From Gerris lacustris (taxonomy: Eukaryota > Arthropoda > Insecta > Hemiptera > Gerridae): DNA of 64,000 nt. The translations under genes were made by a program, and so were the position numbers. The notes beneath the pieces are model-generated. The model ran no database searches. It was not told the origin of the DNA and worked only from the letters and a program-made list of their open reading frames with translations. The DNA is taken from contig OX578286.1 of the NCBI GenBank assembly GCA_951217055.1, positions 36,240,345-36,304,344 on the forward strand, read 5' to 3'. Shown here in pieces: positions 1 to 64,000 of the stretch (position 1 is its first letter; each line of letters begins with the position of its first letter).

Positions 1-822
1 GTTATTCTTTAGACTGTTACTCCCCTTATAAAAAAACAGGAGGAAGTAACAATGTAAAGACGGTGTACAGAATGTTATTCTTTAGACTGTTACTTCTCTT
101 ATAAAAAAACAGGAGGAAGTAACAATCTAAAGAAGGTGTACAGAATGTTATTCTTTAGACTGTTACTTCTCTTATAAAAAAAACAGGAGGAAGTAACAAT
201 CTAAAGAAGGTGTACAGAATGTTATTCTTTAGACTGTTACTTCTCTTATAAAAAAAACAGGAGGAAGTAACAATCTAAAGAAGGTGTACAGAATGTTATT
301 CTTTAGACTGTTACTCCTCTTATAAAAAAAAAAACAGGAGGAAGTAACAATCTAAATAAGGTGTACAGAATGTTATTCTTTAGACTGTTACTCCTCTTAT
401 AAAAAAAAAACAGGAGGAAGTAACAATCTAAAGAAGGTGTACAGAATGCTATTCTTTAGACTGTTACTCCTCTTATAAAAACCAGGAGGAAGTAACAATC
501 TAAAGAAGGTGTATAGAATGTTATTCTTTAGACTGTTACTCCTCTTATAAAAAAAAACAGGAGGAAGTAACAATCTAAAGAAGGTGTACAGAATGTTATT
601 CTTTAGACTGTTACTCCTCTTATAAAAAAAACAGGAGAAAATAAAAATCTAAAGAAGGTGTACAGAATGTTCTTCTTTAAACTGTTAATCCTCTTATAAA
701 AAAAACAGGAGGAAGTAACAATCTAAAGAAGGTGTACAGAATGTTATTCTTTAGACTTTAGACTGTTACTCCTCTTATAAAAAAACAGGAGAAAATAAAA
801 ATCTAAAGAAGGTGTATAGAAT
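1..822. repeat. Tandem hairpin array, 73-80 bp unit, 11 copies
   Basis: Units begin at about 1, 74, 147, 221, 295, 372, 448, 520, 595, 669 and 743. Each unit is itself an inverted repeat: a TCTTTAGACTGTTACTCC arm, an A-rich loop of variable length, and a GGAGTAACAATCTAAAGA-like arm, followed by a GTGTACAGAAT spacer. The arms are the terminal inverted repeat of the MITE that follows at 823. The array may continue left of the window. Confidence 0.9.
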
Positions 823-1000
823 GTTCTTCTTTAGACGGTTACTCCTCTTGTACAAACAGAATTGTTATATTCCTTTTCCCCAAAGTACATAGGACTGAAC
901 TTTTCTTTGCTTCAATTGTTAATTTGATAAAGGAATGTATAAATAATTATAATATATATTTATATTCTAAGAAACACAAGGGAGTAACAATCTAAAGAAG
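823..1000. mobile_element. MITE family A, copy a
   Basis: It starts with TTCTTCTTTAGACGGTTACTCC and ends with GGGAGTAACAATCTAAAGAAG, an inverted-repeat pair of about 20 bp. The interior (a CCAAAGTACATAGGACTGAAC-like segment) is shared with copies near 5.5 kb, 25.4 kb and 55.8 kb. There is no coding capacity, so it is non-autonomous. Superfamily is not determined. Confidence 0.8.
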
Positions 1001-1435
1001 TAACACTTCCTTTCTCACATTTACTGCAACACTAAGATATTTGTTTATACATATTATCTTTTTACTCCAGCCGAAACTGCTGCTGCTATTAATTGTTGAT
1101 CATTATTTTACATGTAAAGATAAGATAATATTACTAAATTTCTATATTGTAACTATTGTGAACTGTGGACCTTTAAAATAATCAATTAACTTGCTGTTTT
1201 TTCCTGTGTCAATCGTCTTAATTTGATGTACTCGTATGTGTTTCCAGATTATAATGCATTACAAAATTACCCTATTATGATACATTTTTATTAACTTACC
1301 AAGTGTGTAAAATTTATTGTTTTTTTCCAATCTGAGAATTATATTTTGATTGAATTGTATTTAAATATTATTGTATGTTTAAGTGATTTTTATTCCTCGT
1401 AACCTTGTTAGTCTCGCCTAATCATTCAAGATAAT
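1001..1435. other. AT-rich intergenic/intronic DNA
   Basis: No exon, RNA gene or clear repeat recognised. Confidence 0.6.
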
Positions 1436-1439
1436 TGTG

Positions 1440-2170
1440 TTTTGACATTTTCATGTCTGGCCTTTGCTACATGAAATCGAAAAGCGTTACTAAAAATCTA
1501 AGGAGTTGATCGTTAGTGTAACAAGGAGTTGGTCAGATATAGGAGGTGTGCAATCCTGTCTCCAGCTGAAGGGTCTTCCCCTACCGCGCTTCGTAGGACC
1601 GAAGAAAGTCGAAATGAGTTTCACTGCTACCAGGAAATTAGATTGTTGCAGGAGGTAGTTCGTAGTCACATAGTACGATTATAGTCAAGTCTCTAGTCTA
1701 GTCTAGAAGGTTGTGTAGAGAGAGACCTCAGACTTCTCCCCGCGGGCTCGTCATCTTAGGGGCTATATCGTCTAGGGGTCGAGGATTTAAGTAGAGTAAT
1801 TTAGTAATTTAGTACTCGTTTGTACACTTTGTTTTTTACTAAATTTATATAATCGACACTGACTAAATTACTCGACCATGGCTACTAATACTAAAATACT
1901 CGACCCGTGCAAACTAGGCTTACCTGTGTTACCTGATGCTAAAAAAATCCTCAATATAAGGTATGATCAGCTCTACGCCAATTTGTATGCTTGACACACT
2001 CCTACGTGGAACATTGGGCTTCAACGAACTTCCGACAACGGATCCTATTTTTGCATAACGCTCTTATCTCGGACCGGGTGTACCCTCCTCTTTCGATACC
2101 TTCTGATGCCACGCTTCTCCTCTAGGTATGTCTTGGCCAACCTCAATGTCTTTGGCTAACGCTCTTTATT
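1440..2170 (+). mobile_element. Retroelement-like remnant
   Basis: The first part (TTTTGACATTTTCATGTC, then GAAAAGCGTTACTAAAAATC, then a C-rich leader) is shared with 26886-27070. At 1878 a short frame opens after an AT-rich leader (MATNTKILDPCKLGLPVLPD, stop at 1992-1994), followed by a segment at 2003-2170 that recurs near 4463-4690. A leader plus a short gag-like start suggests a decayed LTR element, but no protease or polymerase motif is visible. Assignment is tentative. Confidence 0.3.
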
Positions 2171-2240
2171 TTATTAAATATCCTTTATGGACCAAGTTCC
2201 AGACCCCTTCCCAAAAAAGTCAGTTTATCAATGTAGTGAT

Positions 2241-2597
2241 ATCTACATTGTGGCCAAGTCTGCTCATTCTTTAGTCCATATAACCTCACGTCACTCCTAC
2301 TTTCATTAGCAAGACTGCTCTTTCTTTGTTCCATATAACCTCCCGTCACTCCTACTTTCATGAGCAAGACTGCTCTTTCTTTAGTCCATATAACCTCACG
2401 TCACTCCTACTTTCATGAGCAAGACTGCTCTTTCTTTGTTCCATATAACCTCCCGTCACTCCTACTTTCATTAGCAAGACTGCTCTTTCTTTGTTCCATA
2501 TAACCTCCCGTCACTCCTACTTTCATGAGCAAGACTGCTCTTTCTTTAGTCCATATAACCTCACGTCACTCCTACTTTCATGAGTAATACTGCTTTC
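2241..2597. repeat. 55-bp minisatellite, about 6 copies
   Basis: The unit contains AAGACTGCTCTTTCTT, CCATATAACCTC and CACTCCTACTTTCATGAG; repeat starts are seen at 2311, 2366 and 2421. It ends about 50 bp before the acceptor of exon 1. Confidence 0.9.
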
Positions 2598-2647
2598 TTT
2601 ATATTGTTTTTATTTTTAATGACTGTTTTCATTATCTAATGTTTCAG

Positions 2648-2877
2648 TTGCTCACACTTGTCCAAGCTGCTTTCGTTGCTACTTAAGAAGGACAAGTTTA
2701 GCACGGCATATGAAGTACGAATGTGGAATTGACAAGGAGTTCAAATGCTCCGTGTGTCCTTACGCATCGTCTCAGAAAGTTAACTTGAAGAGGCACGTTT
2801 TGCTCAAACATGGCAGAATAATTAATTTTACTTGTACGACTTTTAATATTAATGTTAAAATATGCATTTATAGTTGA
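2648..2877 (+). CDS. lola: lola alternative 3' exon 1 (two zinc fingers)
   Basis: This is an alternative terminal exon of the BTB zinc-finger transcription factor Lola; it supplies the DNA-binding end of one isoform. The acceptor is TTTCAG at 2642-2647; the first two bases complete a split codon, then 75 codons run to TGA. Finger 1 is C2HC (C4, C7, H20, C25) with the family linker ECG. Finger 2 is C2H2 (C33, C36, H49, H54) with the CPY motif. An extra Cys10 sits inside finger 1. A 20-residue tail rich in I, N and T follows. A possible ATTAAA poly(A) signal is at 3022. No initiator Met is expected, because translation comes from upstream BTB exons outside the window. Confidence 0.92.
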
Positions 2878-3166
2878 TAAGTGATTGTAAATATGGTTTG
2901 AAATGTAATTGTTATATTACTTGAGCCTTATAATAAGAGTTTTACATTATTAAGCCCATTGTTATTGTCTATTGGGAATTCAGAGATTAACTAATTATGA
3001 TTATATAATTGTATTAATTATATTAAAGGCTTATAAAATGATTCCAAAGAACGCGAAGTAGTTAATTTTATTACGGATTATATCTTAGACACAAAAGTAT
3101 CAAACATTAAGACCTTTTTTGTTCTCATCTCTAATTATTGTTGGCCCCTTATTCTCTATGTTTCAG

Positions 3167-3360
3167 AATCATTCACATGCACATGCGGCAGACAATACCT
3201 AAATAAAGGCAGTCTTACGAGGCATCAAGTATACGAATGTGGGAAGGAGAAACAGTTCAAATGTAATTTCTGTCCTTACAGTGCTTTTCAGAGGAGCAAC
3301 CTAAGAACGCACTATATAACCAGACATAGAAATCAACGAAATATAACTGTACCTGAATAA
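3167..3360 (+). CDS. lola: lola alternative 3' exon 2 (two zinc fingers, CxC variant)
   Basis: The acceptor TTTCAG ends at 3166; entry phase matches the other exons; 63 codons to TAA. Finger 1 has only one residue between its first two cysteines (C4-T-C6), then H19 and C24; the family norm is C-X2-C. Finger 2 is a standard C2H2 (C32, C35, H48, H53). The linker is ECGKEKQF, where most siblings have ECGKEPQF. AATAAA lies at 3475. The spacing change in finger 1 may weaken or alter zinc binding; exon 6 shows the same spacing, so it is probably tolerated. The exon lies 289 bp after exon 1, the tightest spacing in the window. Confidence 0.92.
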
Positions 3361-3996
3361 ATCTAGTCAAGATTTTATATTTTGTAATGTACAAATTTGA
3401 TGTAATGCGAAATTTCAAAGATTTTTTTTTTTTTTATTCTTTCTTTAGATTTGAAGTTATTGACTTTAAATTAAAATAAATGTTCCTTTAAAAAATTTGA
3501 ATATATCTAGTTTTACCATTGCTCATTTTAGTATTAAATAGTTATAATATATTTTTATTTTTTTTAATTGTTTAAAAGAAGAAGAAATTTAATTTTTAAT
3601 TTTGTTTTTTTCAAAATAAATGTGATTTAATTTAAAACTGCTATATTGTTAGCATAAACTGAATTCCCGACAATTCCCAGAGTTATACTAAAGATGTATT
3701 ATAAAAATATGTTCGAAGGATGCGTATGATCATGACTTCTAAAGGGCGGATGTATACGTATTAGGACCACTAGCGTTTCTCTATTAACTAACCATTTCTT
3801 ATTTATATCTTTATAATTAGTGGATTTATTAAATTGCAGAATTTCATATTAGTTCTAGAAGAAATATGATTTTTTGTGTTAGTGATTATCGAATGTGATC
3901 TTAATTCATTAAAGCAGGAGTCTCTAATCTTTTTTGTTGAATGACGAACTAGATAAGATGGTCTAAAGGTGGCCGGATAAAGTAAGCAACTTTCAG

Positions 3997-4442
3997 CCAA
4001 CGGGCGTCACAATGGATGGGAGTATCTTATATAAGCACTATCCATTTCGGCCAAAATATCCTTAATGAGAATCGTGCTGAACTTTTTTGATGGTTCAAAT
4101 CTCCTTTGATTATGGAGAACGTTCATTGAGTATTTGGCGAACACTCACCCATCGGAGGTCACAATGGATGGGAATATCCTAATAACCGCTATCCATTTCG
4201 GCTAAAAAATCCTTAATAAGAATCGTGCTGATCTTTTTTGATGGTTCAAATGTCCTTTGGTTATGTAGAACGTTCATTGAGTATTTGGCGAACACTCACC
4301 CATCGGAGGTCACAATGGATGGGAATATCCTAATAACCGCTATCCATTTCGGCTAAAAAATCCTTAATAAGAATCGTGCTGATCTTTTTTGATGGTTCAA
4401 ATGTCCTTTGGTTGTGGAGAACGTTCATTGTTTATTTGGCGA
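3997..4442. repeat. 151-bp tandem repeat, 3 copies
   Basis: The marker CACAATGGATGGG occurs at 4008, 4160 and 4311; the copies share CTATCCATTTCGGC and AGAACGTTCATTGAG. Copies 2 and 3 are nearly identical, copy 1 more diverged. Confidence 0.9.
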
Positions 4443-4462
4443 GGCCTGCCGAATAAAATTTC

Positions 4463-4790
4463 TTGTGGAACGTTGGTTGAAGACTTGACTTGTATCCTTT
4501 AACTCCTACTTTGAGCATAGGGCTTTAGCGATCTTCAACAACGGATCCTATTTTTGGATAACCCTGTTATCTTGGACCAGGTTTTCCCTCCTCTCTCGAT
4601 ACCTTCTGCTTCCACGCTTCTCCTCCAGGTATGTCTTGGCCAACCTCTACGTCTTGAGCCTTATGGGTTTCACTCTAGAGCTTATCTTGCTATATTGCAC
4701 TCTTCTCGACATAGTTTATGTCCAATGCACCTCCACTTTCTGTGGCGTACCTCGATGTCTATGGTTGTCTGGTATGTTCTACACGACTCT
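4463..4790. repeat. Dispersed repeat also present at 2003-2170
   Basis: Shared blocks include ACAACGGATCCTATTTTTG and GGTATGTCTTGGCCAACCTC. A 79-residue frame runs through it, but the same stretch is broken in the other copy, so I do not call a gene. Confidence 0.6.
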
Positions 4791-4849
4791 TAATTTAAAA
4801 TAACCTGTTGCCACCATATCCTTAGGATATTTCTCAGACTCTTAGGCTG

Positions 4850-5030
4850 CTTTCACACCGAAGTAGCAAGTCGCAGGTTGCATGCGTCCTGGAAACACCG
4901 GATTATCTAAGGAGTCGAGGTAATTGAACGAGCCTACACACCGAAGATGCAAGTGCGACGTGCATCCTGAAAGCAAGATGCTCGTGCGTTCTCGAGTCGT
5001 ACAAGCCACTGAGTCGCTGGAGACCACTGT
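4850..5030. repeat. GC-richer imperfect duplication
   Basis: Two related segments (ACACCGAAGTAGCAAGTCGC and ACACCGAAGATGCAAGTGCG) lie head to tail just upstream of exon 3. Composition is richer in G+C than the surroundings, suggesting a small inserted element. Type unknown. Confidence 0.45.
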
Positions 5031-5100
5031 ATTAAATTATTAGAAAATTTTCTTTTCTATAAATTAATATGTACGTATAATTTTTATTCTTTATTTTCAG

Positions 5101-5300
5101 GTAAATATCTCTGTAAAAAATGTGGTAGAGGGTATGTCCATCGGACGCATATGTACAGACATTCGAAGCATGAATGCGGCAAAGAACCACGATTCAATTG
5201 TCCAGCGTGCCCTTATAAATCAAGACAGAAACATGCTTTAAAAGCCCATCTTCTTTTCAAACATAATAAGATATATAACTTAGTTCCATTACATTTTTAA
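5101..5300 (+). CDS. lola: lola alternative 3' exon 3 (two zinc fingers)
   Basis: The acceptor is TATTTTCAG ending at 5100; 65 codons to TAA in the common phase. Finger 1 is C2HC (C4, C7, H20, C25), finger 2 is C2H2 (C33, C36, H49, H54), joined by ECGKEPRF. The helix of finger 1 is histidine-rich (VHRTHMYRHSKH), so its DNA-contact residues differ from neighbouring exons. The tail after the last His is short and hydrophobic. An ATTAAA poly(A) signal lies almost at the stop (5303). No close sibling in the window, so it is an old member of the array. Confidence 0.93.
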
Positions 5301-5458
5301 TTATTAAAGTTTTTTTTATTTTATTTACTCTTATACTTTTTCGCAACGAAATTTCGAAAAAATCTCAAAATAATTCTTTCTTATTCGAAATTAAAAGACA
5401 GAATTTAAGTTGGCCTGTATAGCTAGGAGTACTGCAACTGTTGTACTACCCTGTAGGC

Positions 5459-5697
5459 ACCTCTTTAGATTGATACTCCCCTTATAAAAAATAGAATGAA
5501 GTAACAATCTAAAGGAGGTGTATGGAATGTTCTTCTTTAGACTGTTGCTCCCTTTATGAAAAACAGAAGTGTCATATTCCTTTGTCCCAAACTAGGTACA
5601 TTGGACTAAACATCCCTTTGTCGGAATGTATAAATAATTACGAGTATATCCATTTATATTCAAAAAATAACATAGGGAAGTAACAATCTAAAGAAGT
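5459..5697. mobile_element. MITE family A, copy b (one extra terminal hairpin)
   Basis: It begins CACCTCTTTAGATTGATACTCC and ends GGGAAGTAACAATCTAAAG. The left terminal repeat occurs twice, forming one hairpin unit ahead of the body (TTCTTCTTTAGACTGTTGC), then the shared interior. Confidence 0.8.
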
Positions 5698-5979
5698 ATC
5701 CTACTGTAACTAGTAGGTTACACATTAATGTAAACTTACGATTGGCATTTTTGTGTGTGGTACCAAATGACATTTGAAAGAATGAAAACTTAAATTTAAT
5801 TTAATATTTTGCTGCAAAATATTTTCTAATTTGTACCATTTTTCACCACTTCAAATTTTTTTTTTAATTTCACAAAATTCCAAAGTGATCAAACATGTAG
5901 TGGATTACCAATGGATTTCACGAATTTTTATGAACTAAATTTACCTTATGGAATTTTAGTCAATAAGATTCTAGTCATT

Positions 5980-5986
5980 ATCATCA

Positions 5987-6063
<77 letters not shown>

Positions 6064-6064
6064 T
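5980..6064. repeat. (ATT)n microsatellite
   Basis: Uninterrupted ATT triplets preceded by a few ATC triplets. Confidence 0.98.
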
Positions 6065-7480
6065 TGAAATAAATCTAAAATAAAGTAGTAATTTTTTTCC
6101 TATTTTCATGTTAACGAACCATTTGTGCCGTTTCTCAACAATGATTGTTTTTCAACGACATAAATATTCTTTCATTATAATTCGAATAAGTATCTTTTTG
6201 TTTTGATTAAGGAATAATGATGTTATCTTAAAGGTATCTAATTATATAAATATTAATTATTATTTTGTTATATTAATAATTTAAAGGATATTGAAATACT
6301 TTTTATCTAGTCTGTAAAAAAAAACTTTTTTGAAAATAAGATCTCATTTTGTAAAGATATATTTATTGTTTAAAATAAAGAAATTATTTTATTTTCATTT
6401 ACTTTATAAAAGAAACGATTTTTATTATTTTTGTTAAATATATATAATGATGTTAAAATTGTTGTACTTTGATGCTCCTTTTACATACTAGACTTAGTAC
6501 TGAAAGTCACATAGTTTTGCTGAAAATTACATATGTACCATATTCTAAATAATAGCATCATTCAGATGTTAGTATTCCTGCAATTTTTTTAAAAAGGGTT
6601 GTGAGTAAAATCATATTTTAAGATTTTTGCTGTATCTTTAAAGCAGTAATACCTTATAAGCTATATATTTATTTTTTCTGTTATTTTACATTTCGATCTC
6701 AATATTAGGTACATTACAGGATAGGAAATCGGTCGTTTTACACATTTAGTCGTCATGTTTATTCATCAGTTTGAAAAATGTCTTACCTCTCTGGGATTCC
6801 AGCCATTACAAGGTATGTCGGCTAACTTACTACCCACACTTTGCTCTCCGGTACCCTTATGCAATTACAGTTGGTACTTGCAGTACCATAGTTCATCCAT
6901 AATCGATACTGATGATGCCTCAAAGCTGTTTTGATAAATTAACAAGTACATATTATGTTACATGGAGGGATAGTTTGTTTGAATCCATAAAGATGGCCTC
7001 CATCACCCCACCCTAATGGTCATCAATAAGTTGCCATCAATGAATCGAGGTCGTGGGTTTTGTTCAGCGCAAAAGATGCTGTGATTTACATCTATGAATC
7101 GAGAGTGGAACAAGGTCAAACGAACATACAAAGAGATGCCAGGGAATCTGCAATGGGATCCCAGGGAACCCTACTCAGATTCCGAGGATATGGTGCTCCG
7201 ATTTGTACCTGTAAGTCCAAAGCGGTGCAGTGTCTTGGTTATGACCATAAGCCTTTGTCCTCTGATTTACATGGCTGAGATATGAGCATACCATACTCGC
7301 TTCCGTATTCTACAGAGGTATGATGTGTGAAGTAAATATAACTCTACCAAGAGGCTAGTTAAAAGTAAAAAGTGGAACTTAATTTTAATTATGTGCACTG
7401 GAACAGTATCTTTACATTAAACTTTCGCAAGTAGCTTTAACTAAATTTTATATTTAAAAATTCCTAAATTCGTAATTCGA
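6065..7480. other. AT-rich DNA without recognised features
   Basis: Two overlapping frames of 63-72 residues at 7060-7285 show no motif I recognise. Nothing else supported. Confidence 0.5.
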
Positions 7481-7556
7481 ATTGAATTACCATGTTATAT
7501 TATCAGATCATACTTACTCTGTCTACCTTTTTTTAATACATGATTCCATTTTGCAG

Positions 7557-7774
7557 GTACAGACCGTCAAATGTTCTCATGTCCTACATGCGATAAGACC
7601 TACAGTCAGAAGCGCAACATGCTTTATCATTGGCGTTACGATTGCGGTAAAGAGCCGAAGTTCGCCTGCCCACATTGTCCTTACAGAGCAAGAAGAATGT
7701 CTGCCCTCAAACCTCACATATTTTCCAAGCATCGTAACTCATTGTTACCCCCACACTTGCAGTCGTTTTTGTGA
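7557..7774 (+). CDS. lola: lola alternative 3' exon 4 (two zinc fingers)
   Basis: The acceptor is TTTTGCAG ending at 7556; 71 codons to TGA. Finger 1 is C2HC (C8, C11, H24, C29) with the linker DCGKEPKF; finger 2 is C2H2 (C37, C40, H53, H58) with CPHCPYRARR, typical of Lola. The tail is LLPPHLQSFL-like, proline-containing. An in-frame ATG at 7571 lies inside the exon and is not a likely start, because the frame extends back to the acceptor. ATTAAA is found at 7886. Nearly 5 kb separates it from exon 5. Confidence 0.93.
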
Positions 7775-8035
7775 TCCCTTTGGTATATGGGTCATACTAA
7801 TTTGAAGTATTAATGATTCCCTTTGAAAATCTTTGCAATTGATGATAACTCCCGTATTCCTCTTTTTCAGATAATAACCTGTATAATTAAAAATATTTAT
7901 TCCTCATTCAAATTATCAAAATTTAACTACCTTTTCCGACATCAGCATAATCAATTTATCCTCTAAAGTCATCATATTTCCAAAGAGACAAATAATTTGC
8001 AAATTTGCCATTAATTGTTTGAATTCTTCTTGACT

Positions 8036-8176
8036 TAAGGCCCCCATACACGATCTAACATTTGTCGGGCAAATTTAGGCCATACACATCAAACATCATG
8101 TTTGCGCAAACATCAAACAGCCCTATACACGGTCAAAATGTTTGCGCAAACATTTTGACCGTGTATGGGGGCCTTT
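8036..8176. mobile_element. Short MITE with TAAGGCCCCCATACACG ends
   Basis: The ends are TAAGGCCCCCATACACG and the inverse CGTGTATGGGGGCCTTTA. The right half is a perfect palindrome at 8125-8166 centred on TTTGCGCAAA. TAA/TTA flanks and this terminal style resemble PIF/Harbinger MITEs; the superfamily is inference. Confidence 0.75.
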
Positions 8177-9600
8177 ACATATACCCAAAATTGGTCGAAA
8201 ATCTCTTCCATCAAATTATAGTAGTTTTTAATTAATTAGAAACTGACATACCTCAACACAAGCCTTTACTATAAACAATATATTATGGCCTAATGTTGCT
8301 GAACAAATACATTTTATCTGGTATCCAGAATTCCGAAATTGAAAATGATTATTCTTCTTCTTGGAGCTAGTCCCAAAATAAATATGAAACTGCAAAGGCT
8401 CTTTGCATCATCAATTTTGTTTAGTAAAGTAAAAACAAAAACAACGATGTCCTTCTTTACCTAAATGTATGAATTATCAAACTGGACATTTTGCATTAAA
8501 TGTCATGGTTATGGACATACCACCCTTGCCCTCGCTATTTCTTTACCTATGGAATAGGAATGTTGTGCCCGAGAAGTTGGATGCCTCCCCAATCTCCCTT
8601 CAATTATGTTTTTTATACATCTATAAAATATGCACAACTTCTTAGATCCGGTCTTCACTTGAAAACTTGTAAATTAAATGATATCTTGTGATATAATTTA
8701 TTTTTGTTATCGACCCTTGTCGGCCTCTAAAGTTGTTTTAAAGATACAATTACCCACGTTTAATTAATTATATCATTATTTTTACCTGTATAATATAATG
8801 TATTAAAGTTTTTATTTGTACGAATATGATTTGTTAATGTTTTAGAAGTTTATTCTGTTAAAAACGAATTTTTGTCGTTAATATTGTAGAAGTTTATTTT
8901 GTTTAGTTACGTATTCATTGTTAAATACAATTACCTCTGCTTATTATACAACGCAATAGGTTATTATATTTTCAATATGGTTACTTTGGTCTTTGTTCTC
9001 ATAATCAATATTCGTGGGGGTTAAATATTTTATTAAACTTTCATAGATATTGTGTTGATGAATTGTGTGATTTGTGTCTTTTAGTCATTATATATTTTTG
9101 ACTTTACTATATGACTGTGTTTCTTTTTTATGTTAATATTTCTAGTCACTTATTGTACCACTGTGGTTAAAACTACTTAAATATAAATATGTAATAAATA
9201 AGTATAATATATTAAGAGAATGTATCCCTCAAAATAATTTAACTTAAATTTGATTTTTTTCTCTTTTATTTAATAAAAAATGAAACGACACAGAATATTA
9301 TTAGAGAAAAAATGTAACCAACGAATTTTCAAAATGCTGCAAAGATTTATTGTTTATTGAATCCATTGATCAAACCTTTCTGTAGTCAATGAGGGTAAAG
9401 AATGCTAAAACGGTTTTGACAATCTTTGGTCTGCGACATTAATGTATACGTAGTCCGTGACTGGTTTTTTATTGGTGGAAGATGATAGTTTCTTGCTGTT
9501 CTAAAAAAAGGTATTTTCTTAGTAAAGAGTAAATTGTAGGCAGTGAAGGTGTGTCAGTATTGGTGAAGAGTCTTCAGTAGTTAATAAAACTTAATTATTT
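8177..9600. other. AT-rich DNA without recognised features
   Basis: A 63-residue frame at 8500-8691 has no recognisable motif. No exon signature (CPxCPY, ECGKEP) on either strand. Confidence 0.5.
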
Positions 9601-9862
9601 AAGCTAGGACTGTATAATGGCACCTCTGTGATGTAATGGGCTGTACATTGGCACCTCAGGGTTGTAATGTATTAGGCATCTGTGGGATGTAATGGACTGT
9701 ATGTCGGCATCTCTGGAATGTAATGGACATGATATGGCCATAACATATATGATATGGACATAATATGTCGGCATCTCTGGGATGTAATGGACTGTATGTC
9801 GGCATCTCTGGGATGTAATGGACTGTATGTCGGCATCTCTGGGATGTAATGGACTGTATTAG
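9601..9862. repeat. 31-bp minisatellite
   Basis: The unit reads GTATGTCGGCATCTCTGGGA plus TGTAATGGACT; about 8 copies, the first ones degenerate. Confidence 0.9.
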
Positions 9863-9876
9863 ATGAAGATTCCAGT

Positions 9877-9895
9877 GGGGGGGGGGGGGGGGGGG
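9877..9895. repeat. Poly(G) tract
   Basis: Nineteen consecutive G directly after the 31-bp array. Confidence 0.95.
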
Positions 9896-11308
9896 TAACC
9901 AAACAAGTAATAAAGGAAAGATATAATATGAAAAACCAAGTGCCAATTATGTTTTACGAACGTGTGTTTTGGAAGAACTAAATAACTCCGAAGATTTTAA
10001 ATTTTAAAATGATGGTTTAAATAAGTACATGAGTGGCAAAGAAGTACTTTTTTGCCAGTTGACCATGAATTGATAAAAGTGATTGCCGCTTAAGTCAATT
10101 TCTTTTATCAGTGAAGAGTATTTAGAAGAAATTATGTTGAATTTGTTTTTTGGAAATTAAAAAAAAAAAAATCATATATTAATATTATGATGTTTTTATT
10201 AAGGAAAATGTCGTGTTTTAAAATAAATGTACTTAATACATTTTGAGGGATAAAATACAAAACTTAAAGCACGCTTCGTTTGATACAATAAAAATTGTGA
10301 TAGAATAGAGAAAATATTATTGTTGTTTGTATCATTTTGTTTAAATGAAATTATTATATAATGTATAAATAAATGTTGTCGATAAATTAGATGTGAATTA
10401 ATGTTTTATGTTTTTTTTTTTATACAAAAATCAATGTTATTTAGACCGATTAATAAAATTTGTTAAGGCATTTATGTAATTTTCATTGAAAGTCGGCACA
10501 AATTAATTTTATTCGCTATAAAGACTTATAAAAAGAATTAAAATTGTACTAAGACGGTTTTAGTTTATAGAAATAAAATATACAATAAATTACCTTCAAA
10601 TTCAGCAATTATTGTACACTGTCTTTGAGAGGTTATTGGTGTAAAAAAAATGCCCGTAGCTTAACATATTTTCATGTCTGAGCTCATCTTTACAGAGATT
10701 GTACAATACTATATTTATCTCAAAATATGTACTAAGTAATTCCGTGTATCAATTTTTTAAAATTTATATTTAAATTTTTATTTTTGTTAATGCCTAGCTA
10801 ATTTTTTTTTTATTATACTAATAATTAATACTATTTCATAGACATAAACTAGTTAATAAATATAAAAATATGTGAAATTAAAATGCATATTTGTGATCTC
10901 AAAATTAGTAAAATTACTTGTTTTTTACAAACATGTGTTGTTTCATGTTCCTTTAAGTTTTTTAATGTACGTCTGTCTTGATTTATTCAAGACATCAGAT
11001 TTTTTTGCAAGACATCCTACCCTTCATACTCCAAACGAAGAGGTTTGAGGGTGAGGTGATGGTGGTTTGATGGTGTGTACATGGGGTTACCAAATTGAAT
11101 CCAAACATGGTCTGTTTGCTAGGCTATTCATCCAGCATCGCGTATAAATAAGCAACTGATCATGTAAAGTAGCGACTAACAAGTTGCTTATGCCAATTTT
11201 AAATTAATAATTAACAAAATAAAAAAAAAAGAACATACAAGAATTTTACCTGCTTTTAAGTCTGCAGAGAAGAAAATTGTGCAGCATCCTGAGTTGCAGG
11301 CAATGTTG
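9896..11308. other. AT-rich DNA without recognised features
   Basis: No exon, RNA gene or clear repeat seen. Confidence 0.5.
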
Positions 11309-11626
11309 CTAGGTTACAAGAAGTTTTTGTTGCTGCCTTCGCAAACATCTACAACCGTAGGTCGTTGATATTTTGGATTTTATAGTTGCCTCCATGTAGT
11401 GAGGCAAGGAAGGTCCCTTCTCGGTGACCTGCTCAAGTGTGGCATTGGGGTCGAGGAAAATAGCAGCGTTCACTTCAAGGTGTTGGGTTTTCTTCAATGT
11501 CGAAAGAAATTTCATCTTCACTTGGCCAAAAAGTATTGATGTGAACCTCTGAAAGCTTGAAGAAAAGTTCAAGCCCTGATTGTGTTCCTTGCTTGAAGGA
11601 AATCGTTGAATACATGTCATTTGCAT
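11309..11626 (-). pseudogene. Possible hAT-type transposase fragment
   Basis: A 105-residue frame on the minus strand. Its middle contains FLSTLKKTQHLEVNAAIFLD, and the NAAIFLDP stretch is loosely reminiscent of the AxFLDPRxK element near the C-terminal dimerisation region of hAT transposases. No catalytic residues or BED finger are visible and no terminal repeats bracket it. It may equally be a chance frame. It lies in the gap between exons 4 and 5. Confidence 0.25.
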
Positions 11627-11825
11627 TTTTACCTATCCACTATTTTTCAAATAATATGTTCTGCTTTTGTACTTCTATTTTTGTTGATCGCGTGTGGTCC
11701 GCTACATCTGGTGCAACTCGTGCCACGCCATAGAGAAGGACCAATAATGCAATGTCCTCGCTAGGCATAGGCCATTTAAATAAATGTGGTTACTATCAAT
11801 CTGTCAGCATCTCATCTGCCTGAAG

Positions 11826-12090
<265 letters not shown>

Positions 12091-12728
12091 TTAATCTGGT
12101 GTGGTTATTTTCAACTTCCTTTAGCCTTTCAAATGTATCTTAATGTTTACCTATATATCTGGGAATATTGATGATTAAGTATTTGGTAAATATTTAAATT
12201 TTTCTTTGAAATTCTCTAATTTATTTATTTATTTTTCAATATTTAAAAACTGCATTCTGGCGTTTGAAATCGAATCACAAATCTTGATTCCGACGCGGGA
12301 AATTGAAGCACAAATCTTCTCGTTTTTCTGGTAAATAGAAAAATATCAAATATATAGAGTCCTTACTATTTGCCACATTGTAATTTTCTCACTAATGTTG
12401 GGACTGTATGTGTTATAACATTTTTATAAGCAAATTAAAAGCTATTCGATTCAATTCTGTGATTATAGCGCTCTGCCAAGGAATCAGTTTGATTTTCAGA
12501 GTTTGAGTGCATTTTTTTTTCTCATTTATTCGTTCTCAAAAAATGGCATTTATTTTCCTTGCATGGTTTAAAATTAACTCGTCTTTCTAACTTACTATAA
12601 TTCTTATTTTCTTTCGATTCTCAACTCTTAATCTTGTCTCTTTCAAACTCTTATATTGTCCGTATTATGAGAACTATTGATGATTTGAAATACTCTTACT
12701 TATTTGTCTCCTCTTTGTCGATTTTCAG

Positions 12729-12919
12729 GTCGTAATTCGTGCTCAGGTTGTTCCAGAACTTACACTCATAAACATCATTTAGCTTTCCATCTGAGATACG
12801 AATGTGGCAAAGAGCCTCAATTCCAGTGCCCACAGTGTCCTTATAGAGCAAAGAGGAAGGGAAATCTTCGAACTCACGTCGGCCTTGTACATAAAGCTGC
12901 TTTAGCTAACTTCACTTAA
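12729..12919 (+). CDS. lola: lola alternative 3' exon 5 (two zinc fingers)
   Basis: The acceptor is CGATTTTCAG ending at 12728; 62 codons to TAA. Finger 1 is C2HC (C4, C7, H20, C25; SGCSRTYTHKHHLAFH), unlike any other exon here. Finger 2 (C33, C36, H49, H54; QCPYRAKRKGNLRTH) and the tail KAALANF are almost identical to exons 6-8. Its 3' flank also matches the flanks of exons 7 and 8, while its 5' flank does not. It is therefore the left parent of the hybrid exons 6-8. The shared DNA suggests an overlapping but not identical target site among these isoforms. Confidence 0.94.
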
Positions 12920-13700
12920 TTTTGTTTTGTATAAATGTATTTTTTTTTTTTTTTTTTGTTTTTTTGTACATTTGTTAATAATAATTATGATTATAATATG
13001 TTGTTTAACAAATAATTTTCAACTCCTCCTCTGTCATACACTGTAAATGAGGAAATCATTGGTTGAATCGTTGGCATTATCAAATCAATTGTTTGCTCAG
13101 TAGGTTCTGTCATGCCAATGTCACAATGATCATGCTCTTGAACATGCTTCCAGTAATGGAAGCGAACTGATCAACTTTTCATTTCATGATATCATTCATG
13201 TTATCATGATGACTCCAGTCGCGATACAAACTACAGACATGTTAGAATAAATCCAAAAACTTTTTTGAACTCAGTGGACCATAAAGCGTGTAAAATCAAT
13301 CGAAATCAAATTTTTGTGCCATCACAATTCTTTCTCAATATTTTACAGATTGTATCAATTTCATGTCGCCATATTTGAAGGGGTGTTTCACAGATTATTT
13401 AGACGATATTTATAATCCGATTATTAAAGGTGTAGGAGCTATAAAAAAATAGAGTGTGTTAAAATCAATTATCCTTTACTTGATCGACTCACCTGACCTT
13501 TCCAACGATTGGTTCTTCATTAATCTAATATTAATATTTTTTGAGTTATTGCAATTTTTTAAGATAAGGGCCGATTAATTTTAACTCAATATATTCTTGT
13601 TTATGAGTATTTGGTAAATATTTACATTTTTATTCTCTTACTTTTTTTATAACATTTAAAAAAACTGCATTCCAACTCTAGAAATCGAATTTGTTTGCTC
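12920..13700. repeat. 3' flank of duplicated exon unit (copy 1)
   Basis: Homologous to 15266-16260 and to 17030-17395 plus 18545-18825. Shared blocks include AAATGAGGAAAT, TTTGCTCAGTAG and the relic ATGCTTCCAGTAATGGAAG. This marks the right part of the tandem-duplicated exon unit. Confidence 0.8.
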
Positions 13701-13789
13701 CAAAAAAACACCTGTTTCAATATGGGGATATTAATTGATACAACATGTTTACTGCGTACACGAGAAAGTATAAAACGCTACCATCTCCT

Positions 13790-14140
13790 TCCTTTTTCAA
13801 CTCACAGTTTAGGTTTATTGCTCTTTTTCAATAACTCCTCTCTACCCTTCTCTGTCATTGTAGAACGCGCAGTTTAGGCATAGTAGGTACCCTCTTTCAA
13901 TAACTCCTCTCTACCCTTCTCTCTCCTTGTAGAACGCGCAGTTTAGGTATAGTACCCTCTTTTAATAACTCCTCATTTCCCTTCTCTGTCATTGTAGAAC
14001 GCACAGTTTAGGTGTAGTACCCTCTTTCAATTACTCCTCTCTACCTTTCTCTGTCCTTGTAGACCGCACAGTTTAGGTCTAGTACCCTCTTTCAAGGACT
14101 CCTTTCTACCCTTATCTGTCCTCGTAGAACGCAGAGTTTA
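13790..14140. repeat. 65-bp minisatellite (CTCTTTCAATAACTCC...)
   Basis: The unit contains CTCTCTACCCTTCTCTGTCC, TTGTAGAACGCACAGTTTAG and GTATAGTACC; copies are spaced 65-69 bp. A shortened copy is at 14810-14895 and a longer array at 16310-16650, each in the 5' flank of a hybrid exon, so it is part of the duplicated unit. Confidence 0.9.
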
Positions 14141-14180
14141 GTATATCTTACTCATTCGTAATCATTGTACATGCGTTTTG

Positions 14181-14186
<6 letters not shown>

Positions 14187-14227
<41 letters not shown>
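14187..14227. repeat. Poly(T) tract
   Basis: About 41 consecutive T, 135 bp upstream of exon 6. Confidence 0.95.
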
Positions 14228-14231
<4 letters not shown>

Positions 14232-14362
14232 AATATAGGATGAAAATAAACATAGTTATTGTAATGTCCATATAATCTAAATATTTATATGTAAATGTAG
14301 ATATGTTTAGTTTGCCCTGTATAATTTTAAACGTGATATTTAGATTCCTGTTATTTTCACAG

Positions 14363-14562
14363 GTGATCCTCGCAGACCGTTCCCCTGCAATTGTGGAAAA
14401 AGATACAAGTCCAAAGAAATTCTACGTCAACATCAGACCTACGAATGTGGCAAAGAGCCGCAATTCCAGTGTCCTCAGTGTCCTTATAAAGCAAAGAGGA
14501 AGGGAACTCTTCGAACTCACATCGGCGTTGTACATTATGCTCCTTTAGCTAATTTATTTTAA
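14363..14562 (+). CDS. lola: lola alternative 3' exon 6 (hybrid exon, CxC variant)
   Basis: The acceptor is TTATTTTCACAG ending at 14362; 65 codons to TAA. The first half (DPRRPFPC, GKRYKSKEILRQH) belongs to the same family as exons 7-9; the second finger and tail match exon 5. Relative to exon 7, one codon is missing between the first two cysteines, giving C8-N-C10 in place of C-X2-C; the other ligands are H23, C28, C36, C39, H52, H57. The tail has diverged slightly (HYAPLANLF). Its 3' flank is partly deleted and carries a relic (14609-14668) of the foldback family seen at 40371. The reading frame is otherwise intact. Confidence 0.92.
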
Positions 14563-15062
14563 TTTTTTTTGTGTAAATATATTTTTTTTTAATGTGCATT
14601 TATGAATAGCTGCTTTGGCAATAATTCTTTTTTTAATTTACGTGAAGATACAGTTTGTGTTATTCCTTTTCAACATTGGTCATACATTATTTCAATATTT
14701 ATATATCTTGAGTTATTGCATATTTTTAAGGTACAGGTCAATTGATTTTAACATACATCGTATATGCTACGTATATTAGAAAGTGAAAAAACACTACCCA
14801 TCTTCTTCCTTTTTTAACATACAGCTTAGGTATACCGCCCTCTTTCAATAGCTCCTCTCTACCCTTCCCTATCCTTGTTGAACGCAGAGTTTAGTATATC
14901 TTACTCATTCTTAATTACTGGACATGCGTTTTGACAAAACTTTTCATTAATATAGGAATAAAATAAACATATTTATTGTAATGTCTCTGCATGATCTACT
15001 TATTCATAAGTTAATATAGATATTTTTAGTTTGCCCTTTATAATTTTGAACGTAATTCACAG

Positions 15063-15265
15063 GTGATCCTCGCAGACCATTCCCTTGTGCTAATTGTGGA
15101 AAACGATACAAGTCCAAAGATAATCTACGCCAGCATCAGACTTACGAATGTGGGAAAGAGCCGCAATTCCAGTGTCCTCAGTGTCCCTATAAAGCAAAGA
15201 GGAAGGGAAATCTTCGAACTCACGTCGGCGTTGTACATAAAGCTGCTTTAGCTAATTTCTTTTAA
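15063..15265 (+). CDS. lola: lola alternative 3' exon 7 (hybrid exon)
   Basis: 66 codons to TAA. Finger 1 is C2HC (C8, C11, H24, C29; CANCGKRYKSKDNLRQH), finger 2 is C2H2 (C37, C40, H53, H58; QCPQCPYKAKRKGNLRTH), tail KAALANFF. It is nearly identical to exons 6 and 8. The acceptor AG (15061-15062) is present, but compared with exons 6 and 8 about 20 bases carrying the polypyrimidine stretch just upstream are missing (ACGTAATT joins CACAG directly). The coding part shows no damage, so either the exon still splices weakly or the loss is recent. Confidence 0.88.
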
Positions 15266-16260
15266 TTATTTTTGTTGTGTAAATATACTTTTTTTAATTA
15301 TGCCTTTATTAATAATAATTTTTTTTTAAAACATTTCAATTGACAAATTTCTTTTAACTCCTGCTCTCTTTCACATAGTAAATGAGGAAATTATTGGAAT
15401 TATCAAAAGCAATTTGCTCAGAATTTATTTTTGAGTTCACTACACCACTATGATCAACGTTCTTGAACATGCTACCAGTAATGGAAGTGAACCGATCAAC
15501 TTAAAATTTCTCAAGACGTGGTCTTAAACGTAAAATTTTAACTTCATGACCACTCCAGTCACTACCACAGACCACATATGTGTTAAAAGTATATAAAAAT
15601 TTTCTCTTGGACTCAGTAGTCCATAGGTGGGATATAGACCCTGACTTAGTTGCAATAAAATTGCTTCGTCTTCAATCTCTTCTAAGTGCAAATAGAAGAG
15701 CAAATCGCGGACATCATTGTCACCCTTACACTACCGAGGCCGCACACCAACTGAACGCATTCATAGGAAACCCTATAACCTGCGTCAGCTGTATGCATCA
15801 GCCGCAGCATAGGAATCGCACCTTTAATGTGTGTCAATCGAAATCAAATTTTTGCCTACTAATACAGGGTGTAGCAATATCATTTTGCCTTATAGAATGG
15901 TGTGTTTCTACAAGTTATTTAAAGAAAGCAAGATCATATTATATGCTATAGTCCGATTCTCAAAGGTTTAGGAGGTATAAGCAAAAATTAAGTTTGATAA
16001 AATCATTAGATCTTCACCTTAAAACAGTGATAATTAACAAATTCTTTCATAAAATCATTATTATTAAGTCCTACAACTGCTGTAAGCACAACATGTTTTG
16101 TTTTGCAACCATTTAGTTAAAAATCCTATCTTTTGTTTTTAAACAGCGCTCTTGGTTGTTGTCATAATCTTTTCAACATTGGACTTATATTGTTGCAATA
16201 TTAATATTTCTTGAGCTATTGCAATTTTTTTGGGGGGTAAAGGTCAATTGATTTTAACAT
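15266..16260. repeat. 3' flank of duplicated exon unit (copy 2) with 205-bp extra segment
   Basis: Homologous to 12920-13600. At about 15628-15834 it holds roughly 205 bp absent from copy 1, richer in G+C than the flank and open through a 123-residue frame (15580-15951). I recognise no motif in it. The rest is the shared AT-rich flank. Confidence 0.7.
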
Positions 16261-16309
16261 ACACCGCGTATTCTACTTATATAATAAAATGAATAACGCT
16301 ACCCATCTC

Positions 16310-16650
16310 CTTTCTTTTTCAACGCACAGATAAGGTATAGTACCCTCTTTCAAGAACTTCTCTTTCTTGTTAAACGCACAGATTAGGTATAATACCCTCA
16401 TTCAAGAACTTCTCTCTACCCTTCTCTATGCTTGTTGAACGCACAGATTAGGTATAGTAACCTCATTCAAGAACTTCTCTCTACACTTCTCTATGCTTGT
16501 TGAACGCACAGATTAGGTATAGTAACCTCATTCAAGAACTTCTCTCTACCCTTCTCTATGCTTGTTGAACGCACAGTTTAGGTAAAGTACCCTCTTTCAA
16601 TAACTCCTCTCTACCCTTCTTTGTCCTTGTAGACCGCACAGTTTAGTATA
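16310..16650. repeat. 65-bp minisatellite, second long array
   Basis: Same family as 13790-14140 (GAACGCACAGATTAGGTATA, CTCTCTACCCTTCTCTATGC). About 5 copies upstream of exon 8. Confidence 0.9.
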
Positions 16651-16829
16651 TCTTAATCACTGGACATGTAAATAAATTGCACGATCTATTTATTTATATG
16701 TTAATGTATATAAATATTTTTTGTTATTAGTGAGCTGTTAATATGGATTAAATATATGTTAATGTAGATATTTTAGATTACCCTTTATAAATTTGAACGT
16801 AATTGCTAGATTTCTGTTTATTTTCACAG

Positions 16830-17029
16830 ATGATCCTCGCAGACCATTCCCCTGCTACAAATGTGAAAAAAGATACAGGTCCAAAGATAATCTACGTCAG
16901 CATCAGAAATACGAATGTGGCAAAGAGCCGCAATTCCAGTGTCCTCAGTGTACATATAAAGCAAAGAGGAAGGGAAATCTTCGAGCTCACATCGGCGTTG
17001 TACATAAAGCAGCTAATTTCTGGCTTTAG
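16830..17029 (+). CDS. lola: lola alternative 3' exon 8 (hybrid exon)
   Basis: The acceptor is CTGTTTATTTTCACAG ending at 16829; the first bases AT (siblings have GT) change the junction residue. 65 codons to TAG. Finger 1 is C2HC (C8, C11, H24, C29; CYKCEKRYRSKDNLRQH), finger 2 is C2H2 (C37, C40, H53, H58; QCPQCTYKAKRKGNLRAH, with T in place of P in the CPY motif). The end KAANFWL differs from the KAALANF of siblings: a small deletion shifted the ending, and the old sequence GCTAATTTCTTTTAA remains just past the stop. An ATG at 16793 is intronic and not a start. Confidence 0.93.
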
Positions 17030-17395
17030 CTAATTTCTTTTAATTCTTTTTTTGTGTAAATATATTTTTTTTTACATATGTCTCTATTAATAATAATATT
17101 TTTTATAATATTTTAATTGACAAATTACTTTTAACTTCTGCTCTCTTTTACATAATAAATGATGAAATTATTGGAATGATCAAATTATTTTTTGCTCAGT
17201 AGTTTGTTTTAAGTCAACACCACTATGATCAACGTTCTTGATCATACTTCCAGTAATGGAAGTGAACCGACCAACTTAACTTTCCTCATGACCTGATCTT
17301 CATCGTCTTGAGAGCGAGTGATTCAACCTTAAATATCATGTCGACTTTAGTCACTTCCACAGACCACAAATATGTTATAATAAAACACACAATTT
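17030..17395. repeat. 3' flank of duplicated exon unit (copy 3), interrupted
   Basis: Matches copies 1 and 2 up to about 17395, where a dispersed element (17399 onward) interrupts it; the flank resumes at about 18545-18825 (GGGTGTATCAATTTCAT, GATTGGTCCTTCATT). Confidence 0.8.
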
Positions 17396-17398
17396 ATT

Positions 17399-18540
17399 GG
17401 AACGAAGTTCCTTATGGCACATTCTGGAGCCCGGAAGTAAATCCGAAAAAACGACCAAAATCACCGTCACAAAATAACCGTCACAAAATCACCGTCACAA
17501 AATCATCGCCACGCAAAATCCGTCACGAAATCTACCGATGACAATAACTTGAGTAAAAGATCACCGAGTTAGTTAAAATTTGGTACACATATTCATTTTA
17601 CCAATGCCCAGGCTAAGGTAGTTGGACCACGTAATCCGCCCAAGCGTTCACGCGCAACGCTCGCGTAAACGTAAGCTTCAAAAGTCTTAAGACGGGGAAA
17701 ACTGTTATTAAGGAAGCCTGTTACTTGACTTGTTTTGTTTATTTTTGTTATATGTCAAAATGTCACTTGGTTTTGTAAATATCGAAAGTATAATCACGGT
17801 CTTGTTAAAAGTAAAATTGATCTGTGCTGATGCTTATTTCAATATAGTAGGTATATTATTATAATACAGCGTACTTAATCCAAGAAAAAATTCTAACTTC
17901 ATCTATTTAATGAGACAAACAACTTTTTTGAATATTTTTTTTGTTTAAAACGAATACTGACACTGTTATGAAGTGATAAAGATCGCTAAATTTATTAAAG
18001 TGGACCTAAACGTTTAAAATTAAGAAAAACAACGTTTTTACCGATATCTTCCGTTCTAACGCATAACGATTTTAATAAAACTTCTTACACTTTGTCTAAA
18101 GTACAATTGAAACAGGCATGTAAAATTTCAACCTGATACAAACAGAACCTCTAGAGTAGAGAAGAGATATACTTTATAATATTTTAAATTAATAGGCCAG
18201 GTAGGTAGAAAACAGCCCTATTTCAATCCAACATCCTTTAACACACATACTCTTCAACTATATTAAACTCATCATGATCAACTTTTTTCTTATGTTCAAT
18301 ATATATTTATTATAACACGCTTGCTTTAATGATACAAATAATGCTTTTCTTAACTCTGCTAGGCACAAACAGTTAGTTACTTTTAATTTTGCCTCTTTTC
18401 TAACTTCTCCATGTATAAGTAGTTAGAAATGTATATACGTACTTAGCAGTGTAATTTTATAATTTATTTAATGAAAAATGTAAGGAACTTCGTTCCTACC
18501 GGGTGTCCTGTGACACGGCACGTATTTTTGTTTAATATCC
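17399..18540 (+). mobile_element. Dispersed element with GGAACGAAGTTCC motifs, copy 1
   Basis: The palindromic motif GGAACGAAGTTCC opens it at 17399 and closes the core at 18484-18496; similarity to copy 2 (61690-62556, opposite strand) continues past the motif into CCTACCGGGTGTCC. Near the left end it carries CCGTCACAAAAT minisatellite units (17455-17530). It has no intact gene. It sits inside the duplicated exon flank, which dates it as later than the duplication. Confidence 0.75.
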
Positions 18541-19046
18541 GTGGATTTATTACTCTATCTATATTATACAAGGGTGTATCAATTTCATATCTTTATATAT
18601 TGAAAGTGTTTTAGGTTATTGGGAGCAAAAAAGTTAACATAAGCTATAGTTCAATTCTCAACGGTGTATGAGCTCTAAGCAAAAATATATATATAAGTAG
18701 ATAGTGTGTTAAAAATCAATGACCTTTGCCTGATAGACTGTAGTAAACTTTCCAAAGATTGGTCCTTCATTGTTCCAATATAAATAGTTTTGAGTAATTG
18801 CAAATGTTTAAGGTAAATATAGGAAGGGAATATAAATTGTCATATTTTAATGTCCCTGTATTATCTACATATTCTTATTGTCTATTTTCTTTTAGTTGAT
18901 CTCTTATGTTTCATTCTATTCTTATTCTTTTAGGGATATTTAGGGATGAAAATTAAGAAATTATTTTCTTTTAATTCATTTAAAAGCTAAATTTCGCCCA
19001 TACCAGGGCATCTTCAGGCCTTAAACTGAACTATCCGGAAATTAAC

Positions 19047-19247
19047 TTGGTACGTAGGCTTCCGCGGGTAGATTCGTCATAAATAGCTTGGGTAATACGC
19101 CGTTCTTCTCTCCAGTCGTCAGTATATCCTGTGTTTGCTTCGTGTAAACACCACGATGCACCACACCCCTGAAGATGCTTCCAGTAGTGGAAGCGAAACG
19201 TCGGATTTCAACCCCTTCGTAACGCTGATTTCACCGGAAACCCAAGC
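19047..19247. mobile_element. Foldback MITE family B, partial copy
   Basis: The right-end half (GATGCTTCCAGTAGTGGAAG, GATTTCACCGGAAACCCAAG) is shared with 56114-56276 and, more distantly, with the two-armed copy at 38938-39279. Confidence 0.75.
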
Positions 19248-19291
19248 TGTTTATCCGGAAGTTAACATGTATAATGTATAAATAATAACAA

Positions 19292-22200
19292 ATCACCAAT
19301 TTGGAGTAACGAGATACTGACTATTCTTAATTTTAAAATTTGGAGTAATCATTACAACTAACTCTCCCATTCCATTGTTAACGAGATACTGACTATTCTT
19401 AACTTTCAAATTTGGAGTAATCGTTACAACTAACTCTCCCATTCCATTGTTAACGAGATACTGACTTCTTAATTTTCAAATTTGGAGTAATCATTACAAC
19501 TAACTCTCCCATTCCATTGTTAACGAGATACTGACTCTTCTTAATTTTCAAATTTGGAGTAATCGTTACAACTAACTCTCCCATTCCATTGTTAACGAGA
19601 TACTGACTTCTTAATTTTCAAATTTGGAGTAATCATTACAACTAACTCTCCCATTCCATTGTTAACGAGATACTGACTTCTTAATTTTCAAATTTGAAGT
19701 AATCATTACAATTAACTCTCCCATTCCATTGTTAACGAGATACTGACTTCTTAATTTTCAAATTTGGAGTAATCGTTACAACTAACTCTCCCATTCCATT
19801 GTTAACGAGATACTGACTTCTTAATTTTCAAATTTGAAGTAATCATTACAATTAACTCTCCCACTCCATTGTTAACGAGATACTGACTTCTTAATTTTCA
19901 AATTTGGAGTAATCGTTACAACTAACTCTCCCATTCCATTGTTAACGAGATACTGACTTCTTAATTTTCAAATTTGAAGTAATCATTACAACTAACTCTC
20001 CCATTCCATTGTTAACGAGATACTGACTTCTTAATTTTCAAATTTGAAGTAATCATTACAATTAACTCTCCCATTCCATTGTTAACGAGATACTGACTTC
20101 TTAATTTTCAAATTTGGAGTAATCGTTACAACTAACTCTCCCATTCCATTGTTAACGAGATACTGACTTCTTAATTTTCAAATTTGGAGTAATCATTACA
20201 ACTAACTCTCCCATTCCATTGTTAACGAGATACTGACTTCTTAATTTTCAAATTTGAAGTAATCATTACAATTAACTCTCCCATTCCATTGTTAACGAGA
20301 TACTGACTTCTTAATTTTCAAATTTGGAGTAATCATTACAACTAACTCTCCCATTCCATTGTTAATGAGATACTGACTCTTCTTAATTTTCAAATTTGGA
20401 GTATTCATTACAACTAACTCTCCCATTCCATTGTTAACGAGATACTGACTCTTCTTAATTTTCAAATTTGAAGTAATCGTTACAACTAACTCTCCCATTC
20501 CATTGTTAACGAGATACTGACTTCTTAATTTTCAAATTTGAAGTAATCATTACAATTAACTCTCCCATTCCATTGTTAACGAGATACTGACTTCTTAATT
20601 TTCAAATTTGGAGTAATCGTTACAACTAACTCTCCCATTCCATTGTTAACGAGATACTGACTTCTTAATTTCAAATTTGAAGTAATCATTACAATTAACT
20701 CTCCCATTCCATTGTTAACGAGATACTGACTTCTTAATTTTCAAATTTGGAGTAATCGTTACAACTAACTCTCCCATTCCATTGTTAACGAGATACTGAC
20801 TTCTTAATTTTCAAATTTGAAGTAATCATTACAATTAACTCTCCCATTCCATTGTTAACGAGATACTGACTTCTTAATTTTCAAATTTGGAGTAATCGTT
20901 ACAACTAACTCTCCCATTCCATTGTTAACGAGATACTGACTTCTTAATTTTCAAATTTGAAGTAATCATTACAATTAACTCTCCCACTCCATTGTTAACG
21001 AGATACTGACTTCTTAATTTTCAAATTTGGAGTAATCGTTACAACTAACTCTCCCATTCCATTGTTAACGAGATACTGACTTCTTAATTTTCAAATTTGA
21101 AGTAATCATTACAACTAACTCTCCCATTCCATTGTTAACGAGATACTGACTTCTTAATTTTCAAATTTGAAGTAATCATTACAATTAACTCTCCCATTCC
21201 ATTGTTAACGAGATACTGACTTCTTAATTTTCAAATTTGGAGTAATCGTTACAACTAACTCTCCCATTCCATTGTTAACGAGATACTGACTTCTTAATTT
21301 TCAAATTTGAAGTAATCATTACAATTAACTCTCCCACTCCATTGTTAACGAGATACTGACTTCTTAATTTTCAAATTTGGAGTAATCGTTACAACTAACT
21401 CTCCCATTCCATTGTTAACGAGATACTGACTTCTTAATTTTCAAATTTGAAGTAATCATTACAACTAACTCTCCCATTCCATTGTTAACGAGATACTGAC
21501 TTCTTAATTTTCAAATTTGAAGTAATCATTACAATTAACTCTCCCATTCCATTGTTAACGAGATACTGACTTCTTAATTTTCAAATTTGGAGTAATCGTT
21601 ACAACTAACTCTCCCATTCCATTGTTAACGAGATACTGACTTCTTAATTTTCAAATTTGGAGTAATCATTACAACTAACTCTCCCATTCCATTGTTAACG
21701 AGATACTGACTTCTTAATTTTCAAATTTGAAGTAATCATTACAATTAACTCTCCCATTCCATTGTTAACGAGATACTGACTTCTTAATTTTCAAATTTGG
21801 AGTAATCATTACAACTAACTCTCCCATTCCATTGTTAATGAGATACTGACTCTTCTTAATTTTCAAATTTGGAGTAATCATTACAACTAATTCTCCCATT
21901 CCATTGTTAACGAGATACTGACTCTTCTTAATTTTCAAATTTGAAGTAATCGTTACAACTAACTCTCCCATTCCATTGTTAACGAGATACTGACTTCTTA
22001 ATTTTCAAATTTGAAGTAATCATTACTATTAACTCTCCCATTCCATTGTTAACGAGATACTGACTTCTTAATTTTCAAATTTGGAGTAATCGTTACAACT
22101 AACTCTCCCATTCCATTGTTAACGAGATACTGACTTCTTAATTTCAAATTTGAAGTAATCATTACAATTAACTCTCCCATTCCATTGTTAACGAGATACT

Positions 22201-22560
22201 GACTTCTTAATTTTCAAATTTGGAGTAATCGTTACAACTAACTCTCCCATTCCATTGTTAACGAGATACTGACTTCTTAATTTTCAAATTTGGAGTAATC
22301 GTTACAACTAACTCTCCCATTCCATTGTTAACGAGATACTGACTTCTTAATTTTCAAATTTGGAGTAATCGTTACAACTAACTAACTCTCCCATTCCACT
22401 GTTAACGAGATACTGACTTCTTAATTTTCAAATTTGGAGTAATCATTACAACTAACTTTCCCATTCCATTGTTAACGAGATACTGACTTCTTAATTTTCA
22501 AATTTGGAGTAATCGTTACAACTAACTCTCCCATTCTATTGTTAACGAGATACTGACTCT
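19292..22560. repeat. 70-bp satellite array, about 46 copies
   Basis: The unit is AACGAGATACTGACTTCTTA, ATTTTCAAATTTGGAGTAAT, CATTACAACTAACTCTCCCA, TTCCATTGTT. Variants alternate (TTGGAGTAATCGTTACAAC versus TTGAAGTAATCATTACAATT), giving a higher-order two-unit pattern. A longer period is also visible: a distinctive run of units at 20292-20498 recurs at 21765-21971, 1473 bp later. Frames inside it are artefacts. Confidence 0.97.
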
Positions 22561-22663
22561 TTTTAATTTTCATCCCTAAAGACCCCTAAAAGAATAAGTA
22601 CATATTCTTAGTTTGCCCATTATCATTCTGAACATGATTTCTAGATTCCTGTTATTTCCACAG

Positions 22664-22866
22664 GTGATCTCAGACCATTTGCCTGCTATAATTGTGGAAA
22701 AAGTTATAAGTCCAAAGATAATCTACGTCAGCATCAGAACTACGAATGTGGAAAAGAACCTAGCTTTGCCTGCCCTCTATGTCCATACAGAGCTAAAAGA
22801 AGAGGTACTCTTAGAGCTCATCTAGTGAGGATGCACTTCAAAGAAAAACTCCTTGAACTTCCTTAA
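22664..22866 (+). CDS. lola: lola alternative 3' exon 9 (two zinc fingers)
   Basis: The acceptor is TTATTTCCACAG ending at 22663; 66 codons to TAA. Finger 1 (C7, C10, H23, C28; CYNCGKSYKSKDNLRQH) and the 5' flank match exons 6-8. Finger 2 (C36, C39, H52, H57; CPLCPYRAKRRGTLRAH), the tail FKEKLLELP and the 3' flank do not. It is the right parent of the hybrid exons: it kept the original second half that exons 6-8 lack. The nearest AATAAA is distant (23548). It sits directly after the 70-bp satellite, 54 bp from its inverted-repeat edge. Confidence 0.94.
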
Positions 22867-22983
22867 AAATTGGACACCGGTCGTTTCTAAGTCATTTCTA
22901 CTTTTCTCAAAGAATTCACAATGCATTAAATTCTACTGCTGACATTTTCTTTTATATTTTGAGTACTTAAATCGGGTGATAGA

Positions 22984-23288
22984 TTTATGGTTAACCAGCA
23001 TCTAGATAGATGCTAAGTACTAATCATTACTTTCGCCCTTAAAAACACCCTTAAACCCTAAAAGATTTTGAGGGTCGTGTTTTTTCTAAATATTCAATCT
23101 TTTAATGGATGTACAACAAACATTTGTATTCGATTGGTTAACCAGCATCTAGACTGATGCAAAATACTAAGCACTACTTTCGTTCTTAAAAGCACCCTTA
23201 AAACCCTTAAACATTTTTAGGGTCATGTTTTTTTTTCTTAATATTTAATTTAAAATCTTGTGATGGATATAAAACAAATATTTGTATG
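22984..23288. repeat. Direct duplication, 147 bp, 2 copies
   Basis: Both copies start at GGTTAACCAGCATCTAGA (22989 and 23136) and contain TACTTTCG and CACCCTTAAA; moderately diverged. Confidence 0.85.
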
Positions 23289-23779
23289 CTGTGATACCGC
23301 ACTATATTTACAAACATTTTTGTTTTTAGTGAGCGCTTTATTATTATAATTATTTGATTTATTTTTTCCTTGAATTTAATTTTTAAGCTGATTAGTAATT
23401 ACCTGATCATTATGTATTTAGTAGTGTACTATGTGATTGGCTTTTAATAGTTAAACCATTTCAAGTGATTTTTTGTCTTTGTATTATATACAGCAGTTAA
23501 ATTATGTACGCAATCGATTGATAATGTATATTTATTTGTTACAATGCAATAAAAAAATCTTTAGTTATTTATTTGTTTTATTGTATTTTCCAGAAATTAA
23601 ACTTGCTAATAAAAATAATATATCTTAAACGGTTGATCATTTAATTACAATAAATTACATACAAAACAATTACATTTACAATAACTTATTCACTTAATAA
23701 TGGAAATGTGTGTAATTAGTTTTTGACATTCATAATCTAAATAAGATGTATAAATTTAGCAACCGTTAAATTATGAATT

Positions 23780-24646
23780 ATCCTTAAAATTAGTGAGGTA
23801 CGGTTTAAATAAAAAAAAACTACATAGTTTGACCAACTAGTTTCGTGTAATTTGCACACATCGTCAGGGTATAACTACAGATAATAGACAAAATATACTG
23901 AATTTAAAGTATATACATGTTGACGTTAGGAATAGGACTGGTCAAGAAATGATAGAGTAAATAGAGGAGTTAGAAAGGATTGAAGGTGGGAGGCAAGAAG
24001 GACGTGAGAGGATTAACAGTAAAAGAAAGGCCAGGTGTAAAGGGTGGTGGATCCAGGTAAAAGAAAGGGGCTACATTTTATATTACAAACTAGACTTAAA
24101 AAACTAATATCACAAAAAAACAAATCATAAATATTGCACTGAACTAAATAATAATTCGAAAAACATAAATTAACAGTGAGACAAGACTAAGATTTGTTTT
24201 TTGTTTTTGTTTATCTTTTCAGTAAAGTTTATTATTCTTAGTCTTGTCTCACTGTTAATTTATGTTTTTCGAATTATTATTTAGTTCAGTGCAATATTTA
24301 TGATTTGTTTTTTTGTGATATTAGTTTTTTAAGTCTAGTTTGTAATATAAAATGTAGCCCCTTTCCTTTACCTGGATCCACCACCCTTTACACCTGGCCT
24401 TTCTTTTACTGTTAATCCTCTCACGTCCTTCTTGCCTCCCACCTTCAATCCTTTCTAACTCCTCTATTTACTCTATCATTTCTTGACCAGTCCTATTCCT
24501 AACGTCAACATGTATATACTTTAAATTCAGTATATTTCGTCTATTATCTGTAGTTATACCCTGACGATGTGTGCAAATTACACGAAACTAGTTGGTCAAA
24601 CTATGTAGTTTTTTTATTTAAACCGTACCTCACTAATTTTAAGGAT
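23780..24646. mobile_element. Near-perfect long palindrome, about 411-bp arms
   Basis: The left arm 23780-24191 and right arm 24237-24646 are reverse complements with only a few mismatches that I could find, around a 45-bp loop. The ends read TCCTTAAAATTAGTGAGG and its inverse. No long reading frame. Likely a young foldback element; a transcript through it would form a very long hairpin. Confidence 0.92.
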
Positions 24647-25318
24647 AAATCTAAATAAGGTTGATATTAGCTACGTTTACATGGTGTATTGTAGCTACTT
24701 GATCTTAATACTGTATCTTTCCATGTAAACTCATTGCATTTAATCTAGGTCATCTTAAGGCCAATACACCAAAAGTCTGAACTGTATCGTATTGAACACA
24801 GCTTCAGTTACACATAGACACTTGACTGTAGTCGAGATCGTATCACCTGGCTTAGCTTGCAAGAAGGGCATGCGCATTGAATGCATGCGCAGTTTTATGT
24901 TTCTTTCTTTGGTAACCTGCCACATCAGCTGCATAACATAACCTCCTTTATAAAGGAATAATTATGATATATAGCGTAAATTAAACTGTTTTAAAAGTTT
25001 ATTGTTATGTCAATAAAACTTTCAACAGCGATCAGATTCCTTCAGAACAGCAGGTAAAGATGTGATTGTGCTTTGTTTATAGCCTGTACGGAACGCTGCG
25101 TTCAAGAAGAGAGGGTGGGGGAAAACATGGGGCGACGTCTCTTCAGCTTCATTAATGTATTGTTATCTATATAGCCCGAAACTGCGTGAACTCATCTTTA
25201 TAGATGATTAAAATTAGTTATGGTTGATCCACAACTCAAGCCCTAGAATCTTACAAATTGCTTTATCTCAATCTAGAATAAATCTACTGCTACAATTTAA
25301 AGATAAGTACCTAAAAGG
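24647..25318. other. Intergenic/intronic DNA without recognised features
   Basis: No exon or clear repeat seen. Confidence 0.5.
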
Positions 25319-25546
25319 CACTTCTTTAGATTGTTACTCCCCTCATAAAAAAACAGAGGGGAGTAACAATCTAAAGAAAGTGTAGGGAATGTTCTTCTTT
25401 AGACTATTACCCTTATAAAAACAGAAGTGAGATATTCCTTCGTCCCAAAGTACACTGGACTAAACATTCCTTTTTCTTAATAGTTATTTAGTCAAATTCA
25501 TTTTGATTCTAAACCAACATAGGGGAGTAACAATCTAAAGAAGTAC
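25319..25546. mobile_element. MITE family A, copy c (one extra terminal hairpin)
   Basis: It begins CACTTCTTTAGATTGTTACT and ends GGGGAGTAACAATCTAAAG. One complete hairpin unit (arms TTGTTACTCCCCTC and GAGGGGAGTAACAA) precedes the body. Interior matches copies a, b and d. Confidence 0.85.
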
Positions 25547-26026
25547 CGATGAAAACAATGTTTATGAGGTTTGACCTTTCAAAAAATGTTTTTTTTCCAC
25601 ATTTTTATCCAACCTAAATTATTTATTATGGTCTATGTGACCAACTATCTTGCAGCTATTACATTTTCGAATTTATTTTTGAGAATCTGGTTCACAGGTT
25701 TCTGTATGTCAGGATAGTAATTTAGTTTTCTTTTTTGGTTGATCGTGTTTCGTAAAGTGTGGAAATCTGACGTTTCTTTATCAATATTTGTAACATTTTC
25801 GGGGATTGATTCGCGATATTGACTTGAAACGGTTAACAAACAAAACTGGAAACAGTTAATCACTGGCAAAACAGATTATTACTTTAAACAAATCATTCCT
25901 TATTTTGATTGAGATTTTGTGGTACCACTTCATAAATATGACTAAAGACGTTAATAAAACAAGTACTCTAAAATAGTGCCACCAATAATATTAAAAAACG
26001 CGTTTCAAAATGGCATCATTGTCAAT

Positions 26027-26354
26027 TTTAGTAAGAGTATGATCACTACTACTTTAGTGATGTACAGTCGCATAATCAGTGTTAATTTAGTTTGAGTAAG
26101 ATCACTACTGTAGTGCTGTGCAGTCAAGATCAGTGTTAATGTGATAAGAGTAAGATCACTACTGTAGTGATGTACAATCATAATCACTGTTTAATATAGT
26201 AAGAGTAAGATCACTACTGTAGTGATGTACAATCATAATCACTGTTTAATATAGTAAGAGTAAGATCACTACTGTAGTGATGTACAATCATAATCACTGT
26301 TTAATATAGTAAGAGTAAGATCACTACTGTAGTGATGTACAATCATAATCACTA
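26027..26354. repeat. 55-bp minisatellite, 6 copies, next to exon 10
   Basis: GATCACTACTGTAGTGATG recurs with starts at 26041, 26100, 26154, 26209, 26264 and 26319. The last copies are identical. Each unit has 8-bp inverted arms (ATCACTAC / GTAGTGAT). The array ends 51 bp before the splice acceptor. Confidence 0.95.
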
Positions 26355-26405
26355 AACAAATTCAGGCTTAATAATTTATAAATGATTTTTTTTTTGTACT
26401 TTCAG

Positions 26406-26602
26406 TTGACCCTCAGCGGAAATTCATGTGCTTCAATTGCGGCAAATGTTACAAATACAGAGACAATCTTCGTCAGCATCAGCAATACGAATGCGGCAAA
26501 GAGCCTCAACAATTCTGTCCTCATTGTTCTTACAAAACTAAACTAAAGCATAATTTAAACAGGCACATTATTCTTCAACATCGACCAACATTTCCGTGCT
26601 AA
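26406..26602 (+). CDS. lola: lola alternative 3' exon 10 (two zinc fingers)
   Basis: The acceptor is TTTTTTTTTGTACTTTCAG ending at 26405; 64 codons to TAA. Finger 1 is C2HC (C8, C11, H24, C29; CFNCGKCYKYRDNLRQH), with an additional Cys14. Finger 2 is C2H2 (C37, C40, H53, H58; CPHCSYKTKLKHNLNRH). It opens the subgroup of exons 10-15 that share the aromatic YKYK-like first helix and KLK second finger. AATAAA is at 26656, 54 bp after the stop, so a short 3' UTR is expected. The tail is RPTFPC. Confidence 0.94.
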
Positions 26603-26885
26603 GGCACAAGAATTTAAAAAATGTTTTTAAGTACTTAATTGCAAAATAATTATCAAATAAACTGTGATTTTTCTAGTTAAACTGTATTCATTTTTTATCT
26701 AACATCGTTTAAATTAATCTAGTTTTTTTTAATGATATAAAAATGTTTATAATTTTGACGTTTTAACATTTAGATGATTGAAAACTGTGCAATTTTGTTT
26801 TTAAATATAAATACCGTCTATCGAAGGAGTTCAGTTTTTACCATATCATGAATCTGATTATTATCATCTATAACTTTTTAACGTT

Positions 26886-27600
26886 ATAACCTTTTGACAT
26901 TTTTATGTCTTGGCTATGCTACATAAACTCGAAAAGCGTTACTAAAAATCTAGACCAAAAAGCGTTACACGTGTAATAGGGAGTTAGGAGGGTATAGGAG
27001 GTAGGCAATCAAGACCGCCCGCATTCGGTATAGAGTCTCCCCCTACCGCGGTTGGTGGAGTCTACCCACCGCTCCCCTACCGATCGGCTACCTGCCCCAC
27101 ATCTCACTCTTCGTTTCTCGCTTGCTACCGATCCAGCAGTCGCTCGCGTGCCCTAGCGGCGCCCCCCCCCCCCCCCTCCCCAACCGTAACTTCTATTCTA
27201 CTCCGATTTGCACCGGACAAACGCCAAACCCCCTAAAATTTTTATTCCTAATAAACTTACATACATAACATTTATTTTTTACTTTATTATTTTTTATTTT
27301 TGCTATACATACTATAATTGTTTGCATTTATTATAAAAATATGGGTGAAGAAGCTAAAAGATTACTTTTTAATAAACTGGAAAAGAAGAAAAGTACTTTC
27401 TTTCTTCGTGCACAACATATTTTCGATTTAATTCCTAATTTACAAACTCAAGAATCTGCACCATCGAATTTTTTGACATTTTCATGTCTTTACTTTGACG
27501 CATAAACTCGAAAAGCGTTTCCAAAAAACGACACCAAAAAGCGTTACACAAGCATTACCAAAAAAAATACACCAAAAAGCGTTACATGAAAATGTCTCAC
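26886..27600 (+). mobile_element. Retroelement-like remnant, second copy
   Basis: It begins like 1440 (TTTTGACATTTTTATGTC, GAAAAGCGTTACTAAAAATC) and has a C-rich leader with poly(C). A short frame opens at 27341 after an AT-rich leader (MGEEAKRLLFNKLEKKKSTF, stop by 27505). The starting motif TTGACATTTTCATGTC returns at 27473, as a second terminal repeat would, and ACATGAAAATGTC follows at 27584. No pol motifs. Probably an internally deleted LTR-type element. Confidence 0.35.
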
Positions 27601-28860
27601 TGCCTTGCAGACTTGTATACAAGAAGTTCTTTATTATTTCTATATATTCTGATCATTTTTATGGATAGATGGTATACTTTTGGCTATAAATGGATACCGT
27701 TTGATGCTATTTATCATCATTTTTCATTATCTTTTGTTTAATTAAAATTTATAAATGTTTACCAGCAGCATTATTAGTTTCTTTCTGTAGCCAATTAAAT
27801 TCCCTAAAACTCCTAATGCCTATACCCAGAATTATTAATTATGTATCTTGAAACTTTTCCATTCTTTGTTACCATTTTTAAATATCATTCTTTGTAGATT
27901 TCTTAAAAGTAAAAATTGTTGTTTTAGCGAATTTTCAAAGAAAATGACGCTATTGCAATGGCTTCAAAATTTTTGTAATGCGAATTTTAGAAAAAATTTT
28001 CCATGGAAATCCGTTTTAGACCATTCTGAATCGATTCCTAAAATTTAACACTTTTTTTATGTATGTATGTATATATGTGTCACTCCAGACGATATCTCCC
28101 CTTAGGATGCAAATTTTAAAATGTCAATAATATCAAAAGAAAGGATGAGTTTTACGTCAAAAATAGCATAAAAACGTGTTTTTTTCATTTTACGCCCCTT
28201 TTATATGAAAATATGATAAAAGTGTACATAACAACAATTACTGTACTCTTAAAGAGCTTTCCAACGACATGCATCTTAAAGGGTAAATACGATTTTGACT
28301 TTTGTACCTCGTACCCCTGTGTATCAAATTTTTTTTTCACCCATGCAAATTCTAAACCAAAATTTTCCTATATTATCATAATCCAATAATATGCAGATTT
28401 CTTTGAAAATTCGCTCATTAGGTCATTGTGCATGACTGGACTTTTTTTGTTCAGGCCCACATTTTTCTGTAGTCCAATATCTTATGTAAGTTTTTAGATC
28501 TTTGGAAAATTATCCACCGATTACGACATACGAAAAAAGAAATATTAAAATAATTATAGAATTATATTAAAAATATTATTATTCTTAAAATAGTCTGCCA
28601 ATAAATTTCTCGCGTCCTAATATTGGATAAATGTTCACATGAGATTTGGCTCCCTTTCAATTCCCAGTACAGTCCCTTTTGTTTCTTATTTAATATTAAA
28701 TGTAAGCAGAGGGTAATGTGCATGTGGAAGAGAAACAAATGGACCGAAGAAGGTTGAATCTTATATGCGGGAGTACAATTTGCCTAATTATGGCGTCATC
28801 CAAATCTTATTATAATCAGTCGAGTAGTTTAAGAAGAAGATGACCTTGAGTTATTGTAAA
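27601..28860. other. AT-rich DNA without recognised features
   Basis: A 66-residue frame at 27848-28048 has no motif. Nothing else supported. Confidence 0.5.
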
Positions 28861-28986
28861 TAATGATAAAAGAACATTATACATTTCTTAATATGTTAAG
28901 AAATTTGGTTAGTTTCTGTGGAAAGAAAAGAATAAAATCCAGTTTTTATAAAATTCTGTTATATTTTCTCTTTTATTCTCTTCCAG

Positions 28987-29213
28987 GTGGCGAGAATCAG
29001 CAATTCCAGTGTGCAGATTGCGGACGAAGTTACAAGTACAAATATAATCTGCAAAAACACAGAAAGTTTCTTTGTGGCAAAGATCCCAAAGTACCTTGTC
29101 CATATTGTCCTTTCAAAGCTAGTTTTAACTATAACTTGAAAAAACACATCATAACAAGACATTGTGATCCTTTAAATCTCAACATCTTGGACATCCTTCA
29201 ACCTTATAAATAA
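28987..29213 (+). CDS. lola: lola alternative 3' exon 11 (two zinc fingers; tail is satellite unit 1)
   Basis: The acceptor is TTTATTCTCTTCCAG ending at 28986; 74 codons to TAA. Finger 1 is C2HC (C8, C11, H24, C29; CADCGRSYKYKYNLQKH, linker LCGKDP). Finger 2 is C2H2 (C37, C40, H53, H58; CPYCPFKASFNYNLKKH). From residue 53 onward the coding DNA is the first copy of an 83-bp tandem repeat that continues to 30141. AATAAA overlaps the stop codon (29209-29214), and equivalent hexamers recur in most repeat units. The frame was followed back to the acceptor; an upstream ATG at 28863 is intronic. Confidence 0.94.
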
Positions 29214-30141
29214 ACATTATCTGTTTGCACATCATAACAAGACATTGTGATCCTTTGAATCTCAACATCTTGGACATCCTTCAACCTTATAAATAAACAT
29301 TATCTGTTTGCACATCATAACAAGACATTGTGATCCTTTGAATCTCAACATCTTGGACATCCTTCAACCTTATAAATAAACTTTATCTGTTTGCACATCA
29401 TAACAATCCAATGTGATCCTTTGAATCTCAACATCTTGGACATCCTTCAACCTTATAAATAAACTTTATCTGTTTGCACATCATAACAATCCAATGTGAT
29501 CCTTTGAATCTCAACAACTTGGACATCCTTCAACCTTATAAATAAACTTAATCTGTTGGCACATCATAACAAGACATTGTGATCCTTTGAATCTCAACAT
29601 CTTGGACATTCTTCAACCTTATAAATAAACTTTATCTGTTGGCACATCATAACAAGACATTATGATCCTTTAAATCTCAACATCTTGGACATCCTTCAAC
29701 CTTATAAATAAACATTATCTGTTTGCACGTCATAACAACACAATGTGATTCTTTAAATCTCAACCTCTTGGACATCCTTCAACCTTATAAATAAACTTTA
29801 TCTGTTTGCACATCATAACAATCCAATGTGATCCTTTAAATCTCAACCTCTTGGACATCCTTCAACCTTATAAATAAACATTATCTGTTTGCACGTCATA
29901 ACAACACAATGTGATTCTTTAAATCTCAACCTCTTGGACATCCTTCAACCTTATAAATAAACTTTATCTGTTTGCACATCATAACAATCCAATGTGATCC
30001 TTTAAATCTCAACCTCTTGGACATCCTTCAACCTTATAAATAAACATTATCTGTTTGCACATCATAACAATACAATGTGATTCTTTAAATCTCAACCTCT
30101 TGGGCATCCTTTAACGTTATAAATAATCATTATCTGTTTGC
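29145..30141. repeat. 83-bp tandem array derived from exon 11 end, 12 copies
   Basis: The unit starts CACATCATAACAAGACATTG and contains CTCAACATCTTGGACATCC and CTTATAAATAAAC. Starts are seen at 29145, 29228, 29311 and 29394, an exact 83-bp period. Copy 1 encodes the last 22 codons and the stop of exon 11. The last copy has TAAATAATC where the others have TAAATAAAC. Confidence 0.97.
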
Positions 30142-30398
30142 TGTTTTACATATTCCATTGAATATATTTTATTGAAAAGACTTTGTATTTCGATGCTACC
30201 ATTATATCGTGAATATATCAAATTCTTATGTTACTTTGTGAATGTTGTTAATTGTTACCACTACTTTTTTTTGTGAGTATTGAAAAATTAAAATTTTTAA
30301 ATGTCTCAATGTGAAATAAAGAACTTTAATTAAATAATTATATTGTTTTTGTTTATTTTATTGACATGTTACATTGTTTTTTTTAAGTAGATCCAGAA

Positions 30399-31280
30399 TA
30401 GTCCAGGAGATAGCGTGCAAAAAAGTGTCTGACTAACATCAAGCTAGAATTTTGTGTATTAGTAAATCTTTTGGTGTCTTTTAAGAATATGTGGTCGGCT
30501 AAGTACGTCTGGGGTACATAGCTTGGCAATAGACATTAGAAAAAACAAACCGGTGGAGAGCGGCCATGTCCCGCCCTTTATGGTGGACAGAGTGATTTTC
30601 ATGATCTTGAGTACAAACTTAGTTAATAGACCAATAATCAAGTTGATGGTAGTTTATCACTAAATAGGTTAGTTAGTCAAATATCACTTCAAATCAAAGA
30701 GGTCACCTATTTAGTGACAAACTACCATCAACTTGATTTTTGGTCTATTAACTAAATTCGTACCCAGGATCATGAAAATCACATTGTCCTGAGTACTAGT
30801 AGACTCAACAGTTAAGTTGATAGTAGTTTGTCACTTAATAGACGACCTCTTTGATTTTGAGTAATATTTGACTAACTAACCTATTAGTGGCAAACTATCA
30901 TCAACTTGATTTTTGGTCTACTAACTAATTTTGTACTCAGGATCATGAAAATCATATAGTCCGCCATAAAGGGTGGGGATATGGAGCTCTCCACCGGTTT
31001 TTTTTTTTTTCTAATGTCTATTGCCAAGCTATGTCCTGCAGACGAACTCAGCCGATCATATATTCTTAAAAAGCACCAAAAGATTTGCTTATACACAAAA
31101 ATATAGCTTGATGTTAGTTAACCACTTTTCTGCGGGTTCATCATTAATTCGGGTTCAGTTCTCAAAAGTGAAAGAGAAACTTTTATAGTGTTGACCGCTC
31201 GGTCATTTCTTCCATCCTGTTAAGCTTTGTTATCTATTGTTCTTTATCTCATTGAGAGAATGGAACTTTGAAACTTGACT
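30399..31280. mobile_element. Foldback element family C, copy 1, with attached segment R
   Basis: The left arm begins TAGTCCAGGAGATAGCG; later inverted matches include CCGGTGGAGAGCGGCC against GGAGCTCTCCACCGG. The middle is complex: TCAACTTGATTTTTGGTCTA-type segments occur three times in alternating orientation. The right end is truncated (about 31125) and joined to segment R (31135-31280), which is also beside copy 2 at 42838-42985 in the mirrored order. The whole composite is therefore an inverted duplicate of 42838-43569. Confidence 0.8.
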
Positions 31281-31970
31281 GGAATTTGTGCAAGTTAGTG
31301 AGTTATCAGTTGGAATTTGCTTACTGAAGAGGTACTTAATGGATTACTTAATTCTAACCCGGTATATAAAGATTTTTAGAACTTTGAGAAAGAAAAGAAC
31401 TGATTGAAACCTCATCGGCCATCATCTGCTTCCGTGGAATGCTCAGATGCAAACATACTGACAACCTTATAAGTCCACATAGGTTGTCAATGATGTGGTT
31501 TTCATCACGAACTACTAATTAAAACAATTCCATTAGAATATTACATGATCTACCTTTCAATTACAAAATAAATTAATTGCGATCTATGTAAGTAAAATAT
31601 TTGAGATTTGTAAATCTTCAAAGACAGTTAATAAGCTTGCTCCATCCTATCTCGATGATCTTGAGTGTTCCATCAAGAATACTTGGTTCGATTCTCGTCA
31701 GGAGTGCAGTTTTATTTGTCCTTAATTCTTCTTTTTATTGATAATTATATTGATACTTTCCTTAGGCTTAGCTTGTCATTCATTTGAGTTAATTGTCTTG
31801 GAAAATATTGAAGCAGTCAACTGTGAATAACACCTGCCTCCAATCATGTACCTTTCATCAATGCTGTAATATTGATGTAATATGTGTTGGTCATCAATGC
31901 TGTAATATGTGTTGGTAATATTGATTGGGATTTTATAGTATTTATTCATGATGAATGTAAGCAGGTAATG
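31281..31970. other. Intronic DNA without recognised features
   Basis: No exon or clear repeat, apart from short local duplications near 31860-31920 (TCATCAATGCTGTAATAT). Confidence 0.5.
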
Positions 31971-31975
31971 GTAGT

Positions 31976-32314
31976 TAAGGTGCGCTTACACCTGACACTT
32001 CTCTCCAGCAATAAATGTCAAGTGTCAGACAGAAATCGCTTTGAGTGTTTACATCTGAGAGAAATTGCTTGAGATTTATATCGGAGATATATGTCTGACA
32101 CTTCTCGCAATGCTTAAATTTGGAATAAGTGTACGAAGAGGATTTTGAATTTTCAAATAATCGGTGTTTACATCTGTTGATATATAAGTGTCGACACTTA
32201 TAGCTGAGAGTAGAAACATAAATCTCAGACGTAAATTTTTCGGTGTTTACACTACTGAGATTTCTATCTGACGTAATTATCATGCAATAAATGTCAGATG
32301 TAATCGCAACTTTA
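31976..32314. mobile_element. MITE with TAAGGTGCGCTTACACC-like ends
   Basis: The left end TAAGGTGCGCTTACACC and the right end, reverse-complemented, TAAAGTTGCGATTACATC form imperfect inverted repeats with TAA at each edge. Inside are several TGTCTGACACTT-like short repeats. Style resembles PIF/Harbinger MITEs; inference only. Confidence 0.55.
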
Positions 32315-32367
32315 CAGAACAAACGCTATTCCCAGTTCAATTATTTAGTATATTCTCAAACTGACTA

Positions 32368-33325
32368 TCTATATATGTAAAATTAAAGTTTTGTCTGTAC
32401 ATTGATCAGAATTGAAAATTTTTTGGATACTTTTTCATTTTAGACATTCCAAAAACCGAATCCGGCCTTAACTTTTTTCGTGTTTGTATGTGGGTATGTA
32501 TGTGTGTCTGTCGCCTCAGTCAGACTTTATAGGAGCAAAACTGGCTAAATGAAATCGATTAATTTTTTTTCAGGGATGTGCGCAAACATGTTGCGCAATT
32601 TGTAGGCTTGGTTTCATCTAAAAATATTGAGTAGAACCAGAGTTATTAAAAATTTACTGGTGCAGCAGCCGTATTGGGAAGAGCATTAAATAGCCGTATT
32701 GGAAAGGCATATTGGAGGTCTATACTAAGTAGAACTGTCTTAGCGGTATAGCCCTCTCTATCCCCACCCCTTCCCACTTTTCTACCACCTCCCACTCCAT
32801 TCTCTTTACCTAGACCTCCTCTAGGCCTAGGCTAGCTCCTCTTGGCTAATTTCTGATTAGGGTACTTAAACCTTACACTATTGCTCTATAAATCGAGTAT
32901 TTATTATTTAATTATTTTTTTCCAGAACTAGAGTTATTAAATAGTTACTGGTGCAACTACCGTATTGAGAGAAGAGACTGGTAATTAAATCAATGCACCA
33001 TCCGATTGTTCAATGACTTGAGAGTCTAATAGGTTTTTACGACATTTATTTTCTTATTTATTATACCTTTTTTAGTATTTTTATCAATAATATACATAGT
33101 TTCTCTTGGCTTTAAATACATAGATAGACTCTTAACTACGATTTGGAGGAACTTATTTTCTTAGTAACGGAATGATGATTTAATATAGTCCTGATTTTAT
33201 TCCTACAAGGCTTGAATAGAAAACAATTTAGGCATTTCATTTAATTGCTAGGCCTACATGACAATAGGCAACATAGCCGCTAATACCTAGCATGAGCCCC
33301 GCGCGGAGCGCGGGATGAAAGCTAG
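32368..33325 (+). mobile_element. Non-autonomous Helitron, both ends present
   Basis: The 5' end is TCTATATATGTAAAATTAAA preceded by A. The 3' end has a GC-rich hairpin (CCCGCGC GGA GCGCGGG), a 7-base spacer ATGAAAG, then CTAG followed by T. This matches the Helitron rule of 5'-TC, a subterminal hairpin, 3'-CTRR, and insertion between A and T. The interior has no Rep/helicase frame, so movement would need a helper. Confidence 0.82.
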
Positions 33326-33339
33326 TAGTACATAATGAT

Positions 33340-33570
33340 GACTAAGTACAGTGTGATTGATTCTGTATTTCACCAGAAGTACACTAACGATGTCCGTGTA
33401 GTCGAAACCGGTCTTTATATTATATATTTTCCTATATTTATTCTTATCTTTATTTATATATTTGTTCTTTATCACTGATGATGGCATTTGGAAGGCTAAA
33501 AGCTGCTTTGACATGAAAGTATTTTCAGTTTGCGTGGAGAGATAGTTTGTGTTATTCCTTGAAGGTATTT
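33340..33570. mobile_element. Half copy of foldback family D
   Basis: CACTGATGATGGCATTTGGA, AAAGCTGCTTTGACATGAAA and GAGATAGTTTGTGTTATTCC match the right arm of the element at 40371-40799. Confidence 0.65.
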
Positions 33571-33796
33571 TTCCTTGATGATGACCTCAATGGACGCTCT
33601 CATGTCTAGCATTTTATTTAGAGTTTGACAATATACTGATCAAGTGAACTAGTAATGTTGCTGTTTATCTTCATTACCTTTTTTTTTAACCTGAATTATT
33701 CTTACTGTTTGTGTTTTTCTAATTCTAGTTAGATCTTTTTAATTCACTTATCCTTGATTTTTTAATTAAATTTTATTTTATTGAATATTTTTGCAG

Positions 33797-34011
33797 GTGA
33801 ACTGGACAAATATCCCTGTTTTGACTGCGGTCGTTCTTACAAATACAAGAATAATCTGCGGAAACATATGAAGTACGAATGTGGAAAAGAACCTCAGCAA
33901 CAATGCCCACACTGCCCCTACAAAGCTAAACTCAAACAGAATTTGAAGAAACATATAATTCTAAAACATCGAATTCAATTTGAACTTGTTGATTCGTATT
34001 TCGTTCCTTAA
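33797..34011 (+). CDS. lola: lola alternative 3' exon 12 (two zinc fingers)
   Basis: The acceptor is ATTTTTGCAG ending at 33796; 70 codons to TAA. Finger 1 is C2HC (C7, C10, H23, C28; CFDCGRSYKYKNNLRKH), finger 2 is C2H2 (C36, C39, H52, H57; CPHCPYKAKLKQNLKKH), linker ECGKEPQQ. This is close to the consensus of the exon 10-15 subgroup. The tail (RIQFELVDSYFVP) is acidic and aromatic. ATTAAA lies at 34083. An ATG at 33781 is upstream of the acceptor and not used as a start. Confidence 0.95.
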
Positions 34012-34329
34012 TTTTTGTTTATTTATTATTATTATTTATTAATTTATTTTTTCCATAATATATTTATTACTGTAATCAAAATATTAAATCTACCATAATC
34101 TTAAGGTGGTTTTTTATTTTATTTTATTTATTTATAATTTTCCTTTCTTTAATAGTAATTTGTTAATTTAATTTTCTTTGCATTAATTTTGACTAGCTGG
34201 ATTCATTCGTGCATCGCTACAGAAAATGTTATATTTAATCTAGTTTTTAAGTCCTCATATAAGTAGTTATAAAAAGAAGTATACTGTGAGGGTGTGAAAT
34301 TATAATTTTGGTATATACGTTTTGAAACC

Positions 34330-34520
34330 CCTTAGTCAGTTGAAACGTCTGTAGTCAGTTGAGACGTGAGAAGCCTAAACTATTGGCTTGATGAAATTTG
34401 ACATTTATGTTCAGAAAAATCCTACCTCATAGGCGAAATGAGTTAGCTCCAAATTTGGTGGAGCTATCCTCCAAAAACTTTATGCAATTGTTTACTTCTC
34501 GTAAACTAATTTATATCCTA
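34330..34520. repeat. Dispersed repeat related to 53125-53330
   Basis: Shared blocks are GAAATTTGACA, ATGTTCAGAAAAATC and the AGCTCCAA-TTTGG-G-GCTA segment. Possibly an old fragment of the element at 53020. Confidence 0.5.
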
Positions 34521-34732
34521 AGGAGACACAACTTTACGCTTTTATTTAAATTGGTTTAATTTTTTTGTTTTTTTTTGTTTTGTTTTTTTTATCTCCAATT
34601 TTTGTACCATAAATTGATCAACTTCTCGACCTCCCAGAAAACAGCTGAATTTGCAATGATTAGGTGTATTTTCGATAATAGATTATTATATAGTATAATT
34701 TCTGCTATTAACTGTGTTTTTCTCCTATCTGT

Positions 34733-35325
34733 GATAGTGACTCATCATAAAAGAGGTGTAGTTCAATAATTAGTAGTTCAATAACCAAACAATGTGTGAT
34801 AGTGACTCTTCATAAAAGAGGTGTAGTTCTATAACCAAACAATGTGTAATAGCGACTCATCATAAAAGAGGTGTAGTTCAATAATTAAACAATGTGTGTT
34901 AGTGATTCATCATAAAAGAGGTGTAGTTCAATAATTAAACAATGTGTGATAGCGACTCATCATAAAAGAGGTGTAGCTCAATAATTAAACAATGTTTGAT
35001 AGCGACTCATCATAAAAGAGGTGTAGTTCAATAATTAAACAATCTGTGTTAGTGATTCATCATAAAAGAGGTGTAGTTCAATAATTAAACAATCTGTGTT
35101 AGTGATTCATCATAAAAGAGGTGTAGTTCAATAACCAAACAATGTGTAATAGTGACTCATCATAAAAGAGGTGTAGTTCAATAATTAAACAATGTGTGAT
35201 AGTGACTCATCATAAAAGAGGTGTAGTTCAATAATTAAACAATCTGTGTTAGTGATTCATCATAAAAGAGGTGTAGTTCAATAATTAAACAATGTGTGAT
35301 AGTGACTCGTCATAAAAGAGGTGTA
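34733..35325. repeat. 50-bp satellite, about 12 copies
   Basis: The unit contains GACTCATCATAAAAGAGGTG and TAGTTCAATAATTAAACAAT. The same family, on the opposite strand, forms 56606-57246. The unit corresponds to the outer end of the adjacent foldback element. Confidence 0.95.
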
Positions 35326-35337
35326 ACAAAAAATTAT

Positions 35338-35580
35338 AATTGAAACAATTGACCGGTTTTGGCTGTTCTAAAACATCCTTCTTAATATAATCTAAAGGTG
35401 CTGGATCGACTTCGAAAGTACAAGTCACTTGTACTTTCGTTATTGTCGACCTTTAGATTATTTGAAGAAGGTTGCCTTAGAACAGCCGAAACCGGTCAAT
35501 TGTTTCAATTACATTTTTTCGTGTAAAGACGTTGTTTGGTTATTGAGCTATACCTCTTACAAATAATCTGTGTGTCATCC
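35338..35580. mobile_element. Foldback element family E, copy 1
   Basis: Inverted arms TTGAAACAATTGACCGGTTT and AAACCGGTCAATTGTTTCAA surround a nested hairpin (GAAAGTACAAGTCACTTGTA). Past the right arm is a single satellite-like end (GACGTTGTTTGGTTATTGAG); on the left the same end is amplified into the 50-bp array. Confidence 0.85.
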
Positions 35581-35855
35581 ACATTTTTTAAAAATGTACT
35601 TGTTTATTGAAATGTTAATTTCTTAAAAGCATTATTTTTTAATATTTTCTACTGTAACATATTAATAATTTAATAACATCTATATACTTTCGGTAGATAT
35701 AGAACTTTATCTAATTCTTTATTTAAACGCATTAAAATAGCTTTTTAGCATTTTTTTTTTTTTTTTTTTTTTTTTCTGTTCTTTTTTGTTTAGATTGATA
35801 TAATACTTTAACTAATTCTTTCTTTTTATTCATTATATCATTAATTTTGTTGTAG

Positions 35856-36082
35856 ATGATCCAGACAAGAAGTTTTTCTGCTTCAAATGCAATCGTAATT
35901 ATAAATTTAAATCGGATTTGACGAGGCACAAGAACTTCGAGTGCGGTAAAGATCCCAAACAGGAATGTCCTTATTGTTCGTACAGGTGTAAACTCAAAAC
36001 AAATTTGACCAGGCATATTCAAGCTAAACATGGAAAACTTCAATTGAAATTGGCTATTGCAAACAAAAAACTTTTTAAATGA
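35856..36082 (+). CDS. lola: lola alternative 3' exon 13 (two zinc fingers)
   Basis: The acceptor is ATTTTGTTGTAG ending at 35855, with a long T run further upstream (35750-35776); 74 codons to TGA. Finger 1 is C2HC (C8, C11, H24, C29; CFKCNRNYKFKSDLTRH), finger 2 is C2H2 (C37, C40, H53, H58; CPYCSYRCKLKTNLTRH) with an extra Cys44. Linker ECGKDPKQ. The tail is longer than usual and lysine-rich (LKLAIANKKLFK). AATAAA is at 36277, beyond the AT microsatellite, so the 3' UTR would include that repeat. Confidence 0.94.
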
Positions 36083-36130
36083 TTTTTTCTTCTATTGATG
36101 TTATATTTGGGGTGGAGAGGATCTGCTAAG

Positions 36131-36253
<123 letters not shown>

Positions 36254-36499
36254 ATATAGGAAATTATTTGTTTTTTAATAAATATAATTTTTTAGTTCTA
36301 GTTTTGTGAATTGTATTTTTATTAAACTAAGTTATTTGTTATTTTTTAGTTATTAAAAGAATTTAATTACTTTAAACTTGTCATACAGAAAAGTATAAAA
36401 ATTGTTCTACTTTTTTATTTTTTGTTTTTGTAGTTTAATTCGATATTATAATAAGAAGACGAATACTCCACAGATTTTTAGGTAATTATATTTATTTAG

Positions 36500-36762
36500 A
36501 TGGACACTAGAGATACAGATATGCACTAGAGATACTGATGGACCCTAGAGATACTGATTTACTCTAGAGACACTGATTTACTCTAGAGACACTGATTTAC
36601 ACTAGAAATACTGTTTGAATTTAGAGATACCGATAAACGCTAGGGGTCCTGATTGACACTAGAAATACTGATGACACTAGAGATACTGATAAATGCTTGA
36701 AAAACTGATGGACACTAGAGATACAGATGAACATTAAAAATACAGATGAATACTAGAGATAG
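36500..36762. repeat. Degenerate 17-20 bp minisatellite
   Basis: Variants of GACACTAGAGATACTGAT repeated about 14 times. Confidence 0.85.
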
Positions 36763-38937
36763 CTTTTTAGTATTAAAGGAAAACATCTTTCCACTAAAAA
36801 TAAATTTGTCGGACAGAGTTTCTTTAAGTCTACTATAGGAAAATTAAAAGACAGATACTAAATGTGGAAATTATTTCAAAATGAATTCGAACTAAAATAC
36901 ACAAATGCAATGTGATAAAAAACTTTGATCCATTGAGTACATAAAATCAATGATCAGCTGATGATCATGTCTCATTAATTGCCGTAGAGGCAAGGTAATT
37001 GTAAAAATATAGTATTCTGTAAAGTGACTGAGACACCTAGAACTATTAAATCTGAAACTATAATTTTTTGCCTAAGTATAGTTTAAAGGGTATATTTTTT
37101 TTATCTTGAAAACTTATTACTTACTGTGTTTAGTAAGTATTCGAGCCACTCAATAGAGTGACATTAGTACTTATTAAACTATCTTGAGAAAAACCAAAAC
37201 CGGTTCTATAGCAACTGGAACAAATCGTCTAACATACTAATGCCATTGGGTCTAAACGAATTTCCCTCTATCTTCCAGCACTACTATCTCGGAAAGTTGT
37301 ATTTTTGCGAAAAAAAACATTCTTTAATTTTTTTTGTACTCAATCGACCATCTAACAAGACAATATTTTTAAAAAAAACGTATAACCACTTTAAGATGTT
37401 AAACATATTTTTCATTGTGACCAGAGTTTTCTGTTTTAATTTCACTAGAGTCATAAAAATTGAAAACTATTTTCATATTTAATCCTCCGTAGTAACTTCG
37501 ACTCTGATCTTATTTATTCTCTTTCGCACTTAATCTCTTATTACTGGGGCTGATGATGACTATTTGCAATTAATTGAAAGTCGGCTTCGTACAATATATT
37601 AACAATATATTAATGTATTATATTTACAATATATGTATTAATATATTAACTAAAGGTGGAGAGGTGTCTTTCTTTATTCGTTGTTTTATGTAATAATAAT
37701 TTTTTTTTTTCTTTTTGCTTTTACATCTTTGCTTTTTTTACGTTAATTCAATTATCATTATAACTTTGTATTTAATTGTTTTTAATTAGAACTAATTTGT
37801 TTTATTATTGGCTAAACCAATGTTTGAGCAGTCTTATTTTGTAGGAGGTATAATGTTCATTTAGATTATAATCATTATCATTATATTTAATAATGATTTG
37901 TGTTTTATTTTATTTTAGTTGATTTTATAATTTTTATGTACCTTGAAATTAAAATGTTTAAAATATATTTTAAATATATATGTCTATTGTTATGGAGAAA
38001 ATTAAATCTTCTACATACTTTTCCAACACAATATTCATCCAGTACATGGAGGTGGAGGTTCATCTTACACCCTAGGTGTTCACTAAGATGTATTTTTACG
38101 ATTCTCCATCCTAATTCAAGGGATGCGATATGACCGGGGGGAGGGAGGAGTGAAGTTAAACCACTGCTTTTCACAAAAAGTAAAAGTACCAATGTATCTA
38201 ATTATGCTTACTATGCAATATATAATGTTAAACGTATGCATGTTATTACAACCTGGTAATCCTGCACATTAACCAGTGCCTATTACCTACTCCTATACAA
38301 TTATGTACCTGGCATATTTTGTACCTGGCAGCTTCAATGTTGACGGCTAGCCAAAAACCAGACTGGCTAGTATACGGAAAGATAAATTAGAAATATATTA
38401 TATCAATTGGCAAATATAACCTGTGGCACTTTTAGAAGCATACAAGTGTGCCTGATTTAAATTGTTGTTTGGTAAGCTCCTGCTTCGATAAGAATGGATA
38501 CCGAAATAGTGCTAAAATTATCAAGTAAGGAACACCGATAAAAATTCATCCAATCGAAAAATAATGATCGAACCACAGTTCCAACATTATTTTAAAACAT
38601 GATTCCAAACCTTGATTTCAAACCATGATTCCAAACTGTGATTCTAAACTTTGATGCCGAACCGTGATTCCCACCAATGATTTTGGCGCTAGGGATGTAT
38701 GATTCGATTTCCGGGAGATGCATTGTTATCTGTAATTATTCAACTTATTTTTCTAAATATAATTACATTTCCTTCCTCTTTAATAATATAATCATTATTA
38801 TTCTATTAGCGTTATATAATAAATACGATAAGTTAAATTTCTTAAAATGAGATTAAAAATATCAATAGCATTTTTAAATTATGGAATTTTGTATATTCTA
38901 GATTAGAAATATTAACAGAATTCAGGCTATTCTTTTT
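36763..38937. other. AT-rich DNA without recognised genes
   Basis: Frames at 37240-37482 and 37900-38192 lack motifs. A degenerate run of 16-17 bp units (AAACCATGATTCC-like) lies at 38570-38670. Confidence 0.5.
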
Positions 38938-39279
38938 TTTGGTTTTCCAGTGAAATATGTGTCGTTAAGGGTTTTGGAGCCAGACGTTTCACTTCCACTA
39001 CTAGAAGCATTTTCAGGTTTGTGGTGTATCTAATTTAAGTAATTCTTGTTGTTACTTCAAATTAACATCAATATGCACCACACTCTTGAATATTCTTCCA
39101 GAAATGGAAGCATCTTTAGAAGAGTGGTTTATCGTGATGTACGCTACAGTCGTCAGTATATCTTATTATTTCGAGTTAACATCACGATCCACCACACCTT
39201 AATAGATACTTCCAGTAGTGGAAGCAAAACGTTCTGGCACCAAACCTTTTGTGACAGGTATTTCACTGTGAACCCAAGA
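38938..39279. mobile_element. Foldback MITE family B, copy with both arms
   Basis: Arms of about 85 bp are present at both ends: CAGTGAAATATGTGTC, GGTTTTGGAGCCAGACG and CTTCCACTACTAGAAGC on the left; their inverse ending GTGAACCCAAG on the right. Partial relatives are at 19047-19247 and 56114-56276. Confidence 0.8.
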
Positions 39280-39666
39280 AATTTGTGAGACAACCAGTGG
39301 AAGGTAGCCTTTCGCAGGCCATGTGTTGTTGAAATATGTAGTGACTTCCTGTGCTTTAGTATAAATTCTTAATTCTTCTCATCAGGTACACTAATAACGG
39401 GGGTCTCTGAGAGGCCGATAAATCTGATAATTAGAAATTAATGTGCTACTGCATCATCGTTAGTTCTTGAGGTCATCCTTAATCCTTATAGAATTTGTAG
39501 AAATTAAGGATGTTTTTTGGAGGATGGGCAACATGATGATGGAAGTATCTGATGAAATCTTATTAGTAACCATTAAGGTTAATTGAGCATGGATGTGTTT
39601 TGTTGAAAGGATTCATAGTTTAAGTCATTCTACTAACGTTTCAACAACTTTCTGTTTTTTTTTTAG

Positions 39667-39866
39667 ACGACCCCACGAGGTTCTACTGTCCTGACTGCAA
39701 CCGCGGGTACAAATCAAGATCCATTATGGTCAGGCATCAGAGAGTCGAATGTGGCAAACAACCCCAATTCTTCTGCACAAGCTGTCCTTACAGGACTAAA
39801 CTTAAGCATAACTTAAAGAGACATTTATTCTGTAAACATCGCCCTCATATTCTTCAGTCATATTGA
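39667..39866 (+). CDS. lola: lola alternative 3' exon 14 (two zinc fingers)
   Basis: The acceptor is TTTTTTTTTTAG ending at 39666; 65 codons to TGA. Finger 1 is C2HC (C7, C10, H23, C28; CPDCNRGYKSRSIMVRH), finger 2 is C2H2 (C36, C39, H52, H57; CTSCPYRTKLKHNLKRH) with Cys inside the last spacer (HLFCKH). The linker is ECGKQPQF. AATAAA is at 39964. The codon split at the junction (AC) would give Asp if the upstream exon ends in G, as in exons 8 and 13. Confidence 0.94.
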
Positions 39867-40370
39867 TTTTAGATAATTTACAATTAATTAATCTTGTGTG
39901 TGTAGTAATTAATATGTGTGTTATTGTAAATTTAATTGCGTCTTGATGTTTAGCAGCTAAATTAATAAAATTGCAAACGAAACTATTTTTAAGGAGTATT
40001 TTGTGCTTCAAAAGATTTTTAGAGTTTACAATTATAAATTTCCATTATTGTTTCGTAAAATTCGTTATTTAGGTTTAAACTTTTCTTTTTCTATCCTCTT
40101 TGAGCTTTGCTTTCTTAACAGATTAAGGGTACAGGGTAAAAACCCCTTCATTGCATAATCTCGAATTTTAAACAAAATCCAATTTAAAGTTTATTGAAGA
40201 ATAAAAAGTAAAAAACTTATTTCATAAAATTCGAAACAATTTTATAATAACTATAAAGTTGGTAACTATATGCAATCAAATTAAAAGAGTAATTACAAAT
40301 ATAAAATTGAATGAAATAAAAATAAATTATTGAAACTAGATATGGGAGCGTCTATGGAGATCATCTTAAT

Positions 40371-40799
40371 GGAATAACATAAACTGGCTTTCCACGTAAA
40401 TGGGAAAAAAACTTTAATGTCAAAGCAGCTTTCAGCCTTCAAAAGGCCATCATCAGTGCCTAATGCGGAAGTAAATTAAGTTACATTGATAAAAAGATTT
40501 AGTGATAGAAGAGTCTACTTCACGTCGGAGATCGGTGTGATTCCCAACTTCCTTGACGTTTTCTTTGGCAATAGGCACTGATGATGGCCTTTTAAAGGCT
40601 GACAGCTGCTTTGGCAATAGGCACTAATGATGGCCTTTTAAAGGCTGACAGCTGCTTTGGCAATAGGCACTAATGATGGCCTTTTAAAGGCTGACAGCTA
40701 CTTTGGCAATAGGCACTAATGATGGCCTTTTAAAGGCAGTTAGCTGCTTTGGCAATCAAGTATTTTTAATTTATTTGGAGAGACAGTTTGTGTTATTCC
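40371..40799. mobile_element. Foldback element family D with internal 46-bp minisatellite
   Basis: Ends are GGAATAACATAAACTGGC on the left and the inverse TGTGTTATTCC on the right; inner arms GCAGCTTTCAGCC and GGCTGACAGCTGC. At 40567-40760 the right inner arm (GGCAATAGGCACTAATGATG) is tandemly repeated at exactly 46 bp, about 4 copies. Confidence 0.85.
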
Positions 40800-41660
40800 T
40801 TTAAATGATTGAAAGGTCCTTGGATAGGGCTTTTAAACTGACGTTTTTCCCCTCACTAGCATGATATTACCGGTTTCTTCCAGGCATGGAAGGTTTTTTT
40901 TTTTTAGTTTTTACCGAAAAATGGTGCAATATTCAAAAACTACTTCTTAAATTCCAATGGATTATTTTCGACGAAAAAATGCTTTTGAAGGGGGTTTTTC
41001 TCTTGCACCATTCAAATGTATGTTATAAAAAAAAACTAATATTTAAAAAAAAAAAAACTAATAACCATATTTATAATTGAGCATCTTATTGTTAAAATAA
41101 CCATAATTGGTGGTAGAGAAAAATTAAAGAAACTTCTCGCCTTTCTGGGGATCGAACACTTTATGTTGGTATTTGGACATTGGATTCTAGCAAGCACGTT
41201 TATACTGATCCGCTAGTAATCTTTTATCTACCTCTGTCACTGATAATGACTATATGTACCTTGGTGCTAAAACAACCAATGTCAATTTTTGGTGATAATG
41301 GGGTAAATGCATTATTGTGACTCATAAAGTAAATAGATATCATTGCAAGAACAACCAATTCTCTATCACATTCCTTGAAGTATATATAAACGTTTTCGTG
41401 TTTACCAATGTCAGTGATACAGGGGTAATTTTAGTGCTACAATAGCCTAATTTTTTACCGAAACTGCAGAATTTTGACATTGGTTGTTTTAGCATTAGGG
41501 TACAGTTTTAAGCTACTCTCTGCTGCTATTATGAGTATAAATAAAAAATATCATTATCAGTGTCAGATATGTTTGATCAAATTTTGTAGAATCATTACCA
41601 AAACAGCTGCTTATTCCTGCTTTTTAATGATTTTTAATCCTGGTTTATTTCTTGCACAAT
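40800..41660. other. AT-rich DNA without recognised features
   Basis: Two 63-64 residue frames (40886-41080, 41474-41665) have no motif. Confidence 0.5.
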
Positions 41661-41664
41661 ATTA

Positions 41665-42595
41665 ATGGTATGTATAGGCAATAGTTAAATAACAATTATA
41701 ACATTTTTAACTTTGATTTTATTGATTTATGTCAGGCAATGTTAATGGTATGTATAGGCAATAGTAAAATAGCAATTTCCTATTATATTTTTAACTGTGA
41801 TTTTTAGAGTCCGTAGGCAAAACCAAGGACCCTTATATTTTCCTGCGTGTGTCTGTCCGTCCGTCCGGTCGCCTGCTCTCACGGCTGTACCTTTCGTCCG
41901 ATCACTTTGAAATTTGGCATGTATGTGTCTTGTACCTACCCACATATTTTAAAAATATAGCGACTTAAAAAAAATATTTTTCAAAAATATTAGGGTAAAA
42001 ATTTTAAGGGTTAACATTTTTTTTCGACACCGTGAGGGGTATCATATGAAAGGGTACGTCAAGCTGATTACAAAAATATATAATTCTTTGGTTATAACTT
42101 TGATAGGGCGAGCGTAGGCAAGTTTAAAGTGGGTGTGAAACGTGTCCCCCCCCTTCTATCTCGCTTATGTGAAGTGCAAAAAATCTGAAAAAACAATCTC
42201 CGACCAAAAGTAAAGATACCACTTTTTGGAAATTTTGAAAGAAATATTATTTTATTTTTTATTGACAAAATACGTTTATTTTTATAACTATGGTATTTTC
42301 AATGTATTTATATGGTTGTAGTCCGGTTCAGTGGCAAAAAAATACTTTATCAGAAGTTTGTTTATGTGTTTTGAGAATATCAGACCCATAGGATAGTTCA
42401 AAGTAAGCTTTTTAGCATTTTTAAAAACACCACCAATAGGGTACTACTTAAACTATACAGGGTTGCCTACAGACCCTCGCTGTGTGCTGACTTGCACACA
42501 CTTGACCTATTTAATAATTTATGTCAGGCAAATGGTGTGTATAGGCAATAGTGAAATAGCAATTATAACATTTTTAACTGTAATTTTATCTATTC
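41665..42595. repeat. 75-80 bp triplicate, interrupted by an insertion
   Basis: TATGTCAGGCAA, GTATAGGCAATAGT and AACATTTTTAACTGTGATTT occur three times. An unrelated segment of about 700 bp (41805-42507) is inserted between copies 2 and 3; its edges share GTAGGCAA in inverted orientation (41813 and near 42463). Confidence 0.7.
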
Positions 42596-42837
42596 GTGTC
42601 TAAAAGACAAAAACAATTTTCTTATTTATATCAGGGTAGGTGCTTATTATAATATCCTGCTACTAACTCAGAATCTCCATATTACAATTTTTAATTATTT
42701 CGCCTAGCATCGAACCAGGTACCTCCTATACTAACATCAATTGCAACATATTAATGTAAGTGTGACTTAACTAAAATTTATTCAGGGATGAAAGAAGCAT
42801 TATTGTTCATGAAACATACTTTAAATGACTGGGGTAC

Positions 42838-43569
42838 AATGGAGTCAAAGGAGTTGCAAAGTTCCATTCTCTCAATGAGACGAACAAAAATAGATAACAA
42901 AGCTTTAAAGGATAGAAGAAATGACGGCGCAGTCATCACTATAAAAGCTTCTCTTTCACTTTTGAGAACTGAACCCGAATAAATGTTAGTTCTTTAACTT
43001 TGTTCAATAGTCCAGGAGATAGCGTGTAAAAAAGTGTCTGACTAACATCAAGCTAGAATTTTGTGTATAAGTAAATCTTTTGGTGCCTTTTAAGAATATG
43101 TGGTCGGCTAAGTTCGTCTGCGGGACATAGCTTGGCAATAGGCATTTGAAAAAAACAACCTGGTAGAGAGGGGCCATCCTGCCCTTTTTGGTGGACAATG
43201 TAATTTTCATGATCTTGAGTACACACTTAGTTAATAGACCAATAATCAGGTTGATGGTAGTTAATCACTAAATAGGTTAGTTAGTCAAATATCACTTCAA
43301 ATCAAAGAGGTCACCTATTTAGTGACAAACTACCATCAACTTGATTTTTGGTCTATTAACTAAGTTCGTACCCAGAATCATAAAAATCACATTGTCCACC
43401 AAAAAGGGCGGGACATGGCCGCTCTCCACCGGTTTGTGTTTGCCAAGCTATGTCCCGCAGACGAACTTAGCTGCTATATATTCTTAAAAGGCACCAAAAG
43501 ATTAACTTAAACACAAAATTCTAGCTTGATGTTAGCGAGACACTTTTTTGCTCGCTATCTCCTGGACTA
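42838..43569. mobile_element. Foldback element family C, copy 2, with segment R
   Basis: Segment R (42838-42985) is followed by a palindromic element at 43008-43569. Ends TAGTCCAGGAGATAGCG and CGCTATCTCCTGGACTA; the arms match over most of their length. Mirror copy at 30399-31280, left-arm-only copy at 60406-60735. Confidence 0.88.
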
Positions 43570-43929
43570 CAAGATGGAAGCTTTAAGCCTTAGGAAATTC
43601 TGGTACTTAGAACTGCTAATTGAAAGTGGTTTTATGTTTAAATGGTGCTTTTTTCATCCTCAAATCTTCATCTCTTACCTAATCATCTAAGTGCAACTGC
43701 TGTTTCATAATTCGCTTGCATACTTGATATCTTAAATGGTTTCTTTCCATATAACTAAGGGTTTTAATTGGGATCATCTTCGCTTGTAATTTTTAACTCT
43801 AACGTTTAGCATGTTTTTCTTATTTTAAAACATTTTTATAATCTACATCATTACATCTTCCCTTACCTATCATTTAAGATGTATTATTTATTATGAAGAC
43901 TGATTTGATTAATTATCCATTTGTTCCAG

Positions 43930-44120
43930 GTACATCGCAGAAGAAATTTTTCTGTCCACTATGTGCCCGAGGTTACAAATTTAATTACGATTTGACCAAA
44001 CATTTGAAGTTCGAATGTGGTCAAGAGCCCCATCTTCAATGCCCTTACTGTCCACATAAAGCAAAACTGAAGAAGAATCTCAAAAGACATATGATTGTTA
44101 AACATTCCAAAACTGAATGA
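43930..44120 (+). CDS. lola: lola alternative 3' exon 15 (two zinc fingers)
   Basis: The acceptor is ATCCATTTGTTCCAG ending at 43929; 62 codons to TGA. Finger 1 is C2HC (C8, C11, H24, C29; CPLCARGYKFNYDLTKH), finger 2 is C2H2 (C37, C40, H53, H58; CPYCPHKAKLKKNLKRH; His replaces Tyr of CPY). Linker ECGQEPHL. The tail is only SKTE. AATAAA signals at 44175 and 44239. Last member of the two-finger exons; the ATG at 43893 is intronic. Confidence 0.94.
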
Positions 44121-44249
44121 CCAATGACCATTCTTGATTATCTATAACTATCATTTTTAAAATATCAGATTAATAATAAATATATTTTCACTGTTAATTA
44201 ATTATCGATTTAAAAAAAAATATATATATTTTATTGTTAATAAAGATTT

Positions 44250-45580
44250 GTATTCAAAATGGTTGAATTTATCTTTTTGTCGATGTTTAAAGATTTTTAA
44301 ATCCACCTCGGAGATCATAGGATATCACGTATGGTAACTCATTTGTTTTTTGTTTTTTTTTTTCACTTAAAAACAGGTTTTATATTTATCTAGATAAATT
44401 TACTTCAATTACAGTGCAACCTTCAACCATGCGATACTTGAGGTTAATAATATCGATAAAATTGTTTATTGTTGTTTAAATATTTTACGTATAAAACCCG
44501 AAATTGTGGTGCTGCTTCAATTTTTCTTACAAGGTTTACGTTCAGTTGGGTTCGCCGTTCATTTTTTAGTGCTTTTTATTGTAGTTCCTACCACAAGATA
44601 GGTAGATCCATGTATTTTCTAATTTTTACAGTTATAAAAGTATACGGAATTTACTTTTCTTTTTTCATTTAGTGGCAAATTTGCATGAAGCCGTGGTACT
44701 CCTGCTTATACCACCTCTAACCACAACACATTAAAATTCTTAGCCCTAGTGATCTCATCCTAAAATGGACTACAGTTAAATGTGCCAATCACAGTAATAT
44801 ACAGTATTAACTGCATTTATTTTTCCCATTAAAACTTCATATGCTCCCTAATTTTCCATAAAATGCTATTTATATTGACCTGTGTAGTGCAATCTGTCAT
44901 ACTTAAGACCATACAGGAAGCCGAATTACCCCTGAAATATATATTATATACTGAAAAATACTTCCTTCCTAAAAATCAATTTCATTATTTCACAATCGGT
45001 ATCCAATATCCACTTAGTTCTTAGTTCTAACGAATGTTCCAATGTTCTATAGAATGTATCATGTAACAATGCTATGTGCCACTGTTCTAAATTGTCTAAT
45101 GAATGTTCCCATGTTCTAAAGAAGTTAACAATGCCATTGATAATGATCTAATGTCCTAAAGAACATTCAAATGTTTTCCGAATTTTCTAATGAATGTACC
45201 GATGATCTAATGCAGCAAATTTCGTCCTTTAGCTTCTCTTCTTTTAATTGACTATCTATTGATTTGTTTGTAACGAAGTAAATAAATATATAACTTTCTT
45301 TTGTATTTGTACCTTTACATACATTGTTTTTCATTTAAATTTCATTTTTTTTTCAGCAGATGCTATGTATGTCACATCTAAAGGTCGATGATCTGTTCAT
45401 CGTTCATTCGTTAAAGATTCTTGCCATGGTTAATCTGGTTTGATTATTATATTTTTTTAACATTTTTCTTTTATAGTTGTTATTGTATTTGTATTCTTGT
45501 TAATAACAAAAAAGAATAAAATAACATAAAATATTCATTCATTCTAACTAACAAAAACAACTTTGTCTGACTTGTTTGTT
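44250..45580. other. Intronic DNA without genes
   Basis: Degenerate GTTCTAATGAATGTTCC-like units recur at 45000-45210. No exon seen. Confidence 0.5.
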
Positions 45581-45584
45581 CTAG

Positions 45585-45850
45585 GACGGTTCATGTGTGG
45601 TGATTGTGGACGATGTTATCACTACAAGCACAATCTAACTTCCCATCAACGAAACGAGTGCGGCATCGAAGCATCCTACGCCTGCCCATTGTGTCCTTAC
45701 ATGTCGAAAGCTCAAAGACATTTAAAGAGACATATGCTTCTTAAGCATACCGACAAAACATTCAAGCCACATTCATGTCCTCATTGTCCTTATAGGGCGA
45801 AATTGTCGCATTATATTAAAACACATATTCTTCTCAAACACAGTAATTAG
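45585..45850 (+). CDS. lola: lola alternative 3' exon 16 (three zinc fingers)
   Basis: The acceptor is CTTGTTTGTTCTAG ending at 45584; 87 codons to TAG. Finger 1 is C2HC (C4, C7, H20, C25; CGDCGRCYHYKHNLTSH); finger 2 C2H2 (C33, C36, H49, H54); finger 3 C2H2 (C64, C67, H80, H85; CPHCPYRAKLSHYIKTH). A 9-residue linker (TDKTFKPHS) joins fingers 2 and 3. It is the first of four consecutive three-finger exons. An in-frame ATG at 45563 precedes the acceptor and is not expected to start translation. Confidence 0.94.
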
Positions 45851-46061
45851 TTGTGCTTCGTGTGTTTTGTGTTTTTCCTTTTTAGTAAAAAGGGAAGTAG
45901 TTTTAATTGAAGATTTTATGCTAAAGCAAGAAAGATGTAGAGTATAATTTACTTTTTTTACAAGGAAAAGGCAGAAGGTGGTATTTTAACCCAAATTGAA
46001 CACAAATGCTCTTGTTCTAAACCTAAAGATATAGAAGTCCTGTTTAATGCAGGAAGAGTGG

Positions 46062-46540
46062 CCACTCCTCACATCCACTTGATAATGATCGTATCAGTGT
46101 GAAACGTATGTTACTTCCTTGGGATTCGAACATTCGCGAGGTGTATTGATTTCATTTAGACCTTGGTTTCAAACGAATTTTACGAGTAATCCACACACCC
46201 ACTTAGTAATGATCGTATCAGTGTGAAACATATGTTACCTCCTTGGGATTCGAACATTCGCAAAGTGTATTGATTTCATTTAGACCTTGGTTTCAAACGA
46301 ATTTTACGAGTAATCCACACACCCACTTATTAATGATCGTGTCAGTGTGAAACATAATGTTACCTCCTTGGGATTCGAACATTCGCAAAGTGTATTGATT
46401 TCATTTAGACCTTGGTTTCAAAAGAATTTTACGAGTAATCCACACACCCACTTAGTAATGATCGTATCAGTGTTAAACATATCTTACCTCCTTGGGATTC
46501 GAACATTCGCGAGTGTATTGATTTTATTCAGACCTTAAAA
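46062..46540. repeat. 124-bp tandem repeat, about 4 copies
   Basis: TAATGATCGTATCAGTGTGA, CTTGGGATTCGAACATTCG and GATTTCATTTAGACCTTGG recur with a 124-bp period. Confidence 0.92.
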
Positions 46541-47245
46541 GTTTGACGATAACCTCTTTCCTACAATTTCCTCTATGTGTTAGGTATTTAATTGAGGTAT
46601 TGGGATTTATTTGTTGTTCGCTAGATTTCTTACTTAAAATTGACATCAGAAATATCAATAAATTAACTGTATTAAACAGACATCTTTCTTCACAGCCCAA
46701 AGTAATATTGTCGCATAAAACTGGTCTCCAATCACAAATTATATTTTGCTGAACGAGCATAGTAATTTTTTGTTTCAGAAATTTAAACTTTTAAAAGTTT
46801 ATTTTTCTTACGTTAACTCGCGTAAAAATTGAACGAAATAAATGAACTGCGGCAATTAAGTGCGTCTCAGCATTTTTGTCAAACTTATAGCGTTTGGAAA
46901 CAACACTTAATATTTTAAGATGGTGATCAATATAAAAAGTTTTTGAAATACCTATCAAGTTGTATATCATTAGAAAAAGAAGATATGCATGTAATGACAT
47001 TTTTTTCAAAATGGCCGCCACAAATGACAAAAGACACAAAGGTTAAGGGTTTTTTTTTTAGTTATATTAGGTCATGTTATATATCAAATTAAACGTCTTT
47101 TTGAGTATTAAATGATTATTATCGCTCCGTGCATCCTAAGTACTCGAGGTTGAAATACAAATTGGAATTTGTAGAATTGTAAAGAAAAAATTGGTAAGGC
47201 GTGAAGTCTCACGTAAAAAGGGTTTCGTTGGTATTGTGAACACAA
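46541..47245. other. AT-rich DNA without recognised features
   Basis: Frames on both strands (69-82 residues) lack motifs. Confidence 0.5.
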
Positions 47246-48875
47246 AATTTGAAAGGGGAGGGGGGGGGGGGGGGAGAGTAAAGTTTTTTTGACAAAATGG
47301 CGCCGAAAATTAAACACTATACATAAATGGTATATATATTTGTAATCTACTCTTCAATACCTTTCATTTGATGCCTTACTCAAAATTTATAAAAAATATT
47401 TTTTTTCGAGTGACATAAATTATCCGCCATCTTGGATTTCCAGTAGATCAGATCAAATTGCTAATCTTATTTTTTCTATGGCCCAGCAGACCACACATTT
47501 TGCATATTTTTCTATATTTTTAGTAACAGCGGAAATACGATTTTAGGGGGGGGGACACGAAAAATTTCGAGGTTTTTTGACAAAATGGCGCCGAAAATTA
47601 AACACAACCCCTAAGTGGTATATATATTTGTAATCTACTCTTGAATACCTTTCATTTGATACCCCACTCAAAATTTAAAAAAAAAAAATTTTTTCGAGTA
47701 ACGTGAATTATCCGCCATCTTGGATTTCCAGTAGATCAGATCAAATTGCTAATCTTATTTTTTCTATGGCCCAGCAGACCACACATTTTGCATATTTTTC
47801 TATATTTTTAGTAACAGCGGAAATACGATTTTAGGGGGGGGGACACGCAAAATTTCGATGTTTTTTGACAAAATGGCGCTGAAAATTAAACACTATCCAT
47901 ACGTGGTATATATATTTGTAATCTACTCTTGAATACCTTTCATTCGATACCCCACTCAAAATTTAAAAAAAATATTTTTTTTCGAGTGACATGAATTATC
48001 CGCCATCTTGGATTTCCAGTAGCTCAGATCAAATTGCTAATCTTATTTTTTCTATGGCCCAGCAGACCACACATTTCGCATATTTTTCTATATTTTTAGT
48101 AATAGCGGAAATACGATTTTAGGGGGGGGGACACGCAAAATTTCGATGTTTTTTGACAAAATGGCGCTGAAAATTAACCACTATCCCTAAGTGGTATATA
48201 TATTTCTATTCTACTCTTCAATACTTTTCATTTGATACCCCACTCAAAATTATAAAAAAAAAATTTTTTTCGAGTGACATGAATTATCCGCCATCTTGGA
48301 TTTCCAGTAGCTCAGATCAAATTGCTAATCTTATTTTTTCTATGGCCCAGCAGACCACACATTTTGCTTATTTTTCTATATTTTTAGTAATAGCGGAAAT
48401 ACGATTTTAGGGGGGGGGACACGCAAAATTTCGATGTTTTTTGACAAAATGGCGCTGAAAATTAACCACTATCCCTAAGTGGTATATATATTTCTATTCT
48501 ACTCTTCAATACTTTTCATTTGATACCCCACTCAAAATTATAAAAAAATATTTTTTTTCGAGCGACATGAATTATCCGCCATCTTGGATTTCCAGTAGCT
48601 CAGATCAAATTGCTAATCTTATTTTTTCTATGGCCCAGCAGACCACACATTTTGCATATTTTTCTATATTTTTAGTAATAGGGGAAATACGATTTTAGGG
48701 GGGGGGGACACGCAAAATTTCGATGTTTTTTTGACAAAATGGCGCTGAAAATTAAACACTATTCATATGTGGTATATATATTTGTAATCTACTCTTGAAT
48801 ACCTTTCATTCGATACCCCACTCAAAATTTAAAAAAAATATATTTTTTTCGCGACGTGAATTATCCGCCATTTTG
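47246..48875. repeat. 288-bp tandem repeat, about 5.6 copies
   Basis: The marker GACAAAATGGCG occurs at 47292, 47579, 47867, 48155, 48443 and 48733, periods 287-290 bp. Each unit ends in a G run (GATTTTAGGGGGGGGG). The first copy is preceded by a longer poly(G). Confidence 0.96.
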
Positions 48876-49290
48876 AATTTGAACAACTGATAATATTGAG
48901 TTCGCTATATTTTTCCTGTGTGCGCGTCAAAACGATCTTTTATACTGGAAAGTTTCACGTTTTTATCTTTTTTGGTTCAAAAGTTATTGGAACCGTACAG
49001 AGTGACAGACGGACACAGGAACGAAACTATAAGGGTTTCTTTTTTTTGGTTTTACCAACGAAACCCTAAAAAACAGTATTGGTGTCTAAAAGTCTCAACT
49101 CATGTGTGATTTAAGCTTTTCGCGACTGGACTACTTTGAGGTTCTGCGATGTTATTGCTTCTGGAATACACTGAAAACATTTGACATAAGATTTTGTAAA
49201 TTTATCCAAAAAGGTTTTGGTGCATAACTTTAAAATCTCTGAAAAGCCAGGAATTACTAACTAGGTAAATTACATCAGTTCTTTTTTTTT

Positions 49291-50718
49291 TTTAGTTATA
49301 TATCGTGATGTTTAACATAATTGAATTGTTTTCTTTTAATTAAGAGGTCAAGAGTCGAATTTCACTTAATACGAGACACGTTGGTTTATGTTATATCGTG
49401 ATGTTTGACATCCTTGAATTGTTTTCTTTTAATTGAGAGGTCAAGAGTCGAATTTCAGATAATACAAGACGCGTTTGTTTTAGTTATATCGTGATGTTTA
49501 ACATCCTTGAATTGTTTTCTTTTAATTAAGAGGCAAGAGTCGAATTTCAGATAATACGAGACGCGTTTGTTTTAGTTATATCGTGATGTTTAACATCCTT
49601 AAATTGTTTTCTTTTAATTAAGAGGTCAAGAGTCGAATTTCAGATAATACGAGACGCGTTTGTTTTAGTTATATCGTGATGTTTAACATCCTTGAATTGT
49701 TTTCTTTTAATTAAGAGGCAAGAGTCGAATTTCAGATAATACGAGACGCGTTTGTTTTAGTTATATCGTGATGTTTAACATCCTTGAATTGTTTTCTTTT
49801 AATTAAGAGGCAAGAGTCGAATTTCAGATAATACGAGACGCGTTTGTTTTAGTTATATCGTGATGTTTAACATCCTTGAATTGTTTTCTTTTAATTAAGA
49901 GGTCAAGAGTCGAATTTCAGATAATACGAGACGCGTTTGTTTTAGTTATATCGTGATGTTTGACATCCTTGAATTGTTTTCTTTTAATTAAGAGGTCAAG
50001 AGTCGAATTTCAGATAATACGAGACGCGTTTGTTTTAGTTATATCGTGATGTTTAACATCCTTGAATTGTTTTCTTTTAATTGAGAGGTCAAAAGTCGAA
50101 TTTCACATAATACGAGACGCGTTTGTGTTAGTTATATCGTGATGTTTAACACCCTTGAATTGTTTTCTTTTAATTGAGAGGTCAAGAGTCGAATTTCAAA
50201 TAATACGAGACGCGTTTGTGTTAGTTATATCGTGATGTTTAACACCCTTGAATTGTTTTCTTTTAATTGAGAGGTCAAGAGTCGAATTTCACTTAATACG
50301 AGACGCGTTTGTGTTCGTTATATCGTGATGTTTAAGACCCTTGAATTGTTTTCTTTTAATTGAGAGGTCAAGAGTCGAATTTCACTTAATACGAGACGCG
50401 TTTGTGTTAGTTATATCGTGATGTTTAACACCCTTGAATTGTTTTCTTTTAATTGAGAGGTCAAGAGTCGAATTTCACTTAATACGAGACGAGTTTGTGT
50501 TAGTTATATCGTGATGTTTAACACCCTTGAATTGTTTTCTTTTAATTGAGAGGTCAAAAGTCGAATTTCACATAATACGAGACGCGTTTGTTTGTTATAT
50601 ATCGTGATGTTTAACATCCTTGAATTGTTTTCTTTTAATTAAGAGGTCAAGAGTCGAATTTCACTTAATAGGAGACGCGTTTGTTTGTTATTTTTTTTTA
50701 GTTAAGATCGTGATGTTT
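49291..50718. repeat. 93-bp satellite, about 15 copies
   Basis: The unit contains TTATATCGTGATGTTTAACA, TTGAATTGTTTTCTTTTAAT, AAGAGTCGAATTTCA and TACGAGACGCGTTTGT. Variation is mainly at GAG/AAG and ACC/ATC sites. Confidence 0.96.
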
Positions 50719-51370
50719 ACTCTAAACTTTTATTGTATGAAAAGTGATGTTTATTTCTTTTCCCTGCTCTTAATTAAGTTTATTATGTGTATGTTTTATG
50801 AATACGTTTATATGGTAGCTAATGTTTTTAAGCTCTACGTCTTTCTTTGTTTGTTATTGAATCTCAAAATTTGGTTAAGGGAATCGCTCATACGTTACGG
50901 CAGTTAAACACCTTTTACAGAGTGTTAATATTTTAAGCTGGTTAATTACGTTTTTTTTATATTGTTAATTTTATTGTTAATTTTTTTTAGATTTAAAAAA
51001 ACAAATAATAAAATCGACGTGCATTAGTTATAAGTATTTTTTTTTTTATAGCCGAGCCATTATTTAATTTATTAATGTAATTGTATGTAATTAATAAAAA
51101 TTAATATTGATATGAAATTATCTCTATTCCAAAGTTTTAAACTAGTCTAATTCACAATTTTTTTTTTTTTTCTAATCAACGAATTAAATTTATATTTTAA
51201 CATTTTCACTTTATGAGTGAAGTAAATAAATTAATTTTTCATATGCAATATAAAATTAAATGTATATAAATTGTTAATGTAAATAATTTAATATGTTTTT
51301 TACAAATTATTAAGGTGAAAGATTAAAAATGTTCAAAAGTAAATTTAGAATAATTATGAATGCAATAGCA
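50719..51370. other. AT-rich DNA without recognised features
   Basis: No exon or clear repeat. Confidence 0.5.
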
Positions 51371-51372
51371 AT

Positions 51373-51483
<111 letters not shown>

Positions 51484-51666
51484 CATACTTTCTGCAACTG
51501 CATACATTTAAATACATGCCTGCTGATGCACCAAATTTTAAGTCTTTTTTAGCTCAAGTAATACTGTAATAGCTTCAGTTTTTGAAGATGGTAGCTTTAG
51601 ACCGATGCAAATAATAATTCATACATTTTATATATGTAACGTATTATATATATATATATATATCTA

Positions 51667-51704
51667 TAGAAATACTACAATATATACATATTGTAGTATT
51701 TCTG
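51667..51704. repeat. Hairpin AGAAATACTACAATA...
   Basis: Arms AGAAATACTACAAT and ATTGTAGTATTTCT around a short AT loop. Next to it is the palindrome AACCTGTACAGGTT (51712-51725). Possibly ends of a small unidentified element. Confidence 0.6.
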
Positions 51705-52316
51705 AAAGGTAAACCTGTACAGGTTAATGCTATTATAACTTTTGTCAACTATGTCATAACTTGATAGCACCCGCTTAGGTTTTAACTTGTTCAGGTTTAC
51801 CTGTCAGGTATACCGCCACTTGTGTGGGAACCTAACTCAAGCTCATAAATGTATTAAGGACTCCTAGAATAATTGTGTGTGTGTGTGAAAAATGCATTCG
51901 TCTGTATACACATAGTGTGCCTTTGAGTTAACTCTAATTTTTAATGTTTTTAATATTAAAAAACAGTGTTGTCTATATTTATTAGTATAAATGCATTTAT
52001 CTTCATTTTGCGCTGTTACCTTTTCCACTTCATTTACCCTCTTTATGTTACCTCCTTAGTGTACTTTATAAAAGAATAATGTAAATAATTATTTTTATTA
52101 ACTCATATTTACATCTTTAATTATGTCATTAATTGTAAAAAAAAAAGAAAATTTTTTATACGTTAAATTATTATTTGTTCACACCAAATAAAAGGAAAAA
52201 TAATTAAATTAGTTTTAATTGAATGTTTATTTATTTGTTTAATTTCTTAAGTATTTGAAATGGTTTGTTTGGTTTTAAAATTTTTAATTAATATAATTTA
52301 TTTATATGATGTCAGC

Positions 52317-52460
52317 AATAATGACATCAATGAAGTTAATGATTACATCAATAATGACATCAATGAAGTTAATGATTACATCAATAATGACATCAATGAA
52401 GTTAATGATTATATCAATAATGACAGCAATGAAGTTAATGATGACATCAATTATAACGTG
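52317..52460. repeat. 33-bp minisatellite, about 4 copies
   Basis: The unit is AATGACATCAATGAAGTTAA plus TGATTACATCAAT. As 33 is divisible by three, an 87-residue frame results; I regard it as an artefact. Confidence 0.9.
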
Positions 52461-52548
52461 AATGAAGTCAACATATATAATGATGACAACATATATACGA
52501 TTCGTACCGTATTAAGTCATTGATTTTTAGGTAAAATGTGGTCTTTTA

Positions 52549-52900
52549 CATCGGGGGGGGGGGGGGGGGGGGGTGACACACTTCGCCACCCGGGTAGCGC
52601 CACCTGGGTGGCGCTACACGAATAGCTGGAACCTGTCACACGAGGTGGCGCCACCTGCCGGGCGGCATTACACGGTCGACCGTCCGACGGTCTAGCCGCC
52701 ACCTGCAGGTGTCGCCACCCGGTCAACCCATTGTTTTCAATTGAGCCTGTCACACGGTGCCACCCAAGTCCCTGCTACTCAGCCCCCACTCCTTCAATCA
52801 AATATAGGGGAAATCAAATAAGGGGCTGACTGCATCCCTCATATAAGTGGGTGGCGCAAGTCAGGTGGCAGGTGCAAGTGGCATCAACGTGTGGCAGCTA
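52549..52900. other. Poly(G) tract and GC-rich island
   Basis: A run of about 24 G (52550-52573) leads into a segment of high G+C (GCCACCCGGGTAGCGCCACC, GGTGGCGCCACCTGCC) with many short inverted repeats of GGTGGCG/CGCCACC. Composition is unlike anything else in the window. CCTGTCACACG recurs, so it may be a GC-rich MITE; a CpG-rich regulatory island is the alternative. Confidence 0.6.
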
Positions 52901-53019
52901 GGGAGTTTTCGGGCCAATATAAAAGGATTGCTATCAGTCTATTCACTTAACACTCAAAGAATTCCCTACATTTCTACCAAAATTTCCCCTTTTCCCTCCT
53001 GAGAATGTATAATTTTTTT

Positions 53020-53630
53020 ACTTTCTCATATAAAGGGAAAGTGATGGCGCGAAAATTCGATTTTGAGATTTGGATGGATTTACACGTTTTGAGGTCCCCT
53101 GAGTCGAAAAAAATGGTTTTTAAAAACTGTCTGTCTGTCGTCTGTACAGACCCCTGGAGTCTAAACTACTGGGTCGATTTTGACGAAATTTGACAAAAAT
53201 GTTCAGAAAAATCATACCCCGAAGCGAAATCGAGAAATGTATTTTAGCTCCAATTTTGGGGGCGCTACCCCCCCCCCCCCCCCCCCCCCCCCCCTCCCAA
53301 AACTCTGAACAAACGGGGGAAAAAAATATTTCTCGAAAACGGTTTCGACGATTTTGATTAAAAAATTCTAAAATGTAGTCAAATTAAATGCTTAAAAAAT
53401 TAAATGCTTAAATCTAACGATATAAGCCTTTTTCCCGGGAAAAATCTAGTTCCTGAGAAAATAGCTTAAAACATGGACGTAGTATGTCCGGGTTCGATTC
53501 CACGCCCAGGAGAAGTTATTTTTATGACACATTTTGATGAAATGTTCAACAATAATTAAATGTACATAGTAAAACTAATAAATGGAAAACATTAGGCTAA
53601 GTAATTATGAACTCGTATATGAGAAAGTTT
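53020..53630. mobile_element. Element with ACTTTCTCATATA inverted ends
   Basis: ACTTTCTCATATA at 53020 and the inverse TATATGAGAAAGTTT at 53616-53630. It carries a CTGTCTGTCGTCTGTACAGA segment and a run of 27 C (53268-53294). No gene. Confidence 0.6.
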
Positions 53631-54340
53631 GTCTGAGGTGTCTCGGACCGATTTAAAAAAAAAAAAAAATTGGCAAAAGTACAATGCAATAATTAGCTCT
53701 CAATTCATGTTTAAAAATTGCTATACGAATCAAATGAAATTGCTGTATAGGTAAGGTCGTATAATGTTGGTCGTACGGCAAAATAATAGTACGCCATTTT
53801 AATTAAAGACCGATGTTATTATTGTTATTTATTTTTAAGTTTTTTTCTTTTTTTGTAATATTCATTATTTCACGTTTATTGTTTTTATTGATCGTTTTTT
53901 GCATTTATTATTATTATTATTATACCGATTTGACCTCATTTTAATGATTAGTCAAAAGTTGTTAACAAAGGATTAATTTAATTTTGTTTTTGTTTTGTTT
54001 TAAAATAATTTTAATAAAATTATATTTTATAATTATTATGATAATGATCATTAGGTTATTTATTTATTGATTTTTATAAAAAAAAAAAAAAAAACTTAAT
54101 TATAAATTTAATAAATTATCATGCCAAGAACAAAAAAAAATGGAATCTGTGGCTAGGTTATTTTATTTCATGTTGTGATTTTTTTTTTTTTTTAATATTA
54201 TTTTATTTTATTAATATTTTACGAATAAATAATCAATCTTTTATTATTTGTTTGTTTTATTTGTAGATTAATGACCTTTATTTGTTCTTTTTATACATAT
54301 ATGTAAGAATGAAACCTCTATTCCCTTTAAGAAGAATTTT
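53631..54340. other. AT-rich DNA without recognised features
   Basis: Poly(A)/poly(T) runs only. Confidence 0.5.
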
Positions 54341-54362
54341 TCGGCAATTCTTTAGATTGTTA

Positions 54363-55805
54363 CAGGGCTTGTAGTGAGTCACTGAAAGTCACTAAAAGTC
54401 ACTTATTTTGACGAGAGTCACTTTTTTGTCACTTATTTAAAAGAAAGTCACTTATTTGGACTTACAAGGATAATTTTTTTTGTTTTTTAAATACAAAACA
54501 TATATTTTAACTGTTTTTCAAAAGGGATTTTGTAAGCTCAATACTTTTTTAACTATGAATTTTATATTAGGCCTACTTTGAACTGTGATGAATGATAAAG
54601 TTTGTAACAGTTGCACTAGATTCAGCTGCCGTGTTGTGTTTTATCGTCAATATTAAAAAAATGGATGAAAAAAATAAAAATAATATAAAGATGAAAATAA
54701 TATTTTATTCCGAACTCCATCCTGATTGTTATTACTTTTTCTCACAACCTATAGTAGATGAAGTATTGTTTTCACCAAAAACTTTTTTGTTATAGATTTC
54801 AACGGAATTATCCGTTTTGGGTTTTCAGCATGACGTCTGTATGTATGTAAGTGTGAATGTATGTATGTGGGTGTGTGTGTTATTATCGTAGCACCCAAGG
54901 TATTTAACCTAGAGAGTTGAAACTTGGCAGAAAGTCTTTACCTGTAGTAGTGCCCCCCGGAAAATCAACTTTTTTCGCCATCTTGAACGCAGTTTGCTGA
55001 GACATCATAAATTTTAAAAAATCATAATAAATCGAAAATTGTCCTGATCGAGTTGGAATTTGGCACGAATGTACCTCTCTATATGACAAACAAGCCCACC
55101 AAATTCCATTTTGATATTGGCCGCCATTTTGAAGTTATCAATATTTGAATTTATAAACTTTGACAGTTAATAATGCCGAAAGTATAAATACGTTTTTGAC
55201 TTATAGCATATCGTTGGAACCAGAAAAAATTAAGGAACAAGTATAAAAAAACCGATGAAATTCCATTTATTAGTTTAAAAGTTAGAAGTGAATATAATGA
55301 TTTATTATTGCGATAATTTTGGTGAAGTCAAAGTTTGTTTACATCTGTCAAAATACCGCCAAACTTCAAATAATTAAATAAAATATGTTAAAAATATTTT
55401 TTTTTTTTTTTTTAAGAATGATGATAAAATCAGTTAGTTCAAAACTGGTCACCCATCCAAGTACTGACCACGTTCAATACTGCTTCCTCCTTCCTTGAGG
55501 CCTCTCCAGTGTTCTGGCCTCCGAAGTGAGGAAAACAGCCCCTACCCTTTTTTTTTTTTTTTTTTTTCGTACAGTTACGGTACAAAAAAAATCAAATGAA
55601 CAAAAAACTGTTCTAAAATTTTTATAATTGCATTTGTTTAACAGTGCTAAACAACAAAAAGTAACTAAACTAATTTTTTTTTACTTAAAATTAAGTCACT
55701 TAAAGTCACTTATTTGGGGAAAACAGGTCACTTAAAAGTCACTTATTTTGAAAAATATAGTCACTAAAGTCACTTAATTTTGAGGAACATCTGCTACAAG
55801 CCCTG
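54363..55805. mobile_element. hAT-like non-autonomous element with 6-bp target duplication
   Basis: Ends CAGGGCTTGTAG and CTACAAGCCCTG are perfect 12-bp inverted repeats flanked by TTGTTA on both sides (54357-54362, 55806-55811). AAGTCACTTATTT-type subterminal repeats lie near both ends. CAGGG/CCCTG ends resemble hAT elements, although most hATs duplicate 8 bp. A 67-residue frame at 54592-54795 has no transposase motif. Confidence 0.85.
55447..55488 (-). other. 5S rRNA-like segment inside the hAT-like element
   Basis: On the minus strand it reads GGAAGCAG, then GTGGTCAGTACTTGGATGGG, then TGACC. This matches the conserved core to 3' part of eukaryotic 5S rRNA, including the TGGATGGGTGACC stretch of the internal promoter. 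Upstream similarity is not evident, so it is a fragment, a 5S-derived SINE piece, or a decayed pseudogene. Confidence 0.6.
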
Positions 55806-56113
55806 TTGTTACTCCCCTTATAAGAATAATATAAGTGTGATATGCCTTTGTCTTGATAGTTATTTAGTCAAAGTCATTTATATTAATAAATAAGGGAGTA
55901 ACCATCTAAAGAAGTACCCATTTTTTCTGGGTCTGGTTAATAGTGAGAGTTCGTTGGTTTGGTGACATTGTTACGCTTATGATCGATGTTAAAACCACAC
56001 GTTATAAAGTGAAGGAGTGGTTACCTTCAAGCGAAACATGTTATTTTTGTAGTTCAGGAGTGTTTATGAGGTATATAATGGCTGGATCTAAACTCTTAAG
56101 AGTAAACTTAGAC

Positions 56114-56276
56114 CGTAGGCTTCCGCGGGCGAAGCAAACACAGGATATACTGTATATCCTGTGTTTGCTTTGAGTCAACACCACGATGCACCACACCCCT
56201 GAAGATGCTTCCAGTAGTGGAAGCGAAACGTCGGATTTTAACCCCTTCGCGACGCGGATTTCACCGGAAACCCAAG
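56114..56276. mobile_element. Foldback MITE family B, partial copy with perfect hairpin
   Basis: Arms 56132-56149 and 56153-56170 (AAGCAAACACAGGATATA and inverse) are perfect around CTG. The rest (GATGCTTCCAGTAGTGGAAG, GATTTCACCGGAAACCCAAG) matches 19047-19247 closely. Confidence 0.8.
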
Positions 56277-56337
56277 CTGTTTATGTCTACGTGGACTCTT
56301 TGATTGACATGGACTCTTGAAGTAGTTAGTGAATCAT

Positions 56338-56605
56338 CATGAAAGAGTTCTAGTTCAATAACCAAACATCGCCTTCACACAGACAAATTGCTATAAACAA
56401 TTGACCGGTTTCGGCTATTCTAAAACAGATTCCTTCTTTCAGATTGACTTTTGAAAGTACAAGTGTCACTGAACAGTACAAATGAAAGTTAAAAGTACAA
56501 TTGTCACTTGTACTTTTAGAGTCAATCCAGTAACCTCCAGATTGTCTGAAGAAGGCTGCTTTAGAAGAGCCAAAATCGGTCAATTGTTTATTGCAATTTG
56601 TTTGT
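56338..56605. mobile_element. Foldback element family E, copy 2
   Basis: Arms ACAATTGACCGGTTTCGGCT and the inverse near AAAATCGGTCAATTGT; nested hairpin of GTACAAGTGTCACT segments. A single end unit (TAGTTCAATAACCAAACATC) is on the left; the right end is amplified into the next array. Confidence 0.85.
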
Positions 56606-57246
56606 GTGAAGACGTTGCTTGGTTATTGAACAAAACTTCTTGGATGATGAGTCGCCATCACACGTTGTTTGGTAATTAAACTACTCCTCTTTAACGATGA
56701 GTCCCTATCACACGTTGTTTGGTTATTTAACTACTCCTCTTTAATGATGAGTCGCTATCACACGTTGTTTGGTTATTGTACTACTCCTCTTTAATGATGA
56801 GTCGCTATCACTCGTTGTTTGGTAATTGAACTACTCCTTCTTAGTGATGAGTCGCTAGAACGCAGCACACGTTGTTTGTTAATTGAACTACTCCTCTTTA
56901 ACGATGAGTCCCTATCACACGTTGTTTGGTTATTTAACTACTCCTCTTTAATGATGAGTCGCTATCACTCGTTGTTTGGTAATTGAACTACTCCTCCTTA
57001 GTGATGAGTCGCTAGAACGCAGCACACGTTGTTTGGTAATTGAACTACTCCTCCTTAGTGATGAGTCGCTAGAACGCAGCACACGTTGTTTGGTAATTGA
57101 ACTACTCCTCCTTACTGATGAGTCGCTAGAACGCAGCACACGTTGTTTGGTAATTGAACTACTCCTCCTTAGTGATGAGTCGCTAGAACGCAGCACACGT
57201 TGTTTGGTAATTGAACTACTCCTCTTTAACGATGAGTCGCTATCAC
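56606..57246. repeat. 50-58 bp satellite, inverse orientation of 34733-35325
   Basis: The unit CACGTTGTTTGGTAATTGAA, CTACTCCTC and TGATGAGTCGCTA, about 12 copies, with a later variant carrying AGAACGCAG repeated as a higher-order block. It is the reverse complement of the 34.7-kb family. Frames in it are artefacts. Confidence 0.95.
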
Positions 57247-57781
57247 ATAATGAAGAAAATTATAGTCGAGGTATTGATTGTACCAACTATTGAAATTTTC
57301 AACCAAAAGTCAGATGTTTATTAATTTTATAATACGCTGAATTCTATTTGTCTTCATACTTTCACTGATTACGTTAAACACTTTTCACATACGATTATGG
57401 AAGAAGTCTATCTTTATTATATTATACGGAAAAAGGTAAAGGTATTATACATAAACGTCCTTTATACGATGAAGGTTAAATAAAATGCTCATGCATGGTT
57501 GTATGTCTTGAGATTCAGTAGCCTTGATCATTATCTATATTCATATTCGCAGACTTTAAAGGTCTAACTATTTAGTCATTTTTGTTCTGAGATCCCATAG
57601 ATTTTACGAGTAAAATGTTATAAAAATCTCCGATATTCCGAGATAATTCATTTTTAAATGTTGATAAATCTTTTTGCGGATGTCTATTTGGTTTTAAATG
57701 AATTTATTGGTCTTTCTTTATCATATAATTTTATTATTTAATCGTATGTGTTTTAATAAATATTTCTATTTTTATTTCCAG

Positions 57782-58068
57782 GTGATAAATTCTTTTGCAT
57801 TTCATGCGGTAGACATTACAAGCACAAAGCGTCCCTGATTCATCACTGCCGATTTGAATGTGGGAAGGAGTGTATGTTTAACTGCAATCTCTGTTCATAC
57901 AAGACTCACGTTAAGAGCTCGCTGAAAAGGCATTACCTGTTGAAACATTCCGAAGCCCAAGTTTCTCGAAATTTCTCTTGCAAACTTTGTCCGTATACCG
58001 CTAAAATGAAGTATCACTTGAAAAACCATGTAATATCGAAACATGTTTTTACAGAGTTAAAACAATAA
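57782..58068 (+). CDS. lola: lola alternative 3' exon 17 (three zinc fingers)
   Basis: The acceptor is TTTTTATTTCCAG ending at 57781; 94 codons to TAA. Finger 1 is C2HC (C5, C8, H21, C26; CISCGRHYKHKASLIHH), with Cys22 next to His21. The linker has an unusual cysteine (ECGKEC, Cys30). Finger 2 is C2H2 (C34, C37, H50, H55), finger 3 C2H2 (C66, C69, H82, H87), with a 10-residue spacer (SEAQVSRNFS). AATAAA overlaps the stop (58064-58069), implying a very short 3' UTR. It follows the largest exon-free gap in the window. Confidence 0.94.
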
Positions 58069-59550
58069 AATTTTTGATTTATAAAATACATGTGATCGAA
58101 TGGCGTAAAATAAAAATTGTTTTGACGTTATAATGTCGCTATGCTTTCTTGAAGAGTCGATAAAATCTGCAAACAAACAAATTATTTAAAAATTGTGACA
58201 CCGCTGCAATGAATGTTGAATTTGAGAATCATTCTACTACAGCTTCAATCAGTCACTTTGTTAATTACATTATTTGTTTTTAAATCGTATGCAAGGCATG
58301 CTCAATGTTCTTTAAATTGACAGAACATAATGACAGATTTTTTTTTATTTCAATAACATTTTATATGGGTTACCTATGGGTTTAAGCTGTCTTCAATTGC
58401 GCTTCACTTCAATACTTTTATAATTTGCTTCTTATTTGACGTTATTAGACATCTCCTTGGTGCAAAAATAATTGTTAAATAAATTTACCTCTTTACTGAA
58501 TATTGATGCTTAGAATGCTTTTATATGCTCCATTTTTTTACGTTTTTATTACACTCTTTTATTAATCTTATGACCTAAATTTGACTCGCTTATCGACTAC
58601 CTTGAAAGCTGAAACTTGCACAGATTACGTATTTTTCGATGATAATAAAATAGCTTTTAAAAACTATATCTTCTCATAAATAATCCTTGTTAAATTTCAA
58701 TTGCAAAGATGATAACATTTATTTAGTAAGGTATGTGAGGTTCGTTTAATGTTTTATAAGATAGTGGTTAAATCTGACACTTTTTTACTACGTTTTTATT
58801 AGCTTGCATTCTTGTTTGTTTGTTTGTCCGGTACAAATCTGGCAATCGATTTCTAACTAACTTCCCGATTAGCTAGACATTTGAAACTTTTAGCATAGCT
58901 CAGAACACGATGACAATGAATTATTTTAATACTTTTAGCCATCTTTCAGCAGAATTTAATTGGTTTTCAGCAGATTTTGCTGTGTGGAAAGTTAGTTCGG
59001 AAAAAATCCGCAAGTTATTTTATTTGTTTGCCATATCCAATATTTACGCAATCTTCATTTTGACGGGTCTCAAATTTGTGATAGATAAACATTGAATGAC
59101 AGCAAAACAGGAAATATCGATTATATTATTTCAAATATATCGATGGCATGCTTTAGATTTGGTGTTGGGGAGATCCGTTGTACAAAGATTTATCCTTTTA
59201 TAGGTTTAAGATCAGCTCTCTAGATGGTTGTCATTTATGTGAAGTAAATAAATTCGGAACTATTTTTTTTTCACTAACATTATATATTATATAACAATAA
59301 CAATTATATTATCAACATTACATACGATTCAACAGAAAATTTAAAAACGTAGTATATAAAAAGTTCTTATTATCTTGAAATTATTTAAATAGTTATTTTA
59401 ATTTTTTTTTAGGAGTTAAGAAGAAGCTTTTTATTTAATTTAGAATTTTACATTCCCTTACTGTTTATTTCAGAGTATAGGTATTTAATTTATATTATGG
59501 TGATGTTCTCTTATGACAACAGTTTTTCTACATCTAACTTATAATTTTTA
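58069..59550. other. Intronic DNA without recognised genes
   Basis: A segment at 58795-58900 (TTTTTATTAGCTTGCATTC, TTGTTTGTTTGTTTGTCCGG) resembles a generic dispersed repeat, unclassified. The 61-residue frame at 58910-59095 has no motif. Confidence 0.5.
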
Positions 59551-59559
59551 TTTTTTCAG

Positions 59560-59879
59560 TTATCTACGAATGTGGTCAATGTGGTAAACGTTATACTCAT
59601 AGGATGGGCTTCTCTAAACATAGTAAAACATGCGGTCAACAGCCTGGATTTGCTTGTAGTATGTGTCCATATCGATCTGTCAGAAAAGACATACTTAAGA
59701 GACACATAAAACTTAAGCATACTTTACCTAAAGATACGGACTTGATTTTCTGTCGCTTTTGTTCATATTCGACTCAACTTAAGTACAATCTAACTACACA
59801 CATGGTCAATAAACATTTGGCTTTTTTTAAAGCCGAAAATATTAAATCGAAACACCATGTTTCGCATAACCCTTCATAA
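59560..59879 (+). CDS. lola: lola alternative 3' exon 18 (three zinc fingers)
   Basis: The acceptor is ATTTTTTCAG ending at 59559; 105 codons to TAA. Finger 1 is C2HC with a shortened last spacer (C4, C7, H20, C24: H-X3-C where siblings have H-X4-C), linker TCGQQPGF. Finger 2 is C2H2 (C32, C35, H48, H53), finger 3 C2H2 (C64, C67, H80, H85), spacer TLPKDTDLIF. The tail of 20 residues is basic and histidine-containing and the longest among the three-finger exons. The first in-frame ATG (59604) is inside finger 1, confirming that the exon is entered by splicing. Confidence 0.94.
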
Positions 59880-60169
59880 GTTACGGAATAACTCATTGTT
59901 TGGTAAAACGGTGGAGATAATGATGTACACATTGCCTTCTGAAAAAGCACAACTATATTCAAGGGAGTACGAAAGCCAAGGGTACTCATTCACAAAGAAT
60001 TTCATGTCGCATGATCACTGCACGGGATATAAATTAACTTGGACCCATTTCTCACCAACGGCAAAGGGTTCTAATTCAGTAAACATGTCATTAGACGTGG
60101 GACATGTTGTAACCAGTATTGATCAGTCTCTCATATATCTTGTGCATCGTTCATAAATGTGATTGAGGG

Positions 60170-60400
60170 GGAGAGGGAGTCGGTTTAGTCGAATTAGAAG
60201 TTTAAACCCAACACGACTGAATTTGGATTTTTCATGTTAAAATATGATTTCTCCGACATGAGTGGTTTACTAGGTACATTTTTTCTGTGATGTGATAATA
60301 TTTTAAGATTTATATCCATTTACTTAATGCTATTAAAACTTACCAATTTAATTTTGTACTGATTTGTTAAATTATTTTTAACTTATTTTGTTAATATACC
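60170..60400. other. Intronic DNA without recognised features
   Basis: Nothing supported. An overlapping 99-residue frame at 59857-60156 lacks motifs. Confidence 0.5.
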
Positions 60401-60405
60401 TATGC

Positions 60406-60735
60406 GTCCAGGAGATGCACAAATTGATGTTAGTCTGACTAACATCAGACTTGAATTTTGTGGATAAGTTAATCTTTTGGTGCCTTTTAAGAATATTTGG
60501 TCGGCTAAGCTCGTCTGCGGGACATAGTCTGGCAATAGGCATTAGAAAAAAAATTCCGGTGGAGAGCGGCCATGTCCCGTAAATTATTGTGGACAATGTG
60601 ACTTTCATGATCCTGAGTACGAAATTATTTAGTAGACCGAAAATAAAGTGGATTTTAGTTGTTTACTTGACTGGTGATCACTTTGATTTGGAGTAATTTT
60701 GAATAACTAACATATTAAGTGACGAACTCACTAGA
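60406..60735. mobile_element. Foldback element family C, left-arm-only copy
   Basis: GTCCAGGAGAT, TGGTGCCTTTTAAGAATATT, CGTCTGCGGGACATAG and CCGGTGGAGAGCGGCC match copies at 30399 and 43008; the right arm is absent. Confidence 0.8.
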
Positions 60736-61690
60736 CTATAAGTTGTTAAAATCATTTTATATTTTGAAGGTTAGCTTGGTCATATACTCCTAGAAATCAT
60801 GTTATATATTGCTTTAAAATATCCCATTTGGGATAAACTAAACGAATTGTTATTTATCAGTTTTTTACTATTTCTTAGTAGGAAATGTATTCAATATTTT
60901 AATTTGGTCAATGGTTTTAAATGGTCACTTGGTCACTGATTATATTTTATGAGTTATTTCCAATGATCTTTTACCTTACTCAAAATAGATATAACGCTTA
61001 GTGCAAAATTATGACTGATTATTTTAATAATAATTTCTATTAATTTGTGATGTTTTAATTTTTTTATTTATTATTGAACCCTTTTTTCATGATATTGACG
61101 CTCAAAAATGTAAATTAGAACAGTTTATGTCCTAATTTACATTAATTATGGTTAATAATTGTGTATTATATTTTATGTTATTAATATATAATTTTTTTAT
61201 AAGAAACTAGAACGTTTTTGACAATTTATTTATTACAATATTATGTATATATGAATTATATTATTTTTAATATTTAAATGTTTTTTTTTTTTTTGTTCCC
61301 TTTAATTTAAATTATTATATAGTATTAGAAATGAAAGAGGTAATGGTTGTTATTTAACCACTTCGGCTGCTATTAGCAGTTTTCTGTGTTATATATAAAA
61401 TTATAATTATAATTTCCCTTTCTATTATGGAAAAAGGCACATATAAATACACTATGCTGAGTTGCTAGAAAGGGAGATATAGATTTTACTATATAGGTCT
61501 ATCTACAAATCCCAATTTTTAGCGAAGGAATTCCTAGTTAAATTCCTAATAAATAGGAGCATTTTCATCTGTTTGACCCCATTGCACATTATCATTAACG
61601 TCATGATACAAATGTTTTAGTCACGGGTTGCCAATGATTTCAAAAATTCCTAAAATTTGCTTTTTTTTGTTCCAAACAGTCCGAAGGAAA
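60736..61690. other. AT-rich DNA without recognised features
   Basis: Nothing supported. Confidence 0.5.
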
Positions 61691-62556
61691 TAAAAAAATA
61701 AATGCGTGTTGGTGTCGCGGGACACCAGGTAGGAACGAAGTTCCTTACATTTTTCATTAAATATAAATTATAAAATCACATTGCTAAGTACGTATACATT
61801 GCTAACTACTTATACATGGTGGAGTTAGAAAAGAGACAAAATTAAAAGTAACGAACTGTTTGTACCTGGCAGAGTTAAGGCAAAATTAAAAGAAAATCGT
61901 TATTTGTAAAGTTAAAGCAAGCGTGTTACTATAAATATATATTGAATATAAGAAAAAAGTTGATCATGATGAGTTAATAGTGAAAGAGTATGTTTGTTAA
62001 AGGAGTTTGGATTGAATTAGGACTGTTTTCTACCTACCCGGCCAATTAATTTAAAATATTATAAAACATATCTCTTCCCTACTCTACAGCTTCTGCTTGT
62101 ATCAGGGTGAAATTATACATGATTATATTTTATTTATTTACAAAACAAAGTGACATTTTTGACATATATAACAAAAATAATCAAAACAAGTCAAGTAACA
62201 GGCTTCCTTAATAACACTTTTTCCCGTCTTTTGAAGCTTACGTTTACGCGAGCGTTGCGCGTGAACGCTTGGGTGGATAACATTTTCCGACGAACTCAGC
62301 CTGGGCATTGGTAAAATGAACATGTGTACCAAATTTTATCTAACTCGGTGTTCTTTTACTCATGTTATCGTCATCTGTAGATTTCGTGACGGATTTTGCG
62401 TGAATGTGATTTTGTGACGGTTATTTTGTGACGGTTATTTTGTGACGGTTATTTTGTGACGGTGATTTTGTGACGGTTATATTGTGACGATGATTTTGGT
62501 CGTTTTTTTCGGATTCAATCCCGGGCTCCAGAACGTGCCATAAGGAACTTCGTTCC
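61690..62556 (-). mobile_element. Dispersed element with GGAACGAAGTTCC motifs, copy 2
   Basis: Reverse-complement relative of 17399-18540. GGAACGAAGTTCC opens the core at 61732 and the matching motif closes it at 62556. TTTTGTGACGGTTA minisatellite units at 62390-62500 mirror the CCGTCACAAAAT units of copy 1. Confidence 0.78.
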
Positions 62557-63730
62557 AAAAATAAATTTATTCAAAATCCTAGTCTTTTATCCTTTTTTAT
62601 AGTCCTTCGATATTCTTCTATATGGTTCATAGGTTAATAAGTATATAAGTTTAGTTTTTTGGCATATATAAACGACAATTTTGTGACAATGTGGAGTTTC
62701 ACAGCTAGTAGGAGACCTGTATTTAAAAGCAATCACTAGGATTATTTAAATAATAAAAAAATAGGAAAACGAATTTAAAGGCCTGTTGATGCCTCAACTA
62801 TTAATATAATCTATAATAATTTTAAGAAAAAATATATATATATATTTTTTAATTATTAATTTCTTATAATAATTCTTTGTATGTATATTTAATAAACTGT
62901 ATTTCTTCTTAATTTGATAAAAAAAAAACATTCTAAATATATTTTCTATTTGTGCATGCTTTACATTTGGATACATGATACATTATGAGGTTTTTGGTGG
63001 AATCGGTGTGGATATATTTAATAAAAGGTAATTTTTCTTAATTTATTTACCCTTCTTAGTAGTTTTTCTATTTAGATGTAGCATAAAAAATGGGGAACTG
63101 TTGATGTTTGTCGGGTATAAGCATATTATGGATTTTTAGTTTGTTGGAATACAAATTATAAGTTTTTATTGGTAAATAAATGCATGTAATTTACTTTTGT
63201 TAGGATTCTATTCTATGATAACATTTGGATTAAGGTTTAAATTGGGTATTAAGGTTAATCCATGTATTTTATGTTTTTAAAGTTTATTCAATTTTTAATT
63301 TCCAATGATAAATCTAGATCATTTGGAAATCAAGTGATCTGGATTTGATTCAGACCACAATCCTTTTCCAACAAGCTCCATGGAGCTACTGACGATATAA
63401 GTCGCTAGATTATCGGTGCTCATGCAGCTAAAAGTGTTACTGACAACCGCTTAGATTTTTTTCTGCTAACATTATGAGTTTGTGTATAATTGTGGTGTCT
63501 TTAATTAATTTCTGGTTGTGGGAATTTTATTAAATTATGTCAATCAGTTGGCGATGTAGATTTGATTAAATTATTTACCTTTTTGATTAACATGTATTAA
63601 TAATAGTTGCCTATTCTCCTTGTTAATTAGTAGTCGGGTTAGGTGGGTTTGCTGGTTTTAAGATTGGATGTTATTGTTGATGTTTAGTTTTTTTTAAATT
63701 TTTCCACTAACACTTTTTCTTTGTTTTTTT
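62557..63730. other. AT-rich DNA without recognised features
   Basis: No exon or repeat supported; 63300-63420 is less AT-rich but has no motif. Confidence 0.5.
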
Positions 63731-63737
63731 TTTACAG

Positions 63738-64000
63738 GTAATAAATACAACTGTACCGCTTGTGGAAGGACATACTCGAGGAAAGACAAGCTTAGTTCTC
63801 ATCTGAAGTACGGCTGCGGCAAAGGTCCTTCGTATCCTTGCCTTTTCTGCCCTTATGAAGCGAAGAGAAAGGATCATCTAAGACGTCACGTGATGCGTCA
63901 CAAAGATCCGATGGACTGTCCGTGCTATGCATGTCAGTTCTGTCCCTACACTGCCAACCGCAAGGACAAATTGAAGAATCACATGGCGGTCAAACATATC
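63738..64000 (+). CDS. lola: lola alternative 3' exon 19 (three zinc fingers, cut by window edge)
   Basis: The acceptor is TTTTTTTTACAG ending at 63737; 87 codons are open to the last base with no stop, so the exon continues to the right. Finger 1 is C2HC (C5, C8, H21, C26; CTACGRTYSRKDKLSSH, linker GCGKGPSY in place of ECGKEP). Finger 2 is C2H2 with a short spacer (C34, C37, H50, H54: H-X3-H). Finger 3 is C2H2 (C65, C68, H81, H86; CQFCPYTANRKDKLKNH). The spacer before finger 3 has two more cysteines (MDCPCYAC). Coding G+C is higher than in the other exons. Confidence 0.92.

Follow-up and report, generated by a model that had tools for sequence, protein, structure and literature searches.

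Half-and-half hybrid exons in a tandem array of two-finger zinc-finger exons of Gerris lacustris

In a zinc-finger exon array on contig OX578286.1 of Gerris lacustris, three consecutive exons (exons 6 to 8) have a first finger like that of the exon on their right and a second finger like that of the exon on their left. How does a tandem array come to hold such exons? Judged from its sequence, the source gene looks like an insect transcription-factor gene of the lola type. The array would be a run of alternative terminal exons, each with two zinc fingers and a conserved Y-E-C-G-K-E linker between them. A pattern-based scan of both strands finds paired C2HC and C2H2 finger exons, 19 in the window (the whole stretch of 64,000 nucleotides that was analysed) and 40 in 36.00-36.20 Mb, all on the forward strand. 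The joined 314 kb have 64 such pattern-based exons on the forward strand, forward matches alone being kept. The array reaches far beyond the window, with matches past 36.9 Mb. Three BTB-like motifs were not found in a scan of 36.00-36.13 Mb. Protein searches in other organisms return two matches for exon 7, three for exon 5 and none for exon 9, four different ones in all. As side observations, 120 solved sequences matched, the 60 of these 120 that are listed being zinc-finger proteins in general, and a scan of viral contigs turned up a single locus, matching over 39 nt.

Finger halves of exons 5 to 9

All five exons lie on the forward strand. Each has a CAG acceptor and its own stop (5/5), and a single phase, as judged from reading frames. 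The window coordinates assigned to them in the initial annotation are correct: exon 5 starts at 12729, after a CAG acceptor that ends at 12728, and the stop of exon 9 ends at 22866. Exon 5 consists of a first-finger half (A1, 12729..12796), the linker TACGAATGTGGCAAAGA (12797..12813), and a second finger with tail and stop (A2, 12814..12919, stop at 12917-12919). Exon 6 (14363..14562), exon 7 (15063..15265, with a weak polypyrimidine tract, 11/20) and exon 8 (16830..17029, with an altered tail) are hybrids of the form B1A2. In exon 9, the first finger and linker (B1) occupy 22664..22757, and the second finger, tail and stop (B2) 22758..22866, with a 3’ flank of its own. Exon 6 has a CX1C first finger, which we do not regard as broken, as seven further exons (exon 2 and six upstream) have this spacing too. 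With Pfam zf-C2H2, exons 5 and 6 score a single finger each and exons 7-9 two each.

The initial annotation described exon 5 as having its own first finger and 5’ flank and sharing the rest with exons 6-8, and exon 9 as the reverse. For the fingers this holds throughout. The first finger of exon 5 has 48, 47 and 50% nucleotide identity to those of exons 6, 7 and 8, and its second finger 88, 93 and 88%. For exon 9 the corresponding values are 85, 83 and 86% in the first finger and 58, 58 and 56% in the second. For the flanks the description holds in part. Identity to the 3’ flank of exon 5 is 53, 69 and 68% in exons 6, 7 and 8. Exons 5, 7 and 8 have in common a match of ~390-406 nt, roughly 260 nt of which is 3’ flank. 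For exon 6 the 3’ flank match extends over 46 nt, because its interval to the next linker is without ~500 nt, and the half-and-flank comparison of exons 5 and 6 gives no 3’ flank match. The 5’ flank match of exon 9 is limited to ~66 nt, beginning at 22598, because an insertion of ~3.7 kb comes next upstream. The 5’ flank of exon 5 is largely its own, except that 12165-12275 matches 13591-13690 at 71%, a score reached in 0/200 Markov simulations. The 3’ flank of exon 9 is distinct as described: in a search within the window, 22867-24200 matches only itself and its neighbourhood to 24651. Genome-wide, A2 with its 3’ flank (390 nt) has 23 matches including itself. Exons 7 and 8 are matched over the full length (74 and 73%) and exon 6 over 161 nt; the 19 others measure 32-108 nt each. 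These comparisons confirm that exons 6-8 are half-and-half hybrids of exons 5 and 9, which flank them.

An origin that we consider quite probable is a single linker-to-linker tandem duplication of A and B, followed by amplification. Exon A (now exon 5) and exon B (now exon 9) would have been neighbours in the array, and one tandem duplication with both ends inside the finger linker would have joined the linker of A to that of B. The repeated unit would run from the A linker through the A second finger and the spacer to the B linker, with its left end at the exon 5 linker and its right end at the exon 9 linker. Each junction would create a hybrid exon B1A2, with the acceptor and first finger of B and the second finger, stop and 3’ flank of A; amplification of the unit to four copies would yield three hybrids.

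Position of the switch

The halves switch at the linker. As the initial annotation had proposed, we ran a recombination-breakpoint test, in the form of a likelihood test for one breakpoint in the coding alignment, with 2000 shuffles per pair. In all six comparisons of exon 5 or exon 9 with a hybrid, the observed value is reached in 0/2000 shuffles, with breaks at 12787 or 12796 in exon 5 and at 22757 in exon 9. The switch intervals (2-lnL) are 12787-12799 in exon 5 and 22748-22761 in exon 9, which leaves between the switches ~26 nt, the YECGKE linker. The three hybrid-hybrid comparisons reach the observed value in 1759, 1535 and 269 of 2000 shuffles. Exon 5 against exon 9 does so in 9/2000, yet with the break at the C-terminal tail (12904). 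When flanks are included, all 10 pairs are significant (0/2000 in nine, 16/2000 in one) and several breaks fall elsewhere, so this version of the test is non-specific. Two features looked for in recombinant exons of the Dscam kind are present here: the halves have different nearest relatives with flanks that switch along (the 3’ flank of exon 6 over 46 nt only), and the break falls inside a tract homologous in both parents, the linker interval of ~26 nt.

Separate trees of the halves were also suggested at the outset, and they agree in part. The nucleotide trees conflict as expected, the first finger (ZF1) grouping exons 6-9 (86/95) and the second (ZF2) exons 5-8 (93/93), but the halves are short, and in AU tests neither alternative is rejected at 0.05. 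In the ZF2 protein tree, moreover, exon 9 falls within the group, joined to exon 6. An incongruence test with three outgroup pairs supports the conflict, with 82, 7 and 0 of 5000 permutations, and both whole-exon control sets (2/2) are far from significance.

The place of exon 9 in the ZF2 protein tree favours a different history, in which a B1A2-like exon was duplicated whole first and exons 5 and 9 later gained foreign halves or diverged fast under selection. The nearest foreign protein, P0001, also has a B1A2-like combination. Its first finger is closest to exon 9 (15/25) and its second to exon 5 (20/28), so that, from sequence likeness, the earlier arrangement may have been a B1A2-like pair. 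This history is improbable, in our judgement. It requires two independent replacements, both ending at the linker and both at the outer edges of the cluster. In addition, the second finger of exon 9 differs silently from those of the hybrids, at 10-11 of the 14-15 codons in common, and its 3’ flank is unrelated; protein selection alone is therefore insufficient.

Synonymous codons show a step at the junction with exon 9. Between exons 7 and 9, 14 are identical and 4 different in ZF1, against 3 and 11 in ZF2 (p=0.0036); the step has p=0.0086 for exons 8 and 9 and p=0.027 for exons 6 and 9. For exon 5, with just 5-6 ZF1 residues in common, p is 0.57-1. A step in the reverse direction appears between the hybrids themselves (p=0.031 for exons 6 and 7, 0.029 for exons 7 and 8, 0.14 for exons 6 and 8), and a synonymous step is therefore not junction-specific. 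The missing residue of exon 6 was set one codon off in this analysis, which affects one position. Among the 2016 pairs of the 64 exons ranked by codon half-contrast, the three pairs of a hybrid with exon 9 come 1st, 2nd and 5th, and exon 5-hybrid pairs are absent from the 24 lowest. We gave no weight to the many pairs of one exon, x03, that this ranking also lists, which appear misregistered because x03 has one additional residue after the linker cysteine. In a crude simulation under neutrality, the probability that all three hybrids stay open and in frame is 0.012 to 0.0007 (6-14% change per lineage).

The linker-to-linker unit and its duplication

A duplicated unit of A2, spacer and B1 predicts that the intervals between linkers are related and that the sequence outside them is unmatched, as found. 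The four linker-to-linker intervals in 12797-22740, all on the forward strand, repeat as units, with colinear relatives in all six pairings. The chains are incomplete, spanning 41-80% of the shorter interval at 74-85% identity. The first unit, U1 (12797..14439), runs from the exon 5 linker to the exon 6 linker and forms chains with the other three. U2 (14440..15142) is without ~500 nt of spacer. U3 (15143..16909) chains with U1 over 1257 of the 1643 nt of the latter, with a mean identity of 74%. U4 (16910..22740), which chains with U1, U2 and U3, is enlarged through insertions. One of these (17394..18540) has pieces of a second copy in opposite orientation at 61686-62561, two pieces with 81.5% and 85.5% identity. 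The other (18921..22598) has 39-nt inverted repeats at its bounds, with U2 and U4 aligning on either side, and carries a 70-nt minisatellite in 46 copies (19307-22572).

To the left of the exon 5 linker and to the right of the exon 9 linker there is no unit match except for one 115-nt segment on the left; 22758-25500 on the right matches no unit, and neither do two control stretches of the window. The order of halves first proposed (A1A2, three times B1A2, B1B2) is thereby mirrored in the DNA between the exons, unrelated sequence lying outside save for these 115 nt. The 115-nt segment resembles the spacer of U1. A dispersed repeat was considered as its source and rejected, because a genome search with the exon 5 copy yields just two matches, the copy itself and a 40-nt fragment. 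Given this likeness to the U1 spacer, and with no dispersed repeat detected, the 5’ flank of A may have an older ancestry in common with the unit. Its U1 counterpart falls between the blocks in which U1 aligns with U2 and U3, a gap that may reflect either an insertion in U1 or a loss from the other units.

The spacers also bear on gene conversion, by which five separate exons would have had their second fingers (exons 5-8) or first fingers (exons 6-9) homogenised. Synonymous differences among exons 6-8 number 1, 0 and 0 in ZF2 against 6, 2 and 4 in ZF1, so some homogenisation of ZF2 after duplication is likely. ZF1, ZF2 and flank segments yield differing groupings of the units, which likewise makes conversion after amplification likely. 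As the origin of the hybrids, conversion is very unlikely: if restricted to the fingers it would leave the spacers unrelated, whereas the four spacers are colinear relatives with several separate blocks each, and the match of exons 5, 7 and 8 continues into their 3’ flanks. An assembly artefact, or copies from an alternative haplotype placed in tandem, might be suspected in a region this repetitive, minisatellite included. We find this scarcely credible, given that the aligned blocks of the units diverge by 15-26% on average, that insertions and deletions differ by unit, and that the contig measures 43.6 Mb.

A tandem duplication from linker to linker leaves the manner of joining to be considered. 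The initial annotation had proposed one unequal crossing-over in the linker followed by tandem amplification. The colinear units uphold the exchange and the amplification; crossing-over as the mechanism is not established, because the tract common to A and B is short. Exons 5 and 9 today have 11 nt in perfect identity, and 16/17 identical positions in the linker. When the 2016 exon pairs are compared, the longest stretch of identity per pair has a median length of 8 nt; in 861 pairs this stretch falls on or close to the linker. Joining by microhomology-mediated repair or by replication template switching would suit so short a tract, and we give it the same chance as meiotic unequal crossing-over, the one reading with which it competes, tandem duplication being common to both. 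The likeness of A and B may, however, have been greater at the time of the event.

The wider array and other systems

Tentatively, the gene may be a standing generator of two-finger combinations through repeated breaks at the linker. Among exons that are otherwise unlike, the linker is the part most often found identical, so breaks there would time and again pair the first finger of one exon with the second finger of another. On this rather doubtful reading, exons 6-8 would be the clearest product, a cluster at 36.179-36.187 Mb an older one, and the array may hold well over 100 exons. In that cluster (x31-x36, 36179387-36186740) the halves prefer different partners: x31-x33 match x34 at 82-83% in ZF2 and 52-67% in ZF1, and alignments to x34 and x35 begin about 7-20 nt before the linker glycine codon. 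We do not accept it as a second hybrid cluster and treat it as a lead only, since the incongruence test gives no significant result for it (1408 and 3192 of 5000), x31-x33 have no 3’ flank in common with x34, and both fingers of x36 match those of x31-x33 (70-72%).

Dscam exon arrays, studied by Lee, Kim, Roy and Graveley (RNA 16:91), reportedly expanded by ‘staggered homologous recombination’. Both systems have alternative exons in tandem arrays. Dscam exons encode parts of Ig domains, whereas here the exons are terminal and carry two fingers, the exchange falls in a linker that separates two domain modules, and both parents flank the hybrids.

The expanded lola locus, in the excerpts of PMC5000498, comprises 181 introns spread across 325 kb (Nasonia) and 58 introns within as much as 200 kb (Apis), a similar expansion not being seen in other insects. 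There one hub exon is joined to many alternative 3’ coding exons, to which the putative terminal exons here would correspond; those excerpts describe counts and spacing and no recombinant exons (PMC5000498). Among the literature matches listed, none reports hybrid lola exons. In PRDM9, according to extracts of PMC2779102, zinc-finger repeats are likewise altered, through duplication and non-allelic conversion, but the fingers lie within the final exon of one protein, and here in alternative exons. Clustered protocadherins also have variable exons in tandem, with a regionally homogenised 3’ part; gene conversion is invoked there in the portions cited (PMC1852091), whereas here the duplicated unit includes the spacer.

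An exchange in the linker leaves each finger intact, keeps acceptor and stop, and pairs the fingers anew. The common part of the protein could probably be joined in this way to finger pairs present in neither A nor B. Presumably the hybrid exons are expressed and bind DNA, exon 7 with its weak polypyrimidine tract being the likeliest to be silent. New DNA-binding specificities would then arise with no additional gene, both parents still being present. If such exchange is recurrent in the large Nasonia and Apis arrays, it would help account for the diversification of these arrays, and hybrids could be assayed in parallel with their parents.

The exon array

The window (C10:36240345-36304344, plus strand, where C10 is contig OX578286.1 of a 937-Mb genome) contains 19 exons, all on the plus strand, each with a first finger ending in Cys (C2HC), a linker of the Y-E-C-G-K-E type, and a C2H2 finger. 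The array extends far past the window. In the 314 kb of C10:36000001-36314000 (fetched stretches joined to the window, 344 bases as N), a pattern scan that kept plus-strand matches only finds 64 two-finger exons, spread over C10:36065162-36313035 (loci L010-L034 and the window), with many more matches downstream. Scanning both strands of 36.00-36.20 Mb gives 40 two-finger exons, all plus. A search with the exon 7 peptide, in which 150 of 3041 candidates were scored, places all 150 listed matches on C10, mostly at 36.08-36.96 Mb; others of the 150 fall at 38.2-40.3 Mb, including three minus-strand matches, and an internal stop interrupts some. The exon layout fits that of the insect gene lola, for which PMC5000498 reports 181 alternative 3' introns in Nasonia and 58 in Apis. 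The BTB hub exon was not found, a scan of 36.00-36.13 Mb for three BTB-like motifs giving no match, so the identity as lola is inferred from the layout.

Half-switch and repeated unit in exons 5-9

Exons 5-9 (12729-22866) are neighbouring terminal exons in which the two fingers have different relatives. In a MAFFT alignment of the five, the identity of exon 5 to exons 6-8 is 47-50% in the first finger (ZF1) and 88-93% in the second (ZF2), and that of exon 9 is 83-86% in ZF1 and 56-58% in ZF2, the pattern of halves that the initial annotation had described; exons 6-8 among themselves reach 84-88% and 91-94%. In the coding part, a one-breakpoint test is significant in all six parent-hybrid comparisons (0/2000 shuffles) and in none of the three hybrid-hybrid ones. 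With the hybrids pooled, the switch maps to 12787-12799 in exon 5 and 22748-22761 in exon 9, in common columns an interval of about 26 nt that corresponds to the linker.

Selection acting alone on the second finger of exon 9 predicts no step at silent sites. Between exons 7 and 9, identical and silently different codons number 14 and 4 in ZF1 and 3 and 11 in ZF2 (p=0.0036), and the step recurs against exon 9 in exon 8 (p=0.0086) and exon 6 (p=0.027). The hybrids also step between halves in the opposite direction (p=0.031 for exons 6 and 7, 0.029 for 7 and 8, 0.14 for 6 and 8), which suggests later conversion of their second finger and shows that the silent-codon test alone is no proof of a junction. 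For exon 5 the same comparison gives p of 0.57-1, with too few shared ZF1 residues, and the recombination argument there is its 5' flank, in which the search found no match beyond one of 115 nt.

Flank matches go with the halves: the 3' flank of exon 5 matches those of exons 7 and 8 and the 5' flank of exons 6-8 matches that of exon 9, but exons 5 and 6 have no 3' flank match. Searched genome-wide, the 390 nt of the exon 5 second half with its flank give 23 matches: itself, exons 7 and 8 at full length, exon 6 over 161 nt, and 19 others of 32-108 nt (seven on C10, twelve on other contigs). Divided at its linkers, the region yields four intervals, U1 (exon 5 to 6) to U4 (exon 8 to 9), and colinear chains of local matches link all six pairs at a mean identity of 74-85%, spanning 41-80% of the shorter interval: 560/703 nt for U1-U2, 1257/1643 for U1-U3, 695/1643 for U1-U4, 406/703 for U2-U3, 415/703 for U2-U4 and 718/1767 for U3-U4. 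About 500 nt are missing from U2, and U4 is enlarged by several kb. Apart from 12165-12275, which matches U1, neither the outer flanks 10500-12796 and 22758-25500 nor the control stretches 5600-7570 and 26600-28900 match any unit. This colinearity supports the proposed tandem amplification of the hybrid.

The 115-nt match pairs 12165-12275, in the 5' flank of exon 5, with 13591-13690 of U1, a stretch left unaligned where U1 is compared with U2 and U3. Genome-wide, the piece beside exon 5 is not repeated. The match may hint at an older common origin of this flank and the unit. The spacers also carry a 65-nt tandem repeat upstream of exon 6 (13799-14145, 5.3 copies) and exon 8 (16357-16650, 4.6 copies); pieces that match it also lie upstream of exon 7. 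The spacer that precedes exon 9 carries an insertion at 18921-22598, with 39-nt inverted ends and a 70-nt minisatellite of 46 copies inside. An element at 17394-18540, with GAACGAAGTTCC-type motifs near its ends, has a copy in opposite orientation at 61686-62561 (81-85% alike in two pieces), and between exons 9 and 10 there is a 418-nt inverted repeat (23775-24192 and 24236-24651, 98.8% identical).

Trees of the separate halves agree with the duplication model, of which the spacers are the convincing part. Among the 19 exons, the nucleotide ZF1 half unites exons 6-9 (86/95) and the ZF2 half exons 5-8 (93/93), the conflict foreseen by the initial annotation, but a tree constrained to the alternative clade loses 3.1 and 9.5 log units, respectively (p-AU 0.36 and 0.12), and neither constraint is rejected. 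The protein ZF1 tree also unites exons 6-9 (86/86; forced 5-8, p-AU 0.068); in the protein ZF2 tree all five fall together, with a long-branched exon 9 joined to exon 6 (91/93), and neither forced clade is rejected (p-AU 0.36 and 0.19). Parsimony incongruence over seven exons, run with each of three outgroup pairs, gives 82/5000, 7/5000 and 0/5000 permutations, and 3638/5000 and 5000/5000 in two whole-exon control sets.

Proposed joining event and other candidates

The result of a duplication that begins and ends within the linker would be n exons and n-1 related spacers, with the parents at the edges. The initial annotation attributed the junction to unequal crossing-over between exons 5 and 9. 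The place of the exchange holds; crossing-over as its mechanism is less secure. The two exons today share TACGAATGTGG exactly, and their linkers are identical at 16 of 17 bases. For crossing-over in meiosis these are short tracts, so the first event is at least as likely to have been microhomology-mediated joining or template switching. TACGAATGTGG is exact in 14 of the 64 exons, and over all 2016 exon pairs the longest stretch of identity has a median length of 8 nt, lying at or near the linker in 861 of them. Once a second unit was present, longer repeats could recombine ordinarily.

We screened these 2016 pairs over the 314 kb for more than 76% identity in one half and clear unlikeness in the other. 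The pairs found are exon 5 with 6-8, exons 6-8 with 9, exons 8 and 9 with 10 (77-79% vs 60-62%), x31-x33 with x34 (numbered within the 64-exon set), and the distant x08-x57 (ZF2 77% vs 48%); flank matches on the matching side occur only in the exon 5-9 cluster. When the pairs are ranked by codon contrast, those of a hybrid with exon 9 come 1st, 2nd and 5th, and exon 5-hybrid pairs are absent from the best 24 of 2016. At C10:36179387-36187874 (loci L027-L028), x34 and x35 have a first finger like x36/x37 and a second like x31-x33; near 36184614 there is an irregular extra copy overlooked by the exon pattern. The x31-x36 cluster looks like a possible older hybrid case, and it fails the incongruence test. 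The 314-kb survey thus holds one clear event and one lead.

Related processes are described for other arrays. Dscam exon arrays are cited as having expanded through staggered homologous recombination (original study PMC2802040), earlier work left recombination among variants of Dscam exons 6 and 9 open (PMC1397879), and a Daphnia/Drosophila study reports no evidence that Dscam exons undergo gene conversion among themselves (PMC3236188). Conversion and duplication are described for PRDM9 and protocadherin arrays, and a partial-duplication model for mutually exclusive exons deals with RNA structures (PMC6071210). Among the papers listed for lola with exon duplication or alternative exons, none was on hybrid lola exons.

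Integrity and predicted contacts of the hybrids

Exons 6-8 have open frames and every zinc-ligand residue. In a crude neutral simulation (indel rate hand-set at 0.006 per base, lineages treated as independent), the probability that all three stay open and in frame is 0.012 to 0.0007 at 6-14% change per lineage. All five exons 5-9 have splice acceptors, that of exon 7 with a weak pyrimidine tract (11/20 vs 14-17). The first finger of exon 6 has CX1C spacing, as in seven other exons; such first fingers (vs CX2C) recur over the array, in exons 2 and 6 and at C10:36124297, 36129179, 36159919, 36184070, 36185846 and 36187874.

In standard helix numbering the contact residues are -1, 2, 3 and 6. The putative contacts are H,H,H,F and R,G,N,T in exon 5, S,D,N,Q and R,G,N,T in exon 7, and S,D,N,Q and R,G,T,A in exon 9. 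Read by this numbering, the hybrid would combine the first contact set of exon 9 with the second set of exon 5.
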